NCBI GenBank assembly: GCA_017893485.1
Contig: CM030360.1
Span: 145,204,516-145,268,515 of the forward strand
Direction of reading: 5' to 3'
Source of the DNA: Hemerocallis citrina
Lineage: Eukaryota; Streptophyta; Magnoliopsida; Asparagales; Asphodelaceae
DNA length: 64,000 bases
Under the pieces are notes generated by a model. That model worked only from the letters and a program-made list of their open reading frames with translations. It ran no database searches and was not told the origin of the DNA. The position numbers and the translations under genes are program-made. This document shows, piece by piece, positions 1 through 64,000 of this stretch (the first letter of the stretch is position 1; every line of letters begins with the position of its first letter).

Positions 1-809
1 AGAACTAACCTTCCTCGATAGTTGAACTTCGAATTGATCATTCACACCCTCAGAAATTCCACGTTCGTGAAATTTGGCCAACACACAGATTTCGTAGAGG
101 AGTCGATGAGTGACGCACCGTCAAAAGCTTTAGAGCGTCTCCAATTTGGGGTCTTTCACTGAAGTAGCTCAATTAGGGTTTCTTTCCCAAGGTTAGGGTA
201 ACAAATCGACGAGATTTGGGTTGCTCTGATTTGGGTTCTTTTTTTTCCGCTTAGTAATTAGGGAAGAAGAAAGGAAAGGAAACGATTCATACCCTAATTA
301 AAACAGGGGTATTTTCGTCACGTTTTTAGAGTACGTGCAGTGCACGTAGAAGAAAGATAACGGTTATTAACTCTGTGAGTTGAAAGTTAAACATTGTGTG
401 GTTTTTTTAAAAAACAAAAGTTTAGTGACGTTTTTTTAAATTTTGCATAAATAAAATCTCTAATCTCTAATCTCTAGTCTCTAATATTATAATGGGAGAA
501 GACCTTAGTATCATTTGTAAATCTATCGCCTTACGTGCATTGCACGTGCAACTCCAACTCTCCCATTATACATTTTAGTTAAATCTACCAACTTACGTGC
601 ATTACACATACAACTCTCTCTATTACTTTAAAAAATATATATTTCTTAACACGTGCTATATTATATTACTTTAAAAACTACATATTTATTAAAAGTGTTA
701 AATACTACTAGTAAAATCTAATTTGACAAAGCCCCAATGGTAAAAGTATTACCATGTACAGTAGCAATAAGTCAACCTGTGGTACAACTGAGCCCTCCAA
801 TCAAAAATA
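1..809. other. Intergenic DNA at left edge
   Basis: No convincing coding sequence is visible. The first 230 bases have a leader-like look. On the minus strand an AAG|GTTAGT-type splice donor occurs near position 13, so this could be the 5' exon of a minus-strand gene lying to the left of the window; that is inference only. Bases 300-620 are A/T-rich with several ACGTGCA/TGCACGT palindromic words, of the kind also found at the starts of the giant LTRs further right. Confidence 0.3.
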
Positions 810-991
810 GGCTAAATATAAAAAAATCTCGCTCAAAACTAATTTTATGATAAAAAAAATCTCTCACCTATGCTTAAACACATAATTTTTTTCTTCAAGA
901 GGGAGGATTTTTTAATTAAACAAAAAGGGTTGAATACGGTTTTTTTTAAACTGGGCAAACAATACTTGAGTGAGGTTTTTTATATTTAGCC
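810..991. mobile_element. Small Mutator-type MITE
   Basis: A 182-bp A/T-rich element begins ggctaaatataaaaaa and ends ttttttatatttagcc, giving terminal inverted repeats of about 28 bp with few mismatches. The flanks tcaaaaata (801-809) and tcataaata (992-1000) match at 8 of 9 positions, as expected for an aged 9-bp Mutator target duplication. It has no coding capacity. Confidence 0.6.
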
Positions 992-1359
992 TCATAAATA
1001 TCTAGAAGCAAGCTAAAAGATGGCAGTTAAATTGAAAAATGAGAAATAAAAACACGAAAAGCAAGACCAAGTTACCAGTCAGATTCTGAAAAAAAAGATT
1101 AAACGAATCAAAATCTAGATTTTACACTGAAAAGAAAAAAATATGGCCTCCACAGATATTGCCAAAAACTAGGTGTACAGTCACAGCACAAACTGCAGGA
1201 AAAATTTACATGTGAATGGTACAGATTTGATAAATATTACACTAACCTTTGGTTACAGTAAACTCTAGGTTAATCCTCCTCTTCCCACATCTCATGCGCA
1301 AGAGTTGGATTGCAGTTAATTTTTTTTTTCTCTATTTTTTAAAGCACATTTTCTCCCCT

Positions 1360-1364
<5 letters not shown>

Positions 1365-1404
<40 letters not shown>
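1365..1404. repeat. (TA)n microsatellite
   Basis: About 20 TA units lie just beyond the stop codon of the CID7-like gene, probably in or next to its 3'UTR. Confidence 0.9.
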
Positions 1405-1408
<4 letters not shown>

Positions 1409-1415
1409 ACAGGTG

Positions 1416-4400
1416 TCAGTATATCACAACGCGAATTAGGCCTGGGCGAGTTTGGGTAAAACTGAGGCCTTCTTCCAAAAGAAAGTGCTCTACAGCAACG
1501 GGGAGCCTGGCAGGAGTCCGAGCGCCCTTGGTGTGGTGGCCTGTCCCCACGCAGATCATGACTTGAAGTCGCTGACCGGTGGATCTTGCAGTGCTCCTCA
1601 AAATGCGCAGCTCATGCGCGAGAACTTGGATGGCCTCATTCACGTGGAGGCCGTGGAGGTCAATCAGACGCTCCTGCATCCGATAATCCTGCCCATCTGG
1701 GTTCCTGCAAAGAAAAACAATTCTCATATTGTTGGTTTGTAATCTACAAGCTACGAAATACAAATATTTCTATTTGGAAACTGCCTCGAACACGTGTCAA
1801 GGAAATGTACCTGAACTACCAGTTTCAAAGTATATTAGAATTTTTAATGTGACAGTGTATGTCTCAGGCTAAGAAGTCGGCGTGTTGGTGCCTGACTTCT
1901 CACATCTAACCAAAGTAGAAAGAGATATAGAGAGAAAATCCTTCTTCCATAAGCATACACGTCCAATAACCCTACAACTTTTCTACACAAACTAGAAATT
2001 TTGCATTTGGTATGAGAATAAATTCTTAAAGTTAAAATGAAAAAAAAACAATACCAATATGCAGATGAATGGTCATATCACATGATAATCTGACCTGAAT
2101 CACACACAATTTTGAGACTACAACATAAATTCATCTCTCGTAGGTTACTGAATAGGATATAAATCTTAAAGTTAGATCTTTTTTTATCAGATACACAGAT
2201 TACTGAAAGCCCACCTTATATACTGAAGTGCACAACTTATGTCAGTTAAGAACTAAGTATGTACAGGAATTCTGTAATAGAATGCAGAGATAGTGGCATC
2301 CACCTGTTGCTAGGATATTCAGAGTACTACAACTAATCGTCATCAAAGCCTTCCCCTCAAACAAAGTTTTAAAGGACGAAGTCAAATAAGTTCTAAGAGC
2401 ATCTGTAGTCGTTTGCCAAATAGCTGAAAACGGAGCTGCAGTCGTTGGCCAAATATGCATATTATGCGTATTTGGCTACAGTAGATTGCCATAAATGAGA
2501 GGCAATTTGAGAATGATCCATATATGAGAGACGGCACTTCAAGTGCCGTCGCACGTTAAAAAAAATAATTTTAATTGTCGGACAGCACTTCGAGTGCCGT
2601 CGCACATAAAAAATTATTTTTTTAATGGTCGGACGGCACTTGAAGTGCCGTCCCACCAAAAAAAAATTAATTTCGTAATATCGTAATTACAAAAAACCAA
2701 AAAGACCCCCACTTCTCGGACGGCACTTGAAGTGCCGTCCCTCCACTTTTTGTGTTTTTTGCGATTTTTGAATTGTTTTTGTAATTTTTTGAAATGTTTT
2801 TGTAATTTTTGTAATTTTTTTGTTGCACTTCGAATCCATTTTTTTCCTCCGACGGCACTTCGAGTACCGTCGCACCTATTAATTTATTTTTTTTTGGCTC
2901 CGACGGAGCTTCATATGCCGTCCCACAAATTTTTAGTGTTTTTTTTTCTCCGACGGAAGATGTAGTGCCGTCGCTTATTATTTTAATATAAAAAGGTAAA
3001 TAATGGCATTTGACGACTGCAGCAAAACCTTCGATTGCTATTTCCATTTATGCATATTTTATCCTTCAACGACTACAGATGCTCTAAGAAAGAATTAACT
3101 AATTATCAGAATATTCCATATTATTCATCTTTTCCAGTAAAGAGAATCAGCCTATAGGTTCTTACTACTGAAGGAATAAGCATGGCTACCATGATGCAGG
3201 TACACTATAAAATAGGAGACAGAAAATGACGAACCTTTGATGGTAAATTGTTTCTCTAGCTTTCCCATGCGCTGCTTTCATTTGCATGTTGTACGACTGC
3301 CCTTTTCTGCTTAACTCCCTCGCAAGAGCCCCATTCCCAATAAGATAAGCTTGTCTTGCCTGCAAGTAATCAGGAAAGGCAGATTAAATTTTTATGTAAA
3401 ACCCATTTCAATTAGAAAGAGCACGTAAACTATAGACACACCTCTGTTAGTCAGCTAAAGCAGAACCCGGGTTAAAGAATAGTATACAAACTACTCGACC
3501 CTAACAGATCAACAATTCAACCTAGTTAGCTAAACCGGATGGATTTCACATTAATGAACAGCAAGGGACCAGGAGACAAGAACCTTCTAGTCAATAGTTT
3601 TTTTCAGAGGCCGACAATAAACCATTATTTATTGGTGGAATTGTCTCTCCAATATGTATAAAATATTCAAGTCATAGAAACTTATCTTATTTTAAATCAG
3701 TGAAATAATACTTTGAATTTAAGAAAATTTTATTTTACGGAAGCCCAAAGTCAAGATTCAGGAGGTGTGAACTTCCCCTCGCCAAGTGGGAGGTGTTTAG
3801 TTCGAAACTCTGCATACACAAAAGCATTGGGGATGTTCAACCAAATATTGAGGTACAATGGTGTCATACTTTTCTTGATCACCCACCGAAATCAATTGCC
3901 CCCCTCAACCAAAACCTTCGCTCCACCACTGCTCAACAATACATTTTTTCCAGATGACATGATCTGCCAAAATATAAGTATTAAAGCAAAAGAAAATGAT
4001 ATGTTTTTTTATGCACAACAGGAAACACCCAAGAGTTCAATGAAACTATGGTGAAGGCTTAGCGGAATAAACTCCTAGATACTCAAGTTTCATTCACATA
4101 AAAATTTTAATTATGTCACTAGATTTATAAAAAGATTAACCGAATACAGAACAAGAGATCAAAAAGAGCATTGGTGAATATCATACTGAGGTTTGTATGA
4201 ATATCAGAGAAAATTGTCACTTCCATTGCTACCTGTTCAAAGCATGCATTTCGAAGTCGCGCATAATCACGAGCATCTCCCCTCAATTCGGAATACATGT
4301 TTGCTGTAATTATCACCATTGGAAACAAATATTTGTTCAGGAAAAAACTAGCCCACCCTTCAGGTATAAGACAACAAAAGAAAACATAGATAAATATGAT

Positions 4401-6379
4401 ATTTGAGTATTACCCACTGCTTCCCCAGTTTCAAGCCAAACAGGATCTGCCTTAACTGAAGAAGAATTTCGCAGTTTATCCCCATAAGCCGATTTTCCAT
4501 TACGATTGAATGAAATGCTTGAAAGCTGTGAGCTTCTACTTGAACCAATGCTCCCCTCACTTATCTCATTCTTCCTAATAACTGAATCCTGAGAAGCAAC
4601 TTTACGAACTGTTGATGCAAAATCAACTGTGCCTCTAGTCAAAGTGGAGGGAGATCTACATGTGTTGGAAGATTGACGAAGATCGTGTCCGTTGAACTTT
4701 GACATCCCATTGATGTATTCTGCTGCAGGAAGTGCAGGAAAGTCGAGCATGCTGAAATTTGGCTCCTCTGAGGACTTCGAGTTTGTGTTCTGACTGAAAT
4801 TTGCATCCTGAAGCTGCAATTGCAGGTTTAATTTTGCAAGTAGAAAGCCTCATATAACCATCGAGTTTTGTAGTATTACTGTTAACAACATAGAATTAGA
4901 AGTTCTATTTACGTGGTATTTAGGAAAGTAATTTTACAATTTGCATTTACATTCCTTTTCATTTTCTAGCCAACTATTAAGGAAACAAATAATAGAATCC
5001 ACAATATAATAGTTCTACCAAAATAAATTAGATTGGTTAGTAAATATTTTATTATATCTTTAATATATTTACATATTTCCTTTTTACCATTTGAAAGCCT
5101 ATAAATAGTTTTAAATAATATTGCAATTAGCAGTTGATAAAATATTTCGATTATATGGTTGGCTCTCTCTCCCCATTCATCCTGTGTTGAGGTTGAAGTG
5201 TTGTATCGTATAGGACATCATCTACCAAGGGAATGTTTTAAGCTTGTAAACATTTTTTCATTACAATATTAATATTTATGTTTAAAGACTAATAAAATAT
5301 CTCCACTGCTTTCTGCACCAAATTTGCTTCTCATTTAAAAACTGAAGGTTACATGCATGAGTCATACACGCACGAGTAACTGCCAATTCCTACAAAATGT
5401 TCCTTCTGAAGAAATAACACTAATAATCATAGTTTAGCTTACCACTAAATTAAGGACATTTCTAGAAATTGATCATCCCTTTAAATAAGCAGCAAAAAGT
5501 TATTGCTTTCAATTAAATTTATAGGAAATAACATGTTTGGTACTGAAATTTGTTTTAATTTTATAATAAATCAGGAAATAATTCTGAACGACTCACAGAT
5601 AACCAATATAATCACACCTCAAGTTCCGTGAGCATCTCAATAGTCAAGCTCAAGTCGCAACTATTTGCGTAATAAACGTCTGCAAGGCTTTCAGCAGCAA
5701 AACCAGGAAACTGGGATGCCAAAAACTCCAAAGGATTCATGACTGCATCTTTATACATAGGGTGCTCACTTGAAGAATCAGACACTACACCAACACTAAA
5801 ATCACCATTGTAACCATTTTCTTCCCTCCCATTAGTAAACATATGATCACCGTCCAAATACCTTTTGTCCCATTCAGCAGTAGTCAATGGTATGAATGCA
5901 TTTGATGTCTGATCATCCGCATATGTGGAGCCTATCCATCCAACATTCTCCCCCAAATTAAAATTGCCAATATCGCGGGGAGATGTGTTCTGATGGAAAC
6001 GAATTAAAGAGCTATTTCCTGATGCAAGGAATCCAGAAGTTTCCACTGCATCATTCAATGACAAATTGGAAAGTGACAACTCTTCTGATGCATGTGTCTC
6101 ATCTCCTCCCATACTTGTAAAATCAGGAGTTATATCATCTGGAAGTTGGTCCCGCCAAAACCTATGTGCTTCGTCATCCGATTTATTTGAAATATTGGAT
6201 TCTGATCGATCAAGGACTGACTTCACAGAACTAACATCTGAAGCCTTGGCATTGGTGTATGGAGACCTAAACGCAGATGGAACAAATTCTGCTGCATTGG
6301 GATTTAAGGAAGTAACTTTCTTTGGGAACCTCAACTTTGAATCCTTGTTATTTGAATAACCTTCAGTTGACAAATTCAT
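1416..6379 (-). CDS. CID7: CID7-like PABP-interacting protein (PAM2-CUE-DUF1771-Smr)
   Basis: A spliced minus-strand gene whose exons I joined by consensus splice sites and reading phase: 6379-5618 (ATG; exon reaches 6473), 4813-4414, 4303-4233, 3359-3235 and 1704-1416 (TGA). The phases fit exactly and give 548 codons, close to Arabidopsis CID7 (about 567 aa). Near residues 25-40 is a PAM2 motif (SLNPNAAEFVPSAF) that binds the MLLE domain of poly(A)-binding protein. Residues about 212-254 look like a CUE ubiquitin-binding helix bundle (PLEFLASQFPGFAAESL). A DUF1771 stretch (ANMYSELRGDARDYARLRN, then RQAYLIGNGALARELSRKG) precedes a C-terminal Smr domain (LIDLHGLHVNEA; GTGHHTKGARTP), a MutS-related fold with nuclease activity in some members. 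All domains look intact. Known family members associate with PABP in the cytoplasm; CID7 itself is an inference from domain order. No frameshifts were seen, so the gene is probably functional. Confidence 0.92.
1705..3234 (-). other. Last intron of the CID7-like gene
   Basis: Bounded on the minus strand by CAAAG|GTTCGTC at 3235 and TTTGCAG|GAACCC at 1704. It is 1.5 kb long and contains the palindrome-bearing TIR element at 2397-3084, which makes up nearly half of its length. Confidence 0.85.
2397..3084. mobile_element. PIF/Harbinger-like TIR element with internal palindrome array
   Basis: Perfect 17-bp terminal inverted repeats (gagcatctgtagtcgtt and its complement) are flanked by TAA on both sides (2394-2396, 3085-3087), the 3-bp duplication typical of PIF/Harbinger elements. 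The interior is not coding. It holds seven versions of a palindrome with arms gacggcactt / aagtgccgtc (near 2530, 2580, 2631, 2719, 2850, 2901, 2953), spaced by T- or A-rich stretches. ORFs over this stretch are simple by-products of the repeats. Confidence 0.75.
3360..4232 (-). other. Intron of the CID7-like gene
   Basis: 873-bp intron between the two DUF1771 exons (donor CAG|GTAGCA at 4233, acceptor TTGCAG at 3360). The middle (about 3740-3950) looks like decayed repeat: it includes a gttcgaaactc word similar to a Pol III B box, and its right part, read on the minus strand, begins agtggtggagcg, a start common in plant dispersed repeats. The repeat class is not identified. Confidence 0.5.
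4814..5617 (-). other. Intron of the CID7-like gene
   Basis: 804-bp A/T-rich intron (donor GAG|GTGTGA at 5618, acceptor AATTGCAG at 4814). I see no inserted element in it. Confidence 0.75.
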
Positions 6380-7363
6380 TTTTCTTTAATGGAATGATAT
6401 ATATTAACTAAATGTGACGTCTTCTTAAACGTCAGAATTAACTCTTAACGAAACCCTGCAATTTATCCCAAGCCTGCAAAATAAACACTTTATTGTCAGA
6501 AGTCAAATAGAAAATGTGACTCAAGCTTGAATTCACCACACAGATAATAAATGTGGCACAGTCAGAATTTATGTTAAAATGCTAGCCAGGAAAAATCTAA
6601 TGCACACATAAATAAAGACTTATGTACATAAAAGCTTGTGCAATCTTAACTTAATTAATGAAACATGAAATAGAAAAAGGATAAAGCTTACACTTTGTTT
6701 TGACTGGACATGCTAGACTGATCATCAAATTATTCTCGACTAAAATATGACTTTACCAACTAATCTAAAATTTTCAGATTTTCATATCGTGTCGCAGTGG
6801 CGGACCCAGATGTTTCAAAATGGAGGTCCCATTAACTTTCAGTAACATACAATGGTTACGGTTTTTTTTAGTAAAAAAAATCAAATTTATTGGCTCGGAA
6901 TAGAAAATCATATCACAAAACTTTTAAATGTATAAATTAAATGATGCATGGATTCTTAAAATAACAACAAAATATTTCACAATTAGGCTCAATCTCTAAA
7001 GAGTACAAGGCTCAGGCAGTCACCCAAAAATCATGACCTCTTGCAATGATGAGGATGACCTTCAGGTAGTTAATCAGCTGTTAAGTATGCGATATTCATA
7101 TGTAGCTATTATCTTTAAAGATTATAATCAACAAATTGAGAAATTCTGAACATTGATCTGTGAATTTTGGTCTTAACTAAATATGTAAATTTGAATTTTA
7201 GCCCTTTCAATTTTGATTTATAAAGTGTGAGTAATTGAGAGATCGAGGCTAGGGATCGTCCAATTCACCCACTGAGAGTATAGAGAATGAGTAATTGAAT
7301 AAGGAAAGAGTAAGATTTAGGTTTTTACTTTTAGCCCTTTTAAGTAAAGTTCACCTTGTAGTA

Positions 7364-7424
7364 GTTTTTACTGCAACTCCTAAAGACATTAGAGGTTTTA
7401 CTGCAACTCCTAAAGACATTAGAG
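7364..7424. repeat. Two-copy 30-bp tandem duplication
   Basis: Two head-to-tail copies of a unit containing actgcaactcctaaagac, differing only in one T of the leading T-run. Confidence 0.85.
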
Positions 7425-8086
7425 GTTTTAATTAATAATCATTGGTAATTGGGATAAAAACGAAAAGGGTTAGGAAGTTCTAAAATTTCATAGATGGGGG
7501 TCCCAAATTGCAAAACTATTTTGTAAGAAGACAGCCTCATATGAAAAAAAATACCATGTGTTTTATTAAAAAAATTGGGGAGGGAGCCATTGGTAGTGAC
7601 CTTGTCATGTAGGCCTAAGAATTTTCATTTCACATTTCAGATTTTGGGAAATTTTCAGGATAGTTAATGGATATCGGAGTGTCATTCTGGTTTGAAACAT
7701 TTCTCCTAAACATGATGTATATAACCTATACACTCTTTGAATCACAATATCATAAAGGTGGTTCAAGCAATCAACCCAAATATATGAACGTTGACAAGAA
7801 ACATGCAAAAAAAATGATCAGTGCATTATATCTTGAAGTACAGGCATATAATCATAGAATATACATAATGTGTCAATATAATCACAATTACAAACAAGTA
7901 AATCTATATAACTGTATTGGAAGAACTTATATAGGTTTTATCACATAAGCATGCATAACTAATCACAAAATAAGTAAAACTATAAAAGACGTGACATTGA
8001 CGAGAGGAGATGAGGATCGATACTAAGAAAAAAAAATTGGGATCACATCTGAGAAAAAAAGCGATCGACAGATTTGGGATCTAGGG

Positions 8087-8202
8087 CATCATAAACCTTC
8101 ATGATTTATTAATGAGTTTTAGTTTACATTAAAATGGCTCAGGTCATCATAAATCTTTATGACTTATTAATGGGTTTCACTTTATATTAAAATGGTTCAG
8201 GT
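8087..8202. repeat. Two-copy 58-bp tandem duplication
   Basis: Two diverged 58-bp units starting catcataaa and ending ggctcaggt/ggttcaggt. Several substitutions separate the copies, so the duplication is not recent. Confidence 0.75.
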
Positions 8203-8777
8203 GGGGTCGGGTTTCAAAATGTTTTGAGTCGAAACTGGCCCATATATATAGCAAAAATCAAGAATATCCCAATATTGTATAATTTCAGTTGATATTTTGG
8301 TACCAACATTTTTGCCAAAATTTAAGGATTGACCCGAATTTTATTAGTGATTTCGCTTGAAATGGAAATAGAGGGTATAATATTCAGTTTCGATGTCCCC
8401 CACTTATTGAAACCGAAACTTCGGCCAAAACAAACAAAATTTAAAATAATTTCATATTAGATAAAGGCAACTGGACCAGAACAATTTCTCTTCTTCTAAC
8501 CAAAAGAAAGCTTCTCAAGAACATTCACCATAAGCAATTTTCCGCTGCCACAAAGCAAAGAACACAAAACTTTATCTAACACAGCCTCAAACCTTATTTT
8601 TATTATATCATCAATATGTGATTAGAACTAAAACCTATTATTTTATCTACATATCTCTCATTTTCGTCCATTTCTAGGAAGAAAAATAACCATATTGTTA
8701 TTAGACTTTTTTGGTACACTATTTCCTATTTGAATCTTAATGAGTAAATAAATAAATAAATCGCGTATCTCTCTCTT

Positions 8778-8822
8778 TTTTGTTTTGTTTTGTTTTGTTT
8801 TGTTCTGTTCTGTTCTGTTTTT
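8778..8822. repeat. (TTTTG)n microsatellite
   Basis: Repeats of ttttg pass into ttctg repeats inside the 5'UTR intron. Confidence 0.85.
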
Positions 8823-10001
8823 GGTTTTTTTTTCTGTGGGTGCACATAAACTGAAAAGTCGTCTGCTACTATTTTAGGAGTTAAGATCTTCTGCATAACA
8901 GAAACAACATGGATCTGCATGCAATTTCTAGATAGTTGGTAGAAGAAATCAGCGTCGAAAGATTGCTTCTTTCTAAAATATCACGTAGGTTCGAAAAACT
9001 AATGAAACCCCATTCTTCTTCACAGTGGAATTGCGCATAAAGTAGAAAGTATAGATAACACATAAATCAATTTGGTGTGGAAAAGGTACTCTTTGTTTGT
9101 CAATGAAAATAGTCAACAAATTCAATAATGGTTCTCAATTTTTACTTATGATGCGTAGGCTATCAATGAAGAAGACATCCAATACAAGATAAACAACAAT
9201 ATAATAACTTAACAATAGATCTTTCCCAGAAATGGAATGCATTTATTGCCTATGCATCCACCTTTAACTGCAGATAAAGAAATGTTATATATTTTTTCCA
9301 ACATAACAAAATTAAATTTTTTGCTCAGCAAGGAAAACCTGCAAAACTAGTTCAATAACTGTCAGTCAATTTTGAAATATAATAACATCACTTTCTATAT
9401 ACGAGACCTCTAATACAAGACAATCAATAACCAAATGACTCACCAATTGAAAGTTTCCAAGGAATATAATGCATTTATTCCGTCCATCAATTTAACAATA
9501 AGCCTATAACTACTCTTACAAGTTCAATTTCTTGAATTGTAACTTGCAAGTACGTTAACTACCAACATTAACAATTACCCTAATTTATCAATCACAGATT
9601 TTTATTTTATTTTTTCATACAAAATTCTTTTCCAAGAAACAACACAGTATCCACCTTTAATTGCATACAAAGAAACAGTAAGTGGTCCCAAAACAAACTT
9701 TCAAAAACCTCCCCACCTTAAGCCCCAGCAAACTCATCTTTTTCCAACCTTTTAAATTATTATCGTTTCCCTTTATAGTCATCATAATAACTGTTTAAAC
9801 TCCCCTAGCAAACCAACTCCCACCATCACACGCCAACAACCAACCAAATCTAAAATCAAAATCAACAGTCAATTTCCCACCTTCAATATTTTCTCAATTA
9901 AACACCAACTTAAAACCCTAATCATTCATTCAAATCAAAGAATTCAAAAAAAAAAACCTTTTTTTGATTAGATCTGGACAAATAGATAGAGGTTTCAATA
10001 C

Positions 10002-10190
10002 CTTTGCGATAAGTGCGAATGATGCCACCCATAAAAAGCGCGAGAAAGATTCTTCTTCTTCTTCTTCTAGTGCTGGATCTGGTTGTGAATTGCGTGGGAA
10101 TAGTTTCAGGATTGGCGCGGATTTTGATGAGAGATTCAGGGTTTTGAAAGGGGGGGAGCTGGGAAACCCTAATTTTGGATTTGAGGAAGG
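10002..10190 (-). other. Non-coding first exon and promoter area of the CID7-like gene
   Basis: The donor at 10002 implies a 5'UTR exon extending right. It contains a CTT/GAA tract (10051-10071) typical of plant leaders. On the minus strand a weak TATA-like word (TTATTTATC, about 10206-10214) suggests a transcription start near 10175-10180. The right edge of the exon is an estimate. Confidence 0.5.
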
Positions 10191-10447
10191 AGGAGAAGAA
10201 GAGGGGGATAAATAAGGCGAGACTTTGGGTGTCCAATCTAAGGATTTGAGAAGCGGCTCTCAACCTTGGACCTCTCTCTCGCCATCTATGTGTTGACCTC
10301 ACGATTTTTTAATTTTTTTAATAAAATGTTGAATATAGTCACAATGTTTTCATTAATAAGATATTAATAAAACAAATTCATAGTACTAGGATCAGTTACA
10401 AAAAAATACAGTGCAGAAAATAAAACATAGTGCATCTACAGTGCATA
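10191..10447. other. Probable promoter region of the CID7-like gene
   Basis: Non-coding DNA immediately upstream (minus strand) of the proposed start. Apart from the weak TATA-like word I recognise no specific element. The hAT MITE at 10456 sits about 280 bp upstream of the inferred transcription start. Confidence 0.4.
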
Positions 10448-10455
10448 AGAGGATG

Positions 10456-10761
10456 TAGGGCTGCAAACGATCCGAGCTACTCGCGAGCTACTCGGCTCGA
10501 GCTCGGTCAAAGCTCGACTCGAGACGAGCTCGAGCCGAGCTCGAGCTCGAAAATCGAGCTCGACAGCTTAACGAGCCGAGCTCGAGCTTGGGCGTTTTGT
10601 AATTATTAGGCTAAACTCGCGAGTACTCGGCTCGAACTCGGTCAAAGCTCGGCTCGACTCGAGCTCGAGCCGAGCTCGAGCTTGAAACCGAGCTCGATTG
10701 ATTAACGAGCCGAGCTCGAGCCTCACGAAACTCGGCTCGACTCGGCTCGTTTGCAGCCCTA
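10456..10761. mobile_element. hAT MITE with (C)TCGAG-rich interior
   Basis: A 306-bp element with terminal inverted repeats tagggctgcaaacgatccg / cggctcgtttgcagcccta and a perfect 8-bp target duplication agaggatg (10448-10455, 10762-10769), diagnostic of the hAT superfamily. The interior is two roughly 130-bp arms of the same GAGCTCGAGCCGAGCTCG-type sequence, so it can fold into long hairpins. No coding capacity. Confidence 0.9.
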
Positions 10762-10769
10762 AGAGGATG

Positions 10770-11525
10770 CGACAGATACAACAAAATCTAAATATATGAG
10801 AGTATAAAAACGAAAACAACAAGGTAAAAAAGATCAACGCTTTGAAGGGTAACCAAGTGACGATCCGTATCAATCCAAAGTGGGCCCAATCATCACCTCC
10901 TCATCGTCGTACTTCTCCACTTTGAAAGCTATGGCGATTCTCCCTCTTGGACATGCCGTCGTTGTTGTAGCGCAAAAGGAAATAAGATATATGATATGAG
11001 TAAGATTACCAGAAATCTATATAATAAAACACAAAAAAAAGCTATCAAGTGGCTCTCCTTCAATCCCCCCAAAATCAAAGGCCCAGATCTAACCTCACAA
11101 AACACATTTTCCCCCCAAAAATTTTCCCCCAAAACTCAAATTCAAATCCCCACCCAAAACAACTCATTTATTTATTTAATTTTTTCTCTCTTTCTCTCTC
11201 TATATCTCTCTCTCTTCTATTCAAAAAATTAAGAAAATAATTTTTTTAAAAAAAAATATTTAAAAGTTTTAACAATTTTAAAAATTGTAAAAAAATTTTA
11301 AATTTTTTAAAAATTTAAAATTTTCTTAAATTTTTGAAAATTTTAAAATTTTTAAAATTTTAAAAAATTAAAAAATTAAAAAAAAATTGAAATTTTGAAA
11401 TTTTCAAATTTTGGAAAATTTTAAAATATTGAAAATTTGAAAATCTCAAAACAAATCCAAATCCAATGTTGAACCCTAATCAAGAGGTCCTCGTCAATAT
11501 CTGATCCGCTGCTGATTCCGTATCG
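10770..11525. other. Intergenic DNA with extreme A/T stretch
   Basis: No gene recognised. Bases 11236-11450 are almost pure A/T made of interleaved aaattttaaa words, a self-complementary low-complexity tract. Bases 11170-11220 are CT-rich. Short ORFs here have no recognisable domains. Confidence 0.5.
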
Positions 11526-11637
11526 GTGACTCCCCTCCACCAAATCGAGCACGAATATCAAGCGACTCCGTATCGGCGACTCCCCTCCACCAAATCGAGC
11601 ACAAATATCAAGCGACTCCCCTCCACCAAATTGAGAG
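11526..11637. repeat. About 50-bp tandem repeat, 2.5 copies
   Basis: Three starts of gactcccctccaccaaat follow each other; the third copy is cut by the LTR element beginning at 11638. The unit could be the start of a coding or leader sequence, but I recognise no product. Confidence 0.7.
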
Positions 11638-11989
11638 TGATACAGTTCTTAAAACTGTATCTTTTTACGTACCAGTCCTTTTATTTACATATCAGTCCTC
11701 TTAGGAATTTCTTTCTTTTAGGTGTTTATTTGCAAAGTTAGTAGTTTTTGTAATAAAGCCCACGGGCTTGCATGTGCTAGTGTTGTCCTCCTCCTCCATT
11801 CTCTTTATATTGAGATGGGGCTTTTTGTATGGGTTTATGTTGAATGAATATGATTTAATCTTCTATCTTCCTCTCCTTCCCTCTCTTCTTCTTCCTCCTT
11901 GCTCTGTTTTCTTCCTTTTTCTTATTTGACTCATGGATGTTATTAGGAGTTGCAACGATCCGTCGCTCAATCGGATCGGGACCGTAACA
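11638..11989 (+). repeat. Left LTR of the gene-capturing element
   Basis: TG...CA ends. It includes a TATA-like word (tttatattgag, about 11803) and an AATAAA polyadenylation signal (about 11752), followed by a CT-rich stretch. It is the direct repeat of 15784-16135. Confidence 0.93.
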
Positions 11990-11990
11990 A

Positions 11991-12003
11991 TGGTATCAGA
12001 GCC
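11991..12003 (+). promoter_or_regulatory. Primer binding site (initiator tRNA-Met)
   Basis: TGGTATCAGAGCC lies one base after the left LTR and is the complement of the 3' end of plant initiator tRNA-Met, the commonest primer of plant LTR retrotransposons. Confidence 0.93.
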
Positions 12004-12174
12004 ACCTCCTTTCCCACAGCTGCCATATCCAAACTTCCCGTCGACCCCTTCGACAAACTCGATCCACCCCCCTCCGACATCCGCATCAACAGTAGCGCTT
12101 CCGCCTCCCTTGGCTTCACCCCTCAGTCGATCAACCACCCAAGTCTTCAAAATCCATCATACTATCCTCCACCA

Positions 12175-12897
12175 ATGCCTCAAAATCCTCAACCTCAGCA
12201 CTACAAATTGCTGAACCGTAACTCTAGTCTTTGCCCTCTTTTCGGGTCAGCAGCAGCAGCATCCACTCCATATTTTTCCTCTTCAAACTCCACTTCAATC
12301 ACCCTTGACAACTATCTTTACTCAACTCCTCACACCAGCTACTCAACTGCAGCCCCTCCTGATCACAACGCCTATGGGAAGGGAAGCCCACCAGCAATCC
12401 GAGATCCTTATGCTTTTGATGGGTTGGGTTTCGGGACAACTACGGCTACTGTTACCACCCCTTCCACCTCTTCATTTCTTGTTGGTTCTCACGCACAATC
12501 CAGCAACCCGCCTACCGTTCGACGAAATTCCCCAGAGAAACAGACTATGAATTCACAAGATTTCAGCCCTATTCCCTCGAACTCCAACTGCTCATCAAGT
12601 GTTCGACCAAATGCTTCTTCGATTCTGTCAACCCAAATCACCCCTGAAACGATGCTAGATTACTATTGCGATATTTGTCTGGTTGATTGCTCCTACAAAA
12701 GGTACAAATACAACCGGTTGAGAGATTATTATTTGTGCATTGGTTGTTTTACTCGTGAAGAATCGGAGTTGAGATTAGATCTGTTAGATTACAGTTACAT
12801 AGACGATGATGAGAGAAAATTTGAGGTGCTAGAATACCACTGCAATCGTTGTCTCCTCAATTGTACCACAAGCACTACCGCTGCAACAAATTCTTAG
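12175..12897 (+). CDS. ORF 1 of the element: Ser/Pro-rich leader plus ZZ-type zinc finger
   Basis: The frame is open from inside the LTR; the first ATG after the primer site is at 12175 and gives 240 codons. Residues 1-160 are Ser/Pro/Thr-rich and unrecognised. From about 12661 comes a zinc-finger-like segment (CDICLVDC ... LCIGCF) whose Cys spacing matches the ZZ finger of the plant SWI/SNF subunit SWI3D. A second similar segment begins at about 12838 (HCNRCLLNC) but the frame is lost near 12860; its remainder ([15 protein letters not shown]) continues at the start of ORF 2. One cysteine of the first finger is replaced by tyrosine. The SWI3D assignment rests on spacing and general resemblance. 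Whether this ORF is translated is unknown. Confidence 0.55.
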
Positions 12898-14441
12898 ACT
12901 ACCATTTGTGCCCCATTTGTTTGACTAATGAAGACTTTGAATTGGGTTTGACTCCAAGAGACTTTCTTCTTGTAAAGACGTTGGGTAGTCAAGGAGTTTC
13001 ACCTACTCAAGTTGATGTTGTTTCTGAGGAGAATGATGGTGAATTGGCAGTCGAGAACAATGAAGAAGACCAAGAAAGTGAAGCATCAAAGCAAGATGCT
13101 GAGGCATCTTCAAGTCAGTATTTCAACAATCCTGAAGGTCCCTTTTCCCCTAAGCCAATGCCAGTTGTGGAAGTTTCTTTAGGTGAAATTCAATCCACGG
13201 TGATTGCTGTTTTGGAAGAGAATGTGGAAGCTTTAGTGGAGCAACACCGGTGTATCAATATTGGAAGCCTTTATGCTCAGGTCAAAGGGCTGCACCCTTG
13301 GGCTGATGCTAAACTCGTGAAGGAAGTAATTGATGCCAAGCTTGTTGAGATTCTTAGTGAGAGGACTGCAGAAGATGATAAAAAGCCTTTGAGAAAGAAG
13401 AAAGAAATACCTGTGAAAGATGATGTGGAACAGAAGAATATTACTTCTCCTTCTGCCGCACTAGTAGTTGAGGAGTTAAATCCATTTTCCATGTTTCCAT
13501 CACCTAAAGAGAACTTCAAGGCGGAAGAATTAAAGAGAAAGTCCAATGAGCCTTATGCATACAAGCGGGACAAAAGTCATACAGCAAACCAACTCCAAGA
13601 TATTTACAGTCAACTCAAAAATGATGAAGAGCATTTGGAAGATGGCGTGTCAGTTGCAGGAAGAATTGTTCCTTGTAGAGCATTTGGTAAACTTGCTTTC
13701 TTGACGCTAAGAGACGACTTGGGAACAATCCAGCTTTCCTGTGAGAAAGAAGGCCTTGTAGAGAATCAGTTTGAACAGTCGAAGACATATGTGTACATTG
13801 GTGAATGGCAACTCATGTATATACATTCGACAAAAGCCCAACAGATAATTGAGTTAAAGAGTCTACGCTGCCAAATTGATGAGCTATTTCCTTCTAGTAA
13901 GGAAACTGTGCTTCACTACGATGAGGTAGAGAAAGTAGATTTTGGAACCCATGTAGATATGCATACTGTTGATTGTTCATTTACAGTGACATTCAATCAC
14001 ATGTTTAATCCATTGCTTGAGGCTTCAAGGGTGGCTACCAATCTGAGAATTAAGGAATCTGGATGCTTTTCTTACAAGATGAAAGAGAGCTATGTTGCAG
14101 CATTGTCTATTTTCAACCATATTAAGTGTTCAGAAGATGTTGTTGAAAGAACAAATTCGAAGGTATCACATGCTGTTTGTGATCTGGGTCTATCAAGAGC
14201 GAAGCGATTTGTTTTTGATCCAGGATCTGAGGTTGTCGAGAATGAGAAGGACAAGACCCATCCAAATGCTGAGCGGATGTGCATACCTGCACCAAGTGTC
14301 GAGCAATTTGTTAATGTTGTAAAAGCAACGGTTCTAGCAGACAAGCATTGGGTTCCTCCTGCAGGGAAGGGATCCATGTACAAGTGCTGTGTTCCCATTT
14401 TTGTTGGAGTAGGAGGCAACTGGATCCTGAAACGATTGTGA
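12849..14441 (+). CDS. ORF 2 of the element: chimera of five or six host-gene fragments
   Basis: A 530-codon open frame, read from the first codon after the ORF 1 frameshift. Reading along it: residues 1-45, rest of a ZZ finger; about 103-224, N-terminal domain of glutaminyl-tRNA synthetase; about 225-320, OB-fold region of organellar lysyl-tRNA synthetase; about 350-405, methionine aminopeptidase 2; about 412-453, a segment resembling cohesin factor PDS5; about 470-520, branched-chain aminotransferase. No introns are present, so the sources were spliced mRNAs. No fragment contains a complete catalytic domain, so enzymatic activity is not expected; a chimeric protein or a source of small RNA are both possible. 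The preservation of one frame through five junctions is notable. Confidence 0.75.
13155..13521 (+). pseudogene. Captured fragment: glutaminyl-tRNA synthetase N-terminal domain
   Basis: The translation reads [19 protein letters not shown], then [20 protein letters not shown], then [17 protein letters not shown]. This is the non-catalytic N-terminal domain of plant GlnRS and the linker leading to the catalytic core, which is not included. Confidence 0.8.
13522..13820 (+). pseudogene. Captured fragment: lysyl-tRNA synthetase anticodon-binding region
   Basis: The segment [20 protein letters not shown] followed by [20 protein letters not shown] and [19 protein letters not shown] matches the OB-fold of the organellar-type plant LysRS. 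It joins directly in frame to the GlnRS fragment and stops before the catalytic domain. Confidence 0.85.
13890..14065 (+). pseudogene. Captured fragment: methionine aminopeptidase 2
   Basis: The translation [14 protein letters not shown] ... [17 protein letters not shown] is the MetAP2 core strand region. Two metal-binding aspartates (in DFGTH and TVDC) are retained, but the glycine after THVD is methionine here and the rest of the catalytic domain is absent. Confidence 0.82.
14082..14210 (+). pseudogene. Captured fragment: possibly cohesin factor PDS5-like
   Basis: The stretch [20 protein letters not shown] followed by DLGLSRAKR resembles a HEAT-repeat segment of plant PDS5-type cohesion proteins. 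Recall-based and short, so tentative. Confidence 0.4.
14256..14420 (+). pseudogene. Captured fragment: branched-chain aminotransferase
   Basis: The translation [20 protein letters not shown], then [11 protein letters not shown], is a conserved N-terminal part of PLP-dependent branched-chain aminotransferases. The PLP lysine lies outside the fragment. The frame changes to that of ORF 3 at about 14415. Confidence 0.85.
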
Positions 14442-15538
14442 GCTCTGTCTTTGATGGATCAGCCGACTTCAGTTACCCTTCTGAATCAGAGTTCCAACTA
14501 TATAGAATTCTTGAAGTGGATTATGGTGCGAGGCATGCTAGGTTGCAAATTTGTGCATCATTCATTCGGATTGCAAGAGTTGCTGACCAAAGTCTACTTC
14601 CTCACATGAAGGGTTTGGCATCTGTGCAGATGCTCATGCAATTTGAACAAGGAATTGGAAGGCACATACCTGAATTATTTGATATAATTTGTGGCACATC
14701 CACTGGTGGTATGCTCGCAATTGCTCTTACGATAAAACAAGTCACCCTGGATCACTGTGAGGAAATATACAAACGATTAGGGAAACCTGTGTTTGCTGAA
14801 CCTATTAATCTTGAAACAAAAAGGAGACAAGAAGAGATGAAAGCCAAAGAAGCTCAAAGCAGAGCAGTAACTGAATATGGGGAATTAACACTTATTACTG
14901 TTGATATTTCACAAGTTTCAACAAATGAAAGGGGGTCACTCAGACCTCCAATGTTGCAGGTAGCTCAATTGGCCTCATTTCAACATGCTCCTTCTATACC
15001 ACCATTCATAGCAATACCCAGGCCGACCAGAATGAATGAGGAGGATATAATTAGTCAAAGAGAGGTAGAAGATAGAAAAGTTAGTGAAGTTGTAGTTGCA
15101 GGTGGAGGGATCTCCGTAACAGTCACCTACTTTCCTCATGAACAAAAATGGCCCATTGGACCTCTCGTTGTTGTTGGTGTCAGAGATGAAGTTCTTTGGC
15201 TCACTGACAGGTATATTTGTGCACATGCTTTGGTTCTCAACCATCTAAGTATCCATTACCGGTGTCTTGCTGCCTATGGAGATGTTGTTAGTGCAATGGA
15301 ATGGGTTAGTAGGCTTGGCCGTGAGCACCGCGATGATCTGACACAATTCACGCTTGGAATGAGACATGCAACTGAAGCTCTTCATTTACCAGGAATATCT
15401 AAAAGGTTGGAGTTTGACTTGGTCATGCAGAGCAGTGACTTGAAAAGAGCTCCTCATTGCCTGTTGACAATGAGCTGCAGGGATGTTGTGCAAGAAAATG
15501 CCAGCACAGATATACCAAGATGGAACTCCATTCAATGA
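14415..15538 (+). CDS. ORF 3 of the element: exportin-like, phospholipase and TWD40-1 fragments
   Basis: An open frame running from about 14348 (its own sense begins near 14415) to the TGA at 15536-15538, up to 396 codons. It starts with an unassigned piece, then a HASTY/exportin-5-like piece. It switches to a patatin-type phospholipase at the shared atgaaggg word (14606-14613). From about 14807 it continues with a large piece of the TSET adaptor subunit TWD40-1 ([39 protein letters not shown]). No introns. After 15538 the homology to known families ends. Confidence 0.65.
14520..14613 (+). pseudogene. Captured fragment: possibly exportin-5/HASTY-like
   Basis: The segment [20 protein letters not shown] ending HMKG resembles a HEAT-repeat stretch of plant HASTY. 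The identification is by recall of the SLLPHMKG word and is tentative. Confidence 0.38.
14606..14806 (+). pseudogene. Captured fragment: patatin-like phospholipase A
   Basis: The translation [16 protein letters not shown] ... [19 protein letters not shown] ... [15 protein letters not shown] matches plant calcium-independent, patatin-domain phospholipase. It includes the nucleophile elbow GTSTG (GxSxG). The oxyanion glycine run and the catalytic Asp are not within the fragment, so it is not a working enzyme. Confidence 0.85.
14807..15500 (+). pseudogene. Captured fragment: TWD40-1-like (TSET complex)
   Basis: About 230 codons resembling the region downstream of the WD40 repeats of TWD40-1, a subunit of the plant TSET/TPLATE membrane-trafficking adaptor: [71 protein letters not shown]. 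It is the longest captured piece. Confidence 0.65.
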
Positions 15539-15770
15539 TCAAGTTCATGACAGACGATACATACCTGGTTCTTATATCCCTCTCGAGTACTGTTATTATA
15601 TAAGTTCCATTGAAGTTGTGATGAAGATACCGGCTTTAAGTTTTACAACCAAAGGAGGAAGATGCGTAGGGAAGAAATATGGGATATTATCACATATTGG
15701 AGATGTTTTGGGAGAGGCCCCTTAAGGTTGAAAAAGATCGTCACGTTGACCTTGAGGACAAGGTCAAATT
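15501..15770 (+). other. Unassigned 3' interior of the element
   Basis: The last 270 bp before the right LTR. One frame is open over 15483-15725 but is not recognised. The end, with the word gaccttgaggacaaggtc, resembles the end of the pol gene in many plant LTR elements and may be a true retroelement remnant. Confidence 0.4.
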
Positions 15771-15783
15771 AAGGGGGAAGGAT
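15771..15783 (+). promoter_or_regulatory. Polypurine tract
   Basis: aagggggaaggat lies immediately before the right LTR, the expected primer for plus-strand synthesis. Confidence 0.85.
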
Positions 15784-16135
15784 TGATACAGTTCTTAAAA
15801 TTGTATCTTTTTACGTATCAGCCCTTTTATTTACGTATCAGTCCTCTTGGGAATTTCTTTCTTTTAGGGGTTTATTTGCAAAGTTAGTAGTTTTTGTAAT
15901 AAAGCCCACGGGCTTGCACGTGCTAGTGTTGTCATCCTCCTCCATTCTCTTTATATTGAGATGGGGCTTTTTGTATGGGTTTATGTTGAATGAATATGAT
16001 TTAATCTTCTATCTTCCCCTCCTTCCCTCTCTTCTTCTTCCTCCTTGCTCTGTTTTCTTCCTTTTTCTTATTTGACTCATGGATGTTATTAGGAGTTGCA
16101 ACGATCTGTCGTTCAATCGGATCAGGACCGTAACA
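15784..16135 (+). repeat. Right LTR of the gene-capturing element
   Basis: 352 bp, the direct repeat of 11638-11989 with about 12 substitutions and no indels by hand count; flanked on the right by the target duplication gagag. Confidence 0.93.
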
Positions 16136-17214
16136 GAGAGCCTCTATATGCGATGAGACGACTCTAATTTCATCTCATTAACCGAATTCTCATTCTAATT
16201 TTTAATTTTTTGTGTGCAGAGGATTACTCAGTTTTTTGCTGACTCGAATTTTGTGTGTGCATGAGATTTTAATTCAGAGATGTATGATTGTTTTATTTTT
16301 GGATTTAAAAATTTTTAATTTAGTAATTTATTTGATGAGTTTTTTATTGATTTTGATTTAAGGTGTACGCAAGTGAGAGATGGATTATTTGGTGGCCTCA
16401 ATTTGGGCTTCCAAACCATAGCAGGACAGGTAAGCTGACTAGCAACCTAAAATAACTTGACAAATATGCAACATTAATTTCTTTACTACAAGAGAAAATA
16501 CTATCGTAAAGTGTTCCCTTCACTGGTTATTAGAAACCATGGATAACATAACATGTAACAACTTTTAGTGTATGTTTGGATATATAGAATTGGGATGACT
16601 GGAGTTTACCGGTGAAGGGTACAAACTCTCCACTCAAGAAAGACAGCTAAAATAAATTTGTTATTTATCCTTTTTGATTTTTTTTATAAAGGTGCAATGG
16701 GGAGATAAAGTGGAGATAAAAGAAATGATTAGCTTGGATTAGAGTTTTGAGAACTTCATGTATTTTATTTTGGTTGAAATAATAATAAAAGGTATTTCAA
16801 TTGCAAACTGAGTCTCAGACAAACAAATATTTAGATTATTAATATTGTAGATACCTTCACACATGAACTTGCGTTGCCATTGTATTTAAATATGCTCATA
16901 GTGGTTATGGGATTAGAGTAAGCTCTATAAAATCTATATGATAATGCCCTTGCATAACTATTACAAGCATCTAAAAGTGATGCTAAAGTTAAAAAAAACT
17001 CTATACAGTGTTTGTAACAAACTATATGCATTCCAGGTAAGTTCAAGCTAATGATTAAGAAGGCGATGGTTGAGCTTAAAGATAGATATATTGCTTTCTC
17101 ATATAATATGTTTGCTACTTTAATTAATTTGCTGGACCACTAAAACTATTTTATAGAATCAAACCAGGTGCACAATCTGAAAACGTGCCATAGGCACGTG
17201 TCAACAGGCAAACC
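16136..17214. other. Unannotated A/T-rich DNA
   Basis: Continuation of the target sequence of the preceding element. No ORF, RNA gene or repeat with clear ends was recognised. Confidence 0.4.
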
Positions 17215-17466
17215 TAGTATTATGACAAGTTCCACGAAATTAAACATTATTTCTGTCAAGCCATAAAACTCAGGTCATTGCGGCGATAGCGATATACCAC
17301 GCTTCCCTCATTTTATGTCTCTCACTAGCAACTGTGGATCATGTCCACAGATCTTCATAGACCCTAGGATATATCGATGTGCCAAGGGCTAACAGTACCT
17401 CACACAAAATGGCCTTACTTCTGAGGCATTCCAAGAAGAGTTAAGCTTTTGATTCCGTGTGAGTAT
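17215..17466 (-). pseudogene. LINE tail (C-terminal end of ORF2)
   Basis: The minus-strand reading includes WYIAIAAMT, a stop, then VLWLDRNNV, the typical C-terminal motif of plant LINE ORF2 proteins. Broken by stop codons. Confidence 0.6.
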
Positions 17467-17965
17467 TGTAACATCCCGTATAATTTATTTTAATACATTT
17501 GTCCATTTTTGCACGTGCAACACACGTGCAAATTTCATCTTTATTTTTTCTTTCCTCTCATTCAAAATTATTTTTAGTAGTATGCATGAGTCTCCATTTA
17601 TTTTTTTTGTCTTTTATTAAACTCATAAGCCTAAGAGTAGATTCTAAGCCCACTAGATTAATTAATTAAATTAAAAACAAGCCAACAAAGCAAGCCCACT
17701 ACTTAATCCTACAATTAATTATGCATGGTCTCACACATGACATGTAACAATAAGTTGACACACAAATAAAAGTATAGAATCGTATAAAATAAATGAGAAT
17801 GGGTGTGCACTTGTGCACTACACGTGCACATGTGTGTACAAAGGAGGGGAGGCCGGATTTTAGAGAGTGAAAGAAGTGGAGAGAGTGGGAGAGTGGGAGA
17901 GTGGAGAGAGTGGGTGGTTATTTGATTGTGAAATCAAATCCTAGCCATCCAATTATTCTATAAAT

Positions 17966-19234
17966 TGATGGAACTGCTATGATTCCCAGGACCACGGATT
18001 GGTGTGCGTATCGATCATAAAAGCTTAACAGATTTAATACGTGATCTAACCCTTTATAGCGGAATCTAGGGTTCACGAATTATACCTGCGATGAGAAGAA
18101 GACGATAGTTTCTAGCAACCTCGAGCCGTCAGCGACCCCAAGATCTTCTGCACGTATTCCTTCCTCGGGTTGGACGTCGGGTGGGCGACGGTCTCCCAAC
18201 CTTTCTTCTCCTTGGCTGACCTCTCTTTCTCTCCTTACGTGAATCACGAATTTAGAGAAAACTTCTTATCTCTGATGATAATATGACGGCCAGAGAATTG
18301 AGGATATATATATAAGGCTACGGCAGGGACCATGAGGAGAAATTAGGGTTAGGTCTCCTAACGAATTGGGTATCCCGTGTTCAGCCCGAACACACAACCC
18401 AGGCCCATTAACAATAGCTCGGTCCACTAAAGAGCTATTGTTGCACTACCTTCCTAATCCCAAATTATATTTATGGGCTCCTTTTATTATATGCTCGTTC
18501 AGCTCCCCATGTTAAGATATCGAATGTCCGTCGATCAAATTAAGTTACTGACAACTATATTGATCAATATCTTTTATCCTTAAGTAGTACCACTCAACTT
18601 TATTTGTCATGTCGGATGTAATCCACCTGCAGGGTTTACATGACAATCCTTATGAGCTCCTTAAGGGGACATCATCAACCCGACGTATCGGGACATGGAT
18701 TCCTTTTACAATCAACAGCCCATCATACATACAATGCTATTACCCAATTCATAGAGGTTGTTGATCCATAATGAATCTCACTCTTTTATGAGTCAAAGTA
18801 ATGCACACTGCATATACATGTCTGTTATTATATCTGGATTAAGAGCATAAGCATCCATAATAACAGAGGTGTTTGTTCTCTTTTGTAGTCAGTACAAAGA
18901 GAACAACCTCAAGTGGTCCTGTTCAATTCACACAAAGTGTACTAGTGTAAACCTATAGTCAAGATAGACTAATACCAGATTACACTACAACCTTTCCAAT
19001 GGATTGTCCAAGTCCGTCTAGGTTGTGAACTATTTATATATTCCATAGGGAACTGATAATATGATCTTCTGTGTGTCACCTCACACCATATTATCAACCT
19101 TATAGAATATCAGATACTTGCATTAATATTATAATAAACACAATATGCAAACATATGCCCATATGATTCTCATTCAAAAAAATAAGAAAATAAAGTTAAT
19201 ACAAAAGTGATGCTTTCAGTATATAACCCTAACA
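17966..19234 (-). mobile_element. 1.27-kb LTR-like insertion nested in the solo LTR
   Basis: On the minus strand it starts TGTTAGGGTTATATACTG and ends CAGTTCCATCA, as in Ty1/copia-type LTRs. It interrupts the host LTR just after the TATA-like ctataaat; the host sequence resumes at ataccaccccc, matching the uninterrupted order (tataaataccccc) in the sister LTR at 24182. A clear 5-bp target duplication is not preserved. No ORFs of note; probably a solo LTR. Confidence 0.65.
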
Positions 19235-19240
19235 ATACCA

Positions 19241-19256
19241 CCCCCCCCCCCCCCCA
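19241..19256 (+). repeat. Poly(C) tract
   Basis: A run of 16 C just downstream of the interrupted TATA region of the solo LTR; the sister LTR has a longer run at the same place (about 24189-24212). Confidence 0.9.
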
Positions 19257-20093
19257 GTGCGTGTCTCTTGCACCCAAATTAAAAATTAAAAATTAAAGAG
19301 AGAAGAAAAGAAAGAGAGTTAGAGAGTTCTTGTGTTGCATTCTTGGAGGCTTGGAGTTGCTCTTGCTAGGAGGAGAAGGGCTAGGTGATCTTGTTGGAGC
19401 TAGGAGTTTCTAGGAGTTTTGTCCCTTCATTTTGCAAGTCTTCTTAAAAGGTGGGTGGTCTTAAATGCTTTCTAAAATTGTAGGATGAGCATGCTAGATT
19501 TAACTTATGAGTAATGTAGATTTATTTGATGTGATTAATGTAGATTACTCCATGATAGTGTGAATGTGCCAGGACTTGTGGAAATAATGTAGTGCCAAAT
19601 TGAATGGATAGATATCATGATGATTAGAGAGAAGAAAGTAATTTCTAATAACTTGTTGGCATGAAATCTACTAGTTTATGCATATTAAACTAATTATGTC
19701 AAATAATACAATTTTGCATGAAAGAGCCTAAAATCCCTATTGTAGTTAAGAAATTTGGTGTTAGCCTCACTAGTAAATTTTAAATTGGTATATGAGTTTA
19801 TAAAGTTGTTTATAAGTGGTACAAATTCTTATTTTTCAAAATTGGAGAAATGCAAAATTGATGTGTGCAATTAAGAGAGAAATGATTTGCAAAATATATA
19901 TGTTTATAATAAAAGTTTTATAATCGTTGTTTACTGTTTTCAAAGAGACTCAGTCTGAAAAAATTATTTACAGTTTATTAATAGAATAGATCGATTGAAT
20001 GATCGAGTTTTGTGAAAGAAAACTAATAACAGTGTCGTATGAACAAAAATCCCTTAACCTTTTTCATATCAGTAGTCACTGTTGGACATACTG

Positions 20094-20345
20094 GTTATCG
20101 GGTGTGGCCTAGTATTGTTACTGTAGCCGCAGTTTAGTCTTGGGTTCTGGGTTTGAAACCTGGCAGTCTCCTCTATTTTTTGTTTTGTTTTTATAAACCC
20201 AAAGTACTGGAACACAGTACTTACGACTTTCGGCCTGTCTTCATGATAGTGAAGTCTCTTGGACTCCTTGATCTTCGGTGGCGCCAGAGGACCCTTACTG
20301 TAGCAAGGGCGTGGGCTTGGGTTCGAAACCCGATAGCCCCATTTG
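20094..20345 (+). other. Two tRNA-like (Pol III box) modules in solo LTR i
   Basis: Two consecutive modules each carry ttactgtagc followed by a B-box-like word: gggtttgaaacc near 20150 and gggttcgaaaccc near 20322. They resemble decayed tRNA-derived SINE heads. A clean cloverleaf is not apparent. Confidence 0.4.
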
Positions 20346-21924
20346 ATATTTTTTTTGGTTATTTTGGGTTTTTGAAGAGTTTTAAATACAAATAAAATTT
20401 GGGAAAAATTGCTAATATTCCCTTAAAATGATTTAGATTTTATTAAAAATAATTTCCACAATATTTCATGTATGTTGTGAGAATTAAAAGTAGAATTTGG
20501 TATAGATAATGAGTTGAAGAATTCGGAAATTTCGTTTAAAAAATATGAATTTTGTTTTGATTAGAAGAAGATTAAAAATTGCAATACAATTGATTTTTTT
20601 TTTCTCTTAAAGAGATTCTATAATTATTTTGGTTGATTAAGAATACTAAATGTTGTTTAAAATACTATATGTGATTAATTTGCCAATGAGAATTGAAGTG
20701 AATCATTCTATGTTATGAGTTCATGAAAAGAAATGTTTTTTTTGAAAGAATTGTGAATACGGAAATGAATGAATGAACCATGAATGACACAAAAGTAAAA
20801 TAAATTGACTAAGTTATGAATAAAGTTGAAGATACGAATACAATGAAGTTTAATACATGATTATTGAAGGGTATGAGTATCCATGAATTCTAGAATATGA
20901 AAGGTTGTGATCTAGAAGTTTAGTGAGACCCCGGGTACCAGCAATTGTTGAATTGAATGATTGATTTATTTTGAGATATGACAATGTGAGCTATCTCGGT
21001 ATTTGTGTTTAAGTTTGGTAGGGGAAAAGCTAACTCTAGGTGTTATAATTTATTCATGTCTTGAACCTAAGAATTAGGCACTAAGTGAAGATGTAGTAAA
21101 CTTGGGCAATCATGAGTGGAGGGCCTCTATATAGTCAGGCGGTGTATTCCGGGACTATGGTTGCTTCCGATGGAGGCGAGCTTTTATTTAAATCTGGGAC
21201 TATAAGTAGTCAGGCGGATAGTATGCCATACTCCAGTGTATATAAGTATACCGAGCCTAGAGGGACACTGACGAGATGTTCGCACGATGAAGATTCTGTA
21301 TAGTCGGGCGGTGTATTCCGGAACTGAGATCCGTACTCGTGGAATGTCAAAATTTTGTTTTATTACCGGGTAGTAATCATGACGAGGGAACGAACCCTTT
21401 AATGTGCAGTATGTAGGTGCTTGCCCTCGGACCTATGTAGTATGAGATGCATAGAATCCGAACAAGTATGCATTAGTGTCATCTTAGCGTAAAACATCTG
21501 CATTAGGCATTAAGGCATTACATACACTTACATGTTTAGAGTAGTCACTTTTAACACTTTCTTTTACATTCAAGTTTGTGGTTGTTAAAATATTAAAGAC
21601 CGTTATACTTTCGGCATAGCGAGGATGGTCGTGTATAATATTTCGTCGGTTGTAAGCAACTGACGTGCCCACAGTTTTATATGCAGGACTTGGAATTTTA
21701 CAAGAAGACATAAAGTTGATTTGATGCTGATAATTATTCAATGTTAAAGTTGTTACAATTGTTTCTCATTATTGTACTTCAATTTACCTTCCGCTGTGTT
21801 ATTAAATGTAAAAGACTCTGTTGTAATAGAAATTTTCAAAATTCCTTGTAAAATTGTACGAAGTGAAGTGTAAAGATCCTGTGGAACTTCAAATTCAGCC
21901 TTATTTGGAATTCGGGGTGTTACA

Positions 21925-22321
21925 AGTATGGCAAAAGTCGCAGTTAGTGTCGATGTGCAGTTGTCTTTTAGCTAGGTCTCTCTAGTCAGAATCGCATCGC
22001 TGAGGACTTGTCAGATAAATACTCGAATTTTCTACCGGGCTTTGGTTTTCCATAGAATCGTAGACCATTTTGGACTATACCCTCTAAAGTGGATGTGGTT
22101 ATGCAGCAACCTAACCGTGAAGGAACCGTTCTTCTCCAACCCCCATGACTTCTGATTTGGGTCTTGAGAACATCTCACCCCATATTAACTAATATAAGAT
22201 TCTGATGCCTCTAATCTCAATTAAGATCCGGATCAAGCCGCGATCTGAAGGGGGGTCTCCAAGAACCACGCTTCCAAATTTTGACCATAGTAAAGTTAGG
22301 TTGAGAGGTAAGCTTGAAAAG
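21925..22321 (-). pseudogene. LINE ORF2 segment, non-open
   Basis: LINE sequence between the solo LTR and the RT C-terminal region, with many stop codons in all frames. Assigned by position and continuity only. Confidence 0.5.
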
Positions 22322-23625
22322 TTATGAGAATAACTCTTTAAGAAAGTGATCCCAGTACCACTTGTCCCACCAGAATCTGGTCAACCGACCGTTACCAATG
22401 AAGGATGTGACACAATTATGAAACGAATCATAGGCTTTAGCCACTCCTTTCAAAAACCAAGACACTTTAGTGCCCAATCGGAACCCAAATCTACGTGTCC
22501 CCTTTCTAAGAAGGTAAGCATGGATAAAATCTTGCCAACCTTCACCATTATAGTGGAACACTTTCCACCACCATTTGCCGAGGATGGCTAAATTCATGTC
22601 TCTCAAGTCAATGATGCCAAGCACTCCTAGACTCTTTTTCATGCAAGCTCTCCCACCTTATAAGATGATAACCTCCTTTATTTGCATCTGCCCCTTTCCA
22701 GAGGAATCTCTTTTTTACCTGGTCGATCCGTTGGATGACCACTTCAGGAATTCAAAAAAGGATAAGTAGTATGTCGAGAGATTGGATAAGACCGAGTTGA
22801 TGAGGGTCACTCATCCTCCCAATGACAGTGACTTACCTTTCCAACCAGCCAGCTTGGCTTCAGCTGGATCAATAATCAGTAGCCAATCCGTTTTCTTAAG
22901 TTTGCCTAGGCGAAGAGGGAGGCCTAGGTACTTAATAGGGAAATAATCAAGTTTATAATTCATGCTAGTAGCATGATCTCGTGCTTCTTCTTCTGCACAG
23001 GAAATAGGAATAAGGGCGTTCTTATGGTAGTTCAACCTAAGCCCCGATCAGGCTTCAAAGCTGTAGATGATTCCTTTTAAGGTAATAGTCTTTCCCAAAT
23101 CCCCATTCCAAAATAGAAGTGTATCATCGAAATATTGTAGGATTGAGCATCCAGAACCGCTTCTACCCCCAGCTACTGGCGTTATCAAACAACCAAGTCT
23201 ATAATGAATCATCATGACTATAAGAACATCTACAACAATCATAAAAAGCAGGGGGAAGAGGATCCTCCTGTCTAAGGCCTCTGGGATAGGAGAATGGTCT
23301 ACTAGCCTTTCCATTGACCTAAATAGCTGACTTACTGGTCAAAAGGTAGTGTCTAATCCATCTGTCCCCAAATCCCTTGCCTCTTAATGCCTAAAAAGAC
23401 AGTCTCATTCAACCGAGTCGTAAGCTTTCTTGAAGTTCAGTTTTAATAAGTAACTCCTGTCGTTCGAGATATGTCATGGGTGAATAGTCTCTTATGCAAT
23501 AGCAACGCAGTCCAGAATATAGTGACCCTTAATAAAATCAGTTTGTTCGTTACTAATCAGTCGGTCCATCAACTTGCTTAATTTGTTAGCAAGGATCTTC
23601 GTAATAATCTTGATCGAGCAATTGA
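22322..23625 (-). pseudogene. LINE reverse transcriptase pseudogene, main part
   Basis: Minus-strand pieces in several frames. 23314-23048 carries the RT active site as QYFDDTLLF (usually FADD or YADD). 23035-22811 carries the thumb-side motif FPIKYLGLPLRLGKLKK. 22642-22322 carries GIIDLRDMNLAILGKWWW and GNGRLTRFWWDKW, typical of the C-terminal RT region of plant LINEs. Frameshifts between the pieces mean it is dead. Confidence 0.85.
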
Positions 23626-24179
23626 TGTAACGCCCTGATTTTTCAATTAATGAAAAATTATTTTATTTTGCACGTAGTGTGCACGTACAATATTTTGGTT
23701 GAATTAAATCTTATATTTTCATTGTGATGGGTATAAATAGTTAAATATGTGCTTTCAATTATTTTATACAAAAGCCTTCTTTTAAATAGATGAAAAGCCT
23801 TTTCTTTTAAAAAGCCCAAAATGTAATTCATTTATTTTATTTTAAAATAATTATTTTGGCTCATAAACTAAAGCCCATGAGTCAATTTATTTTTAAATAC
23901 AACTTGTAATGTAGAATACAAACTAGAGTTTATTTTTATATAAAATAAAATGTACAATTTTTGGACCTAGTTGCATGCACGTGCACTACACGTACACGTG
24001 CAATATGCATTTCCTAGAGTAGGCCGGTTGCAATCTTTGGAGGGAAATCAAATTTTGGAGTGGAGATCATGCTTGGTGGTTACTAGGTTGTGGGTAGTTA
24101 ATGTAACTCCTACTTTTATCCTAGCCCTCCATCTTACAACCAACCAATTGATCCTAGCCCTCCATTTTCTTTGATTTTT

Positions 24180-24213
24180 AGTATAAATACCCCCCCCCCC
24201 CCCCCCCCCCCCG
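24180..24213 (+). promoter_or_regulatory. LTR promoter TATA box with poly(C) run
   Basis: tataaata at about 24182 is followed directly by a run of about 24 C. The same order occurs in copy i, where an insertion splits the two. Confidence 0.6.
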
Positions 24214-25123
24214 GCTAGTTATTCTTGTGTAAAATTATTCTCTTCCAAACCTATAGCCTAAACTGTATTATCTAGTAGTGTTTTTGTGAGTTGAAAGATT
24301 GAGAGTGTGTGGGATTTTGCTTGCACCAAGGAGAGGAGGCCGGCTACCACTAGAAGGAGGAGCTCGGGTGTGCTTGGGAGGCTTGTGTGCACGTGTTCAA
24401 GGAGGAGCATTTTCGTTGCAAGGACATTTGTCTAGGGATTGCTAGTGAATTTTTCTCTTCATACAAGGTGGGTAAATTTTCTATATTTCTAAATAGGGAT
24501 ATATGCTAGATTGGAATGAAAAAATGATGCATGAAAAAGGCTAATAAGAGTACACATTTTTAATAGAAAAATTTAGCTATAAATTGATTGGAATGTGGGT
24601 GTGCAATTGTATGTGATTTGATTAGTAAAAATCTAATTTTTATGTGAATTAGTTATGGCCATGGATTGTTGAAGGAAAATTTCATTATCTATGTCATACA
24701 TTATATACACAAAAGTTAGTAGATAAACCATGCTACTTTATGTGTTTTAATGAGCCTTTGTGTTGCATTGAAATAAACAAATCAAATTATGGATTCGTAT
24801 GGTTGGTAAATGACTAAAAACAGAAATTAATATGAAGAATTTCTAGTGAAGAGATTGAGATGTTAATTGTGAAGAAATGTCGAAAAGAAGAAATATGGTA
24901 ATTAGAATGTAGAATTTGAATTAGTTACATGAAAATATGTTTTAATTGTTACAAAAATTATTTTACTCATACTGGTATGTAAATTATGTGAGGAAGAATT
25001 AATCTAGAGTTGTACAGTAATTTTTATGAAAACCAAATGAAATGGGGACTAGTTGAACATCGAAATGTTCTAAATAACAGAGAGTATGGGTTAAATGAAA
25101 TTGGAATTATACTAGTGACAGCT

Positions 25124-25350
25124 TGAGCACGTAGCTCAAGTGGTCATAGTGTGCGGTTGGGTTCCCTGTGGTGATCGGTTCGAATCTTCTGGGCAACACA
25201 TTTTATTCTATGATTTTTAAAATAAAAGAAAGCAGCGACCGAGAGCATATAATGCTCTCTGTCCTCTTTATAATGCTTGTAACACCCGGCCTAGTGGTCT
25301 GTGCCTTGGGCGTTTTTCCTGGGGTGCTGGGTTCGAATCTTGCCATCGGC
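25124..25350 (+). other. Two tRNA-like (Pol III box) modules in solo LTR ii
   Basis: Module 1 has an A-box-like tagctcaagtgg (about 25133) and a B-box ggttcgaatc (about 25179). Module 2 has ggcctagtggtc (about 25288) and gggttcgaatc (about 25328). Spacing fits tRNA-derived promoters, but the T-stem pairs poorly, so these are SINE-like remnants rather than tRNA genes. Confidence 0.45.
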
Positions 25351-27046
25351 AAGATTGGAAATTTTATTTTTTTGAATGTTTCGGTGGCCGAAAATTATGG
25401 AAAAATATGGTTATTCTTCTAAAAATATATGGGACTTTATAAAAATAAATTGGGGATTATTCGCATGAAATAAAATGTGATTTGAGAATAAAATGCATAA
25501 ATAAGAACTATGGTTCTATATGTATACTTTGTGAAAAATTATACCTTACAAAAAGAACTTGGAATGAAGGATTAGAAGATTAATATAGTAAAGATTGAAG
25601 TGATATTATGTGATGGATGTGATTTATTCCTAATTGAGAATAGAATGAAAAAATATGAATTGTGAATATTCGTTAGTGATGTAAAGTATTTCTCATTTGA
25701 GAATAATGTGACAACTATGAAATGTGAATTATTCTCGTTGGAGAATAGTGCGACAAATTATGATGCGTGAATATCCATCTTGATTGAATACTAGTGATGT
25801 GGGTTTTTAATGTGAAAATAATAATTCGTGAGTTACATGATGAATAGTTGAAATTCATGTATAGTTATGGACTATGTGAACGAATTAGAAATCATGATTT
25901 GAAAAGAAAAATACTTTTGAGTATGATGACTCAACATGGAAATTTATGAGTTGGAAATGCTCATTTTGGAAATTGTGAATTGAAAATTGAAACAAAAAGA
26001 GTAGCTAAGTCTCCCCCGGCATTTGGAAATAAATGAAATGAAAATTGAAATGAAAGACCAAGGTTGGTCGTGTTTGAATGAATGAATAAGTCCAGTTTAG
26101 TGGAGAGGCGAACTCTAGAGCTTTGATTTTTGTTCATGATTTTGATAAAAACTAAGGATTAGTACATAGTGGAGACGTGATGAAAGTAGGAGAAAAACAC
26201 GAGTATGAGGGCCATCGGATTGGCGGTGTGAGAGTGATCCACAGGCTGCCTGCTTGATGCGTCAAGACATGGCGTGGGCACTACTCCAGAATTATCGTCC
26301 CGGTGGCGACGCTTGTGGGATGTTTGGTGACTGCAAGAGGATCGTGTGCCATGAAGTGAGGCTGAATTGTCCATAGGTTGCCTACTCGATGCGTCGTGTC
26401 AGTGCGTGGGATTCCCCTCCAGAATTTTCTGTACACGAGCTTGTACTCATAGATCATCTAAGATACCTACCGTAATTACAGTAGTAGATTAAGTCATAAC
26501 GAGGGATTGAACCTTACAAAGATGAAGAACGATTAAGGGCTTGCCCTCGGACCTATGTAGTATGAGATGCATAGAATCCGAACACGTGCGCATTAGTGTC
26601 ATGTAAAATAAATAAATGCATTAAGGACTAAGTGCACAATCACAACACGACATCAATAGGGTAGTCCCTTTAGTTTGATATGTGACAAGTTTGTGTTTGC
26701 AAAATATGGAAAATAATTTATACTATTTCTGGCATAGAGAGGATGGCCGTGTATAATGATCGTCGGTTGAATAAACTGACGTACCCACAGTCGTATATGC
26801 AGGTAAATGGCTTGATACAGATTAAAGAGGAACAAATGCTTAAAGATTACTCAATGTCGTTGTATATTTGTTTTCATTGTTGTAAAATTTTACTTCCGCT
26901 GTGCAATGTGAAATGTAATATTGATGTAAACTCTGATGTAAAGAGAAAAGTTTAAATTTCCTTGTAAAATTGTACTAAAGGAAGTGAAAAGATCCTGTAG
27001 AACATCTCGAATTCAGTGTATTTGGGATTCGGGGCGTTACAATTGA

Positions 27047-28216
27047 GGAGGCTGATAAGACGAAAGTCGCCAACGCTCCGGGAATCTTCTTTCTTAGGAA
27101 TACGGACAACCTCCGCATAATTAATTATCCTCAGTTTAAGCCTGTGGTCATAGAATTCATAGATGACTGCCATAAGATCATTTTTGATCTCCTTCTAGGA
27201 GGTCTGGTAAGAGATCATCAGGAATCCGTCCAGGTCAAGAGCTTTATCATTGCCCATCTGGAAAACCACTCCTTTAACCTCTTCAGCTATGAATGGAGAT
27301 TCGAGTGAGAGAAGTGATTGCTCCAGAATGACTGCTCTGTTTTACCAGAACTCCCCTCTTAATGGGACCCCTAAAATCCATTTTACGACCAAACAAATTT
27401 TTGAAATGAGTATGGAATGCAATATCTATCTCCTTTTCTTCTTGAATCAGCTCTGGCACCATTTTGGATAGATAAGATGATATTTGATCTCCGACGTGCA
27501 CTGGCCACTCGGTGAAAAAAGGCCATATTCATGTCTCACGCTTTGAGCCACGAGATTCTAGACCTATGTTGCCACTTGATCGCTTTTAATTTGTATAGTT
27601 GCGCTATATCCTCTCTTAGCGAAAGGAGTCTGTTGTGTTCCATTTGGGAGAAGTCTGTATATTCCTATAGTCTCTCCAAATCATCAATATATTATATCTT
27701 CCAGGATAGACTCTTTGGTTCTCCAGATGGTAGAAAACTGTGTTCGATTCCACTTTCTCAACTTAGCCCGAAGTCGTCGAATCTTTTCGCACCAGATTGC
27801 AGCCGCCTCGTTACCACTAGTAGGGAGCGCCCAATTTCCATTACAAGATGGTGAAAATCCTGAATTTCTAGCCAAGTTTTCTCGAACTTGAATTTCTTTA
27901 TATTATTGACATGTCGCTCTCCAAAGTCAAGCAAGATTGGAACATGATCAGAAGTGGGTCTTGGGAGTGATTTGGCCATAATTAGTGGGAATTTAGCCTC
28001 CGAATCCAGTGAGATCATCACTCTATCCAGCCTAGCGAGAATAGGAGAAGATTGCATATTAGACCAAGTAAAAAATGTATTTGGAATTGGGATGTCAACC
28101 AGTTCAAGACCGTAATAACTTGGTTAAAATTTTCCCTCTCAGCAATGTTCGGATGCAAATCTAGTGATGACCCCTCCCCCCAAAAAAATAAAAAAAAAAT
28201 AAAATAAAATAAAATA

Positions 28217-28256
<40 letters not shown>

Positions 28257-28554
28257 TTGAAAAAAAAAAAACTAACCAAGGGTGCTGCCACCATGTTTGG
28301 ATAAAGCAGAGTTCATCCCTAAACAAAGGTCTATAAGATGCAAGCTTCGAGTCATAGACTACAAAAATCCCCAACGACCATTTATCGCTACGATATTGGA
28401 GAATTATAGATAACGAAAAGTTCCCTCGAAATTCATCCAAACAAGAGAAAAAATCTGGGTTAAAGCCTGTAGCGATGTCACTTGATGCCCCAGTAAAAGG
28501 AGAGATCTTCCACTCAGAGATCCTATTCCCCCCAACTCTCTTTAGGCTAGCCAT
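27047..28554 (-). pseudogene. LINE ORF2 pseudogene, endonuclease to start of RT
   Basis: Minus-strand pieces include an endonuclease-like part (about 28554-28300; IILQYRSDKWSLGIFVVYDS), its C-terminal part (ARLDRVMISLD ... SDHVPILLDFG) and the RT entry motif (AEVVRIPKKEDSRSVGDFRL then ISLLNC). Frames change repeatedly. A (TAA)n tract at about 28215-28255 interrupts the endonuclease part. Confidence 0.8.
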
Positions 28555-28575
28555 ATGTGAGATCTTGGTCTCTTA

Positions 28576-28980
28576 GAGCATCCACAATGGTGTTTCTCAA
28601 ATATGAGAAAATGGCAAAAAGAGAAATAGGAAATAGGTTGATATTCTGCAGTGGTTGTTTGCTATAATTTCTCAAAAAAATATGCAGACGGTACATGTTG
28701 TTTCATCTGGTCTGTTGATTAAATAAAAAATAAATAAAAAAACGAATGAGACGGGACATGTTGTCCCACATGTCCTGTCCATCCAAAATTTTTTTAAAAA
28801 TTGCGTGGATGTTCCGTCCTGCAATTTTTTTTTACAAATTTGGATTGAGAAGGTACAACATGTACCGTCCCAAGTGATTTTTTTTTATAAATATAAATAA
28901 AAAAAGGCAAGACGGGGGATGTTGTCCCGTCCAACACTTGCGGAGCGATTAGCGGAATGGGACGAAGAAGAGAAATTTTG
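28576..28980. mobile_element. Truncated PIF/Harbinger-like element with palindromes
   Basis: Begins gagcatccacaatgg after TTA (28573-28575), resembling the start of the element at 2397. The interior repeats palindrome-like modules built on gacgggacatgttgtccc and ggtacaacatgtaccgtcc, spaced by A/T-rich DNA. It is cut at 28980 by a giant solo LTR, and no matching right end was found beyond 32621. Confidence 0.5.
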
Positions 28981-31900
28981 TGTAGCACCCTGAATTTCCA
29001 ATATGATATCTCAGAAATGCGTAGCACTATTCCCAGCATCAACTTCAATTGCAATAGTAAACATAGCTAAAAACACAGATAATTTTTATTCTAACTTTTA
29101 TTACATCACTTGTTTACAAACATAGCGGAAAACAAAACACCTTGAATTACAATCTTTCTTTTATAACACTTTCTTTTACAATTTATATAAGCTCTATTAA
29201 CATTCTAGCACAAGCATCCAAATCTCAAGCTATAAGCATGTACCTATAAAATATGAGGCTAGAGATAACCTTAACCCCTAAAACTACAGAGGTCAGCTAT
29301 AACGATGTGAGTGACATCAAAAGAAAACAACATAAATAAAATATAAAGCATAGAGTCATAAACAACATGTATTAACAGTAAGAATAAATGAAATGAGAAA
29401 TAACAATAAGTAAAGCATGAAAACATCAAGGAATATAAGATAGTAAATAGTAGGGCCTGAAAACAACAAGTGAAACTAGACTAAGTGTCAAGTGCAGGAA
29501 AACAGAAAACAATCATGCATAAAACCAAGTCAAGAAAACAACAATGCTATATGCTGACTCTCTAATGCATACTTGTCAGATTCTATGCATCCCACAATAC
29601 ATAGGTCCGGTACAAGCCCTTATCGTTCTCCACTTTAAAGGGTTAAATTCCTTGTTATGCAACTAATCCTACTACGGTGATGGAAAAAAAGATCCAGAAT
29701 ACTCCGCGAATAGGCATCACAACCCTCGACGCGCAAGCATCATGCAAGAATAGCTCTAAAACCGGAGAATTATCTCCCAACCATGTACCCCACGAATAGG
29801 CTTGTAAGGCCCTCGACGTGCAGATACACCGAGTACATCCCGTGAATAGGTCCGCTGACCCTCGACAGGCGAATGCACCCTGCATGCTCCGTAAATAGGC
29901 CTGCAGACCCTCAACACGCAAACATACAAATGTCCTCTCGAGACAGGACAACAAACAGTCCCGGAATGCATCCTTTGGACTAATAGACCAAGAGCATATA
30001 CTTATATTTCCCAAGTTCCATCACATCTCCACTAGTGCCTGTCCTTAAGTTGGTTATTATTAAAACACAAAAATCCTCATCTCTAGAGTTAATGTATCCT
30101 GCCGGACATAAATTTCACAACAACAACCCCAATACCCAACTAGTCTAAATTAACAAATCTCATCTGCCGGTTCACAGGACTCCCACTCAACTCCTAGAGA
30201 TTCACAAAATGAATATCAACACGAAACTTCCAATAAAACTCACAAATCCATCATCAAAATATTTATATCAAAAACCCAATTTTTATTTAATGTACTCGTA
30301 AAATTCCAGAATTGAAATGGAATATTAAATTCATAACAGAAGACTATATTTTGAAACTACAAAACATTAATAACTCCAAAGATAACATCTATATATGAAG
30401 TTATAGAAATCCGAGTTTGAACAAAATACAATCCTTGTAACATACTGTAATCTGTAGCGAAACATCTATTAAAACAGTAGATTAATTATCTATAATCGAA
30501 GAAATAATCATTTAAAGAAACATTAGAAACTCAAGAAATTCATCAGTCAGGGCAGTGGCAGTCGACTTCATGAGGCAGTCGGTCGACTGTCCCGTGTAAA
30601 ATTCAAAACTCAAGGAAAACATCAATCAAAGGAGTGACAGTCGACTGTCCTGCGTAAAATCCAAAACTCAAGGAAAATATCAATCAGAGCAGTGACAGAC
30701 GACTACATAAGGTAGCCAGTCGACTGTCCCGCAAAAAATCCGAAACTCAAGAAAATGCTTCAGCCAGGGCATCGACAGTCGACTGTCGACATTGGTCGGT
30801 CGAATATCGAACCTACAGACTGCAGTTTAAGGTTCTGTGCATGTTTAACCGATACATCGTTTAAAACTTTATAAAATCAAAATCTAGTTTCCTGAGATGC
30901 TTGAACATATCATATATTATATATAGGAGTTATTAAAACAATCAAAAAACACATCAAGATCTCAAAATGGGAATTTTCACAAAAACTTTCAAATCAGTCA
31001 ACATATATACATATTTATTCAAAATACGGACTTAAGCATCAGTTTAAACTTCAAAACTCCATCAATAAAAGTAGTAAGATGTTTATGACTATTTCAGTAT
31101 TAAAATAATCAAGATTAAATTAAAACTCCACAAAACACAAGAAAACCCAATTTCTTCAAAACAATGAAATAGGATATAAATATAAGTTTGTGTGTGCATG
31201 TTTGTGCATTAAGAAAACATCAAAACCCATCAATTGGAAATAACAAAGTGTCTAGATTTAATCTCAGTACTAAAACCAATCATATCCGATTGAAAAACTT
31301 CTCAAAACTTCACAAAACAACACAAAATCAATTTCGGCTGTGTGCATCACAAACCCAAAAATCAACAACCTTGTTCACTTCAAAACTCAATCTTTTTAAT
31401 TCAATAACCCCTCTTATGATCTATTTGATCCATATACAATTACTCACAATAGTTTACTCATGAACATATGCAATCATAACAACCATTCAACAAGATTCTA
31501 CTCATCAAATCATCCAAACATAGTGTAAATATGGATGCAAAGTAAAGGTGGAGTTTGGTTTTACTTTCATACCATAATCAACATACAATTTATTAAACTT
31601 GGTCAAAAGAGCAAGTATACAAAGGAAAACAATCTAGTCATGATTTCTATTAGGTTCTTTAGCAATCACAATTAATCAAATTAGGGTTTTGGTCATCAAT
31701 AGTATGGTTTCAAGTAAAGATTCAATTTTTAACTCATCTACTCATCAAATTCATTATATCTTCATCCAAACCCTAATATGCTTTCTAATAGATAAATCAT
31801 CACATACAACATGCATAGAATAAATGATAACAAAAACATGTCACTCACCTCTATAAAGAATCAACCGAAGAGAAATAAAAAAAATAAGAGAAATCCTCCT

Positions 31901-32621
31901 TCCCAAGAAAACCAAGAATCCTCACTTGAAAACTTCAAGAAAATAATAATAAGAAATTCTTTGTGTAGCACAGCAAGAGACGGCTGCACCCACTCTTAAA
32001 TAGGCCGGAAATATAGGTTTTAGGGTTTTGTAAATAGATTTGCAAAATACCTCTTTTAAATATATCTTTACATATATACATCCTTATACTTGGAAATTAA
32101 GTAAAACCAACTTAATTGAGTTTAAAAAAAAAATCATCTTAATACCAGCCGGAACTATTTGAAAAACCCAGAAAAATGAATTTGCATTTTTGCTCCTCTA
32201 AGTGGCGATTTTGCAAAAAGATCATTTTTTATCAAAACTTGCAAAATAAACCAAATTTGTTAAAAAAAAAAGCAAACTCTTTACCTCTTAGTTGACTAGG
32301 CATCATTCCAAGCCCAAAAATCCGAAAATCTGGAGTTTTCACTCTAAGTGGCAATTTTGCATAAAAGTCCATCTTTTTGTAATATTTGCAAATAGGTCCA
32401 ATAATTATTAGAAAAATTCAGAAAATTCACAAATAATATCTAATAATAAATAATGAGTTTCCCCAAAATAAATTTTGACTATGAACTCCCCAAGAAGATA
32501 TTTGCACGTGTTTTGCACGTGTAAAAGATAAATTTTCAGAAAATATTTATTAAATCACAAAAAATCATTTTAATTCATTTATTAATCTTAAAAAAATTAT
32601 TTAATAATCTGGGATATTACA
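28981..32621 (-). mobile_element. Giant solo LTR, family 1 copy iii, inverted
   Basis: 3,641 bp. On the minus strand it starts TGTAATATCCCAG and ends AGGGTGCTACA, with target duplication ttttg (28976-28980, 32622-32626). It carries the family block (minus strand ggacctatgtattgtgggat, about 29587-29606). ORFs inside it have no recognisable domains. Like copies i and ii it lacks an internal region. Confidence 0.88.
30541..30810 (-). repeat. Tandem repeats with cagtcgactg core in solo LTR iii
   Basis: Four diverged units of about 55-79 bp, each with a cagtcgactgtc-like palindrome and, in three, a tail such as aaaactcaaggaaaa. They occupy roughly the position held by the tRNA-like modules in copies i and ii. 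Confidence 0.65.
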
Positions 32622-32860
32622 TTTTGTCCAAAGCTTTTTTTTCTTTTTTTTAAAGTGGAAATAATTTTTCCCCATGCTCATTTGACATTTGAATGTCAAA
32701 TGTCATGTTTGCCCTTTGTGTTCTTTTTGGGTTCCTATAAATTGCATGCTTTGAAACTTCACAGATTCATACACAATCGAGTTTAGAAGAATTCTCTTCT
32801 TAATCTCAAAAAAATTTTGCTTCCCTTTCCAATTAAAATTTTGTTCGCCGTGAAAAAAAA
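32622..32860 (+). promoter_or_regulatory. Former promoter and leader of the mobile-domain gene
   Basis: Contains cctataaattg (about 32736-32746), a plausible TATA box 110-120 bp before the ATG of the next gene, and a pyrimidine-rich leader. A palindrome, catttgacatttgaatgtcaaatg in sense, spans about 32678-32702. Confidence 0.4.
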
Positions 32861-33651
32861 ATGGCATCGACAATCAAAATATTTATTGGAAGAGTCAAAT
32901 CAAGACGTCACGGCGAGTCTGGACAATCACGCAAAAGAAGTGAAGACGAATCAACCCCGTCTGTAAATTATAGCGATCCATCTGAGTGGAACAGAGTTTT
33001 CGATGATCGACAACACGTACATCAGCTAATTACCGACCATCCTATCGGCGGATTTGTTAGATTCATAGGGAATTGGAAGAGTCCGATAAAAGCTTCCAAG
33101 CTAGTTTGCACCATACCTCTAATTAAGCAATTGATCGACAATGCCAGCTGGGAGCGTTTTTTTACTATCGATACGGAGAAGTCATCGGTGCGGCTTGTTG
33201 AGGCATTGCTTGAAAGATGGTGGGACACGATCCACACTTTCCACCTTCCAGGCGGCGAGTTGGGATTTACCCCGTTAGACTGGGCAATGCTAACAGAATT
33301 ATCTATTGGAGTCAGGTGATGTACAACCGTGTAACGATGATGCATACCCCTTTGATATTGTCCAGGCTCGGTTCTTTCTAGAAATTACAGCAGAAGATTG
33401 GAAATCTTATGGAATACGTTGCTCATTCTTGAAGAAGTATTTTCAGAAGGAATGGATCGAAGCCGCTAAGACAGATCCTCTAGTGGCAATGAAAGTTGTC
33501 AAAGCTTTCTTCATGTACTCTGTGGGTGAGTTTCTCCTACCCAATGCTTCTTCGGTAGTTAGATGTGGTTTCCTTGCAGCTTTGAAGATCTAAACCTAGT
33601 TGGCACGTATGATTGGGGAAGTCCCACATTGGCATTGCTATATTTGTCTTG
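32861..33651 (+). pseudogene. Plant mobile domain (PMD) gene fragment
   Basis: Starts at ATG 32861 and reads through LIKQLIDNASWERFF and LLERWWDTIHTFHLPGGELG then FTPLDWAMLTELSIG, the start of the aminotransferase-like plant mobile domain of MAIN/MAIL proteins and related transposon genes. The frame breaks at about 33317 and resumes in another frame (NDDAYPFDIVQ ... PNASSVVRCGFLAAL), then shifts again (DLNLVGTYDWGSPTLALLY). It is cut at about 33651 by the neighbouring LTR copy. Two frameshifts plus truncation make it a pseudogene. It may derive from a transposon-carried copy. Confidence 0.75.
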
Positions 33652-34213
33652 AGAGAGAGGGAGAGCATACGGGAGAGGGAACAGGGGATGAAGAGAGACC
33701 AGGAGAGGTAATAGGGCAGCTAGGGTTTGGTGAACAGGGTAGGTATATGCACAGTAGGAGGAATATAAATATATAGGGTGAGTTAGGGTTTTAGGAGGGT
33801 AACGGGTTAGGGTATATTGGGTTTTAAACCTAATAAGAATAGGATTGAGTTAGGGTATTGGTTAGTTGAGTTGTTGGTTTAATTAGGATCCAAAAGAAAT
33901 AGAATAAGATATAGGATTATAGAAAAATAAATAAATAAATAGATCAATAATAATATAGTAACACAATTAATCAATTTGTATGCATCAAATTAATACTCAA
34001 ATACTACTAAACACAATAGAATGTAGGACATCACAAAAGATCAAGACTGTATCTGAATCGAACCAAAATATAATAAGGAGCAAAACAGTATTACATATTA
34101 TTTAATGAAATAAAATGGTATACATAAAATCCATACTCTAATAAAAATACAATATAGATTACGGTCTATAAGCTTCCAAAAATTTTATAAATAATAAGTT
34201 TATTAACAATAGT

Positions 34214-34273
<60 letters not shown>

Positions 34274-34475
34274 TTTAACAATAGTAACAACAATAATAGG
34301 ATTTGAATTACGATATAAATTCATTGGAAAATAGTCACAAATCAAATTATCGATTAGAATAGGCTTTAATAGAAGATCCAATAATACATTTTAACAAAAG
34401 AAATTGAAAGCGGAAAAAATAATTTACAAAAATTTTAAATACAGAAAATATGTATTTGCGGAAACAGGGGTTACA
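33652..34475 (-). repeat. Truncated 3' LTR of the family-2 element
   Basis: Starts on the minus strand TGTAACCCCTG at 34475 and is colinear with 38714-39561. Homology stops at about 33652, where PMD sequence begins. A purine-rich tract (aaggtgggtaggatt on the minus strand) lies just outside the LTR start, as a polypurine tract should. Confidence 0.82.
34210..34274. repeat. (TAA)n microsatellite in the 3' LTR copy
   Basis: About 21 TAA units; the equivalent tract in the other LTR copy is at about 39268-39364. Confidence 0.9.
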
Positions 34476-35605
34476 AATCCTACCCACCTTACAACAGAAT
34501 TTCGTCATCGAAATTTGCTTAGACGGTACATAGGACAAGGCAAAAACAAACGTGTGGGGGGTAAAAAAACAGAGAATTAAAGGGGAAGGAACAAGTGGTG
34601 GCAATACCAAAATGAGGAGGAAGTGGATAACAACGATGTCAAATAGAATGCATGAAAGAATATAAACAGTATCAAAAGGAAAGAAACAACACAAGATAAC
34701 AAAGCAAGAAGGGAGAAGGTAGAACTGGAATCAAAGAGAGAAGGGACAGGGAAGAATTGAATCAAATAATAAATTGGTGCATGATGACAAAATGGAATGT
34801 AAGAAAGAAGTAACTGTTATCAAAATTGAAGAAGAAACAACACAAGACTTGCAAGATAACAAAGCAAAGAGATGAAGAAATAGACAGAGGTGGAATCGAA
34901 GAAAGGATGGACAAGGAAGAGTTAGACCAATCAATGAGTCAACAGATGAAGACGATCTCAATGGAAAGAAGCAAACAATGCAAGAAAGGAGAAACAATAA
35001 GATAATCCTAGGGACCTGTGAGTTATAGGTCTACCACGCTTCCGCTGCGCCACTCTGATCAGGGAGACTCTGACATCAGCGTCCATTAGCTCCAGTAATC
35101 TGCTTTGCGACCACCATATCATTGACACGTCCAAAAGACATCCCTCTAGCATGAAGTTCGAACTCTAGGCAACTTCAGATTTTGAACACTTCCGAAGATC
35201 CTGAGACTCTACATGCACATCTTGGAGCAAAAGACGACACTTCCTCTCCTGGCGATGATCCAAGCCGCTGACAAGTCGTAGCAGATCAAGTGATGCCAAT
35301 CGACGAACCAAGCAGAAAGAAAAGAATGGATGACACCATAATCAAAGGGATACGGGTATGAAAAGAATAAATTCATACCCAATATGAAATCAACAAATGA
35401 GGACAATTTCAAGAGACGGAAGAAGAAAGGAATCAAGGAATCGAATAAGGAGGGATCAAATGAGCGGAACAAGACTAGTATCCAGATCAATGTCTATTAT
35501 AATTTATTCATGTTACTGCATGGTCTGTGTACTATTGAGCCAATCTTTGATCGAGCCTAAACTTTGTCTAACATATTAGTCAAAATAATATATTAGCCAA
35601 ACCTG
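34476..35605 (-). other. Short interior of the family-2 element, no gag-pol
   Basis: About 1.1 kb with no recognisable retroelement protein. Several overlapping minus-strand ORFs of 60-115 codons exist (for example 35209-35490), Phe/Leu/Ser-rich and without motifs. It contains the initiator-tRNA-like fragment at 35004-35059. Confidence 0.6.
35004..35059 (-). pseudogene. Initiator tRNA-Met-like fragment
   Basis: On the minus strand, from 35059, the first 27 bases (atcagagtggcgcagcgg...) match the 5' half of plant initiator tRNA-Met exactly. The anticodon arm and variable region follow with about four changes, all C-to-T or G-to-A, and the anticodon CAT reads TAT. Similarity ends before the T-arm, so it cannot be a working tRNA gene. 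It is sense to the retroelement, whose own primer site is complementary to the same tRNA. Confidence 0.72.
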
Positions 35606-35618
35606 GGCTCTGATACCA
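35606..35618 (-). promoter_or_regulatory. Primer binding site (initiator tRNA-Met), family-2 element
   Basis: TGGTATCAGAGCC on the minus strand, 10 bases after the LTR end GGGGCGTGACA. Confidence 0.88.
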
Positions 35619-35628
35619 CTAAAAACTC

Positions 35629-38600
35629 TGTCACGCCCCGCTTTCCAAAAAGAGAATACGGAATACGGATACGTAACTAAGTCCAGCGAATGGCTTTCAC
35701 CATTCATAAGTTGTCAGGATCTTTACAACATTTCAGAGGAATAATCAAGAGATAACAAGGAGGAACCAACCACCCATGCATGAATAAATTAATATACCAA
35801 CAAATTTACTTGAAACAAAATTTAATAATCTCAAATAAACCAGATCTGGAACAAGTTATAAATTATGGGACAAACTGTCCAATACAAAATAATCCATACA
35901 TTTATTCAAAAGCAACAAGAAAGTAAATTGTAGCAAGAACTCCAGCCAGCTAGAATCCTAGATCACCTACTCCATCGGACAGCTTGTCACCAAAGTCTGC
36001 AAGTGACAAATTTGCAGGAAAAAGGAAAGAGAAAATAAACGCCCGTCAATGCAAGTTACGGGCCGCTTGTAGTACAGGCAACAAGTACAGGAAAGATAAA
36101 CAAATATAGGGTAACAGTAGAAGCAAGTATAGAATAAGCATGGAATGGACATGATAGCAAGACAGGATGACTAACATAAATCAGGAACAGAATCAAGTAA
36201 TGTGATGAGATAACAAGTGCATGTGACATGTGACAGGTGATAGGTATTATGCAAGCAGGTAAACATGTAACTGGTGTCAGGTAGCATGTACATGTAAGCA
36301 TGTAACAGGTGTCATGTTATGTCAAGTCTTGTATTTATTTCTATCTAGGTAGTACTTCATGCATCCCATCCATTTATCACATGGTTGCTACATTCAAACA
36401 AGTTTGCGTTTAGATTTCGTAATGGATTCTATAGGTCATGTACTTCACAGGACTACAAAACTTGGTCAGTAGCATGTAATTAACTTGGTCGATAAACTTG
36501 ATCGGTAAGATGTAATTAACTTGGTCGGTAAACTTGATCGATAAACCCTGATCGATAACTTAGTTGGTAACTTGGTCGGTAAACAAGTCACACGGGAAAC
36601 ATGGGTCCCCTTCCGAGTACAGGCTCCTATATTGTCCACTACTAGATCTTTCCCTTAAACCCCAGCTTGTTCTTATTATTATTATCAAACATGCATATAC
36701 GTACACAAAACAGGGCGAGAATAACATGGCATGAAGGTTGGAAGATAAACATGCACAGATGAAAACAACTCATAAAAGATTAGGACAACGAAATTTCTAG
36801 TTCAGAATAGCGAGACAATACTGCACCAAATATGGGATTCCCGTTGGCACAAATATGCAAACCTTGATCCGTCAGAAAATCTGGAATATAGACTCTCGGC
36901 CTAATCCAGCAAATATATGTAATTCATATGGTATTTCACAAAAACAGGACTCAAAACAGAATTGTATCCAGAAAACATGTTTAGCCAGAAATTAGAAGTT
37001 TGTATTCATAAACAGGAAAACGGCATAAAAACTTACTAATTAAATCCAAAAAAAAATCTGGGGTATTCCCTAGTATGTTTAGTATCATAAAATATAATTT
37101 CATAATTTTCCAACATAGATAGTATAGTCAAATAAAATCAGAACACGGCAAGATACAGAAATTTTGTAAATCCGAAACTCTGAACACAGCAGTACTAAAA
37201 CAGCAATAGATTATAAAGTATAAATCGAAATCCAGATCTGTTAAAAGGGTGATAAAATAGATACAGTAGGCTACATTTCATATTCACAAAGTTTTTATCA
37301 ACAGTAAATAGAATCAGGTTGAAATTTGGGTTCTTTACTGAACAGCATGAAAATTCTTCAAGTATAGTATTTGTTTGGAAGCATAAAATAGTTTGTAAAA
37401 ATAATTAATTAAATCCACAAAAATTAGGGGTTAATCCAATCAAGTCTAGTTGTACTTAGCAAAATATTGGACCAAAATATTATCTTTAACATCAATATAA
37501 AAATAAATAACCATACAAAATTCATATAAAACAGAATCTGGATTTTTTACACCTCTGTAGTAAAGCATCAATAACTTGCAACTCACAAATCAAAACTGAG
37601 ATCTGTCAGAAATTCTGGAAAGTAGACAGAATTCTCTATAATTCATGTTCACAAATAATTTTCATATACTGACCTTAATAGGGTCTAAAATATTGAACAA
37701 GAATGGGGTAACAACAAGGACAGAATTGTTCTTCATGCATAAAATCAACTAGATCATATGAAACATATCCAAATCACAACGAAAATACGAAATATGGTAT
37801 ACTAGATGTCCAGGAAACATGGTATAGGGTGTTTAACAAGTCTACAATGAGTTATACTACTAATAACACATCAAGCATACAAGATCATACGACACTTCAT
37901 AAATCACGAACACATGCATGTATACATCAAGAATATATTATATCAAAGTTATTTCATCTCGTGTGTGTACGAGACAACTATGGATGGATCAACATATAGA
38001 GACAAGGTCTAACAAGGGTTTTCATGAGAATAGATCTTGAAGCAACTACACTACAGGCGGTATTGAGTACTTGTATATGCAACAGAAAAGTATACAAGTT
38101 ACTTGCCTTGAAATTGATGAAGAATATGACGAAGCAAGAACGAGAATAATGGGAACGGATTCCCGGGCACGATCTCAAACGAACAACTCACGAACACACG
38201 AGCACACGATCACACGAACACCCAAGATCAGCCACACGCACACAGAGCTAAGCAATGGCAGCCCGGGGTGTGCATGGTCGAGCAAAACAGTGGACAGCGG
38301 CGAGGACGACGACAGTGCTTGCTGCCAAAGCTGCTCTTGCTGTCTGCCGCTACGGATGGCGTCGCGACAGAGAGGTAGGGCGACACTGAGGTGCTGTCGC
38401 TGCCGAGGAGGGGAAATAGTGAACAGGGACGTCGGGGAGGTGCACCGGGGGGTCGGCTGTTAGGGCGTCGGGGGAAAGGAGGAGAGAGGTAGAGCAATGG
38501 GGCTGTAGTGGTTCTAAGACGGGGCGATAGGAGGTCACGACGGAGGAAGGCGCGACTGGCTGTGGCCGACGCTGCTGACTGCTTCAGGAGGAGAAGGGAA

Positions 38601-39297
38601 GGAGGTCGATGCTACTATTGCTGTCACGTCAGAGCGAGGCAGCACAGGGAGGGGCGGCGCGACGTCGAGGTGCCTGGGGGGAGGGGGGTCTGCTGACGGG
38701 ATGTACGATCAGTAGAGAGAGGGAGAGCACACGGGAGAGGGAACAGGGGATGAAGAGAGATCGGGAGAGGTAATAGGGCGGCTAGGGTTTGGTGAATAGG
38801 GTAGGTATATGCACAGTAGGAGGAATATAAATATATAGGGTGAGTTAGGGTTTTAGGAGGGTAATGGGTTAGGGTATATTGGGTTTTAAACCCAATAAGA
38901 ATAGGATTGAGTTGGGGTATTGGTTAGTTGGGTTGTGGGTTTAATTAGGATCCAAAAGAAATAGAATAAGATATAGGATTATAGAAAAATAAATAAATAA
39001 ATAGATCAATAATAATATAGTAACACAATTAATCAATTTGTACGCATCAAATTAATACTCAAATACTACTAAACACAATAGAAGGTAGGACCTCACATAA
39101 GATCAAGACTATATTTGAATCGAACCAAAATATAATAAGGAGCAAAATAATATTACATATTATTTAATTAAATAAAATGGTATACATAAAATCCATGCTC
39201 TTATAAAAATACAATATAGATTACGGTCTATAAGCTTGCGAAAATTTTATAAACAATACGTTTATTAACAATAATAATAATAATAATAAACATAACC

Positions 39298-39367
<70 letters not shown>

Positions 39368-39561
39368 TAGTAACAACAATAATAGGATTTGAATTACGAT
39401 ATAAATTCATTGGAAAATAGTCACAAATAAAATTATCGATTAGAAAAGGCTTTAACAGAAGATCCAATAATACATTTTAACAAAAGAAATTGAAAGCGGA
39501 AAAAATAATTTACAAAAATTTTAAATACAGAAAATACATATTTGCAGAAACAAGGGTTACA
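35629..39561 (-). repeat. Complete 3.9-kb 5' LTR of the family-2 element
   Basis: On the minus strand it starts TGTAACCCTTG (39561) and ends GGGGCGTGACA (35629). A TATA-like region (ctatatatttatattcc on the minus strand, about 38822-38838) lies upstream of a GC-rich leader-like stretch (38230-38700). It shares blocks with the solo LTR at 42307-45713, for example gtagcaaccatg ... gtgctacctagatag. ORFs in the GC-rich part are not supported as genes. Confidence 0.82.
39268..39364. repeat. (TAA)n microsatellite in the 5' LTR
   Basis: TAA repeats with an internal CAT interruption near 39290; longer than the tract in the truncated LTR copy. Confidence 0.9.
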
Positions 39562-41252
39562 GTATCAATCTCAGATGAAGCAACTTGTTTGCAAGTCCGT
39601 CCATCTCTAGGTAAATTAAGAGCTAGAGTCTTAGGTGAGGAAGACGGTTATGCCTCCTTAGTTGGCACCGTCTTCTCTAGAACAAATTGGATCAGATAAG
39701 CTTCCTCAAATGTGTAAAATTTAGTGAATCTAGGCACGAGATCGATGTTAAGGCTTCAAATGAGCACCCACACCAAATTAGATCTCTTCACTGTCTTGAG
39801 ATCAATAGATACCATCGACTCGAATTCCACAAGGATTTCTTGAATTACCTCATTCCTCCAACAATGGAGAGGGATGTTATGATCCAAATCCAGTATGCAT
39901 TACCATGTGGTAATTCAACAGCAAAATTAGGGGTCCATTATGAGAATTGAGCTGTAAAATGCCCGAAATTTACTACCTCCATAGTAATCATATCAGCGAG
40001 ATTTTCTGGCGAGGGAAAAGAGACTAGGAATTGAATGTGGAAAATCTTCTTGACCACCCATTCTCTGTGACCCCTCATTGGCCATCGAGAATTGAGGACA
40101 TCTAGAAGATGATTCTCTGAAGGTCTTCCAGACTTAATTTTTGCAAACCCACACCATTTGTGGAGCCATTGCTCTTCTTTCTTGACAACTGGTAAACTAT
40201 TGATTAGTTTGATATAAGTGGGGTTCTCCGGTGATCTCCCCCTTAGAACTGTTCTTTTCTCATTTTCAGGATTGGAAGATACATTAGAACAAACATATGA
40301 CATGTGTCCCCACTTTAGACATTTTAAGCACCGTACCTCCTTGGTACACTCATCATGAACATGGCCTAAATCTTCGCAGTTAAAACAAGGCTTCAGTTTC
40401 TTTTCCCTTTTCAGCAGGACTTCATGAATCCGTTAGCATTCAACTTCTTCTTATTAGTCCTTCTTGTTGCTTTACTGTCCATTCTCACCCATTCTTTCTA
40501 TGTTGGGTTAACTTGTTGTACAATATGAACATAAGAATTTTGATCTCTGGTAGGCGAGACTGGACTCCCTTGTGGAGCCCTAGCAGTTGCCGGAGGAGGC
40601 TCGAGTGGCAGAATACTATGATGTACCTCAGATTCATTGTGATGTTCCTATATAGGGAGAAGTTTAGGAGGGGAAGGAGAAGTGGAGTGTTGATGTACTT
40701 GTTGGCCACCAATGTGCTTGTTAACTGAGGTTGAGGGATTGTTGGAAGGAGATTGTGGGTGAGTTGAAGGTGGTGGGAATTGGGGAGCCTTCTTCTAAAT
40801 GTGTACTTGGTGTTGCTGAATAGAATGGAGTTTGGGGGCAAAATATTTGTGATACTTAGTTGTTTCATCTTCAACCCATCTTCTTCTGCTGTCCACAGCG
40901 ATGGTCAGACCCCCTGAAATTCCTCCTGTCTAGACATAATGGACAAGTTGAGAGACCGTCAACAATCCTATGTGGGGGTTCTTTTATGCCAACCCCGGCT
41001 TGTAGGAGGACCCCCTCTAGCAACCCATCCTAAAGGCGGAGAAGTTGAGTGATGATGACAATGACAAAAGTCCCTATGTGCCTGATGGTGGTCTCTCTGA
41101 GGCCTAAACTGGGGCAGAAGAAATCTTCTGAGCTCATCTTTGTTATGACTATGGGACGACCATCGTCCGTAGTGCTTCTACGGACATCGCCTGTGAGCGC
41201 GTGGTGTGGGATTATGATGGATTTGGAAGGTCTGATGAGGTGGCAGTGCAGA
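39562..41252 (-). pseudogene. Decayed retroelement ORF with CCHC zinc knuckles and DUF4283-like region
   Basis: On the minus strand, 40400-40300 encodes CFNCEDLGHVHDEC and CLKCLKWGHMSYVC, two CCHC knuckles. Downstream (about 40303-39940) is CGFAKIKSGRPSENHLLDVL ... FHIQFLVSFPSPENLADMI, resembling the DUF4283 region of plant LINE ORF1 proteins. Upstream (to 41252) the frame is Pro/Ser/Gln-rich with stop codons. It probably continues beyond the TRIM cluster at 46446-46640. The order knuckle then DUF4283 is unusual for LINE ORF1, so the class is uncertain. Confidence 0.5.
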
Positions 41253-41273
41253 TGTAACACCCCGTACTTAAGA

Positions 41274-41343
<70 letters not shown>

Positions 41344-41673
41344 CTGGGCCTATAGAATTTTCTATGGGCTTGGTTGCTTGGAGATTTGGCCAAGATGAGA
41401 TGAGAAGAAGGTGATGGTTGCACATGTAGAGGAGGAGAAGAAGGGATGGGAGTGTGGATGTGTGTGTGCTGTTGTGTGGTGGTGTGCAGGGGGAAATGTC
41501 CCACATTGGTGGTAGATGAAGAAAGTGTGATATATATAGAAAAGCCTATGAACAAGGGATACCTTAAAGCTATAGCACCTTTTGTGAGATACGCCTATAA
41601 TGGACAGTTGTTAGGATTTGTTTTGTTCGCGTGTGTGCACGTGCGCATCTGAGCAGGGGCTCGAGGAGTTATA
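41253..41673 (+). repeat. TRIM-like LTR A, inverted relative to B and C
   Basis: Starts TGTAACACCCCGTACTTAAG, contains a (TA)n tract of about 68 bp (41274-41341), the shared gggcctatag and cccacattgg words, and ends ctcgaggagttata, a decayed form of the GGGGCGTTACA end. Confidence 0.7.
41274..41341. repeat. (TA)n microsatellite
   Basis: About 34 TA units inside LTR A. The same position holds a short TA/TTA stretch in LTR B and a (TTA)n tract in LTR C. Confidence 0.92.
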
Positions 41674-41886
41674 CACACACAACAACGCACACACATCCAA
41701 CAACCACTTCTTTCCCTCCTCCATGTCAGCAACTACATTTCTAGTAAATGTGGAGATGAATACCATGATTCTGCTAGTGTACAGCCCTAGCTGAGACCCT
41801 GACTACCCGTCAGTGTACACCACTAGCTCTATCTCAGACGTACATCTTGCACTCGATCGGTATCGAAAGTTAGCTCTGATACCATT
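41674..41886 (-). other. Interior between TRIM LTRs A and B
   Basis: Starts on the minus strand with primer site TGGTATCAGAGC (41884-41873), then about 115 bp similar to the interior at 45738-45953 (gtacactgacgggtagtcag-like block). It then diverges and lacks the polypurine tract seen in the other interior. Confidence 0.65.
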
Positions 41887-44800
41887 TGTAACGCCCCGAG
41901 TCCCGCTCAGCTACACAGGAAAACATAATAAATTCTAACAACTATCCACCACAGACTTGCCTCACGTACCTAGTGATCATAGGCACTATTATATAAATTC
42001 TACTCTCTTTCCTCACCCACCGATGTGGGACTAAACCACCCACATCACCACACACAACACCAAACAGCCAATCACATAACTCACACATCCATTCTTTTTC
42101 TCTTTTTTCTCTCCTTCACGTGTAGCAAAGAAACAGGGCCCCTCTAACAAGTGCAGCAACTACTTCTTTCTTCTCATCTCTTAATTGGCCCACAATCTCA
42201 CACAACCAAGCCCATAGAAACTCTGTAGGCCCAACTACCATTTCTCACTATTATTATATATATAAGTATTATTATATTCTCCCAATATAATATTATATAT
42301 ATACTCTGTAACCCCTGTTTTTCATTTTGTATATTTTTGACTGTATTTTTCGTTTTGGTGTATATTTTTCTCTCTGGTAATTTTCTGAACCATATATTGG
42401 AATTGTTTTCAATATATATCCGATTTATTTCTTTTCGAGCTCTTTGTTGATTGAGTGACTCTTGTGTCTCATTATCCTATTAATTGATCTTTTCTTCATT
42501 TTGGTCTCGTCTTTTTTGTTTTATTTTATTTTTCTTTTTTTTTTTACTATTTTGTTTGTGGGCGTTTGTGGTGGTGGTGATTTGGTTGTCCTATACATTC
42601 CTAATCCTATTTGCATTCCTAGTTTTATTTAACCCAAAACCCATTTGTAAACCTACTACTAATTCTTAATACCCACAACCCAATACCCATAAACCCACAT
42701 CCTAAACCCTATATATAAACACTCACCCTCACAAACCCTAAACCCTAACCCTAATTCCTCTCTCTCTCACATCCCGGCCTACCTTCTCTCTCCCTCTCCT
42801 TGTTGCGGCTACACACCCCGACCCACACAACCCCCGGCCTACCTCCAGGCTGACCAGCAGCCCTCTCCGGCCTGCTCCCCTCCCGGCAGCCCCCTTTCTC
42901 CCTCCCGGCCTGTGTTCAACCCCGGCCACACCACAACCCGAGCCACCCATCTCCTATTCCCGATCTCCCTCTTGTTTATCCCTGACCACCTCACACTACT
43001 TCAAACCCTAGTTCTCTCTTGTGGTGTTCTCTTGTGGCCGCAAGCCACTTCGATCGCCTCTCATTTTTGGAAGTTTTGTTCGCGTGGAGATTCTTGCTCG
43101 TGTTGCTTGGATTCGTTGATTAGCAGATTTTCGTTCGTGGGTTTTGCTCTTATTCTTGATTGCATCATTCTTCATCCCCAATTAAGGCAAGTAACTTGTA
43201 CTCCAATTCATTTGTTTGATACAAGTCCAAAAGTTCACCTATAGTGTAGTTGGGTCTAGAGACGACTCTTGTTTGTGTTTTTCTTGATGGATTTTGTCTC
43301 TATTGTGAAAAATTGATCATAGATGACTCACGACACAATATGGACATGAATTAACCTAGGATTTACCCGTTCTTGAATTTTGATTATGTATGTGAAACTT
43401 TTGTGTGAATTTGTGTTTTGGTTGAGACCTTTGTGATTTAGTTGGCGTGGACATGTTAGTTACCCTAATTCATGATGTTTAGACACTTGGTAGACTCGAT
43501 TTCATGTTTGGATGTGTTTGGATCAATTTTCTTGAATCCATGTTGATTTTGTTTTTAAGGGAAAAAATCTGTATTTTGTCGCTGATCTGCTTTGCTTGCT
43601 GTTTTGGACTGTTTTAAAGTCAGTATCTTAATTTCGATATAAAACATGAGTTTTAGATAATTTTGTCTATTTTCAAACCCTTCTGACCTTGCTTGATTTT
43701 GGTTTCATATGACTAAGTTATGACTGTTTTAGTACAGAGGTGTCGATCTTTTTCAGATTCTGTTTTTCGGAAAATTTTGATAACAAACTATTTTAAAGAA
43801 CTATGTTACAAATATTATTTTGATCCAAAAATTTGGTCAGTGTTTCTTTATCTAGTTAGGGATTACCCAGAATTTTGGTGAATTTTATTGATGAGTTTTA
43901 GGTATTGTTTCATGCTCGTTTATAAAATCTATACGTGCTGTATTTTGCTCGCTGTTCTGTAAAGAATCTTATTTTCACTATGATTCCTTTTAATGTACGA
44001 AAAATACTTGAGAAATGTGAAAGCTAGTATATTTTATCTATTTTCACATCCCTTTGGCGGAATTGGATTTCGTTTCACTGGTTGCGAGATATCATAGTTT
44101 TTGTACAGCAGTGTTGGGATTTCCAGATTTGCCAAACTATGTTTTCTTGATGCTTTCTTATTTTGATGACTGACCTACTTTTACTAGAAATTTTGAAACT
44201 TTATATTTAGATACTAGACATATAGGGGAATACCCCAAATTTTTCGTGGATTTAATTAATGTGGTTTCATGCTGTTTTCCTGTTCTTGAATTTGTTTTCT
44301 TGATTTCTGGCTGAACCTAATTTATGTATTCAAATCAGTTTTGAGTTATGATTTTGTGAACTAGTATGTGACTTATTTATATTCGGTGGATTCGTGTGGA
44401 AGTCTATTTTTTATATCCTTTGACGGATCCAAATTTGGATGTTTATAACACTGGGAATCACTGTTTTACTATAGTATGGTCTTGCTGGCATGAACTTGAG
44501 AGTTGTCTAATTTAGTCTTCTATGAGATATCTTGCACTTGTACATGTTTATCTTGCAACTTGCACTTGTTACATGATCATGCCATGTTATTCTCGATATA
44601 TTTTGCACATATACATGCTTGTTTAATATTAATAATAAAATAACCAAGTCGGGATTTAAGAGACAGATCTAATAGTGGATAATTCAGAAATATGTACTCG
44701 GTAGGAGATCCACTGATCCTACGTGATTACTTGAGATATGATACTTAACACGCGATTACTTGATACTTGCACGCAAGATACGATACTTGCCACTTGCACA

Positions 44801-45737
44801 ACTTGACACGTGATTAGATGATACATGATACCTGAAGCTTGGAGCTCGATTACTTGACTTGTCCCCGAGTATACTGCCCTCTATGGTCCACTATGAAATC
44901 TAAAGCAAAACTATTTTTTGTAGCAACCATGTCGTATGGGCTGCATGAAGTGCTACCTAGATAGTAATTCACTACAAGACTTGGTACATGCTACTTGAAC
45001 ATGATACTTGAACATGATACTTGATCATGATACATGCTTGCTTGATACTTGACTACATGATACATGAGATTTGAAACTTGACACTTGATACATGATTACT
45101 TGATACTCGATACTTGACACATATTTATAAGACACTTGATTACTTGACTCTTGATGTATGCTACATGATACTTGATCACATTACCATGCTAGTTGTTTAC
45201 CTTGACATCACACTTATACCATGTTGCTAGTTAGTTTCTCCATGTGCTTGTATCCTACATTATAAGTGGCCCGTAACTTGCAATTGACGGGTACTTGTTT
45301 TTCTCTTTTCTTCTTTCCTGCATTCGTTGAATTGCAGATTTTGGAGAACAGGTTCCAGACGGTATCGGAGACATGAAGTATTAGTGCTGCTTTCTATTAT
45401 ATTATTTCTTGTATCTTGCTTGAACAATAATTGTATTTTGAAACTTGATTTATCTTGTATTTGGGCGATGTGACCCAAGACATGTGTTTTATTCAGATCA
45501 TGACTATTTGAGATTTATGTATTTGATTTCAAGTATTCTTGTTGGTATTTTGACTCATTATGTGCATGTGGTTGATTAATTCGCTTCCGACTCTGATGAT
45601 TCTTGAGAATGTTGTTAAGATTTCTTGTACAGCTTATGGATAATGAAAATTATTCGCTGGGCTTTTGTTACGTATCTGTATTTCGTATTCTTTTTGGGAA
45701 GCGGGGCGTGGCATACTCTTAAGTATTGGGTGTTACA
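41887..45737 (-). repeat. TRIM-like LTR B, interrupted by solo LTR
   Basis: On the minus strand it starts TGTAACACCCAATACTTAAG (45737) and ends CTCGGGGCGTTACA (41887). The solo LTR at 42307-45713 splits it, duplicating tactc. Confidence 0.8.
42307..45713 (+). mobile_element. Giant solo LTR, family 2
   Basis: 3,407 bp, starting TGTAACCCCTG and ending GGGGCGTGGCA, with perfect target duplication tactc (42302-42306, 45714-45718). It has a TATA box (ctatatataaacac, about 42710) and a GC-rich leader-like stretch rich in cccggcct words (42770-42960), as in the LTR at 35629-39561. Repeated gatacttgacacttgatac-type words occur at about 44990-45170. ORFs (for example 42912-43244) have no recognised domains. 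Confidence 0.88.
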
Positions 45738-45953
45738 CACACCTCCTCTTAAGAACTCAGCGTCCTCGCTGAGCTCGGGACCTGCAAGCTAATACAAGAT
45801 CGCCTTTCTTGCCGATGTAAAGAGGAGTACCCTAATTTTGCTAGTGTACAATCCTACCTGGGACTTTGGCTACCCTCCAGTGTACACCGTTAGCTCCATC
45901 TCAGGCATACATCTTGCACACTATCGATGTCGAAAGTCAGCTCTGATACTATT
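45738..45953 (-). other. Interior between TRIM LTRs B and C
   Basis: On the minus strand: primer-site-like AGTATCAGAGC (one change from TGGTATCAGAGC, about 45951-45940), a non-coding body of about 190 bp, then a purine-rich tract (ttcttaagaggaggtgtg) next to LTR B. This is a complete minimal LTR-PBS-PPT-LTR unit without genes. Confidence 0.72.
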
Positions 45954-46342
45954 TGTAGTGCTCCGAGCCCGGCTCAGTTGTGCACGCTGGCTATGCGTGC
46001 ACGAACACGAAAATAAAACAAATCATAACAACTGTCCACTACAAGCTTGCCTCACAAAAAGTGCTACAGCTTGTAGATACTCTATTTATATACACATACA
46101 TCATAATCCCCCACAGATGTGGGATATTCATATCCCACCACCACCACACAACAACATCACACAACACGTGCAAAACACACACAACACAACTCCCCCACTT
46201 CTTCACCTTCTCACGTGGCATGCACACCACCACACCCCAGGGCCCACTAACCAAGCAGCAACACCCACTCCACTTTCCATCTTCTTTAGGCCCAAATCCC
46301 ATATGACCAAGCCCACAGACTCCCCTATAGGCCCATTATCTA

Positions 46343-46394
<52 letters not shown>

Positions 46395-46445
46395 CTATTC
46401 ATATAATATTATATATACATATACTCTTAAGTACGAGGTTTCACA
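45954..46445 (-). repeat. TRIM-like LTR C
   Basis: On the minus strand it starts TGTGAAACCTCGTACTTAAG (46445) and ends GGCTCGGAGCACTACA (45954). A (TTA)n tract of about 50 bp (46342-46391) enlarges it to 492 bp. The plus-strand ORF across it is a by-product of low-complexity sequence. Confidence 0.75.
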
Positions 46446-46780
46446 GTAGCAGCCGCGGAGATAGGTGGTTCAACGAGAGGTTCATCAACAGGTTCAGGCT
46501 GATATTTGGGTGGGACCATTTCTGAGGGCCCACACCCTCGTATTTCAAGCTCAAGGAGGTCCATCAGTAGAGGTTAGCAGGGAGGGAGTGGGAATTAGTC
46601 GGGGGGAGGGGAGGTAAGGAGCTAGCAATGGGGAGGATCTGGTGAAAGGGGGGGGGGGCGGGAGTTCTCTGGAAAAAAAAAGTTTTGAGGCTCACATTTG
46701 GTTGTAGGTAAAGCATGGTCATACCTTATGATTTTTAAACCAAAATTTATCAAATGGGCTATTTTTGGTTTAATAATAGG
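46446..46780. other. Target DNA right of the TRIM cluster
   Basis: Probably the continuation of the retroelement remnant at 39562-41252 (minus strand Pro-rich reading), ending near 46640 in a G-rich stretch. No intact gene. Confidence 0.4.
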
Positions 46781-47657
46781 TAGGGATTAGCACTTGTATC
46801 AGGTCTTATCAGTCCTGGTAGTGCACTACCCAGATCCGGATCTGTTGCTGTACGGGTCCAAATGTTGGACCCAGACCGGTGAGAAGTGGGTCGGGTCCAG
46901 GTCCGTGTCTGGGAAATAACTTGAAACCCGATTAATTTCATATCCATTACTATCATCATCCTCCATCTCCTAATTAGCCAATCTATATATATAAAAAATC
47001 AACATAATCTTGAGCTAAAACAAGAATGAAATCAAATGAATTACCTGCTGGTTTCTACTGATTCATAGACTGATTCCTACACAAAAATTTACAAATCAAA
47101 AGAATCAAAAATCTCATTTTCGATCATAAAAAGGGAGCAGGTGGCGGGCGTGAGCAGGGCAAGGATAGAGGAAGCGACGTGCTTGAGTGGGGCGACAGGC
47201 GTGAGCGGCGAGTGGGGTAGCAGGCGGGTGGTAGCATGTAGTAGAGGGTTAGGGTTTGGATTTAATTGGTATTTGAAGATTAGGGTGAGTGAGGGTGGAG
47301 AGTAGGGGCAGAAAGGGGGTGGAGAGCGGGAGCGACGAGGGGGCAGCATTGGGTGAGGGCGGCTGGTAAGCGCGAGGTAGGAGAGTAAATAAGATATTAG
47401 GGTTTGGAAAGTAAATAGGAGATTAGGGTTTGGAAAGTTAGGGTTTGATTTGGGAGATGGAGGACTTTTATATTCGGGTCCAGGTCTGGGTCTATTTGAA
47501 GTGGACCCGGACCCGGACACGGACCCGAAAATGCAATGGGACCAATTCCAGGACCTGGACTCGACCTGCAATAGACCAAGTCGGTTCTGGACCAAGTTGG
47601 TTATGGTCCAATGTTGAGTTCAGGTCGGGTCCGGGTATCAGATATTTATACCAGCAC
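46781..47657. mobile_element. hAT-like MITE rich in GGGTCCGGGTC
   Basis: Imperfect inverted ends (tagggattagcacttgtatc on the left; gataccc ... taccagcactaggg on the right) enclose gggtccgggtcc-type sequence on both arms (46850-46915, 47475-47640), so the element is largely self-complementary. Candidate 8-bp flanks ataatagg and ttaatggg match at 6 positions. The middle is G-rich and non-coding. Confidence 0.5.
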
Positions 47658-50600
47658 TAGGGCTTAATGGGCTAGGCTGGGCTGGGACTGTAGAGGGTTG
47701 GGACGGTTTGGGCTGTGACTGGGGCTAGTCCTTGAGAGGGGGACCCTGGCCCGGACTAGGTCCCCGAGCCTGCTATGCCCAGTTCCGAGCTGACCTGGGT
47801 CAGGCCTCGTTAATTGATTTTTTAAAAATATGAAATCTCACATATTGTTTCCTCTCTATCTCTTAACATCTAAAATAAATAAATAATATACAATATTGTA
47901 GGAAATTTTGATGTACAAGAATCATAAAAAATATATTATTTTTCTCAATTCTTGAAACTTGGGTTTACAAAGGTGAAAAAAAATGTAATACATACAAATT
48001 ACAATATTACATGGTAAAGGGAATGATTGAGACTCTAGAGTTTGAGATAGCCTATGGTTAAATTGAAAAGAGGGCTTGGACTATTTGTCTTTCATCTCTA
48101 CTTAACCTAAACCTATGATTCCATCGCTCTAAATTCCCTAGTGAGCTTCCACTGCAACACATCAATAATCTTCAATCTTCAATATTCAATCTTCATTGTT
48201 CGTCTTCTGGAAATAAGGTCTTTAATCTTCAAGAGTATGTTTTAATTGTTCATCTTCTGAAGTATTGCTACCACTTGTTGAGGTATCTTGTATTCCTTGA
48301 GCCATGTCCTCCGCTTTCATCAAATCTTCACTGCACATGAGCATCTCCAAATTCTTCAGCATCAAGTGATTCCTTTTCTCGTTCAATATCCTACCGCCAA
48401 GAGAAAAAGTACTTTCCGATACTATGGTGGACACCGGGGAAGTTAGTAGATCTTTAGACATATGATAAAGAATATTATATGAACTTGCATTGTGTTTCCA
48501 CCATGATAACACCTCATCAATCTTTTGTTCAATTGAAAGTTGTGCATTATATTAATGTAATTCATTACGTGCATTAGCCATATGTTTTTTTTCTCCATTT
48601 AATAAGATTAATTACATCACTTGTTGCATCTTCAAATGCAATTCTCTTACCTCTCGCTCTGGAAGAAATTGATGATGTACTTGTTGTATGTAGTGTATAA
48701 GGAGAAGATGCAAAAGTTCTATCATAACTATCATATAAATTATTTAATACGGTCTCAAATTTATCTATAAAAGCATTATGATCATAAGAATCAACTCCAA
48801 CCATATAAAATCAATCAATCAAATTCTTCGTACAATCTTACTTGATACGATAATTCATCACACTAGCAACACAATACAACACAGAAATATGGTGCAAGTA
48901 TTTCATAAATTTATCATAAGCGGGAACTATTGAGATAATCAAAAGGTCATGCATCATTTCTTGAAAATTTTTCATCATAGTAACTATCATAAGCAAAATA
49001 CCACTTGAAGTAGACGCATAAGATTTTGAAAATTTTACGGTTGCGGTTTGAAAAGGTTGTAAATTTTTTAACAAACTTATGGCAAAATCCCAAGATTCAT
49101 CACTCATACAAAATTTTTCCATATATCTTGCAATACAAAAATCATTTATAACCGAACTGTATTCACTAACAACCATAAGTAGGTCGTAAGTAGAATTCCA
49201 ACGATGTATAACATATTTAGGCAATTTTCTAAAGTGTATTTTCTTAAGCTTACACTATTGTTTGAATGCTTGAAGATTAATATCATTCAAATCTATGAAA
49301 TGTACACAATCTCTTATTGAATCCATATATGGTTCAACTATCTTCAATGCATATTGCACTGACAAATTCAGAATATGACATGCACATATAATATGAAATA
49401 TTTCAGGCTCTATAGACTAAAACTCTTGAATTAATCAATAATTTGTCCTTGTATTATTGGCGGCATTATCAAAACCAATAGCCAAAATTTTATCATGAAC
49501 ATGAAAAATGGTGCATGCTTGTATTATATGTATTACGAGCCACTGCATTATGAGGATACATCAAATATCCAAATTGCATGATCCTGTTTTGAAGGATTCA
49601 ATCAGTATTAATCCAATGACATGTTACACACATCATTGAAACATCGTTAATTATAACATTTTTAACAATTGGAGGTTAATGAAACTCTACAAGTTAAGGA
49701 ATACAAAGTTGAAATTAAAAAAACCTTTAGCATGTTCATTGATTTTAAAACGATCTGTTTTCACGGTATTCTCAGGAATTCGTTTTTAGTGTGGGTTTAA
49801 AGCAGTTTGGTTAAAAGTCTTTAAGTTCCTACTGTTGGAATAAGAAAACAACAACTCATCCTTAATGACGAGTTAGCCATTTCCATTCATATTAGATCAT
49901 GATCATTACTATGACTATCCACATGACTAGTCATATGGTTGATTTTTTGTTGTGTGGGATGATCATTGAATAGGTCCGCGTGTTCTCTTTTCAAGTGTCG
50001 CATAAATGTACTCATCCATGCACCCACTTTCCACGTGAAAGCGGTTTTACACTTGTTACATATCTTGTGGCCCTCTTTCGAATTGCCTTAAGATGAAACA
50101 AATGTATAATATTGGTGGATTTCGGAAGTTTCACCTCTCTATTTTCGGGAAGAAGTTGGGTGATCGGTGTCTTGTGTTTGTATATGTTCAACAAGAATTT
50201 CATCATCATATGTATGTGGAAACTCAGAAATTTGAGTATCACAATCTCTACTACTATCAATATCCAATTGTGATGTGTTGGTGAATTCTTGTCCACTCTG
50301 GCTACGTGAACCTGAAGATGACATTAATATATGAAAATTCGAAAATTGAGTGAAGAAAATATATAAGAAACAAACAATCTACAAATTAACAACTAAGTGA
50401 TCTAACAAATATTGAACTATAAAAATTTAAAATTGATACGGCACTAGAAGAATTCGAAGAGAAAATTGAGAATGCTTCTTGAATGTTTATTCTCTTCCTT
50501 ACTTCCAAACATTGCAAGAGAAAATTTGAGAACGCTTCTTGAATGTTCTTTGCTTCTTTTCTTTCAAAAATTGCAAGAGTAAATTGAGACTTGAGAGTTG

Positions 50601-51095
50601 AGACTTGATTTGGAATGAATTGTTGGAAACCTGAATTTCGAATGAATTGTTGGAAACTTGAAAACTTGAAAGAATTGTTTGGAATGGGAGAATTGAGAGA
50701 GTTGTTTGAAGATTTTTTAATGAAGAAAATTGTATAGAAGGGGCGGGTATTTATAGATTTCCATAATTTTTAGGTTTCCCAAAATACCCCAGAAACTATA
50801 GTCGTTTCTGATCGTTTATAGCCGTTTGGTGTGGGGGGGGGGGGGGGGGGGGGTATAGTAATCTTGTATTTTAAATTAAGAAAAGAAAAAGAATATTTTA
50901 AAAAACAAGTCTCCAACGGCCGGTCCGGTCGGGTCGACCATTGGAGCCCTCTGGGTCGACCCTAGTCCTAGTCCCGAAGTGGTCTGGATCGACCCCGAGC
51001 CCCTTCTGGGATACCTCAAACTAGCCTGACCCGCTAATATTAAGCGGGCCGGTTCTTGCCCAAAATGGACCGGTTTGGCCCACTTGCCATCCCTG
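47658..51095 (-). mobile_element. RICESLEEPER-like hAT element, decayed
   Basis: A minus-strand transposase pseudogene lies between G/C-rich terminal regions. The right end reads, on the minus strand, CAGGGATGGCAAGTGGGCC, typical of this hAT group; the left end tagggcttaatgggctagg is a diverged match. A clear 8-bp duplication was not found, perhaps because the MITE abuts the left end. A run of G (about 50826-50853) is part of the right terminal region. Confidence 0.7.
48225..50324 (-). pseudogene. hAT (RICESLEEPER-like) transposase pseudogene
   Basis: Order on the minus strand: N-terminal Ser/Asp-rich part (50324-50100), a BED zinc finger (about 50065-49990; CNKCKTAFTWKVGAWMSTFM then RHLKREH), a long decayed middle with many stops, an RNase-H-like part (49224-48838; MPKYVIHRWNSTYDLLMVV), and the C-terminal hAT dimerisation domain (48512-48222; SKDLLTSPVSTIVSESTFSL then GGRILNEKRNHL). 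Stops and frameshifts throughout show it is inactive. Confidence 0.85.
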
Positions 51096-51495
51096 AGCTG
51101 AGCCTATAGGATTTAGTGGGCTCCTGTTTCACTTGAGCATTCTTTTGAGGTACCACTTACAAAGGAAAATATAGGTACATGATGACTTAGAAATCTAAGA
51201 GCCTATTGAAAAGCCCCTCCAGCCATCTACCGATGTTTTGTTTTTGTTGTTGTTATTGTTGTTATGTAATAGAATCAACTGTATGTCTTTACCTAAACTG
51301 TATATAATGTAAGTCGTGATTCACTCAAGACTTATGACTCAAGGATACTTCGGGTCTGTTTGGTTTGTTTTTTGTTTTTTTTTTTCCAAAACCCCAAAAC
51401 CCGTTTGGTTAGGTAGTTTTGTGAAAACAGTTTTCACAAAACTCCACTTCAACTATTTTTTGTTTTTTCACATCCTCTCTCTAAATATATTTATA

Positions 51496-51547
<52 letters not shown>

Positions 51548-51570
51548 TTATAATATATTATTGTTACATA

Positions 51571-51610
<40 letters not shown>

Positions 51611-51897
51611 TTATATATATATATAATTATTATTATAATATATATGATTATTTCATATATACTATTTTATACATACTATTATAATATTCTATTATTATTA
51701 TAATATATATTATCATTATTATATATTACTATTATATATTATTATAATTATTATATGTTATTATATATATGTATATAATTAAATATGTTTATTATAATAA
51801 ATTATTTTATATTATTATATAATATACAATTATTATAATATATTATTATTTTATATATAATTTTTTATATATACTATTATTATTATTATATTATTAT
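51096..51897. other. Non-coding DNA with (TTA)n microsatellites
   Basis: Bases 51351-51460 contain gggtctgtttggtttg, a Tourist-like MITE start without a matching right end. From about 51497 the sequence is almost entirely TTA/TA repeats (51497-51545, 51569-51611 and beyond). The Tyr/Ile-rich ORF over it is a repeat artefact. Confidence 0.6.
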
Positions 51898-52485
51898 TGA
51901 TATGGCTAAAAATGGGGTTAAATCGGAACCGTCCAGATTGGGCACGAATCTTGATGCTCGGGGGTAAAAAGGTAATTTCATATACAAGCGGATCCAAAGC
52001 GGGTACTGAATCTCCTTCTCGCAGATCCAATAACCCGCGAATGGATCCACACCTATTGGGTACGGGTTCCGACCCGAGACGAACCCAAATCAACAAGAGA
52101 CAAATCAGGATCCATGATTTGGCCAAATCAATGGCCTTGATTTGCTCTCACCGGGAATCAAGGAAAGATTTCCTAAACAGACTGAGGATTTTGCTCCCGG
52201 CTGTTAGACAGGAAATCAGACCCTTAAACAACTCCCCTGGCGACTATAAATACGACCCCTCTGCCTCCATGACCAGGTTAATCACTTTTTCACCACTTAA
52301 GCTCTTTCTTAATCTTTTCTGATTACTGACAAGAGCGTCGGAGGGTGCGTCACCGGAATCAACCCCGGTGTTTCGCACTTCCTTGCAGGTCGCGGCAGGA
52401 GCAAGAAGGCAGAGTCAACTGTTCTGGTTTTTCTCGGACTCACAAATTCTATCTGTTTACCCCCACACCGAAATCAGCGGTAACA
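51898..52485 (+). repeat. 5' LTR of the Tat element
   Basis: The right end is clear (cagcggtaaca at 52485, three bases before the primer site). The left end is proposed at TGATATGGC (51898), where microsatellite gives way to unique sequence; the true start could be further right. A TATA box (ctataaatacg, about 52245) is present. Confidence 0.6.
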
Positions 52486-52488
52486 GAT

Positions 52489-52507
52489 TGGCGCCGTCTG
52501 TGGGAAC
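52489..52507 (+). promoter_or_regulatory. Primer binding site of the Tat element
   Basis: tggcgccgtctgtgggaac. The first nine bases complement the 3' end of tRNA-Asp; the rest does not, so the primer tRNA is uncertain. The same word is common at this place in plant Tat-type elements. Confidence 0.7.
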
Positions 52508-52553
52508 TACCACACAAACAGCCTCAGCCCTTTCCTTGTCGTCCTCTCCAATC

Positions 52554-54446
52554 ATGCCTCCAAAGAAAGTCAGATCAAGAGGGTCAAACCGGGTGGTCGA
52601 TCCCGCCAACCCTACGGAGGAAGCCCTTATCAATCCTATCCCTCAGTCCGATCTTCCTCCGCCGACCCAGCAGGTCCCACCTCCTCATCCCAAGCAACAA
52701 CCCAACAATGGCCCTTCCGGCCCTAACGGCCGGAAACAGAAGCAGCCCCTCAATGGGGACCATGTCTCGATCCATAATGGGTCCTCGGACTCGATGGCTT
52801 CCCATAATCCCGACCTCCGCCAGATGCTCCTGAACCGCCAGAGGGAAGACGACCTCTGCACTCACCTTGACGAGAGGCGGGCCCGAGAGGGAGCCTCCCA
52901 CCAGCGTCAGGGTGAGCGGTCCCCTCGTCGCCGAGACGGTAGGAGGTCTCCGGACCGCAGAGGTCGAGCGGTGTCTCCCGAGCACCGAAGGAGGAGGCCG
53001 CATTCCCCCGGGGATCGGCGTCATCCGAGGGACCGAGAGGTGCCTATCAGTCGGGCCGAATTCCTCCAGTTTCAGGAGACCGTTCTGCAGGCTCTCAACC
53101 TTCGGCAGAACGTCCAGAATGCTCAGAGGGCTCCGACCCCTCCAAGGGACCCCAGTCCTCGCCGCCGAACCCGAAGCCCTTCCCCGGCTCCCAGCCACCA
53201 GCGGCAGCAATATAGTCCTCGCCGATCCCAGGACTACCGGCGCCAGAGTCCGCGCTCCCCCTCCTATGAAGAGGAGTCCGGGGGGTCGTACGATTACCAG
53301 CGAAGGGACGACGCCCTCATCTGCCGTATCCACGAGGTGGAAAGGCGTATCGGCCGCATGGACAGGGAGGAGGAATCCCGAGCAGGAACCTTTCGTCCCA
53401 GCCGACCCCCCTTCTCACGATCGATCATGGAGGCCCACATACCGAGGAGTTTCAAACCGCCACAGTTTGAAACATACTCAGGGGAATCTGACCCGGTCGA
53501 TCACGTCGAAAGCTTCAAGACCCTGATGCTGATCCATCAAGCTTCCGACGCGGTGCTCTGCAGGACCTTCCCTGCCACCCTCAGGGGGTCGACTCGGGAA
53601 TGGTATTCCAGGCTCGCCCCCTCATCCATCTTCTCATTCGAGCAGTTCGAGACGCTGTTCATTACTCACTTCGTGAGTAGCAGGCGAGCCGAGAAGACAA
53701 GTCTTTCCCTACTGAACCTGCGGCAGGAAAGGGAAGAGAAGCTGCGGGACTATGTGAAGAGATTCACCGCAGAGGTCAGGTCTATCGCCTCCTTAGACCA
53801 GTCCGTGGCCACCGTGGCGTTCCAGTCGAACGTCCTTAACGCCAACCTCCGATCATCCCTAGCCAAGAAGCCCCCGCATGACTTCGCTGACCTCCTCCTG
53901 AGGTGCGAGAAGTACATCCGAGCAGAGGAGGCTGAAGCCCTTCCGAGCTTCGGAGGGCCCTCCACAGGGTCGAAGAGGAAGGCGACGGGGGAAGAGGGGT
54001 CCAAGAAAGCTCAGAAGGACATCGGCGGTCAGTGCCGCCCTCCCCCCAGGTTCGAGAAGTTCACTCCCCTCACCACTAATGTCTCTACTATCCTAATGGA
54101 GGTGGAGAAGGAGGGGGTCATCCCTCCGGCTCTGAGGATGCACACCCCAGCGAAGAGGAGGAACAAAGATAAGTGGTGTTGTTACCACCGAGACCACGGC
54201 CACGACACGAATGATTGCCGGGCTCTGAGAGATGAGATTGAAGCCCTCATCCGGAGAGGGCAGTTGGCCAAATTCGTGAAGGCTAACGATCGGACAGATT
54301 GCAACTCTCCTCCGCCTCGGGGGGCTAACAAGCGCTCCGAGCGGCACGAGGAGACACCCGAGTTCGAGGAGGAACGGGTTCTGCACCTGATCCACGGAGG
54401 CCCCATGGGGGGCTCCTCTAATTCCTCCCGGAAGGCCTTCGTCTGA
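52554..54446 (+). CDS. gag: Gag of the Tat element
   Basis: Starts at ATG 52554 (MPPKKVRSRG), 65 bp after the primer site, and ends at TGA 54444-54446, 630 residues. The N-terminal third is disordered and Arg/Pro/Ser-rich (RRRTRSPSPAPSH). The retrotransposon gag core lies in the middle (REWYSRLAPSSIFSFEQFE ... NLRQEREEKLRDYVKRF). A C-terminal zinc-binding-like motif reads CCYHRDHGHDTNDC, typical of Tat gag. Gag forms the particle and packages RNA. The stop separating it from pol lies in the same frame as pol and is probably a mutation (see findings). Confidence 0.9.
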   Translation: MPPKKVRSRGSNRVVDPANPTEEALINPIPQSDLPPPTQQVPPPHPKQQPNNGPSGPNGRKQKQPLNGDHVSIHNGSSDSMASHNPDLRQMLLNRQREDDLCTHLDERRAREGASHQRQGERSPRRRDGRRSPDRRGRAVSPEHRRRRPHSPGDRRHPRDREVPISRAEFLQFQETVLQALNLRQNVQNAQRAPTPPRDPSPRRRTRSPSPAPSHQRQQYSPRRSQDYRRQSPRSPSYEEESGGSYDYQRRDDALICRIHEVERRIGRMDREEESRAGTFRPSRPPFSRSIMEAHIPRSFKPPQFETYSGESDPVDHVESFKTLMLIHQASDAVLCRTFPATLRGSTREWYSRLAPSSIFSFEQFETLFITHFVSSRRAEKTSLSLLNLRQEREEKLRDYVKRFTAEVRSIASLDQSVATVAFQSNVLNANLRSSLAKKPPHDFADLLLRCEKYIRAEEAEALPSFGGPSTGSKRKATGEEGSKKAQKDIGGQCRPPPRFEKFTPLTTNVSTILMEVEKEGVIPPALRMHTPAKRRNKDKWCCYHRDHGHDTNDCRALRDEIEALIRRGQLAKFVKANDRTDCNSPPPRGANKRSERHEETPEFEEERVLHLIHGGPMGGSSNSSRKAFV

Positions 54447-57400
54447 GAGGTCAATTCGGTCCACAGTGCCCCTCCCCCAAAAGGTCTCGGCATCCCTGTG
54501 TCTTTCTCCGATGCCGACCTCGAAGGGGTCCGAACCCCACACTGCGATGCCCTCGTCATCGACCTCCGCATGGCCAACTTCAAGGTGCAGAGGATTTTAG
54601 TAGACAATGGAAGTTCGGTCAATATCCTCTTCCTCTCGGCCTTCCGAGGCCTGCAGCTGTCCCGAGACCGTCTCAAGCCGGCCGGTTACACACTCCACGG
54701 GTTCACGGGGGTCCCGGTAACCGTCGAAGGGGTGATAACCCTAGACGTTACTGCGGGAAGCACCCCTACTACCCGGACCGAGCCGATGGACTTCATGGTC
54801 GTCGACGTCCCGGCAGCATATAATGTCATCCTGGGCCGACTTGGCCTAGCCGTCCTGGAAGCTGTCCCCTCGGCATACCATTTGAAAATGAAGTTCTCCA
54901 CTCGGTCGGGAGTAGGGGAAGTCAGGGGAAGCCAGGAAACAGCCCGGAAGTGCTACATGACTTCCACCGGGGGACCAGTGCTCTCGCTCGAGACGCTAGA
55001 AATCCCCGAGCCAAAGGCCCGGCCAACGTCCAAGCCGGCGGACGAGTTAGAGGAAGTGCTCTTCTCAGACGAGGATTCGAGCCGGAAGTTCCTCATCAGC
55101 AAATCCTTGCCGACCGCACTATGCTTGGACCTGATTAAATGTATCCGAGATAACCATGACTTGTTTGCATGGTCGGCCGCGGACATGCCCGGCATTTCTG
55201 AGGAACTGCTCGTCCATCGCCTGAGTGTCGAACCGGGGTGCAAACCGGTCCAGCAGAAGAGGCGAAAGTTCGCTCCCGAGCGACAACAGGCCATCCAGGA
55301 GGAGGTTGATAAACTTCTAAAGGCCAAGTTCATACAGGAGGTAAATTACCCCGAGTGGCTGTCGAATGTTGTAATGGTCAAGAAGTCCAATGGCTCGTGG
55401 AGGATATGCATTGACTTCACCGACCTGAACAAGGCGTGTCCGAAGGACCCCTTCTCGCTCCCGAACATCGACACCCTTATCGACGCCACCTCGGGCCATG
55501 AGCTCCTCAGCTTCATGGATGCCTTCTCGGGGTACAATCAAATCCGAATGTTTCCTCCGGACATTCCGAAGACCTCCTTTGTCACCGACCAAGGCCTCTA
55601 CTGCTACCGGGTAATGCCGTTCGGCTTGAAGAACGCAGGCGCCACCTACCAGTGCCCCGTCAACAAGGTCTTCTAGAGCCAGATCGGCCGAAATATGGAG
55701 GTGTACGTTGATGACATGCTCGTCAAGAGCATCCACGGCACCGATCATGTAGCCGACCTCTAGGAGGCCTTCGGCGTGTTGAGAAAGCACAGCATGCGGC
55801 TGAACCCGAACAAGTGTGCGTTCGGGTTCTCCTCGGGAAAATTCCTCGGCTTCATGGTAAGCCAACGAGGAATCGAAGCTAATCCCGAGAAGATTAAGGC
55901 CATATTAGACATGGCCCCGCCCCGGAACATCAAAGAGGTGCAGAAACTTACCGGTCGGCTCGCCGCTATCGGTCGGTTCCTCTCGAAGTCAGGAGAAAAG
56001 TGCCTCCCCTTCTTCAAAGCACTCAGGGGGGCTAAGGGTTTTGAATGGGGTCAGCCACAGCAGGAATCGTTCGACCAGCTGAAGGCCTACTTGGTGAACC
56101 CCCCTCTGCTCAGCAAACCGGTCCCTGGTGAGACTCTCTTCATCTACTTGGCTGCTTCCGAGCAGACCCTGAGTGCTGTCTTGGTGAGAGAGGAGGACCG
56201 GGCCCAAAGGCCCATCTACTACGTGAGCAAGGTGCTTCGGGACGCCGAGCTCCGCTATCCGAGAATAGAGAAGATGGCCTACGCTCTGGTCATGGCCGCG
56301 AGGAAGCTTCGGCCGTACTTTCAATCCCACTCGGTCGTCGTCCTGACCGACCAACCCCTAAAGCTGATACTCCACAAGCCTGAGACCTCGGGTCGGTTGA
56401 TGAAGTGGTCCATAGAGCTGAGTCAGCATGACATCTCTTATCAGCCTCGGACGGCAATTAAGGCGCAGGCCCTCGCCGATTTCATCGTGGAGTCCACTAT
56501 CCCTGAGGTCGGCCACGTCCCGAATGGACCCCCCATTTGGACAGTCTTTGTGGACGGATCGTCCTGTAACGAAGGAAGCGGCGCCGGCATCATACTGAAC
56601 GGCCCTGACAACTTCGTCCTGCAGTACGCAATCCGCATGAACTTCAAGGCCTCGAACAACGAGGCGGAGTACGAAGCACTCATCGCCGGGCTCGAACTCG
56701 CCCGAAGTACTGGAGCCCAGCGCCTCCGGATTCACAGTGATTCCCAACTAGTTGTGAACCAGGTCTTGGGCGAATACGAGGCCCGAGACGAGCGAATGGC
56801 GAAGTACCTCGCTAAGGTCCGGGACCTCATGAGCCGGTTCGAAGAGGCCATCATCGAACGAGTCCCTCGGGAGGAGAATTCACAGGCCGATGTCCTTTCC
56901 AAATTAGCCTCGTCCTCCCTACAAGGTCTTGAACAGACCGTCCTGATCGAAGTCCTCTCTAAGCCGAGCATCGAAGATGAGACGCCTGCCTCGGCGGAGT
57001 TGTTGCCAGTCATGTTACCAGACGATTGGATGAAGCCATTGATAGAATTCTTAAGGGATGGAGTTTTGCCCTCGGATCCCAAAGAGGCTCGCCGAGTCAG
57101 GACCCGGGCCGAGCGGTATGTCCTGATCGAGGGTATCCTATACAAACGCTCTTTCTCTCAAATAGACGGCCGACCGTACCTAAGGTGCCTCTCTCCGGAT
57201 CAGGCCGAATATGCCCTACAAGAACTCCACGAAGGCATCGGAGGAGCGCACTCGGGGTTTAGGTCCTTGGCCCGAAAAGCTTTGAATTATGGGTACTTCT
57301 GGCCGACACTCCTTCAAGACGCCGAACGACACGTTCGGCAATGCAGCTCCTGTCAGAGACACTCTAGCATCCGACGCCTCCCTCAGGCCAACCTCGCCTC

Positions 57401-58292
57401 CCTATCAAGTCCCATCCCCTTCGCAATGTAGGGCATGGACTTACTAGGGCCCTTCCCTCCGGCTCCGGGTCAGTTCAGGTTCTTGGTCGTAGCCATTGAC
57501 TACTTCTCGAAGTGGGTCGAGGCCGAGCCCCTCGCCACTATAACCGAGAACAAAGTGGTACAGTTCTTCTGGAAGAGCATCATATGCAGGTTCGGCGTCC
57601 CCCGTGTCCTCGTAACGGACAACGGGACTCAGTTCACAGGCGCAGCGTTCCGAGCTCTATGCGACGACCTTGCCATTCAGCAGCGCTTCTCGTCCGTCTC
57701 CCACCCTCAGTCGAACGGACAGGCAGAAAATGCTAACCGGCAGATCCTCGCAGGCATCAAGAAAAGGCTCAACAAAAGTTCCAAGGGTTTATGGGTCGAC
57801 CAACTCCCCAACGTCCTATGGAACTACCGCACGAGCAAGCGGACCCCCACAGGCGAGTCCCCTTTCAACCTCACCTATGGGTCCGAGGGCGTGATACCTC
57901 TTGAGGTCGGAATACCTTCCCCTCGGCTCACAGCCTATGATGAAGCACAGAATGCCAGGGACCTCAGAGCAGACTTAGACTTGATAGATGAGCTAAGGGA
58001 AAGGGCGTCGATTCGGCAGCAGAGTTACCGAAGAAGAGTTGAACTAGCGTACAACAAAAGGGTCCGACCCGCCAACCTTAAGCGAGGAGATTTGGTCTTG
58101 AGGAAGCTAGCCATATCCTTCCCCAGTCAGAAGAGCAAGCTGGCTCCGAACTGGGAAGGGCCGTACAGGATCACAAAGGTAGTTCGGCCCGGAACATATC
58201 GCCTCGAAGACCTAGAGGGCAGAGAGCTTCCGAGGACCTGGAATGCCGACCACCTCCTGAAATACCAAAAGAGCGCTCCGACGCCACTCTAA
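54447..58292 (+). pseudogene. pol: Pol polyprotein of the Tat element, interrupted by stops
   Basis: In the same frame as gag. Protease (about 54540-54890; active site VDNGSS at 54600). Reverse transcriptase (about 55200-55990; RICIDFTDLNKACPKDPFSL, active site YVDDM at 55704-55718). RNase H (about 56035-56370). Archaeal-type RNase H (about 56535-56920; [30 protein letters not shown]). Integrase with HHCC finger (57229-57365), core with DLLGPF, VTDNGTQF and GQAEN (57435-57730), and a C-terminal part ending at TAA 58290-58292. TAG stops at 55674-55676, 55761-55763 and 57429-57431 break the frame, the first two flanking the RT active site. No frameshifts seen. Confidence 0.9.
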
Positions 58293-58470
58293 GTAGCATG
58301 GAGTATCGAGCCATTCCAGTCCTCCGACTTGTAACCCATTTTTCATAAATTGTACTATGTAAAACGGTTCGCCGTCAATTATCAATAAAGAAAGCTCTAT
58401 TATGTTTGTGAATTCGCGTGTTTCTCTCCCCTCTTATCACCTGCTTTTTAAATTGTGATTTCAACCAAAG
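58293..58470 (+). other. Start of the 3' non-coding region of the Tat element
   Basis: Non-coding, with an AATAAA word (about 58383) that could serve as a polyadenylation signal. It separates pol from the tandem repeats. Confidence 0.5.
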
Positions 58471-58990
58471 GTTCGGAGTCCACGTTCGGCTCGGCCTCAT
58501 CCCCTCGGCTCGTCTCCGGACGGACCAGAGATAGACCACCGTTCCGAACTGCTCCCACAACCGTTGAACTACACCGATGGTTCGGAGTCCAACACTCGGC
58601 TCGACTTTACCTCCTCGGCTCGTCTCCGGACGAACCAGGGGTAGATCGCCGTTCGGAATTGCTCCCACAGCCGTTGAACTACACCGACGGTTCGGAGTCC
58701 AACACTCGGTTCGACTTTACCTCCTCGGCTCGTCTCCGGACGAACCAGGGGTAGATCGCCGTTCGGAATTGCTCCCACAGCCGTTGAACTACACCGATGG
58801 TTCGGAGTCCAATACTCGGCTCGACTTTACCTGCTCGGCTCGTCTCCGGACGAACCAGGGGTCGATCGCCGTTCGGAATTACTCCCATAACCGTCGAGCT
58901 ACTCGGCTCGACTTTACCTCCTCGGCTCGTCTCCGGACGAACTAGGGGTAGATCGCCGTTCGGAATTGCTCCCACAACCGTCGAGCTACA
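58471..58990 (+). repeat. 110-bp tandem repeat array, about 4.7 copies
   Basis: Units begin gttcggagtcca at 58471, 58580, 58690 and 58800, with a partial fifth from about 58900. Each contains ctcggctcgtctccggacg and ends near gaactacaccga. Units 2-4 are nearly identical, unit 1 is more diverged. All frames on both strands are open because the unit lacks stops, but there is no gene. Tandem repeats in this region are usual for the Tat lineage and can seed satellite DNA. Confidence 0.9.
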
Positions 58991-59583
58991 AAAATGGTCC
59001 CGGGGCCCAGCAGATCGATGTGTTTTCCCCATAAGATCGATGCCGGAGCTTCGTTCGGCCATTTAATCCGAGCGATCTTGGCCACTCGCCGAAGACCGAA
59101 GCCCTACATCTCCGGTCGGCCACCGAGCAAGTGCCTTCCCGAGCTCGCAAATGGAGAAAACGCACTATCTCCTCAACTTTCGTGCATGATCTCGATCAGA
59201 CGGCTCAGATCTTGCCACCTGCGCTAAACGACAAGATAACGTTTTCTCGGGAACTGAGCCGCCTCGAGATTCGCACCTCCACTAAACGACAAAATGGCGC
59301 TTTCTTGGGGACAGGGCCACCTAGGATTTCACGCAGTACCCTGTCAGAGTCGCTAAACGACAAAATGCCGTACTCATGGGAACCCATTCGGTTCAGACAC
59401 TCTCGCCAACGGAAATAACATGCTCGGTTCAAGGACCTCGGCACGACCAACACAGTTATAAGTAAGACAAATATGCAGAGCAACAAAAGATATTTTATTA
59501 AGCAATCAGACCTTAATACAAAACACATGGTTACAAAGTGTTTGGAAATAAAATACACGACGCCGATCCACTACACTTAGCCC
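58991..59583. other. Non-coding region with diverged 60-bp repeats
   Basis: Three diverged units around ctaaacgacaaaatg (about 59224, 59282, 59354) lie between the 110-bp array and the antisense ORFs. No gene. On the minus strand the end of this region would be the 3'UTR of the antisense transcript. Confidence 0.55.
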
Positions 59584-60015
59584 TCATATAGAAAAATCTT
59601 CACTAGACTGTTCGGTGGATTGTTCGTCCTCCTCGGCTGGTAGCTCCCCTGCACCGTTCCGGGGCCTCGCTACCACAGTCTGCAAGTGTCGAATCTCCGA
59701 GAGCAAATCATCCCGCTCGGCTATGATCTTCGACTGGCTGTGCCGAATACACTTGACCCGAAGAGCGTTGCTGAACGCGGTTTGCGAGTCCTCATCCCCT
59801 TCTGCAGGGTTCAGCTCGGCGATCCTATTCTCCAGACGCTGGATCTCGGCTTCCTGAAGGTCGAGGACAGACAAAAGGTGAGCCCGCTCACCTTCAGCTC
59901 GGCGTAACTCCAGCTCGACGCTCCTAGGACTCAGAGCCGCCGTCCCAGAAGAGGCTCCGGATTCAGAGTCATCATCCGAGCCATACAGATCAGCATATGA
60001 ATCGGACGCCTCGAG
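59584..60015 (-). CDS. Antisense ORF C: acidic coiled-coil, possible terminal exon
   Basis: Open from a strong acceptor (CTTTTTTCAG|CTCGAG at 60015) to a stop at 59584, 143 codons in phase 0. It reads EASDSYADLYGSDDDSESGA, then a coiled-coil-like stretch (VELELRRAEGERAHLLSVLD; AEIQRLENRIAEL), with an acidic C-terminus. No in-frame ATG precedes it, so it is either a spliced terminal exon of the antisense gene or a remnant. Function unknown. Confidence 0.5.
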   Translation of the reverse strand, partial: LEASDSYADLYGSDDDSESGASSGTAALSPRSVELELRRAEGERAHLLSVLDLQEAEIQRLENRIAELNPAEGDEDSQTAFSNALRVKCIRHSQSKIIAERDDLLSEIRHLQTVVARPRNGAGELPAEEDEQSTEQSSEDFSI

Positions 60016-60178
60016 CTGAAAAAAGGGGAAAGCAAACAACAAGATTTCAATATACTCCCGAGGCACCACACTTGAAGAATTTTCCAATCATATTCAGACA
60101 TAATGGTTCCACAATACAACAAGACCAAGTCTACAACAACGTTTTACAATAAATCAGAAGGGACACGAAGCGACATAG

Positions 60179-61054
60179 TCAGTTCCTCTTCGGAAGGGGA
60201 ACGCTTCGGTTTAAGGAAACACGAGGACGACGAGGCCTGCCCTCCGAGCTCGATCCTAAACTGACGAAGCGCGACCCCCCTTCGCTGCTGGCTCTAACGG
60301 CGGCACCGACCGAGGCCCCGCTCGACGAGACGGCCGCACTACTCTGAGCATCGGCTGGACTTCGTCTGGTCACAGGCGAGCGTGTCGCGAGTTCGTAAAA
60401 CGTAATCCCCCTCTCGCTCTCTTCACGAGTGCACGACGTGCTGCGGACGTTAGCCCTCTCCGGCGCAGGCTTGAGCGACGCGACCTCTTCCTCCAGTTCA
60501 ATGATTCTGTCTCTCAAAACATCATCCTTCGCCGTCTTCTTCGGACGAGAGGGTCTTGACGAGCCAGAGACGGTGGCGCCATCGGTCGCAAGCCGTCGGA
60601 AGTGGGTGACCTCGATCCCCCTATCTATCGTGATCCTTCTGAGCCTCTTGCGCTCGGTCGATGCCTTCTCCAGCTCGGCAGTCAGTTTCTCTTCCGCCAC
60701 CGAGCGTTCCTTCTCCGCTAATTCCAAGTGTTGGACCTCAGCCAAAAGGTCGTCATTCTTCTGCTCGGCGGCAGTAAGCTCTCCACGGAGCCGCTCGACT
60801 TCCCCTCCGGGACCAGGAGCTTGGGGGTACTTCCGCAATTGCCACAGCTCGCGACAGTACCTCCGTAGAGCTGCCCTCGTCTCCTCCAGTTGGCCGAGCA
60901 GGAGAAACCGCCTCTGTCGGCTGTCCAAGAGCTCACGCTTCGTTTTAGCCAGCTCCTTCTGAAGGTAGACAACCTCCGTGATCGGACCGAACTTCACCTG
61001 AAAAGCAGAGATAAATCTGATACCCAACACTCGGAAACATCTACGACTAGTCAT
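60179..61054 (-). CDS. Antisense ORF B: coiled-coil protein or alternative terminal exon
   Basis: From ATG 61054 the frame is open for 291 codons. A good acceptor inside it (GCTTTTCAG|GTGAAG, exon edge 60997) would make it a phase-0 exon instead. The body is a long Glu/Lys/Arg/Leu heptad-rich coiled coil (VVYLQKELAKTKRELLDSRQ ... AELEKASTERKRL) followed by a Ser/Ala/Arg-rich tail ending PLPKRN. Function unknown; antisense to the retrotransposon. Confidence 0.5.
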   Translation of the reverse strand: MTSRRCFRVLGIRFISAFQVKFGPITEVVYLQKELAKTKRELLDSRQRRFLLLGQLEETRAALRRYCRELWQLRKYPQAPGPGGEVERLRGELTAAEQKNDDLLAEVQHLELAEKERSVAEEKLTAELEKASTERKRLRRITIDRGIEVTHFRRLATDGATVSGSSRPSRPKKTAKDDVLRDRIIELEEEVASLKPAPERANVRSTSCTREESERGITFYELATRSPVTRRSPADAQSSAAVSSSGASVGAAVRASSEGGSRFVSLGSSSEGRPRRPRVSLNRSVPLPKRN

Positions 61055-61211
61055 ACACAAATCCGAAGCTCAACACTTGGGAAAATTTTGGCCAAACAAA
61101 ATGTTTTTCATTCAAAATCGAGGTGAAAGTTTTACACAAGCGGTGGCCAGTCCGCAATGAGGCTTACAAAAAGAAAACAAAACAATAAAAGACTAAAAGA
61201 AGACAACCGAG
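60998..61211 (-). other. Spacer between antisense ORFs A and B
   Basis: T-rich on the minus strand, with a polypyrimidine tract before the acceptor at 60998. It would be the 3'UTR of antisense gene A and/or an intron, depending on splicing. Confidence 0.45.
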
Positions 61212-63624
61212 TCAGGGGTCGACCTTTTTGCCGTTCGGATCCGTCGACCCCCCGGTCTTGTCCTCGCCATCGCCCTCGCCTCCGCCTTCGCTCCAACTCT
61301 CCTCCCCGGAGTCATCCTCCTCCTCGCCCTCGGCTTCGGTCTCCCCAGGGCCTTCGACAGGTTCCGTCTCTCCCTCGGGGCCGAGCAGACCCTCGGAAAT
61401 CCCTTCCTCCCCTTCCACAGGGTCGTAGAAATGATAGGAGGACGTGTCGAAGTCCGGGTTCTTGGTGGCTACGTGGAGCAGGGCTCGACCGTAGGCATCC
61501 TCCATGTTCTGGATCATGTGCTGCGCGGCCTCCTCCTGCACGGCCTTCCTCACCTTCTTCACCTTCTTCAGGTGTTTGGCCTTGATCTTCTCGGCCCTCT
61601 TCCGAGCCGTCTCCGCTTCCAACCGAGCCTTGGCCAGCGCCTCCTTCAGCTCGGCAACCTCTTTCTCCGCTCCCGACCGAGCATTGGCCAGCTCCTCCTT
61701 CAGCTCGGCTGCCTCCTTCTCAAGCTTGGCCGCCGTGTCCTTCGACAGCTGAATGGCGTCGGCCAGCTGCTTCTCCAGGCCCCCCACTGCGGCAGCTCTC
61801 TTCGTCGAGAGAAGCTGCTCGGCATCAAGCTGCTGCGCGACCTTGATGCGCTCCGCCCTCTCCCGCTCGTTCTCCCGCTCCTTGTTCGCCAACTCCTCGA
61901 CCAGGAAGTTGAAGTGGCAGAGAGTCTGAAAGAGGACAACACGTTAAAACCCGAACCCTAGAACTTAGAAAAATTCTAAGGAAGAAATTTGGATGAAGGA
62001 AGGCTCGGCCCACTTACCGACATAGTATTCCGAGCAATCTGCATCACGGCGTCCCCTGCCATCCCGGCCTTCAGGGTCGCTCGATCCTTCGGAGTCGGCA
62101 GGTGCCTCACCGCCTCCATGCAGATGTTCCCGTCGCCCAAGAAGCCGTCGACGTTCATCACCTGCCAGTCAGGGACGAAGATCTGCTTATGACGCTCGGT
62201 CAAGATCTTCTCGGCATCGGCAGTAAGGGGCGGAACTTGGAGGGACAACGCCTCCTTCGCGCCGAACACACCGCTCGACGAGCCGGGAGTATCTCCCTTC
62301 GAGATCGGCGGCACATCCGAGGTCGGAGGATCGAGGACCAGTGCATCCGAGGTCGGAGGGTCAACGACCGGCGGGTTCGAGGTCGGAGTGTCGAGGACCA
62401 TGACATCCCCCTGCTCGAGGACCATGACCTTCGGCTGGTCGGCGAGCTTCGCCACCGAGGGCTTCTTCGGGGCTCGGCCGTCCTGAGGCCCGGCCAACGG
62501 CCTCTTCTTCTTCTCCTGCTCTGACCTGCCCTTCGCCACCAGAGCCTTGTAATCAAGCTTCATCATCTCTGCAAAAGCCGAATGAAAAAACTTAGAAAAA
62601 TTTTCACGAACTTTTAAACAAAGAGTATAAATACCAGAAGCATACGAGGGTCGATCGGACTGAGACCCCCACGGAACAGATGCTCCTCGGTAATATCTTT
62701 CCAGCTTAGCGCTGGCAGGGCAAGGAGCTTCCTCTGGACCTCCGCCTCCTCATCACTCAGCGGCGCCTCCCTCTTGGTCCGCTTGGGCAGACCCTCCTTT
62801 GCCCAAACCGTCGGTATCACCCACGGCGTTAGGGCTCGGACGAGGAAGTACTTCTCCTTCCAATGTTTGATCGAGTCCGGATTCTCGATCAACTTCATGC
62901 CTGTCCGAGGAGAAAGGAAGAACCTTTGTTCGTCTCGCCTTGGCTGGCAAGGTCGGAAGAGACTCCGAAAGAGGAACATAGTCGGCTTGCCGCTGACTTC
63001 TTGGCATCGGAGGACGAACGCCAAGACGTGCCTCCATGTGTTCAGCATCAGCTGGGCGGGGCTCAAACCATACCAGACCAGGACTTCAACCACGAACGGG
63101 TGGAGAGGAAAGCGGAGTCCGGCAATAAGGGAGTCGACCGGGAAGACGCACACGTCCGACGAGGACTTTGTGTTGGCTTGGAAACCCGGCCCGGGGAGGA
63201 GCAGTGCATACTCAAGCGGGATCCGGAAGCCCTCTCGGATCAGGCGAAGGTCACCCTCGGTGAGAGACGAGATAGTATGGTCCACCTCGGATAGCTCCCT
63301 TGGCTCGTTCTCTTCCACCAACTTCGCCGTGCCTTGGGTCACTCTCTCCAAGGTGTCCTCGGCGTAGTCCCACACGCCCCCCACACTCGACAGAGTAATA
63401 GGCTGCCGACAGAATGCTCCCGCCGTCTTCGGCGTTTCCATGATCGTGACCACGGCCTTGCCTTCCCGGGACACCGTCGCCACCTCCTTAGGCTGCTCGG
63501 CCACTTCGCCCACTCTGTCCGGACGAACGACATTCTGATCGCTCGGCTCCACAACCTCCTTCCCTTTATCCCCTCAGCCAACGGCTTGCTCCGAGGTGGG
63601 GGTCTCATCCGAGATCTTAACCAT
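61212..63624 (-). pseudogene. Antisense gene A: PF04195-type gypsy-associated protein, 3 exons
   Basis: Exons 63624-62635, 62566-62018 and 61925-61212 join by consensus sites (CTG|GTATTT; TCG|GTAAGT; TTTCAG|ACT), all in phase 0, giving 750 codons. Exon 1 carries the domain known as putative gypsy-type transposon protein (PF04195): FRIPLEYALLLPGPGFQANT, LRFPLHPFVVEVLVWYGLSP. Exon 2 has a basic linker and repeated DPPTSD words. Exon 3 is a long Ala/Lys/Glu coiled coil with a very acidic Gly/Glu tail. Codon 17 is TGA (63574-63576), so this copy is broken unless translation starts later; no other ATG before the domain is apparent. Antisense genes downstream of pol are known in the Tat lineage (for example maize Grande). 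Role unknown. Confidence 0.7.
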
Positions 63625-64000
63625 TTTTTTTTCTAAGAGAGAAGGGAAAGAGACTGACCTTGAAGTGATATGTACGGTCGGAAAGTTCACCGGAAGCAAG
63701 GAACGCTACCGCGATAGCTAGCACCGCCACCAGAGAGCTGAAAACTTCGAAGCAAAGTGAGAACTGAAGAGAGAGAGTAAAAGTAAAAAGTGAGACTTGG
63801 TCTAGGGGGGGGTGAAGATTTATAGTAAAAATGGAACGTCCCTTGGACTTCCAAACGAATAAGTGCGACTTTTGGGCTGCTCTCGAAACGTCGCGAAGGC
63901 CCATCACCACTGTCTATTACACCAAGCAAACTAGCTCGGCGCCAGGGGATCTGAATCTGAGCTACACGCAATCTGAACTTGTCTGCAACAGGGTCCGGTC
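63625..64000 (-). promoter_or_regulatory. Upstream region of antisense gene A
   Basis: Non-coding leader or promoter for the minus-strand gene. On the minus strand it contains a CT-rich tract and a TTTATAGT-like word (actataaatc in plus sense complement, about 63817-63826), a candidate TATA box about 190 bp before the ATG. The 3' LTR is not reached within the window. Confidence 0.4.

Follow-up and report, generated by a model that had tools for sequence, protein, structure and literature searches.

In the literature found, capture of host genes by LTR retrotransposons has mostly involved single genes or a few genes at a time. The maize element Bs1 is an LTR element with three host genes and a fused reading frame (PMC13317346, available part). 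In pepper and other plants, LTR-mediated retroduplication has placed spliced gene copies within LTR elements; roughly 72% of the retroduplicated NLRs sit in elements lacking gag or pol, and some elements hold two or three genes (PMC5664825, available part). A long series of fused fragments, as in the element reported here, does not appear in the accessible sections of that study (PMC5664825). The maize B73 genome contains 425 intact LTR elements with gene fragments, as here, but under the conditions set by the authors none held more than one standard nuclear gene, as far as the available part of the paper states (PMC2774510). Neither the available part of a survey of rice and sorghum (PMC3726574) nor that of a review on additional ORFs (PMC7264820) describes anything comparable. 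No LTR element with more than three genes was reported anywhere in the literature searched, outside which lay bioRxiv and most subscription papers. Pieces of host genes are also captured at the DNA level, by Pack-MULEs and Helitrons. The element described below differs from these in its LTR ends and in the absence of the donor introns.

The window, the whole stretch of 64,000 nucleotides that was analysed, contains a 4.5-kb LTR element at positions 11638-16135. Its features are as follows.

11633..11637, no strand: left target-site duplication (TSD) GAGAG, 5 bp
11638..11989, + strand: 5' LTR, TGATAC...GTAACA, also matched elsewhere in the own genome
11990..11992, + strand: ATG overlapping the primer site
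11991..12002, + strand: primer-binding site TGGTATCAGAGC, which we take to be of the initiator tRNA-Met type
12003..12654, + strand: leader encoding a Pro/Ser-rich stretch, parts of it common to other members
12655..12977, + strand: double ZZ-type zinc-finger stretch (Pfam and own-genome matches)
13167..13520, + strand: GlnRS fragment, ending exactly at a native exon end (protein match and native gene)
13521..13804, + strand: organellar-type LysRS fragment, starting exactly at a native exon start (protein match and native gene)
13893..14063, + strand: putative MetAP2 fragment (protein match only)
14267..14381, + strand: putative BCAT fragment (protein match; DNA match to a BCAT-like copy)
14416..14612, + strand: exportin-5 fragment with portions of native exons 1 and 3 (Pfam 5.7e-8 and native gene)
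14605..14805, + strand: phospholipase A I (patatin) fragment (protein match and native gene)
14797..15514, + strand: TWD40-1 fragment (protein match and native gene)
15690..15783, + strand: 3' internal end, common to other members, in which matches start at 15634-15730 depending on the member
15771..15782, + strand: polypurine tract (AAGGGGGAAGGA), adjoining the 3' LTR
15784..16135, + strand: 3' LTR
16136..16140, no strand: right target-site duplication GAGAG, 5 bp

Paired direct LTRs of the TG...CA form, a short TSD, and a primer site and purine tract adjoining the LTRs are the marks of an LTR retrotransposon, and all these ends had been recognized in the initial annotation. The LTRs are 352 bp each, with 12 differences and no gaps, which at a rate of 1.3e-8 (taken from the available part of PMC5664825) dates the insertion to about 1.3 million years ago. 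The longest reading frames have 316, 538 and 407 codons. No Pfam match to gag, RT or integrase was obtained in four translated frames (these three and one of 83 codons, together spanning 11947-15725), in agreement with the earlier statement that gag-pol is missing; the autonomous Ty3/gypsy set of gag, protease, RT, RNase H and integrase is absent from the same frames.

Judged by protein and native-gene matches, at least seven ordinary cell genes have contributed spliced pieces to the element, and the seven identified modules all lie in the sense direction. The GlnRS piece matches Iris GlnRS at 62% in a 123-column alignment, the LysRS piece matches at 72-74% over 94-96 residues, and the TWD40-1 piece at 75% over 239 residues. 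The patatin match of the phospholipase piece is below the Pfam cut-off (2.5e-4), yet the piece matches phospholipase A I at 79-80% over 66 residues; at either end it overlaps the adjacent piece by the bases that the two have in common at the join. MetAP2 (538-codon frame, residues 358-413) and BCAT (residues 481-532) appear to be correctly named, mainly on protein matches. That of BCAT is weak by itself (PDB E 0.0064, NCBIfam 1.4e-4), and its DNA is 90% similar to a BCAT-like copy with stop codons, at most a candidate donor. An exportin-5 piece, earlier listed as possible, is upheld by the Pfam match and a native gene, and the module is also found in the sister elements L035-L037. A possible PDS5 piece, in contrast, was supported by none of the searches run. 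No gene was assigned to 13805-13892, 14064-14266 or 14382-14415. The ZZ finger is weak in the window copy (Pfam 0.017, below the cut-off) and stands above the cut-off in two relatives (2.6e-6 in L038 and 7.6e-6 in L033).

The best matches of the cargo in named species are from non-grass monocots (Iris, Asparagus, Dendrobium, Elaeis, Musa and Canna), except for phospholipase A I, where a magnoliid gene model in which one exon is repeated takes first rank. A related fusion was suspected in an Asimina protein (P0228) that scored highly, but this was rejected because the model repeats an exon. At E < 0.01, two or more modules were matched by none of the 347 proteins that three protein searches listed (107 hits, the best 120 of 374 and the best 120 of 255).

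A search of the own genome (3.78 Gb, 701 contigs) located intron-bearing donor genes for five modules, namely GlnRS, LysRS, phospholipase A I, TWD40-1 and exportin-5. Seven introns are missing from the window element exactly at splice sites (two of GlnRS, one each of LysRS and phospholipase A I, and three of TWD40-1). The native TWD40-1 gene on C11 (L057) has three GT-AG introns, about 1.2 kb, 1.04 kb and 80 bp long, all of which are gone at the exact exon borders. The native LysRS genes on C1 and C2 each gave eleven exon matches, over 22.8 and 15.0 kb, and a 6.8-kb native intron is absent at 13733/13734, where two exons are joined. The two missing GlnRS introns are present in the native gene on C6 (L066), and that of phospholipase A I in the native genes on C9 and C7. 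For exportin-5, whose native gene lies on C2 (L075), the sister elements L035-L037 hold exons 1, 2 and 3 spliced together; from the window element, L015 and two others, 174 nt are missing with the frame kept, a stretch that may be read as exon 2 (176 nt) minus its last 2 nt. The 174-nt stretch in L035-L037 was also considered as a retained intron and rejected, being exportin-5 coding sequence. Similarly, a gap of 661-665 bp in two TWD40-1 copies (L040 and L041) proved to be an insertion that has inverted ends and is accompanied by a 9-bp duplication, not an intron, so these copies were not counted as TWD40-1 donors. Since the donor introns are missing, the five modules passed through spliced RNA, as the initial annotation had proposed for intronless fragments of many host genes.

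The window element belongs to a family. An LTR search of the own genome gave 577 first-look places, and 36 of the 40 that were scored form 18 pairs spaced 3.5-4.7 kb. Twenty regions were taken, of which 18 have two LTRs; with the window copy this makes nineteen paired-LTR members. They share the LTRs and parts of the leader, as well as the last 40-55 bases in most pairs compared, and fall into seven cargo types, between which blocks have been exchanged (host genes by Pfam).

Type A: window, L015
Type B: L009-L011, L016; thymidylate synthase, Nrap, 5MP
Type C: L012-L014, L019, L020; isocitrate dehydrogenase (1e-70 in L019), NnrU, PPR, peptidase C13
Type D: L017, L025; Foie-gras
Type E: L021; Nop (below cut-off), HAD hydrolase
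Type F: L018, L022, L028; armadillo repeats and IF-2B (L018), WDR3 (L022)
Type G: L023, L024

Exchange is seen directly in several members. L015 is a mosaic in which the 3' cargo matches type A at 95% and the 5' part is that of type B; L016 has 2.5 kb in common with type B and then differs; and in L019 and L020 one block is replaced relative to L012-L014. The 5' LTR of L019 and L020 ends in AAAA instead of CA. The ZZ stretch is not peculiar to the window element either: its search gave 214 first-look places, the 40 scored (the window's own included) all match at 81-100%, and in most of them the match stops at or near 12977. Much of the cargo recurs block by block, differently combined, in other members, and need not have been gathered in the window copy. 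Like Bs1, the window element is an LTR element with intronless pieces of several host genes and a fused frame; unlike Bs1, with its three genes, it holds pieces of at least seven, and the family cargo varies from member to member. Further places, reached through shared modules or the primer-site pattern, contain a deoxynucleoside kinase, FtsJ, phosphofructokinase and an ORC/CDC6-type AAA protein, and also GIDA (2e-108), EHD, pyruvate kinase, UCH and NTF2. The sequence read at L038, L039, L046, L055, L056, L058 and L069 showed no matching LTR, so membership is less certain for the places that contain GIDA, EHD and NTF2. MA3, Nop, UCH and the GlnRS domain are single matches below the Pfam cut-off.

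The junction of LTR and primer site (24 bases, up to two mismatches) occurs at 239 places in the 3.78-Gb genome and the purine tract (31 bases, up to three mismatches) at 221, with none for either in reversed controls; these counts take in other elements with the same junction, such as full-type relatives. Six primer sites with two mismatches were sampled: two belong to full-type Ty3/gypsy elements with gag (L067 and L068), and another (L069) to a place with an NTF2 domain. When pairs were built from the first 100 places of each pattern, 31 of 33 enclosed 1.9-4.1 kb; the two longer ones, with 8.0 and 11.8 kb inside, are chimeric too (the first read whole, the second over 9.7 kb). LTR divergence in the 16 measurable members of the nineteen ranges from 1/344 (0.3%) to 24/352, and an exact 5-bp TSD is present in 12 of the 16 measured. 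The family has moved recently.

These observations are probably best explained by a non-autonomous family, likely of Ty3/gypsy descent, in which coding fragments of host genes, joined together, would have taken the place of gag-pol. The proteins for copying would be supplied in trans by related full elements, the element itself needing only its ends, that is, LTRs, primer site and purine tract. Reverse transcriptase may sometimes jump between element RNA and co-packaged host mRNAs, and also between RNAs of different family members; through such jumps cargo would be gained, lost and reassorted. An unlikely, though not negligible, alternative is that the captures are real but very old and rare, and that the present variety arose by recombination among a few ancestral chimeras. 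Long common blocks such as that from MetAP2 to exportin-5, present at 95-96% in L031 and L032, would suit such a history, but the seven cargo types have only the ends and small parts in common and bring in unrelated genes.

The joins themselves bear on a second alternative, in which trans-splicing or read-through would have fused the mRNAs before reverse transcription and the element took up the product. Both donors were read for three joins. GlnRS/LysRS shares AGGT (4 nt), exportin/phospholipase CATGAAGG (8 nt) and phospholipase/TWD40-1 ACCT (4 nt), and short shared sequence of 4-8 bases fits template switching. At the first of these the exact end of a native GlnRS exon meets the exact start of a native LysRS exon, which would fit splicing too, and of exon 2 the exportin piece keeps only the last 2 nt, a pattern resembling exon skipping. 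However, the letters AG/GT are common to exon borders, so a template switch at 4 nt would yield the identical join; the LysRS piece ends within an exon, and the gap in exportin misses the border by 2 nt. Prior fusion of the mRNAs is rated improbable, a little more so than the ancestral chimeras. The initial proposal of template switching between packaged mRNAs is favoured by the bases shared at the three joins and is equivocal at the one join that also falls on exon borders. The marks of LINE processed pseudogenes (a poly(A) tail and a separate TSD for each piece) are absent, the pieces abutting directly at the three joins read.

Gathering of the fragments at the DNA level, in the style of Helitrons or Pack-MULEs or by nested insertion and repair, with later spread by LTRs, is already disfavoured and appears very improbable. 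Such capture is common in maize, with 1194 cases attributed to Helitrons and 462 to other DNA transposons (PMC2774510, available part), but here a single copy lacks seven donor introns, each precisely at its splice sites, along with the exportin introns, and the seven identified modules all lie in sense and, in L015, in one frame. An assembly or library artefact joining cDNA to genomic DNA, for which no support was found, is refuted by diverged copies at many independent places, with LTRs and separate TSDs, and scarcely merits consideration.

In several relatives the ATG equivalent to 11990..11992 opens a long frame (MVSEP...). Single frames from this primer-site ATG have 1013 codons in L012, 1102 in L013, 1075 in L014 and 1190 in L019, and L021 has a frame of 772 codons; frames are broken in many members, among them L009, L017, L018, L022 and L028. 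The GlnRS protein matches 17 element-like places, 12 in frames of 735-963 codons and five, the window included, in frames of 83-584 codons. All seven identified modules of L015 fall in one frame, interrupted by a single stop; the probability that chance alone would put six joins in frame is about one in 729. No statistic was drawn from other frames, since their length was the reason for searching them. Compared with its native donors, the window copy has no stops in 441 codons where 5.5 are expected under neutrality from 96 non-synonymous differences (P 0.004), a result favoured by the fact that these frames were known beforehand to be open. The dN/dS ratios against these donors are 0.63-1.51, and 0.16 (dS 0.75) for phospholipase A I against the more distant C9 gene. 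Between copies, selection on amino acids was not seen (dN/dS 0.48-1.41 in the coding frame and 0.25-1.21 in the other frames), and the amino acids evolve about neutrally. Stops between copies number 7 against about 12 expected, which is not significant (P 0.09, corrected for frame choice; nine of 12 comparisons run, with members shared among them). The simplest reading, held with moderate confidence, is that the frame was kept open without conservation of the sequence. Copies with a long open frame seem to be favoured, perhaps because translated RNA escapes nonsense destruction.

The evidence is evenly balanced on a wider proposition, that the family is a standing system of retro-exon shuffling: a still-moving LTR family of in-frame spliced host cDNA fusions that keeps the frame and not the amino-acid sequence, and continually makes new multi-domain frames from dozens of host genes. 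If this is true, the joins could reveal how, and how often, reverse transcription builds genes from spliced exons, and the family could tell whether translation of element RNA is needed for movement.

The initial annotation had suggested looking for an autonomous partner with matching LTR ends. No full gag-pol element with the same LTRs was found among the 33 primer-site/purine-tract pairs built from the first 100 places listed for each pattern, and two candidates, L064 and L065, were rejected as chimeric. Descent from Ty3/gypsy seems likely, from comparison with the two full-type elements, in which gag starts at the same ATG (MVSE). L067 has a Retrotrans_gag match of 1.4e-11, and the N-terminus of L012 (DLSQRVKNIEISMGSLQDQ...RSLIE) matches its gag (DLEQRMEGVEISMGDIQTQ...RSLME) at 44% over 39 residues, with LTRs that are not similar; the match of the L012 N-terminus to L068 is 33% over 40 amino acids. 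The 3' tail can be read as DLEDKVKLRGKD, which may resemble the end of a chromovirus pol. By eye, the extra length of L064 and L065 looks like nested insertions.

Two intronless copies of TWD40-1, a gene also represented in the cargo of the window element, are present in the genome of the plant:
Contig C6, 254.97 Mb: L040, TWD40-1 copy without introns
Contig C2, 347.83 Mb: L041, TWD40-1 copy without introns
The same insertion is seen in both copies; its ends are inverted, and it shows a duplication of 9 bp (CCAATGTTG). Because this insertion is common to the two, one copy is likely to be a duplicate of the other.

Near full-length coding sequence of LysRS was found in two elements:
Contig C673: L033, element with LysRS coding sequence
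Contig C6, 270.75 Mb: L034, element with LysRS coding sequence
The LysRS of both elements spans residues about 85–569, lacks the native introns, contains stops and is longer than the LysRS stretch of the window copy. Family 3' ends and ZZ modules are clustered locally on C9 (238.17–239.63 Mb) and C10 (227.24–227.41 Mb), as if these copies had multiplied by tandem or segmental duplication.

A stretch holding about 2.5 copies of a 50-bp tandem repeat (window 11514–11637) has the window element at its end, and a long AT-rich palindromic stretch is adjacent. Other features of the window are as follows:
4337–6385, minus strand: frames resembling host-gene exons
32837–33316 and 39938–40429: ORFs with weak plant-mobile-domain and zinc-knuckle matches
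52323–58292: recognisable Ty3/gypsy gag-pol in several frames
62614–63573, strand opposite to the gag-pol: Transposase_28 ORF
The minus-strand frames resemble a host gene's exons, and one of them contains a PAM2 motif. The gag-pol region matched gag (6e-13) and RT (2e-13), as well as RNase H and integrase.
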